Part shown: positions 1-64,000 of the stretch, piece by piece | Numbering within the stretch: the stretch's first letter is position 1 | Layout of the letters: the number at the start of each line of letters is the position of its first letter | Assembly: GCA_001600635.1 (NCBI GenBank) | Contig: BCKL01000005.1 | Span: forward strand, 313,581 to 377,580 | Reading direction: 5' to 3' | Length of the DNA: 64,000 nt | Source: Leucosporidium creatinivorum | Taxonomy: Eukaryota > Basidiomycota > Microbotryomycetes > Leucosporidiales > Leucosporidiaceae | The notes under the pieces: model-generated | Seen by the model: the letters and a program-made list of their open reading frames with translations, nothing else | What the model was told of the DNA's origin: nothing | Databases searched by the model: none | Position numbers and translations under genes: made by a program

Positions 1-425
1 TGCTCTTGCTGCAATACAGCAGCAAGCTCGGTCATAATCAACTAGCTGTGCAGCTCATTTCGCGCTGTTGCTACAAGCCGTTGCAAGGGTGAACGACTGA
101 AACCCTAAAGTGCAGCGGCGCGTCCCAGGCAGTTGAGCGGGGTAGAGACGCGTCGAGTTGACCGTGTTGTAGCTCATGTACAGAGGTAGATCCACTGAGC
201 AGAGCATTTTCAGCTGTACCGGAGCACGAAATGCTGAACGATTCTTCCACTTGGAAACAGACGAACGCTGGGACCTCCTCCAGCACAGACCTCGAGCCGA
301 AAGCGAGCTCGCGACTCTTTCCCTCTCACCTCTCGCTGCTCTCCCTCTCGCTTCGACCTTCTTCTCTCGTCTCGTCTCGTGTTCTCGACTACAGCTTCAG
401 AGCCTGTAGCACATCCAGCAAAGTC
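1..425. promoter_or_regulatory. 5' flank of the phosphatase gene
   Basis: No convincing coding region is seen. Short open frames exist on both strands but resemble nothing. The last 130 bases are rich in CTC/TCT pyrimidine tracts, as expected for a fungal promoter and 5' leader. The reading frame of the downstream gene stays open back to an ATG at 231, so an N-terminally longer protein cannot be excluded. Confidence 0.4.
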
Positions 426-3400
426 ATGGCCGCCCCTCAAGTCCAGATGCACCCCACCTCGTCGCGCTCAATGAGCCAACAACCAAAAGAGAGCAGCAAC
501 TCGCCTTTCGCCACCCCATTCTTCCCTCCTCTCGCTTCCTTGGTACCGTGCCCACCTCGGCCAGCTCGTCGTCCTTCTCTCACTCCCACTCAGTCGACCT
601 ACACCTCAGTCGCGCCCTCGCACGGCCTCACTCATCTTCACCCCGACCAATTCCCTCGCTTTTCGACCGCGCAGGGAGTGCCCGACATCAGAGTCATCAA
701 CGCAGAGCAGTACGCTCAACTACAGCACGACTACTCGCAACAAAAGCTGCCAGAGACGGTCCTCTTCCCTTGGTTGCACGGCGCCGCCGACATTCCCTTC
801 TCGCCGGCAGCTCAGTACTTTGGCTACACCAAGGGAACCGCCGCTTCTCCTCCTAGGTGAGCTAGCTATCTCTGCTGCTGTAGGACGTCAGGGAGTGGTG
901 CGCCTCGAATTCGCATCACAAGGACGCGCTTTGGTCGGTGGGGTGCCTTGAGCGACCGACCCGACGCGCTTCTTTTGTGAGGAAAGGCCTACAAAGGAGC
1001 AGGGAGCGCTGACCCAGCTTAATGAACACTCTACAACAGCTACCGTGGACTCACCACCGTCCACGCGCCGCCCATGGTCTCGACTCCCAGCTCGTCCTCG
1101 CACCACCACCGAAGTCGCGGCCTCACCTCCTGGTCCTCTTCCTCTTCTAGCTCATCCTCCTCCTCGGGCTCCTCGCCTTCGCCTTCGCCACCTCCATCTC
1201 GCGACATCCCTACTTGTCGTCTCGTCTCGTCCCTTCCCGCCTCGACCATTCTCAGCGACTCGAGCAACACCTTCAACCTCCCCGCCGCGACGTCCTTCCA
1301 ATCCGTCAACCTCCGTCACTTTGGCCTCCAGGCGCCCAAGTACGCCAGCGTGAGCGATATCATCGTCTACGGCGAGAACGGCATCGACGAGAGCGTGGTC
1401 GAGACGGCGGCTAGGATCGCCGAGGCGCAGGAGAACGAGTGGAAGAGACGTGGAGGCAAGGGAGTCCGCTACAACGTCTACATCGTATCGGGTGAGTGCA
1501 GATCTCTAGCTTCACGATTGCCAAGCCACGAGAACCGCCGCTGACCCCCTTCGCTCGTACGAACAGACACCTTCGCCGTCTTCGAGCGTCACTTCCCTAC
1601 GCTGGTCGCTATCGACGCGCACGGCTTCACGAGGAACAAGCTCAACTTCTTCGAGCGCGAGAGGGAGGAGATGAGGGTGTTGACCCAGGCCAGCGAGATC
1701 TCGGAGAATGTCTGGGTGAGTCTTCTCGGCGCTCGGCGCTCGAACGACGACGGAAGCTGACCTCTCCCGATTTCTTTACAACAGCTCGGCAACACGCAGG
1801 ACGTCCCCGCCGCGCCCTACGCTCACCATCTCACTTCGGACTCGACCTCTTCCCTCCTCGACGACGGCAACCCCACCTCCTTCGCCATCTGCATCGAAGC
1901 CCACGACCAAGCCGCTCACCTCACCCCCCACGTCCTCTCCTCGGCCGACCGCAATCTCTCCATCCTCGAGCAAGAGGGACAGGCGTTCGAAGAGGTCCGT
2001 CAACTTCTCGAGGACGACTCGGACGGTGCCAGCATCATCGAGGAGCGCGTCACCCTCCTTCGCCCTCACGTTCAAGACCTCGTTCACCTCGAATGCCTCG
2101 CCTCCATCAACAACGTCCAGCAGAACGCTCGCGCCCAGACGCAGTTCATCAACGGCATGGTCGACCTCGCCCTCTGGATCCGCGGCCAGGCGACCCCTTC
2201 GCGCGACAGCGGCAAGCTCGCCCGCCGTGTCCTCCTCCACTGCGCCGACGGCTACACCGAGACCTCGGTCCTCGCCATCACCTACATCATGCTTACCAGG
2301 CGCTGCTCGGCTCCCGACGCCTACCTGTTCCTCCAAAACGAGGCGCAGAGGTCCTTCTTCGTCTACCCCGCCGACTCGAAGATGCTCTCCCGCGTCGAGG
2401 AGCGCGTTCGCGATGTCCTTGTTAGGGAGGATCAGGAGGAGTTGGCGGCCAAGTCGGGACGGTGGGATGAGAGCTTGGAGGAGGAGGTTGAGATTACGAG
2501 CTCGGGGATGGAGAGGAGTGATTCGGGATACGTCTCCAACTCGAGCACGCCTACCAAGTCGAGTATGAGCATGCTCTTCGGTGGTGGGAGTGCGGGCAAG
2601 AGGTCGTGTAGCCCGCCTGCTCCTGCGCCGGCACCGAGGGAGGAGATCCCCCTTCCTCAAGTCCCCGTCATGGACCTCGCTACTCCCGACTCGCACCCTT
2701 GGTTCTTTGCCGATACGTTCGAGGGCCAGTTCCCCTCCCGCATCCTACCCTTCCTTGTGAGTTTCGCCTTGCTCCTTCGCCGCCGAGCTGAGCTGATCTC
2801 CTTCCTCTCGCAACAGTACCTCGGCAACCTCGCGCACGCCAGCAACGCCCTTATGCTTAAGGAGCTCGGCATCACCCACGTCGTCTCGATGGGCGAGTCG
2901 GCGCTCACCCCTCCCCGCCCTCCTCCCTTCTCCCTCACCTCGGCCTTCCGCTCCTCTCCCTCGACCGCAACGCCCACCAACTCGCTCTGGCTCGAGGAGC
3001 GCCTCGGCAATATCTCGGTTCTCGACATGAAGAACGTCGCCGACGATGGCATCGACTCGATTCGTCCTTATATCGACCAGGCGCTCGCCTTCATCGACGA
3101 CGCGAGGTGGAATGGAGGCAAGGTGCTCGTGCACTGCCGCGTTGGTGTCTCGAGGAGCGCATCCATCGTCATTGCCTACCTCATGAAGCACGTCGACCTC
3201 GACCTGCCCAGCGCCTACCTGCTCACTCGCTCCAGGAGGCTCAACATTCTCATCCAGGTTGGTCATCTCTTCTCGGCTTTATCTCGCTCCCTCGCTGACC
3301 TCGCTCCCTATCTACAGCCCAACCTCCCCTTCATGGCCACTCTCCACGCCTTCGAAGCCGACCTCCTCGCCGACAAGGACGAGCTCATCGCCACTGGGCA

Positions 3401-3585
3401 GCGCGAGCCCGAGGACGATGGACCCGCCAACCTCGGCCGCGCGGGACTCAAGCGCCCCAACCGTCTCGCCTGGAGCTTCTTCTCCAACGAGGTTGCCAAC
3501 CTCAACGCGAGGTTCCTCTGCTGTACGTTTTACCTCGTCTTGAGCGCCGGGGAGCAAAAGCTGACCCTTATCTTCGTTCGCAGAG
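426..3585 (+). CDS. PPS1: Dual-specificity protein phosphatase, Pps1 type
   Basis: Seven exons (426-856, 1040-1491, 1567-1715, 1785-2756, 2817-3257, 3318-3522, 3584-3585) sum to 2652 nt, 883 residues, with all phases consistent. Two phosphatase-like modules are visible. Near residue 496 there is HCADGYTETS, which has the Cys of the CX5R loop but Glu where the essential Arg should be. Near residue 774 there is HCRVGVSRS, a canonical active loop followed by the SRRLN-ILIQ-PN region of the DSP fold. The paired arrangement is that of fungal Pps1, a Tyr/Ser/Thr phosphatase linked to S-phase control in yeast. The start at 426 is chosen because it follows a pyrimidine-rich leader; an in-frame ATG lies at 231. 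The stop codon appears to be assembled by splicing (T at 3522, AG at 3584-3585). Without that last splice the frame runs to 3746. Confidence 0.85.
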
Positions 3586-4163
3586 ACTCGCTCGTTACCA
3601 CCTGCATCACCCCTTTCTTCCTCCTTGCTTCCCGTCCTCTCTCTTGGGTCCCTCGTCGTCGTTCGTCTCCCCATCAGTCCCTCTGTACCTTCTCTCGCTC
3701 GCTTTCATCGACCCTTCCGACCGGTCGCCCCGATCCCCCTCATTGAATACCTCTCGTCTACAACACCCCAAAACAGCGACTACCATCCTTCCTCACCTTT
3801 GGAAACGTCCATACGAGGAGGCTCGTTCTCGCTCTCTCTCCATCTTCATTGAATCCCTCCCCCGCAGCATACTATCTCTCGAGTACACCCCCTTCTCCTA
3901 CCCTTTGTGAAGTCTGTATATGTCAATACTAGAATAGCAAGATCATCCCAAAGCCCTCCTTGATGCGATGCGAGAGCTTGCGAAAGAGAGCAGCGAGAAG
4001 GCGAGGTTTCGGTGACAGGTTCGGCGAGGGGTCGATCCGCGCTCAGAGGGTCAGGAGCACCTTGAGTCGCGCTCGCGTCGCTCATGAACACTCTCCATCA
4101 AGACGAGGAGATGGGGCGTGGAGAATTACTGAGAAACTAAGCTTGACTCGAGAGAACGAACCC
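3586..4163. other. Convergent intergenic region (3' UTRs)
   Basis: Lies between two genes that converge. It is rich in pyrimidine on the plus strand up to about 3900 and shows no coding region that resembles a protein. It probably holds the 3' untranslated regions of both genes. Confidence 0.4.
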
Positions 4164-7100
4164 CTACTCGACCTCCCTCTCCAACGACTCGGGCGACTTC
4201 AACGTCAACGCCTGCCACGTCCAGACCGTCGACACAGCAAACTGCATCAAATCCTCCACAGACTGCCCCGGGTCGGCCTTCCATTCTCCCACCACCGTCC
4301 GGAAAGTGAGGGCAATCCTGAGCGCGGAAGCGCCGAAAGCGAGGTAGGTCGCGATCCGTGATCCTCCAGCAAAAGTGTGAGAGCGGTGATTGTGGTAGAT
4401 TTGAGCGGCGAAGCAGGTGAGGACAATGGATAGGACGACGGCGTTGTGCCAAGCGAGGTAGCGGGCGGAAAGGTAGCCGAGGTCGTCGGGACCGGGAGGA
4501 GGGAGGGAGGAGGTGCGGAGGTACAGCTCGGCGGGGTTGAGGAAGAGGTGGAGGAGGAAAAGGAAGAGAGCCATCTGGAAGGAGGGAAGGAGGGCAGAAG
4601 AGAGTCAGCAGGAGTCGCTGAAGCTCCCGGAGAGCGTGAGAAGGAAAGGCAAGCGGTCAGGATGAAGGGGGAATAGAGCGAGCTCTCACCCCAAACCAGA
4701 CAGCCCTCGGCATCTTCTTCTCCAACCTGCGGTTTGCACGCTCCCAATGCGACTCGTGCCGCCGAAGCAACTTGACGCCCCACCGAGCTTGCCTCTTGAC
4801 GTCCCAGCTGCGGCAAGCCCAGAGCTCGACCAATGCGCCGCTCTGCGATAGAAAGATAAACGGTATCGCAGCAAGAACAATGAGCCATCCATCGGCATCC
4901 CAATTCTTGTACGCCGCAACCCCCTCATGGAGGAGACTGCTAGCGATGCCGGTCGTTGAGCTGAGCAAGGCTGCCCAAACAACGAGGCCGAGACGGCTTG
5001 GGAGGTAGTACCAGTAGAGAAGGTTGAGGAGTGACGAGAGGAGGTCAAGAGGGGCTCTGAGGGAGGGTTTCGGTCAGCTTGCACTCGCGCCGAAGGGAGC
5101 CTCGGCTCGCAATCTGCTGCTCACTGTACGAGCTTGAGGAAGAGCCGACGCCGAGGATGCGCCTTATCGTGAAACCGATGTCCTACAAGACCCTCTGTGT
5201 CGGTAGAGCAAAGTCAGTGGGGTCGGAAGGGCAAAGAGAACGAGAGCTCGACCCACGGAGCTCCTCTGCCCAAGAGTGAGCGTTGCTTCGAGTGTAGTCG
5301 CTAGCGTTGTGCGCGATGGTGCTTCCAAAGATATCCGCTACCGCGTCCCCAAGCCACTGCTTAGCTGGTGTTCTCCCCGAGAAGGAGATGCGCCACGAGA
5401 CTGGAAGCGAGGCGTTCACTGCGAGAGCAAGAGAGAGATTAGCCAAGCTATCTGAGTAGAGAGTAGGGCAGGAAAGAGGCAGCATACAAATGCACTCGGT
5501 GTACAAAAGAGCGTCGTAGTGGCCCTCCTCCGTCTCGTTCATGGCGAGAGAGCGATTGACGGGTATGGGGATCAAGTCCTGAGAGCGCGAGGACCTGGTA
5601 AGCGAGCTACAAGATCTGAGCTTCTGATGAGCAGCTTACCAAGACTCCATGAGAATGTGGATGAGAGGAGAGATAAGGCATGTAGCCGCGACGTGTCGTC
5701 CTGGGAGCAGCAGCCGACGTGACCTGAACTCGGGTGGCAAAAGGGCCTGTCTCACTCCATGAGCTGTCGCAATTATGATGAGCAAGGTTGTCCTTGCGCT
5801 TGGTGTCATGCTGGTGACACTGGTAGCAAGCAGCAAGTCAGTGGGCTGGATGCTCGGAGCCTCGGCGTGAGTTCGGCGCAACGTACGCTTGTCGCCTTGA
5901 GCTTGTTGTGGCGCGAGTTGAAAGCGGTGAGGTCGTACTCGGTCACATCATCATGCACCCTGATCTGGGTCCTATGGGAGCAACTCAAACATCATCAGCA
6001 CGATGTACTTTGACAAAGGGAACGGCCGACGAACCTAGTCACCAGCAAGGGAATCTTCTCTGCTGGAAAATACCTGCGACCGTACCGCTTTGCCTGTTGG
6101 TCAAGCTTCTCCTGAGCTTCCTTGGCCGCTTCTACCCCCTCAAGATCCTCATCGTCGTCCTGCTCCTCAGCCTTGGGTAGCTCCGCCGTCGTCTCGTTCT
6201 TTTTGGCTGATTCGGTTGTCGGCACGTTCAAGAAGCGGACGAGGGGTGCAGAGTTGCTGGTCAGGTCGGCTATTCTGTCCTGGATCGTACGCTCTCCACG
6301 ATCCTCCGAGCCAAGCGGAAATCTATTGAGACAAAACAGGTCAGCCAGGTTCGGCGATGGGCCCAGTGGCCCGAGGATGTCTTGAATACTTACGGCCACG
6401 CGCGTGCAGGCTCAATCTTGAAAGAGGAAGGGATGTAGGAGGAGTAGTTGACAGCGTGGTCGAGAGGAGAGGGGGAGGAGGGGAGCAGTACGAAGGTTGC
6501 CCGAAGGTCGTCGGAGGAGAGGTTCAAGCCGCAGCTGTATGGTCTGGGTTCAGTAAATGACGATCAATTAATATAATACGCTCAGACGACGTACAAGCGA
6601 GCGACAGGGAGGCTATAGTTGACCCAAGCCGTTCGATGCTGGTCCGAGAGTCGCAGCCCTTGGAACGACGGCGGCACGTCCGAGTACAGGATGGCATCCA
6701 CCTCATCGGAGAACAATGCGTCCTCTTCTGCACGCTCTCGCTCGAGCGAGCTTGTGAAGCCGTCTGAGTAGCCCGGCTCCTCAGACTCCGCCGAGAGCCT
6801 TGCCAGCCTCGCCCTCCTCCTAGCCAAGATCTCGGGCTCGGTAGGCTTAATCCATAAGGTCACAGCAATATCGAAGAGCTGGTCACGCCCGACAATGGGC
6901 ACGACGGGGAGCGAGGTCGAATTGGCGTTGTGTCGCTGCGACGAGTGAGGCGAGATGTTGTGCTTTGCTAGCTCGAAGAGATCTTTGCCGACGGAGAGGA
7001 TGAGGAATCCAACGAATGCCAGCACTGCAGCGAGCGAGACCCAGAGAAAGCACCTGCAAGGCGACGCGTGTTAGCTCGGCAGCAATTTCGGAGGACGCGG

Positions 7101-7199
7101 AGCTGCTCACCTGCAAGCCGAGCGAGCTTGTCTGGCAGCGCTGGGGCGCTTCAGAGCAGGAACATCCGCCAACAGAGGCTCTCGTGCTGAGTCGTTCAT
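4164..7199 (-). CDS. Multi-pass membrane protein, tentatively CLPTM1-like
   Basis: Start ATG at 7199 (MNDSAREPLLADVPAL). Exon 1 joins in phase to a hydrophobic segment (CFLWVSLAAVLAFVGFLIL), the first membrane span. A long, probably lumenal region with several N-X-S/T sites follows, then four or five hydrophobic segments between about 5055 and 4200, ending LEREVE and TAG at 4164. About ten exons with typical short introns can be joined in frame, but some junctions between 5480 and 6000 are uncertain. The layout (one N-terminal span, large lumenal domain, C-terminal cluster of spans) and a short stretch ESW..R..DLIPIPVN resemble the CLPTM1 family, whose members act in ER membranes on membrane-protein or lipid handling. 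That family call is an inference from memory and could be wrong; multi-pass secretory-pathway membrane protein is the safe statement. Confidence 0.55.
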
Positions 7200-7603
7200 G
7201 GCGAGTGAGAGGAAGGCGATGAAGAGGCCTGAAGCCGAGAAGCGATCCCGCTTGCCCACGGCGCACCGCTCTGGCTTCGGCGCCCGAAGTCTGTGGAAAG
7301 GAGGACGCCGGAGTTGCGATCTGCCTCGGTCAGTGCCAGTCGTTTACATAAAGAAAGAATACAATAAAACCACAGGAGACGACGAGCGAGTTTCGGATTC
7401 AGCTCGGCTTCTCTTCATCGCTCGCTCTCAAAGAAGATGAAAGTGCTAGCGCATCAATTTACAAGCGCAGGACTAACACAGCAAACGTAACATCACTAAC
7501 GAGCCCGCTCCAAACCTCCACGCCGCCCTCAGGCTCTGTGCACCCCTGCGCCGAGGTTGCTCCCCTCCGCTCGACTCTCGAGCGCCGAAAGCTTCACTCC
7601 TGC
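7200..7603. promoter_or_regulatory. Spacer between two tandem minus-strand genes
   Basis: Upstream flank of the membrane-protein gene and 3' flank of the hydrolase gene. It includes an A-rich stretch near 7347-7380 on the plus strand. No gene is seen. Confidence 0.35.
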
Positions 7604-10189
7604 TCACTTTGCCTCCTCTCCTTCACGACCGAGCTGCATCTCATCGAGCTTGCTGCTGACCTCCGAGACCTTGACGCCGCCAACGACCTCCTTGTCCGGC
7701 TCGGCGGAGATGCGAGCCCAAGAAGCGAGGGCCATGTTGGTCTTCTTGCCAATCTCGTCGACGCTCTGTCCACACCTCAGCGCGAGCTGCTCGTCGCCCC
7801 ATCCGGCCAAGCTAGCGAGCGGAGGGTTCTCGCCTGCGAACTGACCCTGCAGGAAGCCCGAGGCGACGGCCTTCTCGCGGTCGGCGAGGCGAATGGCGCG
7901 GTAGTAGTCGTGGTCCTTGGCGTACTTCTCGTCGTAGCGAGCGCGCTCGGCGAGCCACTTGCGAACGGGACCGGTGTGGAGTCGGCCGACCGATGAGGGA
8001 GACATGGTCGTGGCGGGGAGGGACTCGGCCGGCTCGAGAGGGCGAAGGCGACCGGTGACTGAGACTCGCTGGCGAATCATCGAGTCGGTGAAGGGAGGGA
8101 GGTGACCAGTGACTTTGACGACGGGAGGAGAGGCTGCAGTGGTAGCGTTGCCGTCGTCGTCGTCGTTCGTTTCGGCCGAGGAGCATGAGCTCTCGCTGTC
8201 CGAGTCTGATTCCGAGCCGGCCAGGTCGTGCTCCTCCTCGTTTGCTTCATGAGCGTCTCGAGAGTGGAGTGCTTCCAGGACGACATGGTGAGGGGAGAGG
8301 TTGTCGGTCGAGTCGGAGGGAGTTGAGTGCTCGGGAGTGGGAGAGAGGGTAGTCGAGCGAGTTGGCGGAGACGAGTGGGAAGAGGAGCTGGTGCCCGAGT
8401 GCGAGGTGTGGTGAGAATGAGAGTGGGTATGCCAGTGTGAGTGGTGATGGTGGTGATGTCCTTCCGTCTTCTCGGTCGAGAGGCGCTCGGCTTGCTTCTT
8501 GGCCGCCGTGAGGGCAAAGAGACCAAAGTTGGCGCTGCCGCGGTACATCTGTAGGAGGTTAGAGATCAGCGAGAGATCGTAAGAGAGCACACGGCCAACT
8601 TGCGTATTTGGCGAGAGCCGTGATCGAGAGTGTCGTCGCGACATGGCAGGCATCGTCAAAGACTTGAAGCTGGACGAGAGTAGGAGGGTAGTCGGCGTCG
8701 AGATGCTTCTGCTGAGAAGGGTACGCTTCGAGAGTAGCGGTAGCTGGCGGGTAGAGCGAGGGAGAGGCGGCCTTGTGCGCGATGTAGATGATCTCGTCGC
8801 GCAAGAGCTCAGCCGAGCCAGCGCAGATGTAGAGGGGAGGGAGACCGCCCAGCGAGCCTTGGTTGACTGGTGAGACCATCGGGTGATTGAGTAGCGCATT
8901 TGAGGCGTACATCTGTTGCAAAGCATGTCAGCAGAGTGTCAAAGCCGGCTCGGCGTGATGAAGAGCTCACCTGCATCTGCTCGTCGAGGATGACGGGCTC
9001 CTCCTCTCCCTCCAGCACGACGCTATACCCTCCGTCCTTGAGAGGCGGCCATTCGAGTCCAGGTCGGTAGCTGTTGGCGGTGAGAGTATCAGCTCATGCG
9101 CCGAGCTTGAAAGGAGGAAGTTGAGCTCACTGGAAGCCTCGGCTCGGAATGTAATCTCCTGACGGGTCGCTCATGATGGAAGGGAAAGAGTGCGCCAAGT
9201 CGACCCAAGGTGAGATGAGCGTCGCTCCAGCGGGAAGAGGCATGCCTTGGTCGCGAAGGAGGGTGAGGAGGACGAGAGCGAGTCCAGCTCCTGACGAGTC
9301 GCCGCTGAAGAGGATCTGATGGGGCTTGTAGCCCTCGTCGAGGAGGTAGAGATAGGCAACGAGGCAGTCGTGAAGAGCGCAAGGGAATGGGTATTGAGGC
9401 GAGAGACGGTAGGCGGGCTTTGGAGAGGAGGAAAAGGGTCAGCCTTGCTCGGCGCCGAAGTAGAGGCGGCAACTTACAGCGAACGCCCGAGCGGAGAGTT
9501 TGCGCGCATGTCTACCATATTGGTAGCGATGTGTGTCGAGCGACGAGAAGAAGTGGGCGCCTTAGAGGGAAGTCAGCGCTGTCTAGGGAAAGGATTGTCG
9601 AGCGAGCGCCGCGCGCCGAGCAGGGACGTACCTCCGTGAATATAGAAGAGGACCCGTTCGGCCGGCTTGTTTCCTCTCAATCGTCTCTGCTCCTTCATCT
9701 CGATCCACTCGCACATCAAATCCCTCCCCCTTGCTGTCCACCATTTCTCCCCTCCGACGAGTTCGACCGTACTCGGATCTGTCCTCAGCTGCTTCCTCAC
9801 AATCTTGGCGGCGCGGTCGATGACTTCGTTGGGAAGGTGGACGACCTGCTTCTCCACCCAGGCAGGCGACGGGACCCTGTGACCGGTAAACGACTGGAGC
9901 TCGCCGACTGAGTGGGTCGAGCTATAATCTAGGAAGCGCTTGACAATAGCCAGTCCTTCGGCGTAGCTATGTATTGGTAGGCTGTCAGCTTGAGCTTCAT
10001 CATCGATTTGAGCCCGACTTGGAAGCGAGCCACTCACCTCAACTGGGCCGTGGGCTTGCCCTCCTTCTTATCCCGTTTGTGGTACAGCACAAATTTGACG
10101 AAGGAGGTGAGGACAGTCGGCGTAGCCTTGACTGCTACGCCAACCGTACGGAGCTGCTTAGGCTTTGGCGCATGGACTTGGTGCGGCAT
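7604..10189 (-). CDS. HSL-family alpha/beta hydrolase (esterase/lipase) with His-rich C-terminal extension
   Basis: In order the protein shows an N-terminal segment ([11 protein letters not shown]...[13 protein letters not shown]), the oxyanion-hole motif in LFYIHGG (about 9640), the nucleophile elbow GDSSGAG (about 9300), a DE pair after [11 protein letters not shown] for the acid, and the catalytic His in DDACHV (about 8640). These are the signatures of the hormone-sensitive-lipase group of serine hydrolases. After the fold comes a run rich in His, Ser and Thr (six His in a row, then alternating H-S/T, near 8400-8460), an acidic stretch, and a conserved-looking tail ending GREGEEAK. The tail roughly doubles the usual length. 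Several introns of 50-90 nt interrupt the gene. Start at 10189 was chosen; an upstream in-frame ATG exists at 10331. Substrate unknown. Confidence 0.8.
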
Positions 10190-10664
10190 CCTGCTCGAGC
10201 GCCTGCCGAGTCTGCTAGCCTTGTCGGCGGGAAAGGAAGCTGTAGGTCGCTGAAGCGTGTACGTGCAGGTCCGAGTGGCGATAAGCTGTAGCTGAGCAGC
10301 GAAATGGGCGACGAGGATGTTGCAAGAGCACAAGCCGTCTGTTTGAGCTGACGCTGCGTCTCCAGCTCATTTGAAGATCGTGGAAAGGGTGCGAATAGGA
10401 ACTCGCTGCACCTCGATATCGAACTTTGGCCGTTGTGAGCCGTAACGAGCTTCAGCGGCTGCTCGGCGCCGAGCTAGACCTCCTTTCTGGAATCGCCGAG
10501 GTTCGAAGTGCCGCTGTGCAACGCTACAGAGTCTTCACCACCCCTTCATCGTCAGCACACTGTATGTATGACATCTGACGGTCATTGTCCACTTTGGTCG
10601 ACCGGCAGGACTTCGCAACGCCGACTTCGCTCTTTCCCTCCTGGTTCTCGCTGCTCTGCTCAAC
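10190..10664. promoter_or_regulatory. Divergent promoter region, hydrolase / methyltransferase
   Basis: 475 bases between divergent starts. No coding region is recognised. The sequence just before the methyltransferase start is CT-rich (10630-10660). The two genes may share control, which the arrangement suggests but does not prove. Confidence 0.4.
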
Positions 10665-11773
10665 ATGTCTCAATCTGCTCCAGCTGCCAAAATCTACTTC
10701 CAAGGTGAGCTTGCAGGTGCTCAGTCAATCGCCCTCGAGCTCACCACCGCTCGACAGGACACGATCCGTCCGTGCTCCGCTCGCACTCGTCTCGAACGGC
10801 TCAGACCTCTGCTGCCTACCTCATCCCTCATCTCAAGCCCGACTTCAAGATCCTCGATGGTAGGTTCCTGCTGTATTGAGCCAGTCTCCCTCAGCTGACC
10901 CTCCTTCGGCTCTCAGTGGGGTGTGGTCCAGGAACAATCACGGTCTCCCTCGCCCGCCTTGTGCCCAACGGGAGCGTCATTGGCATCGAGCCTGAAGCAG
11001 CAAAGAAGGTGCTGGACACCGCGAGGGATCTAGCTGCTCAGCAAGGCGTAACGAACATCCGTTTCGAGCTCGGCGACTGCCATAACCTCCACGCCTTTGA
11101 TTCGGCGTCGTTCGACTGCATACACAGTCATCAAGTACTACAACATGTAACAGTAAGCTCGCTGGCCTTGTGGCAAAGCCTACTCAGCGTCGAGGTGGCG
11201 TCTCGGCGCTCGGCGTTGGTCATCTCGGGGTCGGCCAAGCGGCCAGCCTTGACCTGGAGATGCAGGATGAGGAACAAGATACCGTACGGATGCTAACTCC
11301 CTTTCTGATTCCACCAGGGCCCCGTCAAGGCTCTCAAGGAGATGCACCGCCTTCTCAAGCCCGGAGGAATTCTCGCCGTGAGGGAAGGCGATTTCGACGG
11401 CATGACCATCTCGCCCGAGCTCCCCGCTCTCCATCGCTGGCGTCAACTCCATCACGCTGTCGCCGAAGCCTCTGGCGGCCAGCCCAACGCCGGTCGTCGC
11501 CTCCACATCTGGGCTCGCGAGGCGGGGTTCGAGCCGAGCAAGATGACCAAGTCGGCCAGCTTGCAGTCGTTTCTCGACAAGGAGGGAGTGCAGTGGTGGG
11601 GGAAGATGTGGGAGGAGCGTATACGGGCGACCGAGTTCAGGAAACGGGCGTTGGAGGGTGGGCATGCGACGGAAGCCGAGCTGGACGACATCGCCGACGG
11701 GTGGAAGGAGTGGTATGAGTCGGAGGACGCCTGGTTCACCTACACGCACGGAGAGCTTCTCGCGCGCGTCTAA
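10665..11773 (+). CDS. SAM-dependent methyltransferase (class I, UbiE-like)
   Basis: Four exons (10665-10704, 10758-10859, 10917-11152, 11318-11773) total 834 nt, 277 residues, with phases consistent. Motif I is ILDVGCGPGT, assembled across the intron at 10860-10916. The acidic post-I residue is in VIGIEPEA, and motifs GDCHNL and LLKPGGIL follow. The pattern is that of the broad UbiE/COQ5/Methyltransf_11 group of small-molecule methyltransferases. The C-terminal third (W-rich, WWGKMWEERI, DDIADGWKEWYESEDAW) matches a common fungal relative of unknown substrate, so no specific reaction is claimed. No signal peptide or membrane span is visible, so a cytosolic protein is likely. Confidence 0.85.
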
Positions 11774-11846
11774 GCAATGAACGAAGCATAGCATGGCTCA
11801 ATTGCTGGCATCTCTGCGAGCTCTACGGCGAAGCGACCCTCTATTC

Positions 11847-13067
11847 TCAATCCTGCGTCTCGCCTTTCCAGACAGACGGCTCCTTGCCCGATTTAGCGAG
11901 CACGTCGTTGACCTTGACCTCGCTGTAGGTGCGAGGTGTCAGTGGCTGCTAGTCGAGATACGGACCAAGCCGAACTCACCGACCGGCCCTCTCCTGCGAC
12001 GGGTCCTTGAGCTCCCAGGCGGGCCTCCAGCCTCCCAGTACACTCGGATCGTCGGTAGCTCGTAGTAGTGGATTGGGAAAGGTGTTGTGAGTCGAGCCGA
12101 GGGAGGTATAGCTACTCGGCGGTAGAGAATTGTTCAGCGAGCACTCTGAATAGCCAAAAGCGCGTTAAGACGCACCCGTAGTCATACAGCTCGCACCACT
12201 CAATCATTCCGTCGCCCAAGGTGAGGTTCGTGTGCCGCAGGAAGTCCCAGATCTCGTCGTAGGTCCAGTCGAGAATGGGGTGAACGCGCATGAAGTCGGG
12301 CCAGCCGGCGTCGGTGGGTACGAAAGGCGTGAGATTGGCTGTAGCGGCGCAGCAGCGCAAGATCAGCCATTAAAGCTCTCCTCGATGGCACCTCAAACAT
12401 CCCCACTCACCTCCATGCGGATCCCCCCTCCTCGTGCCGACCAAGACGGCCTTGACTATCCTCTGCTCCTCCTTCCTCTTGTCCAGGTACACCTGCAGCG
12501 CATCCTTCATTGTCCCCTCCACCGCCTCCAATTCGAGATGATACCGTGCAGCGCAGACCGTTACGAACGCCTCGACCTGGGGAAAGGGCGACGAGCAGCG
12601 GATGTAGGTCGAATTGAGCCTCGGTGGTGGTGGCGGTGAGCACGAGGTGGATGCAAGTGACGGGACGAGGTGATGGTAGGCCGAAGCTGCCAGTAGGTGT
12701 ACGAGGACAGTACCTGCGATGCGCGAGAGCGGTCAGCAACACAGCCGGGGAGCGGAGGTAAAGCCGAGCAGCTCTATCGACGTACAGTCCTTGCCACCGT
12801 TGAAACTCAGTGCTACTTGATCCAGCCTGTACGCGCAAACCGTCAGCTCCTGCACCTCAAGGCTGTAGCTCAACCGCGGGCGCTGGCTCTCCAGCTTGCC
12901 GCTCCAACTCACCCATAATCGGCGATAGCCTTGTCAATGATGCTCAGCGCATCCTTGACCTTCTCTCCCAGTGGTGTTGATTCTTCGGCGAGCTTGTACA
13001 CGGCAGCAGCGTCAGCCAGGCTGAAGTCGCCGCTGTGAGTCGGCTCCTGGTGCAGGTGGGCGGTCAT
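11847..13067 (-). CDS. FAD1: FAD synthetase (FMN adenylyltransferase)
   Basis: Six exons can be joined in frame from [10 protein letters not shown] (13067) to KGETQD and TGA at 11847. Key motifs of the PAPS-reductase-like FAD synthetase fold are present: [11 protein letters not shown] (P-loop, split by an intron), [31 protein letters not shown], and [18 protein letters not shown]. The enzyme transfers AMP from ATP to FMN, giving FAD in the cytosol. Length, roughly 310 residues, fits the family. One donor is gtgcgt (near 12173) and its acceptor is TAG rather than CAG (near 12116). The gene converges on the methyltransferase with only about 73 bases between stops. An in-frame ATG at 13154 would add 29 residues. 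Confidence 0.93.
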
Positions 13068-13441
13068 GCTGGCTGTAAGGAGATGCAGAGCGCAAATAGA
13101 CGTGTAGGATGATAGATCTACGGCTTGTGGTGATCCTGGCGAGCGAAGATGCAATTGTCGACGATTCGGTGCGAGCGGGAGAAGGGCAAGCCGGTCCGCA
13201 TGCGGTTCGGAGGTCGACGGCTGGTGTCGAGTCGAATGTAGTCGAACTCGACAGCAGCAGCACTTCTATCATCTACTATTTATGCCTCTCTTCCTGCTCT
13301 CCCTCTGTGCCGATCCTCCTCGACCTCTGTTCTCTCGCTCGCCCGAGCATGGGTGATTTGAGCCGAAATGCTATTGCGAGAGCTCAAGAACGACCTTAAA
13401 TGACGCTGATACGTTATATCGATTAACCAAGAATTCTCCAC
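13068..13441. promoter_or_regulatory. FAD1 promoter and importin 3' flank
   Basis: 374 bases between two tandem minus-strand genes. No gene is recognised. Confidence 0.35.
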
Positions 13442-16400
13442 CTAGGCCAGGTTGCTCAACTTGGCTTGCACGTCCGCTGGGATCTGCTGAAGAGCGCCGG
13501 GGATGGCGCCGAGGTAGGCCTTGAGCGCCTGAGCGAGGGGAGTCTCGAGTCCGGCGGGGAGGACCTCGGATTGCAGAGTCGAGACGAGCGACTTGATGAT
13601 GTGAGGAGCGACGGGCGAGGTGGGAGAGACGGAGGGGTGGTTGCTGAGGGGCGAGCCGAGAAGAGCGTTAGCGCTGCGACAGGACGAGTGGAGGGGAGAA
13701 GGAGCCTCACCGAGCCATGAGCTCAAGGAGAAGAGTGTTGGTAGGAGTCATCTCCTCGGCGTCGACAAAGACGGGCAGAGCGCCGATCCAACGAGGGAGG
13801 AGCGCATCGGCGTTGACCTTCGAGCAGTGGCGGATGATCTTGCTCACTGTGAGACGAAGAAGCGAGGTCAGCTGACCTACTGAGGAGGCAATGCACTTGT
13901 CGAGTACTCACAAGCCGAGACAGAGTTGTCGCGAGCGAGGAGAAGGTCGTTGTCCGAGGTGTCGACTTCTCCGATGGAGGCGAAAAGCGGCTCGACAGCA
14001 CGAGCGGCGACATCGGCGTAGGCGTTGGGGGCCTTCTCGACAGCGACTCCGATGGCGTAGGCGGCAATCCTCCTCGTGGAAGGCTCTGCGCAGAGATGAT
14101 GGGTTGTCAGCTCGGCGCTCTGCCTCGACGACTCGACGACTCGACGACTCACCCTCATCGCTCAGCGCGCCGAGCACCTTCTCGAGGTACTGTCCCACAA
14201 AGCCGAAACTCTCCTCCCCAAGTCCCTCGACAATATCACTCAACAGCCTCAGCGCAAACTCTTTAGCCACCGTGCTCGGCGCGCCAACGAGCTGCAAGAA
14301 CGGCAGGAAAGGCTGGACGGGCATAGCCGGTCCCTGCTCCTTGAGCATCTGCTTGACCGCCCCGTTGATCGCAAAGTAAAGCGACGCCTCCGTCTCTGCC
14401 AGCTCGTTCAACTCGAGCAAATCGTCCTCGTCGCCTCCCTCGGCTCCTTCCTGCGCGCGTTCGACCTCCCTCTGACGGAGAGAGATGAGTTGGTGCTCCA
14501 GTCCCTTGATGATGAGGGTGCGCGAGTGGTCGGCGAGTAGGCCGGGGAGCGAGCGGCAGCAAGAGGTCCAGGACTCGACGAGCGTGCCGAGAATCTCGGC
14601 GTCTGTGTCGGTTGCGATGTGCTGGGCGTAGGCGTCCGAGACGGTGTTCAGGACTGACTCGCGCTCCTCGACCAAAAGTCCCTTCTGCGAGAGGCCTGCA
14701 GTGCACGAGACGAGTCAGCGAGGTAAGTAAGAGCAGGGGCGGCCGAGCGAGAACTGACTGTGGACGGCGGTGGCGATGAGAGCGGCGGCACTCTCGCGGA
14801 CGCCCATGTGAAAGTAGAACTTGAGGAGAGGGTGGGCGACCTCGAGGATCTTCTGAAGAGCCTCGAGGGGGAGGGAGGAGCCGATGGCCTGGGTGAGCAG
14901 GATGAGGTTGCAGACGGCGTCGTGCTTCTCCTCGAGTCCGGCGGTGCTAAGGTAGTGCAAAGAAGGTCAGCTCTGTCTCTCGAGTCCGCCCAGGTATCTC
15001 GAGCTCACCGAATAGCCATGGTCTGACCACCAACCTCAACCGTCTCCCACCCTTCTTCCTCCTCCTCCTCCTCACTCCCAACCATAGCATCCGTCTTCTT
15101 CGCCGCCGTCTCCAGCAGCTTAGGGAAGACATCCTCGACATAAGGAGCGAACGCCTCGGGTCCGACGGTGACGGCGAGGAGGGAGAAGGCCGTAAGAAGG
15201 TAAGGCCGAATCACCTCGTCGTCCTCGTCGATGGTCACATGGATCTGATGCATGATTGTGAGAAGGCGTGGTGCATCGGGGGCGAAGAGGGAAGAGTCGA
15301 CGGCGGCTCCTGTGTGAGTGAGAAGGAGGTGGTCAGCAAGAGGAGGACGAGCAGAGGAAGGGTAGACGAACCAATGTGGGAAGCACAGTCGAGAGCATTG
15401 GCGCGGAGCTCTTCGAGGGTCGGGTCGATACCTGTCTCAAGTAGGTTGAGAAGCTGAGGGAAGATGGCAGGGTAGAACTGTTCAAGCACACGGGTCAGCT
15501 CCCCTTCGGCGCTCAAGTCCAGCCGAACTCACAGGCTCGAAGTCCTCCTCCATAGCCCTCGCCAGCAGAGTCATCGCCTCCAAAGCATTGCCCTTGACAA
15601 AGTTGGTGCCGCGCTCGAGGAGCGAGAGGAGCTGAGCGAAGACATCGGGCATGACAGCCTCCAGGCTCTCGTCAATCTCGGCCGTCTGGAAGAAGTTGAC
15701 CATCCCGGCGGCGGCGAAGGCTTGGAGGCTGCAGAAGTCAAAGAGAGGGGTGAGTATGTATCAGGTATTGAGGAAGGCAGCCGAACGCACCGAGACTCGC
15801 TGTTGCGGGCGACAGTGACGAGAGCGCGAAGGACGTCGACTCCGAAGTCGGCCTGCACGGCTCCATCGAGGTCGGTGCAGAGCTGTCCGAGAGCGAAGAC
15901 AGCGGCGTAGCGAACGCGAGGATTGTCGTCCTTGACGGCCTGGGTGGCAAGGCTGTTACGAGTGAAACGAAGGGTCAGCAGTCTGGTCTCCGCCGAGCAG
16001 CAGCGGAAGAAGGAACTCACTTGACGAAGTAGTGCAGTTGATCGACGATGGAGTCGGCGCATCCCTCTCCGACGGCGGCAATGGCACTGAGGGCGGCGTG
16101 GCGGTGTTGCCAGGTCGGGGACTGGTAGAGGGGAGCCAGAGCGTCGTGGAAGGGAGCGAACACCTCCTTGCCTGTTTGAAATCAAAAACAAGCGTTAGCT
16201 CCAGCTCCGAAAGGACAGGTTCGGTAGGACTACACACCCAGCGCGCGAGCCAACCGGTCCAGCGACGACTCGGCGACGATAGCCATGCTCTCGTCCTCAT
16301 CGTCCTGGATAACCTCAGCCTTGAGCCAATCCGAGTCCTCCTCTACTTCGATCATGACCTGCATGAGAGCCGGGACGAACTTCTGGACGAACTCGGGGTA

Positions 16401-17529
16401 GGACTTGGTCATGGCGGGCGCGGTCTCGGCGATGGAGAGGAGGAACCTGTTCGGCGATGAGTGGTCAGCTTTGACCTCGAGCGAAGAGATGGAGTGCAAC
16501 GACGCACTCGATGGCGGGTGTACGGACAGTCTCGTCCATGGCTTGCTCGCTGAAGGTGACCGAGCCGCGAACGGGGGAAGGAGTGAGAATGGAGAGAGTG
16601 AAAGAGAGGATGGCGGGAAGGTGTGGCTTGAAGACGCGGGAGGGGATCTTGGGTGTACTGGCGAGGTCGATGAGTGCGAGAAGGGCGGTAGTGAGGCGTG
16701 CTTCGGCGTGCTGCTCGACCAGAGGAGGGAGAATCTACGAGCGCCGAGATGGGGGGTTAGCTCGTCAGACGGGGTCGGTGAGAGAGACAACTTACGTTAA
16801 GCATGGGCGCCACCAATCCAGCATACTGATCCAGCTCCTTGGGCTCAGCGTTCTTGAGCAAAGCAGCAGCAGCAGCGAGAGCAGCGAGCCTGACTCCGGG
16901 ACTCTGATCTCTCAGGCCGGCGGAGAGTCCCTCGACGGCGGAAGCAGCTGGCTCGGCTTCGAGGAGGGAGATGCACTCGGCGTAGATGCGGAAGCAAGCT
17001 TCTCGGAGAGCGAGGGAGGGGGAGGAGAAGAGAGAAGAGAGTGTGGTCGCGAGGGCGGGCCAGCGAGCTGCGAAGTGAGAGCGAGACGTCAGCGAGGAAT
17101 GCAACCGAGCACAGGAGAGCGATACGGACTCTGCCTGGATACCCCAGCCTTCTCCACCTCTGCTACAGCATCGCAAATCACTCCCCTCTCATGCTCCTTC
17201 CTCCTCTCCGCTCCCTCCAAGCAGCTCAGCAGCCCTTCCTGGACCTTACTCCTCTCAGTCTCAGCCAGAACATCCCACACATCCTTCTTATACAGCTCGG
17301 TGACGTCCTGCTCGAGCGGCTTGAAGGCCAATCGGCGGAAGAGGACGAAGGCGAGGACGCGCTGAGTTTCGTCGGGCGATGAGGAGCCGAGTTGGATGAG
17401 GGAGAGGAGGGTGAGCCCTGGTTGCGTCGAGATGAGCTCGTTGAGGTGCGATTCGGCTGCTGGCCGCTCGGGGCCTGCTGAGGCGAGCGAGGACAGCGTC
17501 GACGAGAGTTGGGTGAGGAAGTCGCTCAT
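13442..17529 (-). CDS. PSE1: Importin-5 / karyopherin Kap121 (Pse1)
   Basis: Begins MSDFLTQLSSTLSSLA at 17529 and ends PADVQAKLSNLA with TAG at 13442. More than ten exons encode a protein of about 1,050-1,100 residues made of helical HEAT-type repeats (for example LREACFRIYAECISLLEAEP, DQSPGVRLAALAAAAALLKNA). The acidic patch EEEEEEEGWETVEVGGQTMAIRTAGLEEK followed by HPLLKFYFHMGVRESAAALI matches the mid-protein signature of importin-5/Kap121 rather than Kap123, which is why this paralog is chosen. It carries ribosomal proteins, histones and other cargo through nuclear pores with Ran-GTP. The intron near 14124-14155 holds a small tandem repeat of a 9-nt CGACGACTC-like unit. Confidence 0.9.
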
Positions 17530-17829
17530 TTCTTTTGAGGTGGATGAGAAGGCGAGGCTGTAGGTTTCTGTGTGCTGCTGAGGTAGAGCTGTACTCTATT
17601 GGACGCTGCTGAGTCGAGACTAGGCGAGAAAGTGGGGAGAAAGAGGAAGGAAAAGCGATGCGAGAGAAAGTGGTGCGGAGGGGGAGCGAGCGTTCAAGCG
17701 TATTGAGCCTACACCTTTCGTGTTTGATGTCAGACCATCTAATCCAGTTCCAAGTCTATCCAGCTCCCCCAAAAACTCTATACCAGTGTCTTTTAGCAAC
17801 AGCCCCCCTTTCCGAGCTTCCGCCGAGCT

Positions 17830-18693
17830 CTACCACCTCCTTCTTCCCTCCCTGCCTCCATCATGAGGGTTCGACCTCAGCGCATCAGGATGGTCCTTAG
17901 GATCATACTTCCGCATTCGAGGGACCAGTGAAGGATCTAGTCCAATGAAGACCTCCTCACTCGGGTCTCGGCGGTGGACGTTGCTCGAGTTCGGCGAAGG
18001 TGTGTGATGCCGCTGGTCCTCGTCGGATGAGGAGGTCATGTTACGTAGACGAGAGGTTGAACGTAGGGCGAGGTCGAGGTGATACAGACCGAGACGATGG
18101 GCTGAGGAGGCTCGAGAGGAAGCTGCGAGAGCTCGGCGCTGCGTCAGCTCGATTAATGGAGCCTGCAGGCGAAGGATAGACTCACTGGGTGTAGGGTCGC
18201 GTGTTCTGCCTGATCCGGAGCTCCCTTCTGATCTATCCCGTTTGCCGACTGAGTGGCGAAAGAGGTCAGCTTTCTGCTCGGCGAACACAGTTCGAATCCC
18301 GAACTCACTCCTCGTCGGCGTTGGAGCGCGTACCATTCTCCCCAGCTGCGGCAGTTCCTCTTTCCCCGTATTTACATCGACGCCTCCAAGTCCCACATAA
18401 TCCTTGGGCGGCGGAACAGGTCGATAAGTGTCGTCCGCCAACTGCTTTTCGAGGCCGACCTTCTTTCGTCTCCAGCTTTGCAACTCGTTCTCCTTGTAGT
18501 GCTCATCCCACGCAGCGTCTATAGCGCTTTTCGGCTCGGCGATGGGTTTCTTGAACAGCGAGGAGATCTTCCGAACGATGCTCCGCTGTTGAGGGACGAA
18601 AGCCGTCTGCGAAGCGAACGCCGAGAGTCAGCTTCGAGTCCTCCTGCGCTACCTAAGTACGTGGCTCACGTTGTCACTAGGTCTAGCAGGCAT
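17830..18693 (-). CDS. Small basic hypothetical protein
   Basis: Start MPARPSDN at 18693, then four exons joined by introns at about 18601-18669, 18247-18311 and 18123-18187, each with an internal CTGAC-type branch site. The protein has a conserved-looking N-terminal part (RKISSLFKKPIAEPK, AAWDEHYKENELQSWRRKK, PVPPPKDYVGLGGVDVNTG) and a disordered, Ser/Arg-rich remainder ending PHDGGREGRRRW, about 225 residues in all. No known domain was recognised and no function is proposed. Consistent intron structure supports it as a real gene. It lies 300 bases upstream of the importin gene on the same strand. Confidence 0.6.
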
Positions 18694-19588
18694 AGTAGAG
18701 ATGTCTGGACTCTGGAGTGAGTTTGCGAAGGCAGAGCAACGACTTCTTTTGGGGGGTTGAAGAGAAGGGACAGCCTCCAACTCCTCGGCCAGGGGAGTGT
18801 CCGTCCTTCCCGAGGTTTCCAGAAGGCTGGGCAGCCCCATCTCCGTACTGTACAGCGCCTTCCCACAGCCGCGCCTCAAGCTCCTTTGTACCACAGGCAG
18901 ACGCCACCACCTCCTCAGCGCGAATCTCGGTGCTCGGCGCAGGCTGGACCGAGCCTTAACAGCGAAAACAGCTTGGAGCTGCCCTCGTCTCCTGATGAGC
19001 GAGAGGAGCGTAGAGAAACAAGGCGAAACAAGCTAAAGAGGCGAGTCACACGAGCGAAGGAGGCGATGCTCGTGATCTCCGAACGGAGCGAGCAGGCCGA
19101 GCAAGCCAGCAGCGCCGAGACCGCTTTGGAAGTGTTTCCTGAGGGCGGGCTCTGGTTTGAGAATCAACGGAAGAGGTGTTGGAGGGAGCCAGAGCGAGTC
19201 AGATGTCTTGAGGTCGACAGGCGTCGTTGACGACTTCACGGCGGAGCGCCGAGGCTCGGCGATGTAGGTCGACCGATTTTTTGGGCACCAAGCAAGAGCT
19301 GCAGAGAGGTGTGCTCGACCCCATTTGCAGATTTCTACTCTACTAGAGTACTGCTGCTTCGATGAGAGTCGACGAGCTGGCAGGAAGAGGCGAAGGAAGC
19401 GCGAAGAGGGAGTCCCGAGTCGCCGAGCTCTCCCTCGAGCTTGAGTTTTCAGCTGTCATCTCGCTTGATGAGTCTTCTGCTGGATGACATATTCCGCATA
19501 CTCTACGCCATCAGCAGCTATATAGCAGTGTCCAATTGAAGCCTCCCCTCCCTCAAAACCTCCGCCAAACAGCTCCAACCTCGCCCAC
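18694..19588. other. Non-coding stretch between two tandem minus-strand genes
   Basis: About 900 bases. A plus-strand open frame spans 18757-19230 but its composition is that of random GC-rich sequence and it has no intron structure or familiar motif. The region probably holds the promoter of the basic hypothetical gene and the 3' flank of the next gene. Confidence 0.35.
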
Positions 19589-20118
19589 TCACTCACGCGG
19601 CCGCCTCTGTGGCTTGATATGCACGACATGCGCTTGACCAACATGTCCCATCTGTATCCCCGGATTCTCGAACACGCGAGGTCTCGACGGCTGGCGAGGA
19701 CGCCGTTCTTGGATCGGCTCTGGCTCTGGCGAGGGGGTTCGGCGCCGAGGGGGCGGCGCCGGCGAGAGAGCTGGGCGATGGCGTCTGTCGGTGGGAGCGG
19801 ATGTGACGTAATCTGGTTGATATATGCCAGCTGGACGGCTGCGCAAGGACCGAGGCTTGGGGGTGTTGTCGGGGTGGATGAACATCTGCGCAGGCGAGTG
19901 GTGGCGAGGCGGCCGGTCCTCGTATCGCTCGTCGCGGTGCGAGGCTGATCGGGAGGGCCCGTCGCGGTCATAGGTGTAAGAGCGCTCTTGAGTAGGGTTC
20001 GGCCGCCTGTAGGCAACTGCGAGCGGGTTCGGCGCAGGGTCAGCGGACTGGCCTGCTCGGCGCGAAGAAAGCAGACAGGCTCGCGCTGTCGGAGAAAGCA
20101 GACACATCTGCATCTCAT
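19589..20118 (-). CDS. Disordered proline/arginine-rich hypothetical protein
   Basis: The main exon, from about 20014 down to TGA at 19589, encodes a low-complexity protein (SYTYDRDGPSRSASHRDERY, PAPPPRRRTPSPEPEPIQER, ending VGQAHVVHIKPQRRPRE). A plausible short first exon (MRCR, from 20118) joins in frame across an intron that contains GCTGACC and ends CTCGCAG. Alternatively the frame is open from 20152 without splicing. No domain is recognised. The conserved-looking C-terminus IQMGHVGQAHVVHI may be the functional part. Confidence 0.4.
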
Positions 20119-20905
20119 TTTGGAAGTGACGGAGCGGGTGATGTAGACACACAGAGCGAGTCAGAGCGATTCGTAGCGGGGCGAGGAAGGAGTGACGACG
20201 GAGGAAGGAGGAGAGAGCAGAGCGCCGAAGGAGGGGCCGAGTAGGGGAGAACGAATTGGGTCAGGAAGGCGCGTTGTTGGTCTGGTAACTCATCTGTGAA
20301 GTAAAGAGATAGGCTTCGATTCGTGCAGAGTAGGCTTGATTAAGCAGCTCTTCTTAGGTGCAGCGATGGAGAGATTCGGTCCATCTCGGCGAAGTCCACG
20401 AGCTCTCTTGTACAGGCAACTCTCTGCGATAAGTCAAGCGACCCGGGGAGCCCCGTAGTGCTTGGACGCTTCTTCCTGCCCGTCCTCCAACCCGAGCTGC
20501 ATAAGTCCTACAATTCCCGCTCTCCCAGCTCTCGGCGCTCAATGAGGGGAAAGCAGCTGAAATCTCGGGATGTTTCGGCCTTGCGATTGACGTGTTGTTC
20601 TGCAGGTGTGTCGAAGTAGTACATTGAAACCTCTCCAGCTTTCTGAAAGTAGTGAAGAGGCCGAAGCTGCAGAGCAAAGCGGTCATGGTCGGCGCGCGAA
20701 GCGATGAGGACAGGAGGACGGGGATGTAGGCGATTCTGCGATGTGCAAGCAGAGGGGCGGTCGAGCGTTCTCGGGCTACTACAGTTCGAAAATGTAGCAA
20801 CACAGGTGGTGCAGGTGCGAAAGAACGGAGATCGCTCATCTCGCCAGCTTCGCGATATCGACGGCTCTCCCTCCTGCTTCTACTCACCGACTCTCACCGA
20901 CGACG
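20119..20905. promoter_or_regulatory. Divergent promoter region upstream of NADH dehydrogenase
   Basis: 787 bases between divergent genes. The open frames seen on the minus strand (20354-20887) show no motif or splice structure and look like chance. No gene is recognised. Confidence 0.35.
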
Positions 20906-23509
20906 ATGCTTCGCGTTCTACAGCAGGCCCAAAAGGCTGGTATGTACTGCGATCTCTGTACTGCAGCAGCCCTCGCTGATCTCTCCACTTTCCCGCTCCC
21001 GCTCAGCTCCCCTGCGCGCTGGCAGCCGCACTTTTTCGGCGGCACCTATCGCTCGTCTTTCGGCTTGTGCTGAGCTGAGGGCAGCGGCTACTGCGGTGGT
21101 ACCTCCTCCTTCTTCCCCCTTGTCGCCTCCCGTCACCGCAGCGGCTGGAACGACTTCCCTTCCCATCTCGCCCATCGTCGCCCCTACGTCTGCCTCCTCC
21201 TCCAGCTCGAGCTCGGCCAAGTCTGGTCCCGGATCGACCCCGCCGCCACCGCCCAAGAAGCCCAAGCACCGTCTTCGTACATTCGCTCGCACCGTCCTTG
21301 TGCTCGTACTCGGAGGATCCACTTTTGTCATCTGGCACTCTCACGACCAGCGTCACCCTGGAGAGCAGCTGCCCCACGATAACAGCCTGCCTACCGTCGT
21401 GGTGCTTGGAAACGGATGGGGATCGACTGCTTTCCTCAAAGGATTAGAGAACGAGGGCTACAACGTTGTGAGTAGTCCGATAGATTTCAGCTCGCCGGCG
21501 GTTCGCTCGTAATCTTCACGCGCTTCTCGGCGCTGACCTCCCCTCTCCCTGCACTCTCTATGCTGCAATCTAGGTCGTCATCTCCCCTCGCAACTACTTC
21601 CTCTTCACCCCCCTCCTCCCCTCCGTCACGGTCGGCACTCTCGCCGCTCGCTCCATTGTCGAGCCCACTCGTTTCCTCACCCGTCACTTGAAGCGCAAGG
21701 TCGAGGTCTACGAGGGTGAGGTCACTGAGGTTGACCCTACGAAGAAGACTGTACGCTTCGTCGGTGCGTTCCATTCTCTTTTACCTCCGCCGAACGAGCG
21801 ACTACTGACCGAGCTTCACGATTGCACAGACAACTCGCCCATCAAGGGAGCGGTCGATGGACACGAGATCTCGTACGATTACCTCGTGTACGCTGTTGGA
21901 GCCGAGAACAACACGTTTGGAATCAAGGGAGTCAAGGACCATGCTTGCTTCCTCAAGGAGATGCCCGACGCCGAGACCATTAGGCAGAGGTTGATGGACT
22001 GTGAGTTGCTCGCACTTCTACCGATGATGACACGAAGTTGATTGTAAGCGTTGAACAGGCGTCGAGTCGGCCAACTTTGCCGGTCAGAGCCAGGAGGAGG
22101 TCGACCGCCTTCTTTCGTTCGTGGTCGTCGGAGGAGGACCTACCGGAGTCGAGTACGCCGGAGAGCTCCACGATTTCCTTACTGAGGATCTCACCAACGT
22201 GCGGTGTCTTTTGTTTCTCGCGAGAATTGCAAGAGCGCCGAGCTGATCTCGCCCCAACCCTTGTTTGCACAGTGGTACCCCGATATCGCTGGCAGGATCA
22301 AGATCACTCTGATCGAGGCCCTCCCTAACGTCCTTCCCATGTTCTCCAAGCAGCTCATGTTCGTCCAACTCTCACTTCTTGTCTCTCGGCGCGCGCTGAT
22401 CTTGCCCTCTGACGAGCAGCGAGTACACCAACAACACGTTCAAGGAGAACAAGATTGACATCCGCACCAAGACGATGGTCAAGGAGGTCAAGGACAAGGT
22501 CATCATTGCGCAGAACGAGAACAAGGAGATTGTAGAGTTCCCCTACGGTCTTCTCGTCTGGTGCGTTCCCCCTTCAAACTGCCAAGCATCCGCTGATCGG
22601 TGTCGAATGATAACAGGGCCACCGGTAACACTGCGCGCCCCGTCACCAAGGATTTGATGAACCGTCTGCCGACCGAGCAGAACTCGCGCCGTGGTCTCCT
22701 CGTCGACGATCACCTTCGTCTGCAGGGAGCCGAGGGAATCTTCGCTATCGGAGATTGCACGTGCGTTCTTATTCTCTCTTATGCGTCTCCGCTGAATCAT
22801 ATCTAACCTCGAGTTGTTGAACAGCGCCACCGCCTACGCTCCTACGTGCGCTCTCCCCCTCTGCCTCTCCCACTCCAGCCCTTCCTCACGCTGACCTTGC
22901 CCCCTCCTCACAGCGCCCAAGCCGCCTCCCAACAAGGTGCCTACCTCTCGCGCGTCTTCGCCCAGCTGGCCAAGAAGCATGCCCTCCTCACCGAGCTCGA
23001 GGAGGCCAAGGCTTCTAACGCCGATCCTGCTCGTCTTGATTCGCTCGCCAATGCCGTGATCCGCGCGAGCAACATTAGGCCGTTCCACTACTCTGTATGT
23101 TCCCTCTCTTTCTCTCTGCGATAGTCGGGCCCGAGCTGACCGATTCGATCTCAACAGCACCAAGGCGTTCGTCCTCCCTCTCTCCCTTCCCCTCCCTGCT
23201 TCTCCACCGCTGACCTATCTGCCCTCCCCGAACAAAACAGTCCCTCGCCTACATCGGCTCCGACAAGGCCATCGCCGACCTGCCCATGATGTCGGGCAAC
23301 CTCGCCGTCGGAGGATTCGCGACCTACTACTTCTGGCGCTCGGCCTACTTGTCCCAGCTTTTCTCGCTGAGGAACAGGATCTTGGTGGCGACGGATTGGG
23401 CCAAGTGCAAGGTCTTGGGACGGTGAGTTGCTCGCTCTTGCTTTATGAGCTGGAGAAGAGCGCCGAGCTGATGAGGTTCGATGTGTGCAGTGATGTTTCC
23501 CGCGAGTAA
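20906..23509 (+). CDS. NDE1: Type II external NADH:ubiquinone oxidoreductase, mitochondrial
   Basis: Starts [12 protein letters not shown] (20906), ends RDVSRE with TAA at 23507-23509. The N-terminus is an Arg/Ser/Ala-rich presequence ([17 protein letters not shown]), then a Ser/Pro linker and one membrane span ([15 protein letters not shown]), as in Nde/Ndi enzymes of the inner mitochondrial membrane. The FAD site is [10 protein letters not shown], the NADH site is [15 protein letters not shown], and AIGDC and [18 protein letters not shown] follow. The enzyme passes electrons from NADH to ubiquinone without pumping protons. A single N-terminal span before the FAD site fits an enzyme facing the intermembrane space. 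No EF-hand is seen. The gene has about ten introns and includes exons of only 21 nt (22825-22845) and 9 nt (23158-23166). Confidence 0.93.
22825..22845 (+). other. NDE1: 21-nt microexon of NDE1
   Basis: Lies between acceptor AACAG at 22820-22824 and donor gtgcgc at 22846. Together with flanking exons (ending 22760, starting 22914) it gives [21 protein letters not shown], the conserved flavin-domain run of the family. Skipping it would keep the frame but remove seven residues. Confidence 0.85.
23158..23166 (+). other. NDE1: 9-nt microexon of NDE1
   Basis: Codons for His-Gln-Gly between CAG at 23155-23157 and donor gttcgt at 23167. The upstream exon ends ...FHYS at 23094, and the downstream exon starts SLAYIG at 23241. 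The joined sequence [17 protein letters not shown] is the expected conserved stretch, which makes this very short exon convincing. Confidence 0.82.
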
Positions 23510-23841
23510 GGATTGGAGTGGATGCGATGGAGGTGTTGCGATATGATATCGGGGGGAGGCGGAGGAAGATGGAGAACGAGTCGGAGGTTCGCTTCGGCGC
23601 AGGCTCGGCGGTGGAGAGGGGGGAGCCACAAAAATCACACCTAGACTATGATTATTGGTCGACACTCTCCAATAGAATTTCGGGATTGTTCTGTAGCACT
23701 CCAGACGAGTCGCGAAGTGAGATCCCCTCGACTTCGCAGCATGACGACAGCACCGCCCCCTTCGCGCCAAGTTCTCAAGTCCTGGAGAATCAAGGTCTGC
23801 TTCCTGCGCTCCCTGTGTTACAACTCGACAGCACAGAACGA
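23510..23841. promoter_or_regulatory. Spacer upstream of the eisosome gene
   Basis: 332 bases between tandem plus-strand genes. The frame of the following gene is open back to 23518 but the amino acids there look random. It holds the NDE1 3' end and the promoter of the next gene. Confidence 0.35.
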
Positions 23842-26800
23842 ATGAGCAATTTCCTGAAATCACTAGGTGCGTTTCACGCCTCTTCTACCCCGCTACAACA
23901 AGCACAGACCGCTCACCTTCTGCTCCGGCACGCAGCTCACAACCCCCGAGTCTCGCTGGGGCCAAAGGATACGAGGCAGTTGGCCGAGGTGATTAGTAGT
24001 GAGAAGAGGTTGGTGGAAGCGTGAGCTTTTTTGTTGCTCTTGCTGCTTTTACTGAGAGGGAGTGCAGGGCTGCAGAGGACGGCGGTTGGAGAAGAGAGGC
24101 GCTCGGGCTTGTTGACGGCGAGGGTTGGAGGCGGAAGGGGGCTGAGGGAGCGGGCGAGGAGTTAGGGGCGTAGGAGGCGAACGAGGAGCAACGGCAGATG
24201 CTACAGCTCGAGCTCGGAGGGGTGCGCAGCTGCTCAGCGCTGATGAGGGAGGCAGGGGCACGCGACCCTACTCTCGGGGCTCATGGGAAATACTAGAACT
24301 CCGCTCCAGCGTCTACAGAGCTACACAGCACCCCACTCAACCCTCCGGACCGCACTAACTCTCGTTCGATCCCCTTCAACAGCACCCATCGCCTCTCGAC
24401 CGAACGGATCAAGTCCTCTGTCGCGCTCAAGGAATGGGGAGCATCCGAGGGTCCTGATCTCAATGTACGTACTCACTTACAGCCTCGCTGCTCTCCCTAC
24501 CGCTCCTCGGCGCCGTAGCTGACTCCCTTCACTCTGTCATTCCGCTCCGCCAGGACATCCTCACCAAGCTCTCGATGCTCTTCGACTACCTCTCCACCGC
24601 CGAGAAGTCCTACGCAGAGCACGATGCTAACTACCGGTCAGTCTTTCGCTCCCCCTCATGGGCTTAGTCGTCGGCTAGCGCGAAAGCTTATATCTCTCAT
24701 CTCCCTCTCCTTCGCACACTCACACAGACTGCAGTTCAAGAACATCCGAACGCGGGAGGAGAACCTCGCTGCATTGAAGAAGAGCAAGAATGAGCTGGAG
24801 AGCAAGATTCTCACGCAGGATCGCAAGGTTCGTCCCTGCGCTCCTCCTTCTCGCCGAGCTTTGGAGGGTTAGCTGACCGACTTGTGCGCTGGTTATAGGT
24901 TTCCAAGATGAAGGAGGAGAATAAGGACCTCCCTACGGCGCTACAGCGATTGGCCGAGATGAGGCAGGAGATGATTGGCATGGAGAACAGCGTGATGAAC
25001 GAGGAGACGAGGTGAGCTCTTGCGCTCTCCTGCCTACTTCCCCCTCCTTCCTCGATACTGATTCTACCTCTCTCTCCCTCTATTCACAGCCTCGGCGACT
25101 TCAAGCGCACGACCACTCGCGAGGCTATGTCCCTCAAGCTCGGCGCGCTGCTCGAGTTGGCCGAGAAGACGGTTGTAGTGGGCGAGTTGGGCAAGCTGAT
25201 GGTGGATGAGATTCCTACGGAGAGGACAGAACCAGGAGCGCCGAGGGCGATGTACAATGGTGCGCATTCTCGAGCAGTTCGTCGTCGGAGAAGAGGAGGA
25301 AGCTTACTTCGCCCCTTCTTCCCCTCGACTCTTCTTCGATCAAACAGGCTACGAGAAGACCGACGAGCTGATGCAGCAAGCGCAAAAGTGCATCTCGGAC
25401 GTCGTCTTCAACCCCGTCGCCCTGCACGACCAGTACGGCAACGACTCGGGAGCCGGAGGAGCGGCCTACAACCCCAACCAGCAATACGGCGGAGAGTACG
25501 GCGCCCAAGGCCAAGGATCTGACGAGCACGGTCGTCAAACTGAGTTCGGCGCCAGCGGAGGAGGAGCACACCACGGCCAGCAGGACTCGATCAACTACGG
25601 CGGCGGAGGAGGAGGACAAGGAGGATACCAGGACGACTCATGGCGAGGCCACCAATCCGACGCCTACGCCGGTCCCGATCCCTACCACGGCGGCGTAGTC
25701 GAGCAATACGCCTCGGGAGCGTCGGACGACCCCTACTCGGCCGCTCGCCACGGCAACAACAACTACAGCAGCAACAACGCGTCGTACCTCCCCGAGATCG
25801 CTACCGCCTCGTCCCTCACTGCTTCCCTCCCCGCTGGCGCTCGAGCTGGACCCCCAGGATCGGAGACCGAGGGCGAGTCGGTCGTGGACGTCTACAACGC
25901 CGTCCTTTCGAGCGATCCTTCGGGATTAGGCGTGCCCAAGCTTGATGCGGAGGCTAATAGGTCGAGCTTGGCGTATATGGATGAGGGAGCTAGGGGGAAT
26001 CAGCAGTCGGCTGGAGGGATGGAGCGGACGGAGGAGCTTGGTGGGGAGAATTCGGTCGAGGCGAGGGAAAGGGCTCAGGCGGAGGAGGACGAGAGATTGG
26101 AGAGGGAGAGGGAGAGGGAGAGAGTCGAGGCGGAGGAGGTGGAGAGGGCAGAGATGGAGAAGAGGAATAGGGAGAAGGAGCAGAGTATGAGGGCGCCGTA
26201 TCGCTACTCGGGATCGCAGCCGCAGGAGGTTGGCACCTCGGCTGCCGGCGGGCATGAGCAGTATAAGTCGAGGGACAGCGCGCCTACTCATGTCGAGGAT
26301 CCTCGGAGCGCCGAACATGCTGGACTACCCTACTCGCCGCCACCGCCTACGCACAACAAGTACTACCCCGAGGCGATTGAGCGGCCCTACATCCCTCGCG
26401 AGGACGACGGAGCGTACCATGGACCAACCAACTCCCCTCCTCCTTCTGGCGCTCCTCCCGCCAACGTTCAGTCGCCTCAACAGCAATCCTACGACCAGCA
26501 ACCTCAGCACCAAGCCTACGAGCCTCACCAGCAACAGCAGCACACCTCCCTCCCTCCCATCTCTACCATCCCTCCCGCCGCCGCCAACACCTCTCTACCA
26601 CTCTCTCCTCGCTCGCCTTCCCCTCCCGCCACGCCCATCCACTACGAGCCTCAGCAACCCCAGCAGCAGCCTCAGCCTCAGCAATCGACCAAGAAGCCCA
26701 TCATGATTCGCGGCGAATCGGCCCTCGGCTCCAAGTACGGCGACGTCTTTGTCCCCAACCGAGCAGCCGTCGATGGAGGAGCTCTCAACTCCCCCAGCGG

Positions 26801-27534
26801 CTTCTCGGCGCCTCAGAACGGCTCGTCCACGCCGAGCTACCTCGCCAGCGGAGGAGGAGGAGGAGGAGGATCATCAGCCACAGGCGCTTCGGGCTACTTC
26901 CGAGGCAACGCCGGCGGCGACGATCGGTCGAACAGCAGCGCGGAACCGAGGAAGGTCAATGCTGGTGCGTTTAGGAGGGCACAGCCTATTGGCGCAGTGG
27001 GAGGGGGAGCGGGAGGGTCGGGAGGACCTCAATATGGAGCGACGATGGCGGGGCCGAGTCAGGCGGATGCGATTAGGGATCAGTACAGGAGTACGACGCT
27101 CGCTACGGCTGGCGAGGGAGAGCTACCTGGAGCGGCGAGCCCGAGGTTTGACGTGAGTTTACGTGATCAGCGCTTCGCCGAGCCGCGTCGCTGACCTCTA
27201 CTTCTGCGACAGGTCTCCCCTCTGCAAGTCAACAAGGCGCGACCAACCCCTGGAGCGCGTTCCGGCTCCCTCCCGTACGTCTTCTCCTTACTCTCTCCCT
27301 CCTCCTTCCCTCGCTGACCCTCTTCGGCGCCTCAGCATGCCCCAGGACGCCTGGTCCTCCACCGCCAGCGAGCTCGGCTCCTCTGCTGCTCCTCCGCCAT
27401 CTTACGGATCTCCCGCGGCTCCAGCGATATCGATTACCGACCCTCACTCAACGGGACCGTACGAGAATCTCGGAGGAGCAGGTGCGAGGAGCCCGGGGTT
27501 TGCGAGTGAGAGGTTTGTGACAAGGTTGGATTGA
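23842..27534 (+). CDS. PIL1: Pil1/Lsp1-family eisosome protein with long disordered C-terminal tail
   Basis: Exon 1 (23842-24022) gives MSNFLKSLGAF...AEVISSEKRLVEA and splices over an intron of about 360 nt, long for this window, to THRLSTERIKSSVALKEWG at 24383. The BAR-like core continues through LNDILTKLSMLFDYLSTAEKSY, LQFKNIRTREENLAALKK, SLGDFKRTTTREAMSLKLG, VGELGKLMVDEIPTE and ISDVVFNPVALHDQYG. Pil1-type proteins assemble on the cytosolic side of plasma-membrane furrows (eisosomes). The remaining roughly 600 residues are Gly/Gln/Pro-rich with an Arg/Glu-rich helix near 26040-26190, and include ESALGSKYGDVFVP. The last exons (27213-27274, 27337-27534) end SERFVTRLD. Yeast Pil1 is about 340 residues, so the tail is a large extension. 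Confidence 0.85.
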
Positions 27535-27785
27535 GAGGCTTAGCGATGGAGGAGACGTGTTGAGCATGTGCCGTAATGTCTATACTCTTTCAGTACCCGC
27601 GCGTCTTTGTCGTTGGCTCGGAGAGAGGCAAGCGAGGGAGCGCTGAGCGAGTTTCGTAGCACCTCTGCAGCGGAGCTGCTCTCGCCAGTCTCTCATCATG
27701 CTCAACTCTGTTTGCGCTCGCACGAGAGAGTTGAGCTCAGCATTGCATCGCTCTTCCTTTCCCCCGAGCTAATCTCGGGCCTCGT

Positions 27786-28958
27786 TCAAGCCAGCACATT
27801 CTGCAGCTGAGGGATCGCCACGCTCGCCGTAGCCACTACTCCAGCCAGTACCATCAACCAGCGGATCATTCCCGTCTGCACCTTGCTCTTGAGGAACTTG
27901 CCCATCGAGTCGGCGTCGTTGACGCGAGGGAAGGGGACCGAGGGGATGGGCACGTCGAGGAACTGTGCAAGGTCGAGGAGGTGGGTCAGGGCGTGAGCGG
28001 AGAGAGATATAAGCAGAAAGGAGGAGAGCGCGGGCGAATCGGCGAAGTGGGAGGAGAGGGGAAGGGAGGAGCGTGCCCGGGAGAGGGGAAGCTCGGCGCA
28101 CCTTGCAGAGAGGCTCCCAACCTTCTTGGACGCGGTAGACGAGGAGTCGGTGGGCAGGGATCCTGAGGGAGACAATTTGGTCAGCTCGCCCATCGAGAGT
28201 AGGCAAGAGCCATCGCCCGAGCAGCGACAGCGACTCACTCTCGCTTCGCCTCGGCGATCCTCATGCCCATCATCTCCTTGTGCATCCCAGGCTCTCCATA
28301 CTGTTTGCGCCAGTAAGGGAGCAATCCCTTCATTGCGAGCTGGCGTTGCCAGTAGCACTGCAAAAGTCGACCCGGTCAGCGTCGAAATGGCCATCGCCGA
28401 GGCCCGAGCTGCCGGTTCGGCGCCGTCGGACTCGAACCTACTCACGTCGGAGACCCAGTAGATCATGAAGGCGTAGGTGGGGGTGGTAATCTTCCAGATT
28501 GTGCTGAGGACCGAGTTGAGCCACTCCTCCTCGGGCCTGTGCGTGAGGATGACCTTGAGATGAGGATCGTCCCTCGCCATCTCAACGTAGACGTCCGAGA
28601 CAGGTGCGTCGATGCCGGATTGATAGCCTTTGACCAGCTGCTTCCAATCGACCTTCTCTCCGCGTTCACGAGCTTCGAAGGCGGCGAGCCAGTCCTTGGC
28701 TTTCTGAGCGTCGTCGAAGATCTCTGAAGCGAGCGAGCGGAAGGAGGTCAGCACACGGTGCAGCAGAGCAGAGAGCTACTACTCACCGAACATGTGGTAG
28801 GTCGGTCCGAATCCCAAGATCTCGAGCGCCTTCTGCAGCGAGGCCGTCCCTGTGAAAGCGAGCGGGAGGCGGATCAGCTTCGAGCGCCGAGCTGAGCCTT
28901 CAAAGCACTAACCAGTCCTCGGAAGACCTGCGCCAACAACTTTGAACTCGTTGCTCAT
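27786..28958 (-). CDS. P-loop sulfotransferase-like protein with C-terminal membrane anchor
   Basis: Starts MSNEFKVVGAGLPRTG (28958), where GLPRTGT is the PAPS-binding P-loop, completed across the first intron. It continues ASLQKALEILGFGPTYHMF, EIFDDAQKAKDWLAAFEAR, VILTHRPEEEWLNSVLSTIW, and RLLVYRVQEGWEPLCKFLDVPIP. This is the pattern of the fungal sulfotransferase-like family (Sulfotransfer_4). The final exon ends in a hydrophobic stretch (WLMVLAGVVATASVAI) likely to be a tail anchor. Acceptor and product are unknown, and some family members may not be active sulfotransferases. Five or six introns are present. The gene converges on the eisosome gene, with about 250 bases between stops. Confidence 0.82.
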
Positions 28959-29673
28959 CTCGAAAGTGATGTGTAGAAGAGAGAAAGGCATCCCAGCGAA
29001 ATTCGCGGTGCACCTCGTGAGTCCGGTGTCCGCTTGGGAGTCGTATGTCCGGGTGAAAGTCTTGTGAGCTGCATCAGGGCAATTCACCTTGCTTAACACT
29101 CTTCTGGTACTTGAAGGATCACACCGAGGCGAGAGGAAAGGCTGACGAGCGAGCGCCGAGCCGGCCGAGGTTTCGTCGGAGAAGTGAAAGAGGTTGAGCA
29201 ACGAGCAGGCAATGGTGGAGTGTGTATGGCGGTCTGGTCAGATTGAGCTCTGATCGAGTATGAGAGGCTGATGGGAGAGCAGGAAGGGAAGCTCGGGGAG
29301 ATCCGAGGCGGGAGCTCGGCGCACTTGATGAAGCGGCTGCCAGCGCTCTTGGACTCGCAAGGTGAGCAGAGGCTCCTCGATAACCTTTCCAAGTAGATTT
29401 ACCTCACCAGCGCCCTTGCTCACAGTCTAAAAGACTGGCAGCAAGCTCAATCGCGTTTCGCCTCCGGAGAGCTCTATTCGAGCGCTGATATTTCGGCTGG
29501 ATAGCTGAGGAAGCGGCAGCCGAGAGATGTCTTTGGTAGAGCAGAACAAACGAGCAAGTTTCAGCGAAGCTGCACCGAGGGTTGCGGAGGAGAGCCCAAG
29601 TCCAAGCTCGAAGCTCGCGACGCTGGTCTGTCTTCCACGCTTCACTCGACTTCTTCTCTCTCGACCGCATAGC
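28959..29673. promoter_or_regulatory. Divergent intergenic region, sulfotransferase / CSN1
   Basis: 715 bases between divergent starts. It contains the sulfotransferase relic listed separately. The 29527-29673 part is the leader of CSN1. No further gene is seen. Confidence 0.4.
29250..29425 (-). pseudogene. Relic of a second sulfotransferase-like gene (one exon end plus intron start)
   Basis: Reading the minus strand gives PLLTLRVQERWQPLHQ followed directly by a gtgcgccgagct intron start (29312-29370). The intact neighbour has RLLVYRVQEGWEPLCK followed by a gtgcgccgagct donor region (28085-28150). The match therefore crosses an exon-intron border, so this is duplicated genomic DNA and not chance. 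The rest of the gene (P-loop, middle, tail) is not visible nearby. Confidence 0.6.
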
Positions 29674-31557
29674 ATGGACGTCGATACGCCTACAGAAGCT
29701 CAAGTAGCTCGCCCTGCTGCTCGCATCGTCCGAGTCGAGCCAGACTCGCCTTTTGAGCTCGACCAAGTCGCCAACGGCTACGAGGGTAAGCTCGCGCTCG
29801 TCTCCGTCTGCCCCATCACACGCTGACAGCTAGTCATGTACAGGTCGCAGCAAGATCAGCCGTCTGCTGTACATCGCCAACTCGGCGCCCGCGCTCGCTG
29901 GCCCAGCGCTGACGCAGGCCTTGTCGACCCTCAAGGAGTCGACGCTCGACGTCTCGCTCTACGAGCAAGCCTTCCACCTCTACCGCCAGACCATCTCGGC
30001 CATTGAAGCGGGAGAGAACACCAGTCCGCTCGCTGTAGCTTGGTACGAGTCGGTCAAGGGCAACGAGTTGGGGTTGGACCGCGCGTGGATGGAGACGGCT
30101 CGCAGGGAGGGACAGAGCACCATGGACAAGCTCGAGGTCGAACTCAAGGGTTACTCGACCAACTTGATCAAGGAGTCGATCAGGGTACGTTGTTGCTTTG
30201 GAGGAGCGCCTTCAGAGCTGACTGTCCTCCGCTGCTCGATTAGATGGGTCACCGCGACCTCGCTCGACACCAGTACAAGATGGGAGATCTCCAGGGTGCT
30301 ATCCGCTCCTACACCAAGAGCCGCGAGTTCTGCACCACTAGCCAGCACGTCCTCGAGATGTGCATGGGGGTGATTGAGGTGCGTTCGCCTCAAGCATAGC
30401 TGCAGCTTAGCAGAACTGACTGGGACCTTCTTCCTCGCTACAGGTCGCTCTGGAGATGTCCAACTACTCCTTCGTGCGCAACTACGTCGTCAAAGCCGAG
30501 TCCGCCCTCGAAGCGCTCAGCGCTCCCGCCGCCGGTGCCAAGGCGAAGCAGCCAGTCGTCGCTATGCCCGGGATGGTCGCTCCTGCTGCCGATCCCGTCG
30601 AGGTCGCCAAGGAGAAGGAGCGCCAGAGCACTCACGAGAGGTTGACGGTCGCGCAGGGAGTCGCCTCGCTCGGCACGGGGAGCTATGAGAGGGCTGCGAG
30701 GGCCTTCACTGGCATTGGCAAGGAGGCGCTCGAGTCGAAGGAGGGTCACGTAAGTCTCGACTTCCTATTAGCCTCCCAGACGCATTCGAGACTGGACTTG
30801 AGGTTCGAGCTGACCTCTCTCGGCGCTCGCAGTTCATCCCTCCCGCCGACATTGCTCTCTACGCCGCTCTCACTGGACTCGCTACCTTTAACCGCAACGA
30901 GCTCAAGTCGAGGTTGCTCGAGAACGCCGACCTCCGCCCCATGCTCGACCAGGAGCCTTACCTCCGCGACATCATCCGCGCCTTCCAAAGCAACAACTTC
31001 AAGGAGGGCTTGCGTGGTCTGGAGCAGCACGCTGTACGTTCTTCCCACCTCTCCTTCTCTCGACGATGTAGCTCAACTCGTCTCCCCCTCGCAGACTCGC
31101 CAAGAGCTCGACCCTCACCTCGCCCCTCACCTTTACGCTCTCTACCACATGATCCGCTCGCGCGCCCTCCTCGCCTACTTCACCCCCTTCGCCACCGTCT
31201 CCATCACCCGCATGGCCGACGCCTTCGGCTGGGCTGAGGACTACCTCCTCGTCCAGGTCACCGACTTGATTGGCAGGGGCGAGATGAAGGCGAGGGTGGA
31301 TAGTCAGGCGAGGGTTCTCGTGGCCAAAAAGAAGGACGTGAGGCAAGAGGCGTTCACGCATGCGTTGGAGGAGGGCGAGAGGATTCAGAGGAAGGCGCTC
31401 GCTTCGCAGTTGAGGTGGGTCGTTTCTGAGTCTCGTGGTCGAGTTCGCTTGCTAATCTCCTTGATGACGCGACAGGCTCAAGCTCATCCAAGCCGACATT
31501 CTCGTCAAGCCGCCAAAGGGCTCGGGAGGACAGCAGCAGCACCAGGAGGCTTTCTGA
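29674..31557 (+). CDS. CSN1: COP9 signalosome subunit 1 (PCI protein)
   Basis: Starts [14 protein letters not shown] (29674) and ends [11 protein letters not shown] with TGA at 31555-31557. About eight exons give a protein of roughly 500 residues. The region [20 protein letters not shown] begins the Rpn7/CSN1 helical repeat part, including [43 protein letters not shown] and YDLIRAF-like [10 protein letters not shown] follow, then the PCI winged-helix ([38 protein letters not shown]) and a helical tail. CSN1 scaffolds the COP9 signalosome, which removes Nedd8 from cullins and so controls SCF (F-box) ubiquitin ligases. Its presence beside an F-box cluster is functionally suggestive, but neighbourhood alone proves nothing. 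Confidence 0.9.
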
Positions 31558-31917
31558 GCCCTCGCTCGCTTCTCGCCCTTTCCCTTTCGCAAGACTACCC
31601 CTCGTTCAACACCTCGCTCGCAGTGCTTTCCCCGCCTCTCTTTTCTCTTGCAGTAGTACATACCCCGTTCTTCAGTCTCTCTCGCGAGCGCAATGATAGC
31701 TTTCCGCGCCCTTGGCGACTGATGAGAGCGCCAAGCGAGCGAGCGCCGAGATGATCGAGATTGTCCTTGCAAGCGAAACGAGGCGAGTACAGGAGAGTCG
31801 GATAAGATGGAGTAGTACATACGTGAGATGGGTATGGGGACAAACATGTCTACAGGGAGTGAGAGAGCAAATCAGCTCTCTGCTCGGCGATCTCAGCGTG
31901 AAGTAGCAACTCACCGA
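31558..31917. other. Convergent intergenic region with a candidate 3' UTR intron
   Basis: Between CSN1 and the minus-strand giant gene. On the minus strand a well-formed intron (gtgagtt donor at about 31914, GCTGAT branch-like site, CTGTAG acceptor near 31850) begins four bases after the giant gene's stop codon, so it would be an intron in its 3' UTR. Confidence 0.45.
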
Positions 31918-34900
31918 CTATCTGCGACTGCGAGACCGGACGCGAGTCTTCTTCGATGGGACGTGATGAGCCTTCATCGCCCGCTGGTGCGCCTTGGCCG
32001 CCCGCTCTCTCGCCTTCTTGGCCTCCCTCTCCTTCGACCGCGCCGACTGCAGAGCCTTCTGTCTCGCCTCCTTCTCCTCCCGTCTCGCCTTTTTGATCCT
32101 ATCGTTCTCCGCCTTCTTGCGCTCCTTGTCCGCCTTCTCCCGCTCCATCCTCGCCTTATGCTCCTTCCCTCGGCGTTCCTTCTCGGCTCGTCCTTCGGCG
32201 CTGTGCTTCTCCCGCTCGTGCCGCTCGGCGAGCTTCTTCCGCCGCTCCTCAGCTCGCTGCTTCTTCCTCTCCTCCCCATGCTTCCTCTTCTCCGCCGCTT
32301 CCCGCTGGTGAGCCTCGCTCTTCCTGTGCTCGAGGGCGGCCTTCCGCTGGGAGCGCTTCTGCCTGGCTTCCTCCTTCGTCCGAGCTCGCTCCTCGACGAC
32401 CTTCCTGCGCTGCTCCTTCTCCTCGTCCGTCTGATGGTGGTGCTCCTCCTTCTCCTTGTGGTGCAGCGGATGAGGTGTCTCATGAGCCTTCTTCTCCCTC
32501 TTCTCTTCTCGGCGATCGTGACGACCTCGAGCGTGGTCGTTGGCGTGGGAGGGTAGATCGTGGATATGCTTGTCGAGAGCCTCCTTGCGGACCTTTTTGC
32601 GATCGAGCTTGGCTTGGAGGGCGGCGATGTGGTCGGCATGCTTCTTCGCTGCCGCTTCGGCGATGGAAGCTTGGTCGTGCTCGTTGCGAGAGGAGTGGTG
32701 GGCGTGGGTGCGGAGATGACGAGAGTGCTCTTGCTGATGGTGGGCGAGTTGCTGGGCGAGGACGTCGTGTTGGCGCTGCGACGAAGAGGCGAGGTCATGC
32801 GAGGCAGCAGCGTCTGCGAGGAGGGGAAGTCAGCTCGAGCGCAAGGAAGGCTCAGTCGAGCGCAAGGAAGGCTCAGTCGCCAAAACATCAAAAACATACG
32901 ATCTCGTTCGGCCTTCTTGTGCGCCTCGGATCCATGAGCCGTCCTCGCCATCTCGTCTCGGTGAGCTCGAGTCTCTGTCGACGAGATGGGTCAGCTTTCC
33001 TTTCGAACAGAGAGTAGGGACGAGCTCACTGTGGAAGTGTTCCTTCTTCTTCCAGTGATGCCCTCGGTGAGCTACCTCGTCTCGCTTCCCCTCGGCATCC
33101 TTGTGCTTCTTTAGCGCCTCGGCTAAGGCCTTCTTCGAGTCCGCCGACTTCGCCGCCGCGTGAGCCTTCTGCAGACGCAGATGTTCCGCCTTGGCATGCT
33201 CGGCCTCCTCGTGATGTTGACGAAGCTTCTCCTGGTGCTGCTTGTGTCGGTCTTGATGGTCTGCGAACGGCTTGAAGTCAGCACCGAGCGAGTATCGAAA
33301 AGGTGAGAGACAGCTCACCAGACCGAGCCACTGGAGCTGTGGTTGACCGATGACCATGCGAGTGATGTCCCTCGAGTTTGGCCTCCTCCTTGGGCTTCTG
33401 CACCTCGCCGTCCGAGAGGGCACCGCCATGATGAGCGTCGTCGAACCCAGCAGTCGCCGAACGAGAAGTATGAGGCTCTTGGTGTTGGTCCGAGCCGTGG
33501 TGTCGATGAGAGTCGTGGTGATTATCGGGATGTGGTGAAAGCTGGGCAGGGGAGTGACCATGAGGAGCGGCTGGCGGAGGAAGATGAGGTCAGCGAGCAA
33601 GCGATGGTCTGGAAGAGGGAAGTGGCTACCTTCGCTCTCCTGTTGACGCAGCATGAGCTTGTGACGGCGACGCTGATGTGCAGACGTAGAGGAGCGCGAG
33701 ATGGCGACGTGAGGGGAGGTGTCTGCAAGGCCCTCTTCGTTAGTCTTCAGCTCCGAAGCCGAGAGTACCAAACTCACTGGAGGAGGCGCGACGAGGGCGA
33801 CGAGCGTGCCGAGGATGAGCGTTAGGAGGGTTGCTGGGCGTAGGGCGAGTGTGGTCTGATGCAGAGCCAGCAAGTGCAGCAACATGGTCAGCTCGGCGCT
33901 CAGGACCATCTCGAACGTAGCGAAAAGGCGAAGCGTACCGTGTCCGATGAGGGCGGCGTGGGTCNACTGGTGGTGGTGAAGTTGAGCTTGGTGCTTCTTG
34001 TGCTTCTCCTGCGCCACCTGCAGCCGCTCTTGAGCAGCTTGGTGCTCCTGTGAACCATCGCCGTGGGCGGTGCGGACTCGCTCTGCTTCTTGCTCGGCCT
34101 TCTCGACGCGACTGGCTGACACCTTCTCGCGCTCGTGGTGATGGTCGTGCAGATGTTGAGCGGCAGCATGGACTGTAGCAGAGGCGACGAAGGGGAGAGG
34201 AAGGGCACGAAGGTTAGCGAGCAGCCCGAGCCGTATCTTGAACCTCGCAAGCTAAGCGAAACATCAACTCACGCTTCGCCTGATGAGCAGCTCGCTCCTG
34301 ATCCGACATCTTGCTCGAATCCGCTCCATGCAGCTCCGCGAACGAGTGCTCGGCTTGACGATGCGAGTGTCGGTGGTGGGCTCGGTCGAGTCGAGCTTGC
34401 GCCGCCCGATGCTCGTCGGAGCCCTCCTTCGTGGCATGAAGTCGCGCCTTTGCTTCGTCGACCTTGTGCTGAGTACCTTCTAGCTTGCCGTGGTGGTGCT
34501 GACGTAGAGCATGATGAGCGGCGGCGACTGCGAAAGGCAAAGTATCAGCCTTCCTGCTCGCCGCTCGAATCGGAGCGCAGGTCGACATACGCTTCTCCCG
34601 GTGTTCGTGGTGCTCCTGAGGCGTCAACTTGGTCGTATCAGCCTCGTGAAGTCCTGCGAACAGCGAGTCAAGACCGATCAGCTTCGTTCGCGAACAGAGG
34701 CGCCGAACTTCGAGAAGCAAGAGGAGAAACGATTCACGCCTCGAGACTCACCAGCAACGACGTCTCGGGGATGAGGGCCATGAGGATGCGGATAATGGGC
34801 ATGCTCCGGTTGTGGCACGAAGGCTTCGTCGGGGGCTAAAGGATGGCAAAAGGTCAGTCAACTTGTCCGAGCAGCGGAAGGAGCAGCGCGAATCGGCGTA

Positions 34901-37900
34901 CTCGGCGAGTGGGCATGCTCGCGCTTGTCGTGCTCGGTGTCGGATAGCGAGCGGGGGTTCGTGTGGTCTATCGTAGACGCAGAGTCAGCTCGACGCTCAG
35001 GACCATCTCGAACGTAGCGAAAAGGCGAAGCGTACCGTGTCCGATGAGGGCGGCGTGGGTCGACTGGTGGTGGTGAAGTTGAGCTTGGTGCTTCTTGTGC
35101 TTCTCCTGCGCCACCTGCAGCCGCTCTTGAGCAGCTTGGTGCTCCTGTGAACCATCGCCGTGGGCGGTGCGGACTCGCTCTGCTTCTTGCTCGGCCTTCT
35201 CGACGCGACTGGCTGACACCTTCTCGCGCTCGTGGTGATGGTCGTGCAGATGTTGAGCGGCAGCATGGACTGTAGCAGAGGCGACGAAGGGGAGAGGAAG
35301 GGCACGAAGGTTAGCGAGCAGCCCGAGCCGTATCTTGAACCTCGCAAGCTAAGCGAAACATCAACTCACGCTTCGCCTGATGAGCAGCTCGCTCCTGATC
35401 CGACATCTTGCTCGAATCCGCTCCATGCAGCTCCGCGAACGAGTGCTCGGCTTGACGATGCGAGTGTCGGTGGTGGGCTCGGTCGAGTCGAGCTTGCGCC
35501 GCCCGATGTTCGTCGGTACCTTCCTTCGTGGACTTGAGATGCGCCTCCGCAGTGTGAATCTCATTCTGCGAATGCTCGACCTTCTCGTGCAAATGCTCGC
35601 GATGAGCTTCCCGAGCAGCGGTGACTATTGAACAGCGTGGGTCAGCTCCGTAAGGTCGAGTCGGTCGGCATCAGAAAGAACTGCTCACCCTTCTGCTGAT
35701 GTGCTTCGAGCTCCTGGCGGTCCATCCCGCTCGTGTCCATCGCCTCGAGGTCTGCGAGGTTGAAGATGAGCGTTCCTGGTCGCGCCGACGACTCGAGGAT
35801 TTCGCACGTACGAGCAATCTTTTGACGATGATGGTGCCCGCGAGTCGGGTGCTCTGTAGGAATGACAGGGCGTCAGCGAAAGCCTGCGCCGAGACAAAGG
35901 TGAGCTTACCGTGGTGGTGCGCCTGCTCGGCGGCGTGGGCCTCGTGAAGATCTGACGGGAAGCGTGTGAGCTAACCATCGAGTCGGAGAGGAAGCAAGCT
36001 TCCGCACCTCGAAGTGCTCGAGTGTGCTCGTAAGAGCCAACTGGATGCAGACGAACGCGAGCTTCGGCCTCTGCAAACGTGAGGAAGATCAGCAGCAGTC
36101 GCGGCGAACAGATCGCACACCGAGCTCACCGTGTCGCTTCGACTGAAGGTGATCAGCGTGCTTGGTCCGAAGGTCCTTCTCGGCATGTTTGAGACGAGCT
36201 TGGGCATCGGCGCTGGTCGGATCATCGGCGTGGTCCTGCTTGGCGCGGTCGAGCTCGAGCTGAGCATGCTCGACCTGATCCGAGTGTGACATGGCGACCC
36301 GAGCCTTGGCCTCATGCACTGTGATTCGAACGAAAGAGGAAGTCAGCCCAGTTGTCGTCTTGGTTGTCCGCTCGGTCCACTCACCAGCCTTCTCGTGAGC
36401 GACTCGCTGCTGAGGTGTAAGCTTGGAGACGTCGACGGCGCTCAGAGTTGCAAGGTGCTCCTTCGCATCTCGGTGCTCGTCGTCGTGTCCCTGCCGAGCC
36501 GCGTCGAGAGGGTGAGGGGCTGCAGTAAGAGGCGGATCAGCGCCGGCAGAGGATGAAAGAAAGCGCCTGAGGCCGTACATGCATGTTGGCGAAGCTCTCG
36601 CTCCTTCTGAGAGGCAGCATGGCGCTCATCTTTCGTCTTTTCGAGGTGCTTCTCGGCGCTGGCAATCGCATGAGGGTTTCCGCTCTTCTTGGCGTCCTCC
36701 AACTTCTTCTCGGCGTCCTGAACCTTGTTCTCGGCGTCCTTGTGCTTCTCAATAGCGTCGGCGTGCGCTGATGGGAGCGAGCGGGAAGGTAAGCGCATGC
36801 TCGAGTCGGCGCAGCCGTCGAGCTCACCATCGTCGTGAGCGGTCTGACCAGCGGGATCGAAGGCGCTCTTGTCGTGAGGGTCGTCGCGGTGGAGGTCCTT
36901 CTCGTGAGACTCGTCGGGGTGTCCGCTGGCTCCGACGGGGACGAAAGCGGGGTGAGGAACTGCGAAAGCCGAGAAGGTTCAGCGAGCGCGGCGGTCGGGC
37001 GAAGCGACAGAGCGTACCTTGACCATGCTCCCTCGCCTCTGCGTCCCGAAGGTCTTGCTCTGCATCCGCCACGGCGTCTTTGGCCTCGAGAACGGCTTCT
37101 TGGGCTTCCGGAAGCTCGTGCTTAGCGGCGTCTTTGGCTCGGCGGGAATGACGAGGGCGGCTCTGAAGCTTAGCGAGGTGAGCTTCGCACTCCTGCAGAT
37201 GATGATGCGCTTGTGCGAGAGCTTCTCGAGCTTGTGCGACGGTGAGCTCTGGAGAACGGGGGAAGTCAGCGGGGATCAAGGGGCCGTTCGACATCGCCGA
37301 GAACTTGCCGTGATGCTCGTGATGGTCATGATGCGCTCGAGCTTCCTCCTCATCGTCCGAAAGTCCTCGATGGTGCGCATGCTCGTCGTGAAGGCCGTAC
37401 TTGAGGAGGTCTGCCAGCTCAAGATCAGTCAGGGCAAGCGCGGCGAAGGTCGATTGCGCTCACATTGCTCGTACTCGGCTTGAGGAAGTCCTAGCTCGGC
37501 AGCAGTGGGGATGGGCTCTGTAGGATACATACGTTGAGATTGCTGTTATAGCCCGGCGAGCGTAGAAAGACAGCTCACCCAGCTCGAGATCGAGTTCCTC
37601 CTGCAGCTTGCGGAGACGGCGCAGGGACTCGAAGACCTTGGGAACCGACCTTTTGGTCGGGTGACGCTGATGAGCATGTAGCGCTTTCGTGTACGCCTTC
37701 TCTGCGCGCTCGCACTCCTTGTAAGCTGTGGGAGAGCGACTCGCGCGTCAACTTTCAACGTCGAAGCGACCGCGAACGGGTCAAGGGCACTTACCTTGAT
37801 CCTCCTCGTCGTGCTGCTCGTGATGAGCAAATGCAGCGGCTCCATACGGCTCCTCGTAGGTATCGTACGGCTCATCGTACTCGTTGCCGGCGGATCGCTG

Positions 37901-40900
37901 CTCGCGAGGCTCGTCGTCTGCGGGGACGCGCGGTCAGCTTCGAGGCTCTGGATTTTGCAGAAGAGACCACATACAGTCCTGTCCGAAGTTGTCCGGCGTG
38001 TCGCGATAGTCGTCTCGGTAGGCTAGTAGCGTGAAGAGAGCGGGAAAGGTCAGCGACGCGTCGACGTCGCGTCCAAGATGCGAGAGACTGAAGACGTACC
38101 CGAGTCCCCTCCCCCTCCGCCCGTTCCTCCCCACGAGTCGTCAACCTGACTTCCTCCTCCACCGCCGCCGCCTCCTCCTCCCCAGTCGCTGTCTCCTCCA
38201 TCGCCGTAACTATCGCCGCCTCCCGCATACGGGTCGGCGGCGGGCGTCGCTCCTCCTCCCATATCCATGTCGGACCCTCTGCCACCTCCAAGACTCGAGT
38301 CGACAGGATCTTGATAGCTCGCATCGGTAGCAGGGGCGTCCGAGGCGCTGGTGTCGTTAGCTGGGAAGGGAAAGCGGCCCTCAGCTCAGCCTTCGCCGAG
38401 AGACGCTCAAGAAGCAACGCACCGAGAGGATCGTTGGCTTGAGCAGAAGAGCCTGCGTCCTGATAGTCGTCTGCTGGCGGTGATGGCTCGGTGTAGCTGT
38501 CGGCCGGTGCGGGATTCGTTGTTGCAGAGTCGTCCGCCGGATCATTCGTCGCCGAAGAAGCTTGAGGCCGAGCGACGGCGTCTTGCTGATAGTCGCTCTG
38601 TTCATCAAAGTGAACCGAATCGTCAACGGTGGCTCTGTGGCCATGCGAGGCCTGCTGTCGAGCTCACATCATCGCCGACAGGCTGATCCGAGTCGACTCC
38701 CTGGGAGCTCCGAGCGGCAGGCTGGTAAGCGGCGCCGTCGGTGTCTTGGGCGGGTACATCGGTAGATGTGTTTGGTTGTAGGTCTTCTGTGAGAGTTGCG
38801 GCCCGGTATATGAGCTTGCTACGGTCGGAGAGAGAACGAGAAGGGACGAACGATCCGAGTCCTGGTAGTCCTCGTTGCCGGCTAACGGAGCAGAAGGAGC
38901 CGCCGTCGACTGGTATGGGTCTGCAGCAGTGTTGTATCAGTTGGAGTCACCGAGAGACCGTAAGCTGAGGAGTCACCTTGGCTTGTCGGCGCGCCTCGTT
39001 GCTCGTCTTGATCCGAGTCCGAGTGCACTGAGAACGAGGCGAGCAGGTGAGCAAAGAGAGGAAGGTGAGACTACTCGATGCAGCGTGCTCACCTCCGACG
39101 TCGTCCTGCGCGTCCTGGTAGCTACTCTGCGCTCGGTCGTCGGGCGTCGGCCGAGTGGCAGCTTGAGGCGCATCTGCGTTGTCCTGATCTTGTGCCGAGT
39201 ACTGGTCGTCTCGATCTTGATCCTGATACGAGTCCAAAGCGGCAGCCTTGGGGTTGGAGGTCGACTGTTGCTGGTCTTGCTCGTCGTCGGAGTAAGAAGC
39301 GGCCGGCGCCGAGACGTCGTTGCCAGCTTTGCGAAGTAAGAGACGTCAGCGGGAGGCGAAGCATCTGAATGAAGAAGAAAGGGACGGACCTGCTCGAGAA
39401 TCGTCTTGATCCGCATGCGAGTCGCTTGCAGCGTACGCCGCGCCGCCGACAACAGCTCCTCCCGCTAGGGCTCCTCCTCCCACCGCCGCTGCCGTCCCGT
39501 ATCGACTCTTCTTATCACCCTTCGAGTCAACTTGATCGTAGTCGTCGTCTCTGCCTGACGAGCGACGCCCATCTCGGTCGACATCTGCCCCGAAGTCGTC
39601 GTCGGCGCGCCCGTTTCGATCTTGCGCATCGCGACGAGCCGAAGTAGCAGCGAGTCTCCCATCATCTCCAACATCCGAATCAATGTCCGCACGATCGTCG
39701 TAGTCGGTATCCGAGTAGGAGGAGGCGGGAGGAGCTTTGCGGTCGCCTCGCTGAGCGTCGACGTCGGACCGCTCGTCGGAGTCGACTTGAGGAGCGGACT
39801 GGTCCTTCGAGTTGGCCGCGTTGTAATCGAGACCTTGCCGATCCACGTCGTCGTCGTCGTTAGGAACGGCAGATGGACGAGGGCCTCGAGCGTAGCGAGG
39901 GCGAGCTTCAAGAGCGGATGCTGAACCGCCGGCGTCGACGTCCGAGTCCGAGTCGTAGGGTTGGTCGTCGTCCACGGATTTGTTGCGAGACGTGGGTTGA
40001 AACGAGTCTGTGTTCAACGAGGCGTCAGCTCAGGTCTCGTAGTCTCAGCAAGCGAATCGCAGCGAACCTCGGCGACTGTCCCTGCTCCTTCCTCCTTCAT
40101 CCTCCACATCAGGCTCATCTCCCGAATCGTACCGATCTCCGTCTGCATCTTGGCGGTATCCTGAGTTTCGAGAGTCCCTTCCATCCCTCCGCGCCGAGTC
40201 GTCGCTGGTAAACGCGCCTGCAGCCCGAGAGGTTGGGGGAGGACCATCGTCGACGTCGCCGAGTGCGCTATCCGAGTCGCTGTCAGCCGCAGGAGCGGAG
40301 TACGAGCTCTTCGGGGGCGCTTGGCGACCGCTTGAAGGCGCTTGGGCGGCGTTGTTGTCGTCCACACTCCCGTCGCTGTCGGACGCTGGTCGCCGAGGGT
40401 CGTCTTGAGGCGAGGGAGCGGATCCTCGTTGGTCGTATGAGGGCTGATCTCGATCGTCGTTCCTTGCTGCCGACGCTGAGGTAGGCTCGAATCGCCGCTG
40501 GTCGTCGCCGCTGTCCGAGTAGGCTGAGTCCGCCGGCGAGTTGGCAGCGGCGGGAGGAGGAGTTGGGGACCTCGATTCTCGCGCTGTCCATGGGTAGTAA
40601 GACTGTTGCTGATCCTGTGAAGAGGTAGCGTAGTCGTCTCGATCGGTGTAGCCTCCCTGAGATCCGTACTCCTGCTTCCGCGCCGAAAGAGCGACGTTCG
40701 AGTCCTCGTCGAGGCCCTGTAGCGAGGAACTGGGCTGCTGTCGGTAGCTCGAAGAGGACGAAGGAGCGGGTACAAAGTGCTGCTGGTCGACCGAGTCCCT
40801 TGGATCGGCTGGACCGTCACTGCCCGAGTCCGAATCGGCAGGCGGCGTGGGATAGTCGGCGCTCGAGGGAGGGTAGCGAGCGGAGGAGGCGGCTGGTTGG

Positions 40901-43314
40901 AAGGGAGAGTTGGGGTCGGAGGGTTGGGAAGTGGTAGGATAGTCGCTGGACTGCTGCGAAGCGTCGCGAGGTGCAGGCGAGTAAGGCGCTGGCGCCGAGC
41001 CGAGATCGCTGTCCGAATCCGAAGCGGGCGGGTCGCTGTAGTCGCTGTCGGCTGCTCCTGCTTGACGAGGAGCGAAGGCGTCTTGCTGGGACCGCTGAAG
41101 ATCGGCGTACGATGATGTAGGCGACGCAGCGTAGGACATGGGAGGGGCAGCCGAGGGAAGCTCGTCGCTCGAGGACGAGTAGCCCTGCGCTTGCGGGACG
41201 AAGGCGTTGGAGGAAGAGGTAGGTGTGTAGGACGAGGCTGGTGAGCTGGAGCTAGTCGGAGCCTGCGTTTGAGGAGCTGCAGAGTACCCTGTAGAGGAGG
41301 CCAAGTGGTCAGCAAGCGTTTCGCCGCTTCGCTCGGCTCCAACTAATCGCACCTTGCTGCATCGATGGGGCGTACGCCATTTGAGGATCGGGCTGAGGAG
41401 CGAGCGAGGGTAATGTGCTCGATGCCTGACTCTGCTGCTGCGGCACGAACTGCTGCTGCATCGGCGAAGACTGCTCGTCTGAGGAATATTGAGGTTCGGC
41501 GACGCCTTGAGGCTGCTGGTAGCCGGCGACGGGGTCGAACGGCGCAGCTTGAGATACGGCAGGAGCTCCGAAGTATTGCTGGCCGTCACTCGGGCGACTT
41601 CGTCGAGCGTAACGAGGCTGCGAAGGTGCAGAGCCTGCAGAGCCTGCAGAGCCTGCAGAAGAAGCGAGTCAGCAAGACCGAACGAGGAGAAGGAAGCATC
41701 TTCGCTTACCCTGCTGGTACTGGTTCGGCATTGGCTGCATCGTCTGCGCTCCATATCTCGCCGCTCCCTGCGCCTCCTCATCCGACGAGTACTGATTCGA
41801 CTGAGGACCAGAAGGCGCCGGCGTCGGTTGCCGTCCTCCAGCCGAGCTGCCGACTTGCGAGCCTGCTGGCGAGTACTGCTGCCTGGGCGGGAGCGCTTGA
41901 GGGATGGTGTACATCGCTGCCGAGCTCGCTTGGGGAAGGAAGGCGGAAGCGGGTGGCGAGGAGGGTGAAGCGGGAGGCGATTGAAGAGGGTACGTCGCCG
42001 AAGCGGGAGGGAAAGAGGGGGCTTGCTGCTGAGGGACGAATGGCGGAGGGCTCTGGGGATAAGGTGTAGACTGAGTGATCGGAGAAGCGTATCCAGCCGC
42101 GGTAGGTCCGTAGCTGTTGTGCTGCAAAGACTGCGAAGGTGGCTGAGGGGGTGCGCCGAAGGACCGAGGCGGAGGTGCGAAAGCAGCGGGCTGCTGCTGA
42201 GGCGAGACGTAAGGAGAAGAGGATGGGAGAGGCGTAGTCGAAGGTCGAGAGATGGCGAAGGGGCTGATGGAGGCGGGAGGAGGAGGGGCGAGGCTGGGAG
42301 CGTATCGCGCCGACTGCCACTGCGAGGGTGGGGAGCTGATGGGGCTGAAGGCTTCTCCAGGACGCTGGGACGGGTACACTTGAGGCTGAATGTACCTCGT
42401 GTTCTGAGCCGCTCCGTATGCGAATGGAGGAGGGCGAGCAGGCGCCATCGCCGAAGCTGGGCGAGCGATGGGCGCGCTCGGTACAGCTTGATCCCGAGCT
42501 TGCGGTAAAGCCGAGTTCTGCTGAGGGTTGGGCCATCCCCTTTGGCTCTGTCGGCTAGAGCTCGTTGGAGCGGGAGGAGCTGGAGGAGCCGGGTGCTCCG
42601 CCTGCCATCGACGATTGATGGACTGCTCCTCGGCGGTGCTGAGTTCGGTTCGTCGAGGCTGGCGAGGGGCGGATGGCTGCCGAGACGCGTACTGCTGCGG
42701 CTTAGTCTGAGGAGCCTGGCTCGAGTTGGAGGCCGTGCGAGATGGCTGAGGCTCGAAAGCTTGAGGAGGGGCGGCGTTGCTGTCCGATTCGCCTGCGAAA
42801 GAGAGTTCGGTCAGCCCTCCTTGCTTCCCTCGGGCACCATAAGACTACAAAGCATACCTCCAGACTCGAACGCCGAATCTGTAGGCGAGGGAGGCTGATC
42901 TTTGGACTGCAGAGCTAGTTTTAACCGCCGAGCGAGGTCAGCTCCTGCCCCGAGCTCTTCACACCTATCGGAGAGCTCACCGAATCTACCAGCATCAGAC
43001 TCGTAGCCTTCATCTTTGGTGACAGCCTCCAGTCGAGGCTCATCTCCCCTTCCAGTCGCCTCCGCTTCCTTACGTCGCTCCTTCCTCCTACGCTCCCTCT
43101 TCTCCAGCTTCTCCTCTGCTCTGCTCCATTTCTCGGCGAGAGTATGAGGATTCAGATCTCGGATATGGTGATGGTGGTGATGGTGGTGACCCAGGTCGAG
43201 TTGGCGAGTAACTGGCTGTGCGCTGCTGCGAGGTCGACGGTTGGAGCGAGAGGCGGAGGAGGAAGAGATGGGCGAGAAGCGAGTGTCCTCCTCGCTGCTA
43301 CTGTTGGTAGCCAT
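31918..43314 (-). CDS. Giant low-complexity protein: disordered N-terminal half, His-rich coiled-coil repeat C-terminal half
   Basis: From ATG at 43314 (MATNSSSEEDTRFSPISS) to TAG at 31918 (ending KKTRVRSRSRR) the minus strand is an unbroken chain of exons separated by introns of about 50-80 nt with the local CTGAC branch pattern. I estimate 30 or more exons and around 3,000 residues; not every junction was phased. The N-terminal part has an eight-His run (43165-43195) and a charged helix (KWSRAEEKLEKRERRRKER). About 2,000 residues rich in Ser, Pro, Gln and Asp follow. Near 39430-39500 there is a glycine-zipper-like segment (TAAAVGGGALAGGAVVGGAA). From about 37.7 to 31.9 kb it is Ala/Glu/Lys/His-rich coiled coil with a repeated motif such as GADSSKMSDQERAAHQAKR. 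No catalytic domain was recognised. A structural scaffold or linker role is an inference from composition. Two adjacent genes cannot be fully excluded, though no gap was found. Confidence 0.65.
33887..34410 (-). repeat. Internal duplication, copy 1
   Basis: Matches 34984-35507 at a constant offset of 1,097 bases over about 524 bases, with only one clear mismatch near the left edge plus an undetermined base N at 33965. It spans coding exons and the introns between them. Similarity continues at a lower level for about 40 bases beyond. Confidence 0.9.
34984..35507 (-). repeat. Internal duplication, copy 2
   Basis: Partner of 33887-34410. It encodes the same His-rich helix (VSASRVEKAEQEAERVRTA..., EKHKKHQAQLHHHQSTHAAL) and one copy of the GADSSKM motif. 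Where copy 1 has N, this copy has G. Confidence 0.9.
41629..41658 (-). repeat. Nine-base tandem repeat carrying alternative splice acceptors
   Basis: On the minus strand an intron ends in three tandem units of GCTCTGCAG. Each unit contains CAG and each step is nine bases, so every unit is an in-frame alternative acceptor that would add or drop Ala-Gly-Ser. Confidence 0.6.
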
Positions 43315-43770
43315 GTTGTGCTCTGGTAGGGTCGGCTCAAGTCAGCTGCGTCTTCGAAGCCCCGCATCGTCCCTCGAGCAGAGCGCAAGAGCGGAAAGAG
43401 ACCAACCTGGTGCGCCGAGCGCGCTTCTTCAAGAGAGCTTGTCGGCTTCTGTAGGCTGTTGAGGTGGCGATGCAGTCTCTGCACGAAACTCGAGAGGAAA
43501 CTCGGCGCTTGAAATCAACCTCCACGGACGTGCGCCGCCTTCAACTGGCTCCTCTTTAGGCCCGAGCGCGGTGGGGGAAGGGGAAGGGACGAGCTGATAG
43601 ACTACAGAGCGCGAGCAGAGGTGAGTTCAAGCTGCTAGAATGAATCATATGCTCTCGTGGAAGCGCCGAAACTCGACTGGACTTGCTCAAAGCAGCGCCG
43701 AGCTGGCAGTTCACCTGCTGCTTTCCCGCTTCTCCTATCGCCTCTCGTCTTCCGCCTCCAACAGCTCGTG
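43315..43770. promoter_or_regulatory. Divergent promoter region with probable 5' UTR intron of the giant gene
   Basis: On the minus strand a gttggt donor near 43407, a CTGAC branch site near 43345 and CCAG at about 43328-43331 form a typical intron just upstream of the giant gene's ATG. The exon before it is out of frame with the start, so it is probably untranslated. The right part is the leader of an F-box gene copy. Confidence 0.4.
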
Positions 43771-44581
43771 ATGGAAGCAGAATTCTCCAACATAGCTATT
43801 AGCTCGACATACGCCCGCCCTCAGCAAGCCTACCGACTCGCCCGCCGCTGCTCCTACTCCTACAGAGACGCTCATTCGCATCCTCGAGCTCGCTTTGGAG
43901 GACCAAGTCGACTCCTTCGAGCGGCAAAGATGAAGTGGCGCCTCGAAAAGGTCAGCTGGCAGTGGTGGACTGCTGCAGGAGAGCAGAGGAACCTCTCGAG
44001 GAGAAGGGAGAAGGGAGAGGTGGAGGGGCTGGTCAGGGCTCTCAGCGCTAACGGCAGCGGTGCAGAGGTGCGGAGCTTGTCGCTGTCGCATGGGTTGATG
44101 GATGGAGCCGCTGCAGGTGCTACGCGTCAGGGGAACGGGGCACAATCTCCCTCCGGCCGCCTCACTTCATGATTCATCTACTCGCCTTGCTTCAAGAGCT
44201 TATACTTTGGCGCACGGGCCACACGGAGCGTACCGAGAGCTTACTGTTGCTCTTCTTGAGACCCTGGACACCCCTCCACCCTCGCTGGGGCGCTTCCAGG
44301 TCGACCTGAGCCTATTCAGCTGGACCGAGGACGGCGAGAGGAGGAGAGCCGAGGTTGAGGAGAAGGCCAAGCTGCTGGCATTTGGCTCGTCTAGTGGCGG
44401 CGGCATCGGTGGTGAGTGTTCCCTTGCTCCTCGCTCTCTATCCTCCTTCGAAGCCTTGCGCTGACCATCTCTCGGACTAGCAGGGCAGCTCGGCGGAAGG
44501 GGAGCAGCTCGCCGTTCAATGGAGAAGCTTATTGAGGGTAGTCCATCCTGTAAAAGCAGCTGCTACTTCCTCTCGAGGTGA
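43771..44581 (+). pseudogene. F-box protein copy 1A, frame-shifted and internally deleted
   Basis: Begins MEAEFSNIAISSTYARPQQ, as in the other cluster members, but the F-box segment that should read PTETLIRILELALED is one frame out. An extra base within 43828-43849 and a lost base near 43925-43935 flank it, after which KVSWQW is back in frame. Near 44113 sequence equivalent to 57625-58245 of copy 1B is missing, joining the middle of the protein to the leucine-rich end. A stop follows the junction (near 44169). The last exon, at about 44484, still has good splice sites. Probably non-functional. Confidence 0.75.
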
Positions 44582-44880
44582 AGGAGCCCGGAGTCGACTT
44601 TGATTGTCACTCTTCTCAGCGAACAGCCAAGTTCAACGCCGAAAGTTGCGCTCCATCTGCTCTCGGACTCGATGTCTCTCAGGCCGAGTGCCAATTATCT
44701 CTACAATCTCCAATAAATCTTCTCCCATGCTACCCCTCACGCCCACCGCTGGCGAAGCTCCTCCTCCGAAACGCCGGTGCGCCGAGCCTGCCTCGAGCTG
44801 AGGTTGGGGACGTGTCGGTGCTGGAGCTCATGCTCATTTGGAGGAGGGGGTGATATCTGGCGATGTAAGAGGGTTTAGCT

Positions 44881-45944
44881 TTAAGTCGAAGTCCCGACGG
44901 AAGTAGAACCGCTCACATGCCACGGCTTCGGCGGCGGCGGCAGTCTCGCCTCCTTGTTGGCAGTCACCTCTCGGACATACTGCAGAGAAGGAACAGACGA
45001 AGTCAGCACCCCATAGCTACAACGCACCGCCAAGCGCGATGCTCACCACTTCATACTCTCGGCAGCACAGCACCACTCGGGCTCGGTCGAAGAAGTTGAG
45101 CTTGTCCCAGTCCTTGTGGCCCAGCCATACAGCCACTGAAGTATGCCGAGGATCACGTTCACAGAACCTCGCCATCCGAAGTGCGACATACTCGACGTAG
45201 GAGGGCAGGACGGATTCTAGCAAGGAGGGTCAGGTTGAGCTCCGCCTGTCGACTCGGGGCGCTCAGCGGCGGCGGTACTCACCACAAAATCGATGCACCA
45301 TGAGCTACAGGATTGTATGAATATCAGTGAGGGCCCCCCGGTAAAGTGTATAGGTCGTCGCACCTCAATGAAGGGACGCTGTCGAAACCACCAGGTGTGA
45401 TCGTGCAACTTGTCATCGCTTTCCTCCACAAGACCGTGATACAGTGACTTCCAGTGCTTCTGGCTTGTACTCCATACAGCAAGCTGAGCGTCGCTCTGCG
45501 TGATCGCAGCCCTGTTCACCCCGAGGAGGTCAGCTTGAACTGGCTCGGCGTTCAGTTGCGCTCGGTGGAGTTTGAGCGCTCAGGCGAGGCAACTCACTTT
45601 GCAAGGTAGACCACATCTAAAAAATGTTTGTGGTACTCCGATGAGAGTTCAGTGAGAGGTGGGCGGAAGAAAGATGCTGCCCCGGTGAACAGCTCGCAAA
45701 ACTCTCGGCGGGCCTCGATTGCCGCTTTGTACTCCATCCGAAGCTGCGCGAGGAGTTCTGTAGGGCGCTGTCGCCCTCCCCCAGAGTACTCTGGAGACAG
45801 AAGTGGCTTCATGTACATCTTCAGAGTCTCCCCAGCCAAATGGTCGACAACGGGCTGAAGTCGCTTCGGAGTCATCGTCTGCCGTAACCTCAAGAGAGCA
45901 GCGTACTCCACGGCACCGAATTGAAGAGGCGGAAGAGTACTCAT
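44881..45944 (-). CDS. Gene X, copy A (unknown family)
   Basis: Five exons (45944-45598, 45511-45364, 45304-45283, 45216-45047, 44979-44881) total 786 nt, 261 residues, in phase. It begins MSTLPPLQFGAVEYAALLRL and ends KPWHVSGSTSVGTST. No domain was recognised. The protein has no signal peptide or membrane span, is rich in Trp, Arg and Tyr, and contains SYVEYVALRMARF and WLGHKDWDKLNFFDRARVVL. Exon 3 is only 22 nt and is conserved in copy B. Two acceptors are TAG. It is divergent from F-box copy 2A across a 593-base promoter that is nearly identical in the other arm. The function is unknown. Confidence 0.85.
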
Positions 45945-46537
45945 TTTGAAGGAAAGGGGAACGGGAAGAGGCAGAAGGAGGAGCAGGATCACAGGCGAGG
46001 ACAGTCTCACAACTTCGCCGAGGGGGAGACGTTCAGCGCTCCGCTGGGTTTCAAGTCTTCGCGGAGCGCACCAGCGATTGTTGAGATCAATATTCGAGTG
46101 CTCTTTCCGTCCTGCTCGCATCGCTTCGACCTGATTCTCTCTCTCTGACGAAGCTCGGCGATGATGAGACGAGGTAGAAGGGTCGAGGCGAGATGCAATG
46201 CGCGGGCGGCTGACGAGTGGCTCACGTTACAAATAGTTCACTGATCCTACTTTGTTCATTCTGCACCACAGACACAGCTCGCCACGGAGGCGCGGAGAAT
46301 GAAGGAAAAGGCTGGAAAGATCAGAGCTCGGCGAAGGGCTTTTTAGAGGCATCGAGCAGCTATGCTACTGCAGTGGAGGCCCAGAACCGAGCAGAATGAA
46401 TCTCAAGGACTCCCAACAACGTAACGACTCGCCTGCACCTGTCCAGCCCTCTTGACCCCTCGCCTCATCTCGCGCCTTCCGTCTCTTGCCCTCCCGCCCT
46501 CACCTCGCTTCTCGTCACTCACCTCCGACAGCTCGCA
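45945..46537. promoter_or_regulatory. Divergent promoter between gene X-A and F-box 2A
   Basis: 593 bases with no coding region recognised. The stretch 46265-46473 is almost identical to the reverse complement of 55245-55453, including a run of about 70 identical bases. This marks it as a conserved regulatory block or a site of recent gene conversion. Confidence 0.6.
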
Positions 46538-47914
46538 ATGGAAGCGCAGCCAGCTCAGCAATCGACCAGCGTCTCCTACGCCCGTCCTCAACAGCCTACA
46601 GACTCGCTCGCGGCTGCTCTGCCCACCGAAACCTTGACGCAGATCTTCGAGCTCGCGATGGAGGAGGAGGACCCTTTCGAGCGCCAGACGACGCGCTCAG
46701 CCTTCAAGCTTGTGTGCTACCACTGGTCCACCTTCCTCCTCAGCCGACCGAGCTCGCCGTCAGCACTTCGACGGAAGCTCAGCGCCTCGCTCGCTTGTTC
46801 GAGCAGGGACTCGTCGCCAACCTCACCTCGCTCGCCATCAGGGTCGACATTGGAGATGCGACGCTTCGGGAGGATGCGCTAGCTCTGCTCAGAGCTTCTG
46901 CGACGTTCGTGATTCGCCTGCACGTCCATGTTGAAGCCGACGACGAGGACATGCCAAAGCTGCCGGAGGATGTGGTCGAGGTGCTAGCAATTATGGGAGC
47001 CATAGAAGAGTTCACAATGGAAGGGGATGTGACCCTGGGCGCGAGTCTGTGTGGGTGAGTAGGGCGCCTCGCAGCGCTCCACCGACCTTCGCTAATCCGC
47101 CCTCCCCAGAGTTCTGAAGTGCTTCGAGGCTTTGCGGTCGCTCAAGCTGGACGTTTACGGGTTTTGCTCGCTCTCCACTTATGGCACCAATCCCGAGCTT
47201 TCAGCTACCTTACGCCATATCGACATCTCCGGCTGCTGGTGTCTGCTCAGCTTCATCAGCTACGTCCTCCCCTACGGCTCCCTACGCTCGCTGGTCCTTC
47301 ACGGAAACGAGGAGCCGCGCCACATGCATTGGGGGGAATCCCACCTCGCCCTTCACATGGGCTCCCTCGCGAAACAGCTCGAGCGCTTCACCGTGCTGGA
47401 CTCGGTCGACGCCTCGACACCGGACTTCGAGGCTCAACTCAGTATGATGCCTCGCCTCAAGTACCTCGAGATTGAGTACGCCTACCGCATTGACCGGGGT
47501 GACTCAGTTGAGCACCCCCTCCTCCCTTCCGTCACTCTTTTGCACACCCTCTCCGACCTCCGAGAGCTAGTACTCCGAGATGACTCGGTGTCAGCGCAGG
47601 GCTCGACAATGGAAGAGGCCGTCAAGCACGTTCTGACACTACCCCCTCCCAAGCTTCAGTACCTACGCATCTACTACGACTCGGAGGAGATCGCATGGAG
47701 GGACGGCGCGAAAGCCGAGCTCGAGACGGCGGCCGAGGCAGCTAACATCTCGTTGAGCTTCTTTCGCACTTGGCAATTCCAAGACAAAGGCGGTGAGTAT
47801 CGAGCTCGTCTACTGCGCTCCATTTTGGAGCTCACGGCTGACCCGTCCGCTCCTGTAGAGGATTATTCCACCTGCACGAGAGAGGACTCGCCCAATCGGG
47901 TTGAGCTCGCTTGA
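46538..47914 (+). CDS. F-box / leucine-rich protein copy 2A, with a frame break after the F-box
   Basis: The F-box is read from ATG 46538: LPTETLTQIFELAMEEEDPF then AFKLVCYHWST. The leucine-rich remainder (PTELAVSTSTEAQRLARLFEQ, LKCFEALRSLKLDVYG, RHIDISGCWCLLSFISY, LVLRDDSVSAQGS, ending DSPNRVELA) is in another frame from about 46750. Between HW and PTE there are 20 bases where the intact paralog at 60 kb has 21. The downstream frame is open from ATG 46486, so a long product without a proper F-box could be made. Introns are at 47055-47109 and about 47792-47858. F-box proteins select targets for SCF ubiquitin ligases. It may be a young pseudogene, a sequencing error, or recoded. Confidence 0.6.
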
Positions 47915-48516
47915 TAGGAATCCAAGCTTAAACGTCGGGATGAGGATGTGAGGAGGCTCGTTTCGCTGTAACACGCCGTCGCTGTCCGAATATTCGGCTC
48001 GAACGAAGAGGGAGCCAGAATTGCGAGCAGAGAGCAACGCCGAAGCGAGCCTGCGGACTATAGCAAAGAGCAGGGAGGGCCGCAGGCGTCGAGGTTGGAA
48101 GTGCATGGCTCCTCCGATCTCTCCGCGAGCGCTGCAAAGGGGATTTCGCTGTAGAGGAAGCGAACGCGGGGCGAGAGATCTCGGGCGAGCCTCGAGCAGC
48201 CTCGCTCTTCTTGCTGCTGCTCCTTCGTCGCCCCGCAGCACAGAGAGGTGCACCATGCCTCTCTGAAGATCCACGAGTAGTCTCGGCTCTCCAAGCTGCC
48301 TCCCATCACGTCAGCGCCCTCCTTCCGCTCCTTCGCATCAGCTCTCCCGTCTCTTCCTCCGAGCGAGCAAGGTTACCAACGGAATACGTACAGACACTCC
48401 AATACCACCTCTATGAACCCTTCCCACCTTTCGCACACTTCTGAGTCCTCCTCACCAGCCTGCTGGCGCTCCCTCGACCACGTCGCTCCTCCTCCGCCGA
48501 TGCTGCACTAGCGAGC
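47915..48516. other. Convergent intergenic region
   Basis: About 600 bases between F-box 2A (+) and the RAMP4-like gene (-). Open frames here show no motif and no splice structure. Nothing further is recognised. Confidence 0.35.
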
Positions 48517-48891
48517 TTATTTTGAGCGAAGCTTGACGGGTGCAGGAAGGATTGCATTGACGATGAGCTGGATAAGCTCAAAGAGGACTGTATGCATCGT
48601 ACAGTCAGCGACAAGGCGTAGCTGGAACGCGTCGAGCACGCGCTCAGCTCTACCGCGAGCGAAAGAACGACGTACAGCCTCCTCCGAGCAAGAGCAAGAA
48701 GGTCCAAACGAGCCATCTCGGGATGGGCTTCTTCTTGTCCAACGGGTCCACGACTTTGAGGGGAGCGCGCTTGCCGGCGTTGGCGTTCTGAGCTGCCTTG
48801 CGCTTGCGGAGCTCAATGTGGCCGACGGGCTGAGGCTGTAGGGTCTCCTATTAGCTGACATATCGAGCTACAGAGCTGGCTTATTCACCAT
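48517..48891 (-). CDS. RAMP4/SERP-like small ER membrane protein (Ysy6 type)
   Basis: Three exons: ATG alone (48891-48889), then about 48837-48680, then about 48605-48517. Together they encode 77 residues. The sequence runs MPQPVGHIELRKRKAAQNAN, a basic KRAPLKVVDPLDKKKPIP linker, and one membrane span (RWLVWTFLLLLGGGFLFELI) with short tail QLIVNAILPAPVKLRSK. Size, tail-anchored layout and the K-P-I/V-P-W start of the span fit the RAMP4/SERP1/Ysy6 family, which binds the Sec61 translocon and protects new membrane proteins under stress. The first intron begins directly after the start codon (gtgaataag) and ends CCCTACAG, with CTAAT as branch site. The family assignment is by eye and moderately sure. 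Confidence 0.65.
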
Positions 48892-49788
48892 GGCTCTTGA
48901 GAGACGAGAAGCAGAAGCGACGAAGAAGCAGGAGCGAGAGCTGGATCCGAGCTGCGAAGCTCGAGGGCCGTGGCTTCGCTGAGCTCGAGGGAACGCTTCG
49001 GTCGGAGTTGTAAGGCAGCAGAAAGTAGGTTCACTAATCTAGAATCTACTGCAGCTAATCTCCTGTAACCTAACACCACTACAAGCAAACTCCGAAGCGA
49101 CTCCATCCGTTTGCAAACTAACGTTCTCTCACCAGCATCAAATCCCCCATCTATACATCCCATAGCTCATTCCAGCTGCTCCCCTTTCACCCTCCAGCAT
49201 ACTCGAACACAGCTGCCAGCCTCAGAAGAGAGACGACGCGGTTCGAGCGGGCGCTGAAGGGCGTCAAGCGAGCTGCTGGAGCGAGGAGATGTAGTAGAGT
49301 ACAGGAACGAGCTTTGAGGAGACCTTGCGGGTCGAGTTATCGTCATGGGAGTCGCTTGTGGAAGCTGTAGGTGCTGCTGCTGAGGAAACAGCGCGCAGGG
49401 CAGAGCGCATCGTCTGTGGAAGAGCAGAGGATCAGTAAGGCTGTCTGAGTGCAGAAAGGTGGTTCAGCTCACCTAGTTCACGACTGACTGCCCCGCCTTG
49501 CTCTGGTACACGGCGCGACAGGCGGGCGGGATCGAGACGAGGCGCTCCGAGGTTGAGGGGAGAGGAAGAGAGGCAAGAAGGCTGAGTCGAGCAAGAAGTC
49601 TCGTTGCCGAAGCTAGACCGAGCTATCTCGCTACATGTGAGGCGAAAGATTCGCAGATTCTTCCTCTCTGCAAGCACAGCAAGCAGCTCTCGAAGATCAC
49701 CCTCTCCCATCTCACGCCTTCGCCGAGCATCGAACGAGACATAACCCAGGGGTTAACAAGCTACAATCAGCGCCCCTCGCTCTCCTAC
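48892..49788. promoter_or_regulatory. Spacer: RAMP4-like promoter and RBBP4 3' flank
   Basis: About 900 bases, more AT-rich than its surroundings in places (49020-49160). No protein or RNA gene was recognised. Short frames on either strand look random. Confidence 0.35.
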
Positions 49789-51916
<2,128 letters not shown>

Positions 51917-52346
51917 GTTGGGCTGGTGCTAGCGTGTGCTACAGCTGAAGAGAGCTGTGGAGCTACGGATTAGCTGTAAGAAGGCGCAGAGGGCGCTGTT
52001 AAACGACGAACGCAGAGCAAGTCGCGTCGAGCGGGCAAGGGACGCGCTTTGAAGGTGATGAAGGGAAGAAGAAAGAGGCTGTGTAGGCTGCAGAGTCAGT
52101 AGGGGTTTCCTGTAGTCGATTGTAGCAGCCGCACGAGGTTGAACCTGAAGCGAGGTGAAAGCGGGAGTGAGAGATCGGAGCTTCGAGTGATTGCCAGGCG
52201 AGAGAGGCGACGAGCAGCTTGATCTCCTGGGCTTCACTTCTGCTTGCTCTTCGCTCTTCGCTCTCTGTTCGACCGGACATATCGACCTACAGCTCTCGCT
52301 AAGCCTCAACTTGCACCTCACGAGCTCCCGCCTCTCCCAGCCCGAG
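51917..52346. promoter_or_regulatory. Divergent promoter, RBBP4 / HIS6
   Basis: 430 bases between divergent start codons. No coding region is recognised. Confidence 0.4.
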
Positions 52347-53650
52347 ATGAGCGTCTTCCGGCCGTGCATCGACCTACACAGCGGTCAAGTCAAGCAAATC
52401 GTCGGAGGGACTCTCGATACATCAGACCTCAAGACCAACTTTGTCTCTGTGTGAGCTACAGCTCTCCATCTCCCGGCGCTGCTGCTCCTGGCTAATCGCC
52501 CTTCCTCGCTTGATTCGACCACCGAGCAGCCATCCTCCCGCCTACTACACCAACCTTTACCACGAGAACAATCTACGAGGTGGTCATGTCATCAAGCTCG
52601 GGCCTGGGAACGACGAGGCTGCGAAGGAGGCGCTCGCTGCTTGGCCAGGTGAGTCGAGCTTACTAGCGTGCTCCTCGTCAACTTTGCTGACCCTCCACAT
52701 CACTCCACAGACTCCCTCCACCTCGGCGGCGGGATCACCGACTCGAACGCCCTGGAATGGCTCGACGCTGGAGCCGAGAAGGTACTTCGCTCTCCCGTCC
52801 TCTTGCGCCGAGCTTCGGCTAACCCAGCTCCCTTCATCCAACAGGTCATCGTCACCTCCTACCTCTTCCCTCAGGCCAAATTTGACCACGAACGCCTGCG
52901 GAGACTGAGCGAGAAGGTCGAGAAGAAGCGATTGGTCGTGGATGTTAGGTTGGTCTTGCTCTCTTCGCTCGGTCAGCACAAGCAAGCAGTCGCTGATGCT
53001 GTCGTCCACCTATCGAACAGTTGCCGGAAGCGGGAAGACCGATGGGTGGTAGCGATGAACCGGTGGCAGGATCTGACCGACATGGACGTGAACGAGGGTG
53101 AGCTGATTCTTGACCTCTTGCTCTGAGCCTACCTGGCTGATCTTCTCTCTCTTTCTCAATCTCTCAGAATCCCTCGCCCTCCTCGCAGACCACTCCTCCG
53201 AGTTCCTCATCCACGCCGCCGACGTCGAAGGGCTGTGTCAAGGCATCGACGAGCAATTGGTCGAGAGTCCGTCGATCCGCTCCTTCTCCACCTATCTACG
53301 AATGCTCACATCGCTTCTCGTTCCTCGCAGAGCTCGGCCAATGGTGCAAGATCCCCTCCACCTACGCCGGCGGAGCTCGGAGCACGTCTCCCTCTCTCTC
53401 CATCCTCCTCGCTCACAGCTGACCCTCCTCCCTTCCGCTTCACTAGATATTGCCGACCTCGAGCTCGTGAACAAGCTCTCGAACGGCCAGGTCGATCTGA
53501 CATTCGGAAGGTGAGCCCCCGCCTCGTTTTAGGCGCGCCGAGCTTTCGCTGATTCTCGTTTCGGTCGCTCGCAGTGCGCTCGATATCTTTGGTGGCGCGA
53601 CGGCCAAGTTTGAGGATCTGGTGGCGTACAATAAGCGAGTAACGGCGTAG
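52347..53650 (+). CDS. HIS6: ProFAR isomerase (histidine biosynthesis)
   Basis: Starts [21 protein letters not shown] (52347), ends [14 protein letters not shown] with TAG at 53648-53650. The TIM-barrel motifs of HisA/His6 are present: [13 protein letters not shown] with the catalytic Asp, [20 protein letters not shown] with the phosphate loop, [45 protein letters not shown], and TYAGGA with [29 protein letters not shown]. The enzyme catalyses the fourth step of histidine synthesis, an Amadori rearrangement of ProFAR to PRFAR. About seven introns are present. The length of roughly 270 residues matches yeast His6 (261). Confidence 0.93.
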
Positions 53651-53887
53651 CGCAATCTACTACATTAAGCTGCCGATGAGACTTGGAAGCGGCGCATCGA
53701 GGTGTCTTGCTGCTCGCCAGTCTCCTCCTGAAACTTGGCATCAGAGAAGGAGGAGCTTTGCATATGTAAGCTAGGCATAGCTATTAGTAAACCAAGCTCC
53801 GAGCTTCAGGTTCAGCATCACCTGCGAAGAGATCATCGGCAGTCAGCTCGACTGTCGCTCTCGGCTCAGCGTCCTCGGTTCGGCACC

Positions 53888-55170
53888 TCACCACATGGGC
53901 AACTCAATGCCGCCGGCTTTCGCGGCCCTCTCGACCGTCAACGATGTGTTGTAACTCCATACGTCATACCAAAGACTCGGCGGGAGAGAAACGCTGACAA
54001 GTGAGGGAGGGGAGGATGAGAGGTAGTCAATGATCTGTTGCGAGGAGATGAGCTTTAGGCGGCTCGTGTCCGAGTAGGTCCCCACTTGGAGCAAGAAGTA
54101 GCGGAGGGTAGGGATGTCGGTGAGGAGGGTAAAGAGGTGGGCGAGGTCGTAGCCCTCGAGGCCGAGGGTGAGAGCTCGCACCGAGGTGAGCTCCTTGAAA
54201 GTCGAGTTGAGGTAGCTGGCCGTCGCACGAGGTGCTTGATGTGGTCCGCCCAGAATCCAAGCGCGCTCGCCGTCGAGGCAGAAGGACGTGAGTTGGCCGA
54301 GGACGGGCTTGACGATCTCGAGCACGGCCTCTCCCTGGGTCGAATACACTTCTCCGACGTCGAGCCTTCGGAGAGTGCTTTGCGTCGCATTGATCAACGC
54401 TTTCATGAGAGGGAGGTCGTCGGTGGCGCGGAGGGAGAGCTCGACAAGGCAGGTCGGCGGGTGCTTCAATTCGGGACTCGGAGGGGTTTGCTGATTGAAG
54501 CGGCGAGACCAACTCATGGACAAGTCGTAGAGAGAGAATCTGGTGAGGTCAGGCCATGCTTCGAACAGCCTGCGTGCTCGAGGCCGTTAGTGACGAGTTG
54601 TCCAAGGCGAGCGCCGAGCTCACCTGTCGAGCACGGCGGGCGGAACGACGCGAGGTGCCAGAATCTCGAGCTCGCGCATGTTGGAGAGGGTAGCTAGAGC
54701 ATCTTGAATAGGCTTGCCGAGCACTCCGTCGGTCTTCTGTCGTCCTGCAGCGCACAGCTCCCGCTCCACCGTGATCGTAACGCGCTCGAGGTTCGGGCAG
54801 AGCTTGAGAAGCCTCGCGATCCTAGCTCCACGTCCTGCGGTCTGGTCCTTCTCGGCGGTGATGTCGAGAGAGCTCACAGTGAGGTGCGAGTCCTCCACAG
54901 TCTGCAGCAAGTCGGAGAGTCTTTCCGCTTTGGCGGTGGAAGCGACGACCCAGCGCGCGGGAGAGGGACGGCGGCCGAGCACCACGAGCGGCACACTAGC
55001 CCGTACTTGACGCGCTGCGCCTGCCCCTTCTCCTCGTTGGGCCAGATGAAGTGCTGTAGCGCGAGCTCAAAGATGCGAGTGAGCGTTTCGACGGGCAGCG
55101 TGGCGGCGTAGGCTTCTGTAGGCTGTTGCGGGCGGATGCTGGTAGCTTGTTGAGCTGGTTAAGCTTCCAT
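53888..55170 (-). pseudogene. F-box / leucine-rich protein copy 2B, degraded start and frame break
   Basis: The start that aligns with copy 2A (ATG 55170-55168) reads Met-Glu-Ala and then TAA. The F-box LPVETLTRIFELALQHF follows and KYGLVCRSW is visible, but the continuation RWVVASTAKAERLSDLLQT is in another frame, broken at the same place as in copy 2A. The leucine-rich part (LKLCPNLERVTITV, LSNMRELEILAPRV, LRALTLGLEGYDLAHLFTL, LRYFLLQVG) remains open to TGA at 53888 (ending KAGGIELPMW), with one good intron near 54565-54625. An ATG at 54994 could start a truncated product without the F-box. Confidence 0.7.
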
Positions 55171-55807
55171 CGCGAGCGGTCGGAGATGAGAGACGAGTTG
55201 CGAGGTGAAAGCGGGAGTACAAGAGACGAGAGGCGCCAGGCTGGGCGAGATGAGGCGAGGGGTCAAGAGGGCTGACAAGGTACAGGCGAGTCGTTACGTT
55301 GTTGGGAGTCCTTGAGATTCATTCTGCTCGGTTCTGGGCCTCCACTAGAGTAGCATAGCTGCTCGATGCCTCTAAAAAGCCCTTCGCCGAGCTCTGATCT
55401 TTCCAGCCTTTTCCTTCATTCTCCGCGCTCCGTGAGGAGCTGTGTCTGTGGTACAGAAATGAACAGAGTAGGAACACTGACCTGTACGCAAAACGAGCCA
55501 CTCGTGAGCCGCCTGCCGCCTGCCCATTGCATCTCGCCTCGACCGTTCTACCTCGTCTCCTCATCGCCGAGCTACAATAGAGCAAGAGAATCGGGCCAAA
55601 GCGATGCGAGGAGGACGGAAAGAGCACTCGAATACTATCGATCTGAACGAACGCTGGTGCGCTCCGCGAGACCTGAAGCCCAGCGGAGCGCCCTCGCTCT
55701 ACTCAGCGCTTGCTCCTCGGCGAAGCTGTGAAACTGCCCTTGCCCGTCGATCTGCTCTTTCCTCCTTCTCTCCACCTTTCCTGTTTCTAAATCCTCGCTC
55801 TGCCACT
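55171..55807. promoter_or_regulatory. Divergent promoter between F-box 2B and gene X-B
   Basis: 637 bases. Nearly identical in blocks to the promoter at 45945-46537 in reverse orientation. No coding region is recognised. Confidence 0.6.
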
Positions 55808-56838
55808 ATGAGCGCTCCACTTCGCTTTGGCCCTGTAGAGCGTGACGACCTCCGCCGACTCAAATCCGAAATCACTTCCGCCGACTTGGAGCCTGTAGAG
55901 AACCAGTGGCGTGGGCGCACGCTGTTCGGTTCAGCTCTCATGACGCCGGTACCGTACTTCGAGCATACAGATACTCGCCGACGTACTGCAGAGAGTATAG
56001 CAGCGTTTCGGAGCGAGTACAAGTCGGCTATCGAGGCTTGCCGCGCCTTCTGTGTGTCTTTCACTGGTGATGCGCCGTTCTTTCATGGAGATCTGGGAGA
56101 TCGCCTAGACTTTCAAGAAGCTCAAGACCTAGCTCGGTAAGCTCTTTTCCCCAACCTGCGCAACTCGGTGCCCTCCGCCGAAGTTGAAGCAATATGTATG
56201 CGCCTTGGCGTCGTGCAGGGACGCCATCGAGCAGAGTCGCAGGCAGCGTTCTGCTATAGACAAAGGTTCCAATTTCTGGTCGGACTACTACAAGACCCTC
56301 GTAGAGGACGAGGCGGACTTCGAGCTCCCTCCGAAGAGAGGCCTGTTGAACATACGTCCATTTATCAAGGCAAGGCAAGGAGTTGCTTTGAGCAGGATCA
56401 CAACGCAGCCTGACCTCTTCGTCCCCGGCAGCTCATGGTCCGACACTTCTGCAGTGAGCTTTGCCCGGTGCTGAACCGTAGCCGCAGTGGGCGCTGACCT
56501 CGGCGTGGGTGTGCCAGCTGAGCTTCTCCGCCAGTACATCACATATGTGGCACTGCGGATGGCGCGAAAGTTCCGGTACAACCCTGGGCAGTCTTCAATG
56601 GTGGTCTGGGTTGGCTATCAGGAGTGGGATCGGCTCACCTTGCTCAACCGAGCCCGAGTCGTCCTCGCAGCTCAAGAGTATGACCTAGTAAGTGGATGAT
56701 AGCTCAGTGGGAGCTCTCCAGTATAAGCTACTGAATTTCACCTGTACCTGGTAGTACGCTCGCAGGTGGCGGGCATCACCGGCCACCGAACGACACTTGC
56801 TGCTGAAGCCTTGGCATGTGAGTGAGGAGTGGCGGTGA
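55808..56838 (+). CDS. Gene X, copy B (unknown family)
   Basis: Five exons (55808-56136, 56219-56369, 56432-56453, 56518-56687, 56755-56838) total 756 nt, 251 residues, in phase. Exons 3 and 4 have exactly the same lengths (22 and 170 nt) as in copy A. It begins MSAPLRFGPVERDDLRRLK and ends LLLKPWHVSEEWR. Shared features with copy A include FGxVE near the start, YITYVALRMARK, VWVGYQEWDRLTLLNRARVV and KPWHVS. In the first 33 aligned residues after the start region about 14 are identical. The second intron has a GC donor (56370-56371) where copy A has GT; the matching phase and position support it. Function unknown. Confidence 0.85.
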
Positions 56839-57366
56839 ACAACCACCCAACGAGCAGAAGCTCATATGCAACGTCTGTACAGATGCGATTCAACATTGAA
56901 GAGTCTGTAACTACCACCACCTCTCCTGAGCTCGAGCACCGACACGTCCCCAACCTCAGCTCGAGGCAGGCTCGGCGCACCGGCGTTTCGGAGGAGGAGC
57001 TGCGCCAGCGGTGGATGTGAGGGGTGCTTCAGAGGAGAGACGATGTATTGAAGATTGTCGAGCTCATTGAGACCCAGCCCGAGAGACATCGAGTCCGAGA
57101 GCAGATGGAGCGCAACTTTCGGCGTTGAACTTGGCTGTTCGCTGAGAAGAGTGACAATCAAAGTCGACGCCGGGCTCCTTCACCTCGAGAGGAAGTAGCA
57201 GCCGCTTTTACATGATGGACTACCCTCAATAAGCTCCTCCATCGAACGGCGAGCTGCTCCCCTTCCGCCGAGCAGCCCTGCTAGTCCGAGAGATGGTCAG
57301 CGCAAGGCTTCGAAGAAGGATAGAGAGCGAGGAGCAAGGGAACACTCACCACTGACGCCGCCGCCA
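56839..57366. other. 3' flank of gene X-B and F-box 1B, conserved between arms
   Basis: About 530 bases. 56925-57215 corresponds to the reverse complement of 44552-44830 and is almost identical over the first 130 bases next to F-box 1. No coding region is seen. It is likely 3' UTR of both genes. Confidence 0.5.
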
Positions 57367-58655
57367 CTAGACGAGCCTGCCAGCAGCTTTGGCCTTCTCC
57401 TCGACCTCGGCTCTCCTCTCGCCGCCCTCGGTCCAGCTGAACAGGCTCAAGACAGTCTGGAAGCGCCTCACCGAGGGTGGAGGGGCGTCCAGGATTGCAA
57501 GACGATCAGGACTGAGCTCGTTGGTACGCTGCCTACCGCCCGTGCGCCAAAGTATAAGCTCTTGAAGCAAGGCGAGTTGACGAAGTGAGGCGGCCGGAGG
57601 GAGATTGTGCCCCGTTCCCCTGACGTTGGGGAGCGGGCGTGTACCCGAATAGCCGATCTCCAGTTGTCGTAGATCCGTCATGCTGCCGATAAGCTGGTCG
57701 AAGGCAGGCGAGGGCTGCCAAGGGTCGGGCGCCGAGAAGCGATGGAGGCGTGAAGCAAGGGGAGAAGTGCCTCGGCTACCTCTGGGTCCAACGAGCGCAG
57801 CCGTCAAAGTCTCTGACGATGAGCGAGCGAGGTAGCTCCGAGTCCTCGATCTCGGGGAGGAGCGAGCGGATCATAGAAATGTCGGCGAAGATGTCGAGAT
57901 GCCGAAGGGCGACGGTGGGCTGCGAGTGGAGCATATAGGGCTCATCGGCAAAAAGGCAGCTGAGCCTGAGTGATCGCAGAGCTGGCCAGGCGCGTAGAAG
58001 CCTGCAGAGCGAGGTCAGCAAGGGGCGCTCGACTCGGCAAGGACACAAGACTCACCGGAAGAGCGTCAACGGTCCTGTCGCGCCGAGGAAGACAGCCTCT
58101 CCAATCTCCTTGAGCCCCAGCATAGCCCTTACGGCTTTCTCATCCCCCTCGGCGGAGTCGAACTGGCGACCCGGCTCCAGGTCAGCTTCTTGAGCGCCGA
58201 GCAGAGCCTCAGAAGCTCCGCTGTAGCATCTGCAACAGCTCCATCCACCATAGAGTGTGACAGTATTGGGCTCTGTACTTCAGCACCTCTACCGCTAACG
58301 CGAAGGCTCTGACCAGCCCGTCCATCTATCTCTCGTCCTCGAGAGCAACGTCCATCTGCTCTCCTGCAGCAGTCTACCACTGCCAGCTGACCTTCTGGAG
58401 GTACCACCTGCTCCTGTGCCGCTCAAACGAGTCGTGTTCGTCCTCCAAAGCGAGCTCGAGAATGCGAAGAAGCGTTTCTGTAGGAAGAGCAGCGGCGCAC
58501 GAGTCTGTAGGCTGTTGAGGGCGGGCGTAGGTGGTGCTGGTAGAGTGCAGAGCTGGCCGAACGTCCATTGCGAGCTGTCGGAGGTGAGAGATGAGATGCG
58601 AGGTGAGACCGGGAGAACAAGAGACGAGAGGCGCCAGCTGGGCGAGATGAGGCAA
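57367..58655 (-). pseudogene. F-box / leucine-rich protein copy 1B, with stops
   Basis: Starts MDVRPALHSTSTTYARPQQP and reads a good F-box (LPTETLLRILELALEDEH, KVSWQW), but a TAG follows at 58374-58376 where relatives continue with Ser/Trp-Thr-Ala. The rest is recognisable (DGAVADATAELLRLCSALKK, LRAWPALRSLRLSCLFADEP, FDQLIGSMTDLRQLEIGYSG, ASLRQLALLQELILWR, LFSWTEGGERRAEVEEKAKA). A one-base shift near the end moves it out of the frame used by copy 1A and stops it at 57367. It retains the segment that copy 1A has deleted. Confidence 0.75.
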
Positions 58656-59014
58656 GGGGCGAGGGGTGAGAAGCTACAAGCGAGTCGAAGGTTGCTGGAA
58701 GTGTTGATGCATTTTATAATCCGACTCTGCAGCGATTTCGGTGCTCTCTACTCGAGGTTGCTACTTCGCCGAGCTCTCCTCTCATTCGCCAGTGGCTCCT
58801 CCGTGCTCTCAAAAGCGCCACATGAGCAGCGAACATCATCCTTTGTAGCAGCAAGTATCTCCCTCGTACTTCTGAGCTCATGAGAACCTGCTCCACATCC
58901 CGCAGCCAGCGCCGAGCTAATCTCCCTTCCTCGAAGAGCGAGCTGCGAATGAACGTGGGTCAGGGTGTAGTCGTCGAGTCTAGCAGGCACTCACTCACCT
59001 TCATCCTTGAACTC
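58656..59014. other. Spacer between F-box 1B and the intact F-box gene
   Basis: About 360 bases holding the F-box 1B leader, which resembles the leaders of the other F-box copies, and the 3' flank of the next minus-strand gene. No gene is recognised. Confidence 0.35.
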
Positions 59015-60267
59015 TTAAGCGCCACGGAAGAAGATGAGTGAGATGCCAGTCGCTTCGGCAGCGACCTCGAGTTCCTCCCTTCCCTCCTCCGTCCAGCCTT
59101 TCGTGAGCTTCGAGGAGACCTTGATGCGCTTGAGCTTGGGAGGCGCTACAAAGAACGCTTCGTGCAGAGCTCCGAGGAGCCTGGCTCCCGACATCGAAAG
59201 CGGTGTATCGAGCACAACGAGTTCCTTCAGCTCGGCGAGGGTTTGAAAAATGGGAAGGCGAGCACCGTTGACGCTCGAGTTGAGGATGGCGACGAGAGGC
59301 GAGATTGAGCCGAGTTCAAGTCGCTGGATGTTCATCATGCCTCTAAGGAGCTCATTGAAGGCAGGCGAGGGGAACCAGCCGTCTGGGGTTGAGAACTGGC
59401 GAAGTCGCCGAGCGAAGGGCTGCAGCAGCTTGGCGCATTTGGCTTCCGGAAGGCCACGATCAAGCGACTTGCTTATACTGAGTGAGGAAGGAATCGATTC
59501 GGATGGCAGTTCACGCAAGAACGGAGCGAGGAACTCGGCGCTGGCGGGGAGGTCGAGGTGCTCGAGGACGGGGGCGCTTGCGAACGCATCAGGTGGTAGG
59601 GGTAAGCCCCAGGGATAGTCCTGCGTGGAGATCTTGAGAAGACGAAGACTCTTCCAGGCTCGTAGACACCTGAAAGACGAAGTCTTCAGCGATGTCGGTA
59701 GCTCGCAATCGGGGGCACTCACAAAGGAAGTGTATCGAAGGACAATAGACCGCCTTGAAGAGTGAGGACTTGTAAGCTTTGTTGTAGCATTCTGGTCTGT
59801 GCCATGCGTGGGAAGCAACAGCTTTCGAATCTCACTTCTCCCGCTGCAAACTCTCCCGGGCGAGCGCGGGGCGTTGCGAAGTAGAGGTGTCGAACTCTGC
59901 AGACTCGCAGTAGGAACAAGTATCCTCGATAGCTGATATCATCACCATACGAGGGAACTCGAAGGGCGAGCAGCCTGAGTGACTTGTCCTTCGAGCCCTT
60001 GAGCGAACGAGCGAGCGAGTCGGCCTGCTCCGAAGTACTGACGGCGTACCCGGTAGGCTCCTCGACAGCAGTCGACCACTGCCAGCTGACCTTTTGGAAG
60101 CTCCACCTTATTCTCTGCCTCTCGAACGGCTCCTCCTCAGCTTCCAGCACGAGCTCGAGGATGCGAATGAGTGTCTCTGTGGGAAGAGCAGCGGCGGGCG
60201 AGTCGTCGGGTTGCTGAGGGCGGGCGTATGTCGAGCTGACAGCTAGCTTGAAGAATTCTGCTTCCAT
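59015..60267 (-). CDS. F-box / leucine-rich protein, intact member of the cluster
   Basis: Two exons (60267-59723, 59669-59015) total 1200 nt, 399 residues. It starts MEAEFFKLAVSSTYARPQQP, with F-box LPTETLIRILELVLEAEEEPF and QKVSWQWSTAVEEPTGYAVST. Leucine-rich segments follow (RSLKGSKDKSLRLLALRV, AWKSLRLLKISTQDYPWGLP, VLEHLDLPASAEFLAPFL, GMMNIQRLELGSISPLVAIL, TLAELKELVVLDTPLSMSG), and it ends EVAAEATGISLIFFRGA. The F-box should bind Skp1 and the leucine-rich part the substrate, in an SCF E3 ubiquitin ligase. This is the only one of five cluster copies with an unbroken frame, so it serves as the reference for judging the others. Confidence 0.8.
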
Positions 60268-61291
60268 CGCGAGCTGTTGGAGCTAGGAGGCGAGAAGCGA
60301 GGTGAAAGCGGGAAGGCAAGAGATGAAGCGGCTCGAGCGGCGAAATGAGCGGCGAGGGGTCGGAGGTGAGAGTGCTGAGATATCAGAGGAGATACAGATG
60401 CATTAAATTCTCTGTATCTGCAGCTTCGGGTGTTTCCAGGTTCTGCACGCACTTCAGTGAAGAGCGAGAGGCCTCCTCCTCGGCGCCGAGCTTCGTGAGT
60501 CGGCTCCAGCAGCATCGGCACGCCTGTGGCTCTTCTTGCAGGCACCCACTCACAGCGTAGAAACTCCGGCCGAGCTGCCCGCTACTCCAACAGCGCCAAT
60601 ACCTTCGCACGCAATCTCCTCCACCCTTCGCGAGCGACTGATCTCGGCGGAGCTGAAGCTTGCCTCACTTGATCTCCTGCCTCTCCCTGCCTGTCTGGTT
60701 CGCTGTTCGAAGGCTTGAGTCTGCTATGCTGCTCCATCGCAGGCTATGAGGGGCTACAGCGTGAGCTCGATATATGCTCCTCCTCAGCGTCCGTCAAGAG
60801 GAGCCTTGTCGCCACCCTTCTTGCTCTTCCCAAATCGCTTCTCTTGAATCAACTTCAACCTGCTGAGCTACAGCGCGGCGCTGTTCGACCAACTTCAAGC
60901 GACAGGAGGCGTGGATTGCGCCATCCTCAGCGAGCTTGCCAGCAGGCGATCACCGCTGGGTAAGCTCGAAGGAAGCCGAGGCAACGAGCGCTTCTTCCTT
61001 CCTCCGTCTCCCAGGTTTCGGTTCTGCTTCTACACACCCGGTGAGCTCTCGCCCGGCTACATGGCTACAGTTCTGTAGAGCTCGAGCTGACGCCATCCTC
61101 CGCACTTTGCGCCGCGCGAAGCAGACGCACTTCTCATCTTTCGAACCGGCTCTGATACCACCTCGATACCCTCGACCGACACTTCTAGAGCACAGCAGGA
61201 CTACACAACTCGACTCTCTTCCCCTCTCTCCCCTCCAACAGCCCCAATACCCGCCGTTACGCCCTCAACTGGCTCTCGCGCAAGCGCAGCT
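60268..61291. promoter_or_regulatory. Upstream region of the sulfate permease and leader of the F-box gene
   Basis: About 1 kb between divergent genes. The first 60 bases are the F-box leader. The 150 bases before 61292 are CT-rich. Open frames (60345-60963) have no motif or consistent intron structure. No gene is recognised. Confidence 0.4.
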
Positions 61292-64000
61292 ATGTCAGCG
61301 ACCAACAGCAGCCTCCGAACCAAGGCCAAGAAGCCGTCGACCATCCTCGCTTGGGGAAAGGATTTGATCGGCTACGATGAGCAGGTCGCAGACGTGGACA
61401 CGCCCAACCCATTGCGCGACGCGTTCCATGACCTGCCGAGCAAGACGACCTCCTACCTTCAAACGCTGTTCCCCTTCACCAAATGGATCCTGCACTACAA
61501 TCTCACCTGGTGAGTTTGGAGGAGGCCGCGTTTGTAGCCTCTGGTTGCCTCCAGAGGACGTCTCAATACCTCGGCCGCTGACCCATCCCTCGGCGCTGCG
61601 CAGGTTTCTCGGCGATCTGATCGCAGGCCTCACAGTCGGCATTATCGTCGTCCCACAGTCCATGAGGTGCGTACAAGATCATACCTCCTTCTGTCACCCT
61701 CCTCGTCGACTCGGCCCGCTCACGAGGAGCTGCGCATGTCGCTTCGGCGGCCCCGTCTCGTCCGCCCAGAGTTGAACGCTGACCTCTTGTCGCACTACAG
61801 CTACGCCAAGATCGCTACTCTCGACCCCGAGTACGGTCTCTACTCGTCCTTCGTCGGCGTGATGATCTACGCCCTTTTCGCTACCTCCAAGGATGTGACG
61901 ATCGGACCCGTCGCCGTCATGTCGCTCGAAGTAGGCAAGGTCATCAGCCATGTGCAGTCGCAGACCGGAGGAGACGTCTACACGGCGCCCGAGATTGCCA
62001 CCGCCCTCGCCTTCATCACAGGAATGATCGTGCTCGGCGTTGGACTTCTTCGGCTCGGATGGCTCGTCGAGTTCATTCCTGCGCCTGCAGTCTCCGGCTT
62101 CATGACTGGTAGTGCTAGTGAGTGATTTCTCGAGCGCTATTCGACGCTGGATGGCGATGCTGACTCTGCTCCTCATCGCAGTCTCGATTCTGGCTGGCCA
62201 AGTGCCGAGTCTGATGGGTTACTCGAACAAGTTCGACACTCGCGCACCTACCTACGAGGTCATCGTGAGTCTTGCGAGCACACCGACAGCTCAACTACAA
62301 ACGCTGACTCTCATCTCTCCGCAGATCAACTCTTTCAAGCATCTCCCCGACACGAAGAGGGACGCCGCTTTCGGTCTCACATCCCTTGTCTTCCTCTTCA
62401 TCGTCCGCGCCATCTTCCAACGCATCCAGCTCCGCGCTCGCAACCCTCTCGTTCGCCGCATCGCTTTCTTCGCCAACACCCTTCGCTCCTCCTTTGTCAT
62501 CATTTTCGTCACTGTCGCCAGCTGGGTCTACCTTCGTAGCTACCCTCGCGGTCAGTATCCCATCTCCATCCTCAAGACTGTCCCCTCTGGGTTCCAGCAC
62601 ATGGGCCCGCCTCTCATCAGCGCCGACCTCATCTCGCGCCTCGGCCCTCTCATTCCCGTCTCCACCATCATTCTCCTCCTCGAGCACATCGCTATCGCAA
62701 AGTCGTTCGGTCGTGTGAACAACTGTACGTGCCTATTCTGCTACAGCGCCCCCTCTCCCTTCGGCTCTCAGCCAACCGCCGAATCGTAGCGCTGACCTTC
62801 TCCTCGCTCTTCAGACAAAATCGACCCCAACCAAGAGCTCATCGCCATCGGAGTATCGAACACCATCGGCACTCTTTTCGCCGCCTACCCTGCTACTGGA
62901 TCGTTCTCTCGCTCGGCCGTCAAGGCCAAGGCAGGCGTTCGCACTCCTCTGGCTGGTTGGATCACCGGTATTGTCGTCATCATCGCTCTCTACGCCCTCA
63001 CGGGCGCCTTCTACTGTGCGTTACAGGTCTTATTCGCTTCAACGAGCCCAGCTGACCCGCTTGCCATCTCGCAGGGATTCCCAACGCCGGTCTCTCGGCC
63101 ATCATCATCCACGCCGTCGGCGACCTCATCGCCACTCCTCGTCAAGTCTTTGGCTTTTGGAAGATCTCGCCTCTCGAAGCTCTCATCTGGATCGCCGCCG
63201 TCATCACCACCGTCTTCTCCTCGGTCGAGACGGGCATCTACGTCTCGGTCGCCGCCTCAGCCGCGCTCCTCCTCTACCGCATCGCTCGCCCTAGGGGACA
63301 GTTCCTCGGTCGCGTGAGGCTTCATGCGGAGGTTGAGAACCCCGTCGTCAACCCGCAGACGCACAGGGATGTCTACCTCCCTCTCGTCCCCGATGGCGTT
63401 CGCAACCCCGCGGTCCGAGTCGATGCCCCTCCTCCTGGTGTCATTGTCTTCCGCTTCGAGGAGTCTTTCCTTTACCCCAACGCCAGCTTTTGTGAGTACA
63501 GGCCTGTGCTGCAGCTTCGACCGCACGGGAGCTGACCTTTGCCCCTCTTCTAGACGCCGACGTGGTCCTGGACTACGCCAAGAAGCACACTCGCTCGGGA
63601 CAAGACTTCACTGCTACCAAGACTGGAGACCGACCATGGAATGGTGCGTCCTCATCCACTCTCAAAGCGGCGCTCGAAGCTGACCGCCTCTTTAACAGAT
63701 CCCGGACCGCTTCGCTGGGCCAAGTCGAAGCCTCCTCCCGAGGGCCAACTCAGTCAAGCCGAGATTGAAGCGCAAAAGCCCATCCTTCGCGCCGTCGTTT
63801 TCGACTTCTCCTCCGTCTCCAACTGCGACACCACCTCGATCCAGAACTTGGTCGACCTTCGCCGAGTACTCGAACGCTACGCTGGTCGCGAGGTCGAGTT
63901 CCACTTTGCTCAGATCTTGACGCCGTGGATCAAGCGGTGAGTGAACATCCCTTCCAGGTGATATCAACGCGTCGAGGATTCCGCACTTGACACTCGTTGC
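61292..64000 (+). CDS. SulP sulfate permease (Sul1/Sul2 type), partial at the window edge
   Basis: Starts MSATNSSLRTKAKKPSTILA (61292). After a cytosolic N-terminus comes WILHYNLTW and the SulP signature FLGDLIAGLTVGIIVVPQSMSYAKIA. Membrane segments follow (SSFVGVMIYALFATSKDVTI, ALAFITGMIVLGVGLLRLGW, AVSGFMTGSA, LVFLFIVRAIF, FVIIFVTVASWVYL, VSTIILLLEHIAIAKSFG, GTLFAAYPATGSFSRSAVKA, TGIVVIIALYALTGAFYW), and then a C-terminal STAS domain (RAVVFDFSSVSNCDTTSIQN, EVEFHFAQILTPWIKR). Such proteins import sulfate at the plasma membrane for assimilation. At least nine introns are present. The coding region is cut off inside or near the STAS domain; the last visible donor is near 63939. Confidence 0.92.

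What the first reader, a model, noticed from the sequence alone, without database searches (positions are those of the whole stretch)
45945..55807. Promoters almost identical but coding sequences diverged in an inverted F-box/X duplication
The X/F-box-2 intergenic block at 46265-46473 matches the reverse complement of 55245-55453 almost base for base, with a run of about 70 identical bases. The X/F-box-1 3' block at 44552-44680 matches 57085-57215 similarly. Yet the two gene X proteins agree at only about 14 of the first 33 aligned residues, and the F-box 2 proteins are barely alignable past the F-box. Non-coding DNA being far better kept than the flanking coding DNA is the reverse of the normal pattern. 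Either gene conversion maintains the control blocks, or the proteins diversify under selection (self/non-self recognition, conflict with a parasite, or a poison/antidote-like pair). The conflict idea is inference only.
Basis: partly seen in the sequence, partly recalled or inferred. Interest (0 to 1): 0.82.

Follow-up and report, generated by a model that had tools for sequence, protein, structure and literature searches.

The report
Shared promoters between diverged fungal gene pairs
In a yeast-like fungus, two mirror-image copies of a gene pair share an almost identical stretch of promoter DNA although the genes on both sides are old and very different, most simply because DNA was recently copied between the promoters, and a similar pattern recurs in part of a local family of about 15 such genes.

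Summary
Block 46265-46473 matches the inverse of 55245-55453 at 200 of 210 columns, longest identical run 80. The X genes on one side agree at 41% of residues. The F-box genes on the other side are not sisters (AU p 0.0016). The framing needs correcting: introns and silent sites of X have diverged as far as the codons (introns 41%, dS 2.6, dN/dS 0.22), so this is a recently shared tract within old DNA, not fast coding against slow non-coding DNA. Gene X is an orphan family: 15 modelled copies on one contig within 274 kb, no relative found in protein searches. Of 14 copies with upstream DNA held, 11 stand head-to-head with an F-box gene or remnant. A promoter hump recurs in four other pairs, and trees show some X genes and F-box partners re-paired. 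Best reading: ectopic gene conversion or recombination at the shared promoters of mostly inverted copies. The poison/antidote idea is not supported here: all four F-box genes flanking the intact X1 and X2 are broken.

The parts
44881..45944 (-). Gene X1: orphan protein, 261 aa, 5 exons (45944-45598, 45511-45364, 45304-45283, 45216-45047, 44979-44881)
   Evidence: open through all exons, four introns at the same positions as X2; no homolog, no Pfam family for X1 and no PDB match at the thresholds used
55808..56838 (+). Gene X2: paralog of X1, 243 aa, 5 exons (55808-56136, 56243-56369, 56432-56453, 56518-56687, 56755-56838); intron 2 has a GC donor
   Evidence: 39-41% aa identity with X1, introns 41%, dS about 2.6
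45973..46657 (.). Tract T2, arm A: bidirectional X1/F-box 2 promoter, running into the F-box 2 5' end; core 46265-46473
   Evidence: 80.9% over the tract, 94-98% in 100-column windows of the core, falling off to both sides
55060..55769 (.). Tract T2, arm B (inverted): X2/F-box 4 promoter; core 55245-55453
44125..44830 (.). Tract T1, arm A: 3' coding remains of dead F-box 1 plus DNA between it and the X1 3' end
   Evidence: 89.5% to 57625-56927; 94-99% in windows starting 44370-44570
56927..57625 (.). Tract T1, arm B (inverted): 3' coding remains of dead F-box 3 plus DNA between it and the X2 3' end
43771..44700 (+). F-box 1, pseudogene (frameshift in the F-box region, about 600 bp missing relative to F-box 3); 3' end approximate
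46538..47914 (+). F-box 2: head-to-head partner of X1; one net frameshift just after the F-box, otherwise open
53888..55170 (-). F-box 4: head-to-head partner of X2; stop at codon 4 and a net frameshift
   Evidence: tree places it with FB393, FB272, FB201 and FB228
57370..58568 (-). F-box 3, pseudogene (two TAG in the matched F-box region); 3' end approximate
59015..60267 (-). F-box 5: intact F-box/LRR-like gene, 399 aa, one 53-base intron
46007..46023 (-). X-specific promoter element (X1 variant CCTCGGCGAAGTTGTGA), outside the T2 core
   Evidence: alignment; sequence
55715..55731 (+). X-specific promoter element of X2 (CCTCGGCGAAGCTGTGA), outside the T2 core
   Evidence: C5:369295-369311
48600..53656 (.). 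Region between the inverted arms, without a self-match in the window, including a WD40 gene (49792-51123, -)
   Evidence: WD40, 6.1e-21

Best explanation
The window holds two inverted members of a local family of head-to-head gene pairs: an orphan gene X and an F-box/LRR-like gene facing away from one shared promoter of about 0.45-0.8 kb. The gene bodies are old paralogs. The promoter (T2) and the 3' block (T1) were copied between the arms much later by non-allelic gene conversion, or by crossing-over that re-paired the flanking genes. That leaves X as an island of old divergence between young tracts. SHOWN: the tracts, the saturated X bodies, the non-sister F-box partners, similar humps in other pairs, and re-pairing in trees for one trio of pairs (X394, X401, X443). 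INFERRED: that the exchange starts in the nucleosome-poor bidirectional promoter (which would give the identity gradient to both sides) and stops in X because the bodies are too diverged to pair or because mixed X genes are lost. Also inferred: that flipping the 9 kb between the inverted promoters can swap the F-box partners. Function, inferred only: the F-box/LRR proteins are SCF substrate receptors, and X is a co-transcribed partner or target that does not depend on its own F-box neighbour.
For: (1) X1/X2 silent sites saturated (pS 0.73, dS 2.6) and introns 41% (shuffled 31 +/- 9) against 200/210 in the core. (2) X1 is closer to X238 in body (48% aa, dS 1.53) than to X2 (41%, dS 2.60; both dS near saturation), but its promoter scores 48% with X238 and 79% with X2. 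(3) F-box 2 + F-box 4 as sisters rejected, p-AU 0.0016. (4) No other X promoter showed the core, and the short element common to the X promoters lies outside it. (5) T1 is 94-99% alike at and just beyond the 3' ends of genes dead in both arms. (6) Humps also in X271/X284, X178/X284, X178/X271 and X394/X401; of 9 X pairs with promoters at least 60% identical, 8 have promoter above body. (7) Re-pairing: X401+X443 rejected (p 0.0001) although FB402+FB444 are sisters (100/98); FB393+FB402 rejected (p 0.00004) although X394 and X401 share a clade with X422 (100/100). (8) The opposite tract, X227/X238 with body 98.2% over 1145 bp and promoter 84% over 226 bp, shows that tracts are not tied to non-coding DNA.
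Against: X1+X2 as sisters is not rejected (p-AU 0.144), so on the X side the argument rests on saturation, not topology. Over all 105 X pairs the promoter exceeds the body in only 32. The peak is not always mid-promoter: in X394/X401 it lies over the X start (95%), in X271/X284 one of two peaks lies at the F-box start, and in X401/X443 it lies in the F-box 5' end; this weakens a single fixed start point. One comparison fits joint descent of X and F-box: FB272+FB228 are sisters (97/91), and X271 with X227 and X238 is not rejected (p 0.10). No second strain or species was available. A meiotic hotspot is assumed, not measured.
Confidence: 0.76

Rival explanations
1. Regulatory constraint: the bidirectional promoter is under very strong purifying selection and was kept since the X1/X2 split while the genes drifted apart.
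For: The hump sits on or near the promoter in several pairs. A short element is common to the X promoters, and its 17-base pattern has 9 exact matches in 27.7 Mb, each at an X promoter (the pattern was derived from these promoters).
Against: Only two promoters showed the core. X238, closer to X1 in body than X2 is, does not share it. The family element lies outside the core. A similar level of identity occurs at and beyond the ends of dead F-box genes.
Confidence: 0.1
2. Recent inverted segmental duplication of the whole unit, after which X and F-box of one arm were replaced by diverged versions (cassette replacement), leaving T1 and T2 as remnants.
For: T1 and T2 lie on both sides of X in the same order in both arms. 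T1 stops rather sharply at the X 3' end. In X422/X443 the 3' match also begins near the X 3' end (424004-425821 with 442541-440756).
Against: No close donor was found in the genome: over the whole protein the best relative of X1 is 48% and of X2 41%; single exons of X1 reach at most 64% over 56 residues in other copies. On the T2 side identity falls gradually into both genes. It also needs ectopic recombination, so it differs from the best reading mainly in direction.
Confidence: 0.1
3. Diversifying selection or conflict: X and F-box proteins evolve fast under selection for difference (self/non-self, poison/antidote), and conversion through X is selected against.
For: Orphan, locally amplified family with several dead copies. 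In the one X pair with near-identical bodies (X227/X238), X227 is split from its promoter by an insert. wtf spore killers show near-identical upstream sequence and very distinct neighbours (PMC5478263, passages read).
Against: dN/dS 0.22-0.55 in nine comparisons (averages over whole genes, mostly with high dS, so selection at a few sites is not excluded). All four F-box genes flanking intact X1 and X2 are broken. Some partners have been re-paired, which fits poorly with co-adapted pairs.
Confidence: 0.12
4. Assembly or haplotype artefact.
For: A few N bases (one in the window) and the inverted layout.
Against: Same 1.26 Mb contig, both arms different throughout, pattern repeated at several places.
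Confidence: 0.02

Closest known systems
wtf spore-killer genes of Schizosaccharomyces pombe (PMC5478263 and PMC11497594: passages read)
   Same: Multigene family with dead members, near-identical upstream block (288 bp conserved_up) in front of diverged genes; upstream sequences homogenised by non-allelic gene conversion; members of one cluster very distinct
   Different: X has no homolog found in protein searches, is paired head-to-head with F-box/LRR-like genes, was not tested for dual transcripts, and the homology arms are mostly inverted unit copies rather than LTRs
HMA4 triplication in Arabidopsis halleri (PMC3749932: passages read)
   Same: Ectopic conversion among paralogs makes segments of one locus follow different histories
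   Different: There coding sequences are homogenised and promoters mostly keep separate histories; here, in 8 of the 9 X pairs with alike promoters, the promoter is the better kept part
Human Y palindromes with arm-to-arm conversion (recalled, no call)
   Same: Inverted copies as conversion partners
   Different: Here the arms are short, patchy and mostly diverged
Plant S-locus, S-RNase with linked SLF F-box genes (recalled, no call)
   Same: Clustered F-box genes beside an unrelated partner gene
   Different: X matched no Pfam family beyond chance level, no mating-type linkage found, X itself multicopy; resemblance only
F-box/LRR (FBXL-type) SCF receptors
   Same: F-box motif, LRR-like model, top PDB fold matches include COI1, TIR1, FBXL17 and Skp2
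   Different: A large clustered family with many broken members, for which the one profile search made found three proteins outside this genome (only 7996 candidates scored)

Membership tests
Ectopic (non-allelic) gene conversion between paralogs | A tract far more alike than silent sites of adjacent genes | tested here: met
   core 200/210 against dS 2.6 and introns 41%
Ectopic (non-allelic) gene conversion between paralogs | Tract genealogy conflicts with genealogy of the flanking genes | tested here: met
   F-box side: FB2+FB4 rejected p 0.0016. X side inconclusive: p 0.144
Ectopic (non-allelic) gene conversion between paralogs | Tracts independent of coding status | tested here: met
   introns outside tracts diverged; X227/X238 coding tract 98.2%; T1 begins in dead coding sequence
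Ectopic (non-allelic) gene conversion between paralogs | Polymorphic tracts between strains | not testable with these tools
   one genome only
F-box/LRR SCF receptor | F-box domain | tested here: met
   PF12937 in 4 of 7 full-length members at E up to 1, best 1.4e-06; FB5 itself 0 families; FB2 N-terminal frame only 0.096
F-box/LRR SCF receptor | LRR fold | tested here: inconclusive
   relative P0001: alpha/beta repeats, mean pLDDT 68; Foldseek best E 9.4e-07 to COI1, but TM-scores of the listed matches are nearly all under 0.5
F-box/LRR SCF receptor | Skp1 binding | not testable with these tools
   bench test
Toxin-antidote pair (X poison, F-box antidote) | Both members kept intact together | tested here: not met
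   X1, X2 open; F-box 1-4 broken. An F-box gene elsewhere could still serve
wtf-type spore killer | Sequence relationship to wtf | tested here: inconclusive
   no hit for X by single sequence or 10-row profile, but the search needs shared 5-residue words; no direct comparison with wtf made
wtf-type spore killer | Poison and antidote isoforms | not tested
   needs transcripts
Mating-type locus | Linkage to pheromone receptor or homeodomain genes | tested here: not met
   STE3 hits only on C25, Homeobox_KN hit only on C24, X array on C5; contigs could still share a chromosome

The most novel reading that the evidence does not exclude
The X/F-box array is a combinatorial recognition or drive system. 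Shared bidirectional promoters in inverted copies serve as standing recombination sites that re-pair orphan X genes with different F-box/LRR receptors, while selection keeps each X body distinct.
Probability: 0.12. Interest if true: 0.85.

Novelty: new variant of a known kind. Interest (0 to 1): 0.5.

Why it matters
Concerted evolution usually keeps genes alike and lets flanks drift. Here, in several pairs, the shared promoter is what is kept alike and the genes are not, in a head-to-head family that has also swapped partners. If promoter-centred exchange is the cause, clustered bidirectional pairs would be a general place where gene partnerships are reshuffled, and single-gene trees of such families would mislead. 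The orphan X family, with its own promoter element and about 15 copies on one contig, also looks like an undescribed fungal gene family as far as these searches reach (paper listing).

Tried and rejected
Rejected: (a) fast coding evolution (silent sites and introns equally diverged); (b) a family-wide conserved promoter (most X promoters do not align; only a short element is common); (c) a known structured RNA in the block (Rfam: 0 matches in the window at gathering threshold); (d) mating-type locus; (e) obligate X/F-box pair (broken partners, re-pairing).

Led nowhere: the structure of X exon 1 (mean pLDDT 43) was not used. PDB search with the X profile gave 0 matches, and Pfam on the X family one chance-level hit (1 of 10 members, E 0.12). 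One search failed because a stretch held stop codons; open frames were used instead. Of the literature searches, none of the papers listed is, by title and abstract start, about an F-box/orphan array (searches listed 10 of 286 and 10 of 330 papers); supplied the comparison papers.

Weak points of my own: gene models of the other copies come from a home-made spliced aligner. X178 (7 introns), X422 (odd introns) and the X169 remnant are poor models; X169 was left out of the trees and pair tables, which hold 15 copies. X185, X203, X250 and X394 carry apparent lesions but stayed in trees and pair tables. X227 was anchored at the wrong start, because an insert of about 450 bp splits it from its promoter, so its promoter column there understates. 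Second exons of several F-box models (for example FB272, FB201) are poor, so the F-box tree uses the first 190 residues. Two F-box stretches (177 kb, 283 kb) were dropped from it as too broken. Only about 211 kb of C5 was held. The six AU tests were chosen after seeing the trees; X1+X2 and FB2+FB4 were named beforehand.
Full report
WHERE. The window is C5:313581-377580 of a 27.7 Mb, 63-contig genome. Two of the three F-box relatives found are from the basidiomycete yeast Leucosporidium creatinivorum (lineage); the better one reaches 65% over exon 1 with a gene of this genome, so the host is probably a relative. This is inference.

OBSERVATION. Self-comparison of the window shows inverted matches 44125-44830/57625-56927 (89.5%) and 45973-46657/55769-55060 (80.9%). 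The core 46265-46473 matches at 200 of 210 columns with an 80-base run. In 100-column windows the identity peaks at 98% in the promoter; X lies at 34-69% and F-box 2 past its F-box at 21-54%. Of 500 random 209-mers of the window 14 have a comparable second match: nine in a tandem repeat at 34-35 kb and five inside these two tracts.

GENES. X1 (261 aa) and X2 (243 aa) are both open over five exons with four introns at the same places and share 39-41% of residues. Aligned introns agree at 41% (shuffled 31 +/- 9), silent sites are saturated (dS 2.6) and dN/dS is 0.22, rough because of saturation. So X is old throughout, exons and introns, and was kept by purifying selection on average. The full-length F-box models have 378-419 residues: PF12937 matches 4 of 7 members scanned; a model of relative P0001 (mean pLDDT 68) has F-box and LRR proteins among its top fold matches, with modest TM-scores. 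F-box 1, 2, 3 and 4 are broken and F-box 5 is intact.

FAMILY. X has no relative found by single sequence or 10-row profile in a database of 5.8 billion proteins (the search depends on shared 5-residue words). The same database returned three F-box relatives, so fungal proteins of this group are in it. In its own genome all 35 matches of X1 and all 28 of X2 lie on C5, between 169.7 and 443.6 kb, giving 15 modelled copies and one remnant. Of 14 copies with at least 1.3 kb upstream or a partner in the held DNA, 11 have an F-box gene or remnant starting head-to-head within 1.3 kb; at least 5 of these 11 F-box genes are broken (177, 224 and 283 kb, F-box 2, F-box 4). X185, X238 and X250 have none (X185 only a chance-level hit, E 0.22); X422 could not be judged. 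F-box matches number 73, of which 43 on C5 from 18 to 716 kb, the rest on C2, C3, C17, C50, C52 and C62. Of the 74 matches of at least 100 bp and 82% on the held part of C5, 21 lie within 20 kb of each other, and 18 of these 21 are inverted (my count).

PROMOTER AGAINST BODY. For all 105 pairs of 15 X copies I compared 500 bp upstream and 1200 bp of body. The promoter exceeds the body in 32 pairs. Nine pairs have promoters at least 60% alike, and in 8 of these the promoter exceeds the body (X1/X2 79 against 51, X178/X284 74/46, X178/X271 72/48, X185/X250 67/50, X394/X401 80/63, X271/X284 78/63, X401/X443 63/52, X203/X250 61/50; the exception is X185/X203, 64/65). Of nine pairs profiled, five show a hump over the intergenic DNA with decline into both genes (X1/X2, X271/X284, X178/X284, X178/X271, X394/X401). 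The peak is not always central: in X394/X401 it lies over the X start (95%), and in X271/X284 one of two peaks lies at the F-box start. In X401/X443 the peak is in the F-box 5' end, X394/X443 is weak, and X185/X203 and X185/X250 are patchy. The opposite also occurs: X227/X238 bodies match at 98.2% over 1145 bp, while the promoters match at 84% over 226 bp and X227 is split from its promoter by an insert of about 450 bp.

CONVERSION OR CONSTRAINT. Constraint predicts that copies closer in body share the promoter. X1 is closer to X238 (48% aa, dS 1.53) than to X2 (41%, dS 2.60), but its promoter scores 48% with X238 and 79% with X2. The core had two full matches in the genome. The element common to the X promoters has the core CCTCGGCG in 14 of 15 rows (X227, wrongly anchored there, has it at its original promoter) and begins about 80-120 bp before the X start. 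The pattern CCTCGGCGARGCNGTGA gives 9 exact hits in the genome, all nine at X promoters, and 0 for the reversed control. The pattern came from these promoters, so only its absence elsewhere is news. It lies outside the core. T1 is 94-99% identical at and just beyond the 3' ends of F-box genes dead in both arms. These points favour recent copying.

RE-PAIRING. FB4 belongs to a five-member clade with FB393, FB272, FB201 and FB228 (100/100), FB2 does not, and FB2+FB4 is rejected (p 0.0016). X394, X401 and X422 form a clade (100/100), but FB393+FB402 is rejected (p 0.00004). FB402+FB444 are sisters (100/98), but X401+X443 is rejected (p 0.0001). So neighbours across the shared promoter can have different histories, and a breakpoint in or near the promoter is the simple cause. 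Other results: X1+X2 as sisters is not rejected (p 0.144); FB272+FB228 are sisters (97/91) and X271 with X227 and X238 is not rejected (p 0.10), which fits joint descent; X394+X401 alone is not rejected (p 0.40); X227+X271 without X238 is rejected, as expected from the X227/X238 match.

MECHANISM. Inferred: in various lineages recombination hotspots lie in promoter-like regions (PMC11703093, start of abstract in the listing). A break in a bidirectional promoter, repaired from the inverted neighbour, would give a peak of identity with decline to both sides. Diverged bodies would stop the tract, or selection would remove mixed X genes. An exchange with crossing-over between inverted promoters would flip the segment between them and swap F-box partners. 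None of these steps was observed.

CONFLICT IDEA. The upstream-conserved, body-distinct pattern resembles wtf spore killers, where neighbours in a cluster are very distinct and diversifying selection was proposed (PMC5478263, passages), and where upstream sequences are homogenised by conversion (PMC11497594, passages). Here dN/dS is below 1 in all nine comparisons made, all four F-box genes flanking X1 and X2 are dead, and some partners are re-paired. So a tight poison/antidote pair is unlikely, while some role in recognition or drive is open. The array is not on the contigs of the STE3 or homeodomain hits.

VERDICT. Real and correctly located, partly misframed. It is an instance of a known process in a gene family for which I found no description, with an unusual focus on the shared promoter.

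Noticed in passing
window 33887-34434 and 34984-35531: Direct duplication of 548 bp at 98.9%; no Pfam family for the one open frame scanned there; that frame holds an unknown base.
   Followed up: partly
C5:380742-381797 and 387528-386473 (L005): Another inverted repeat, 1056 bp at 98.5%, 4.7 kb apart, just right of the window; a 146 aa open frame in both copies, not identified.
   Followed up: partly
C5:228124-227674 (L044): X227 is split from its own promoter and first codons by an insert of about 450 bp with internal repeats, while its body matches X238 at 98%.
   Followed up: partly
C5:18-716 kb, C2:27-142 kb, C17:311-370 kb, C50, C52, C62: Large F-box family concentrated in a few regions; DNA just upstream of F-box starts matches that of F-box 2 at about 70-89% also in members on C5 that have no X beside them.
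   Followed up: partly
window 56370-56431: Intron 2 of X2 appears to use a GC-AG splice pair where X1 has GT-AG.
   Followed up: no
window 61538-62122: Part of a sulfate permease gene (PF00916, 2.4e-33) beyond the F-box cluster.
   Followed up: no
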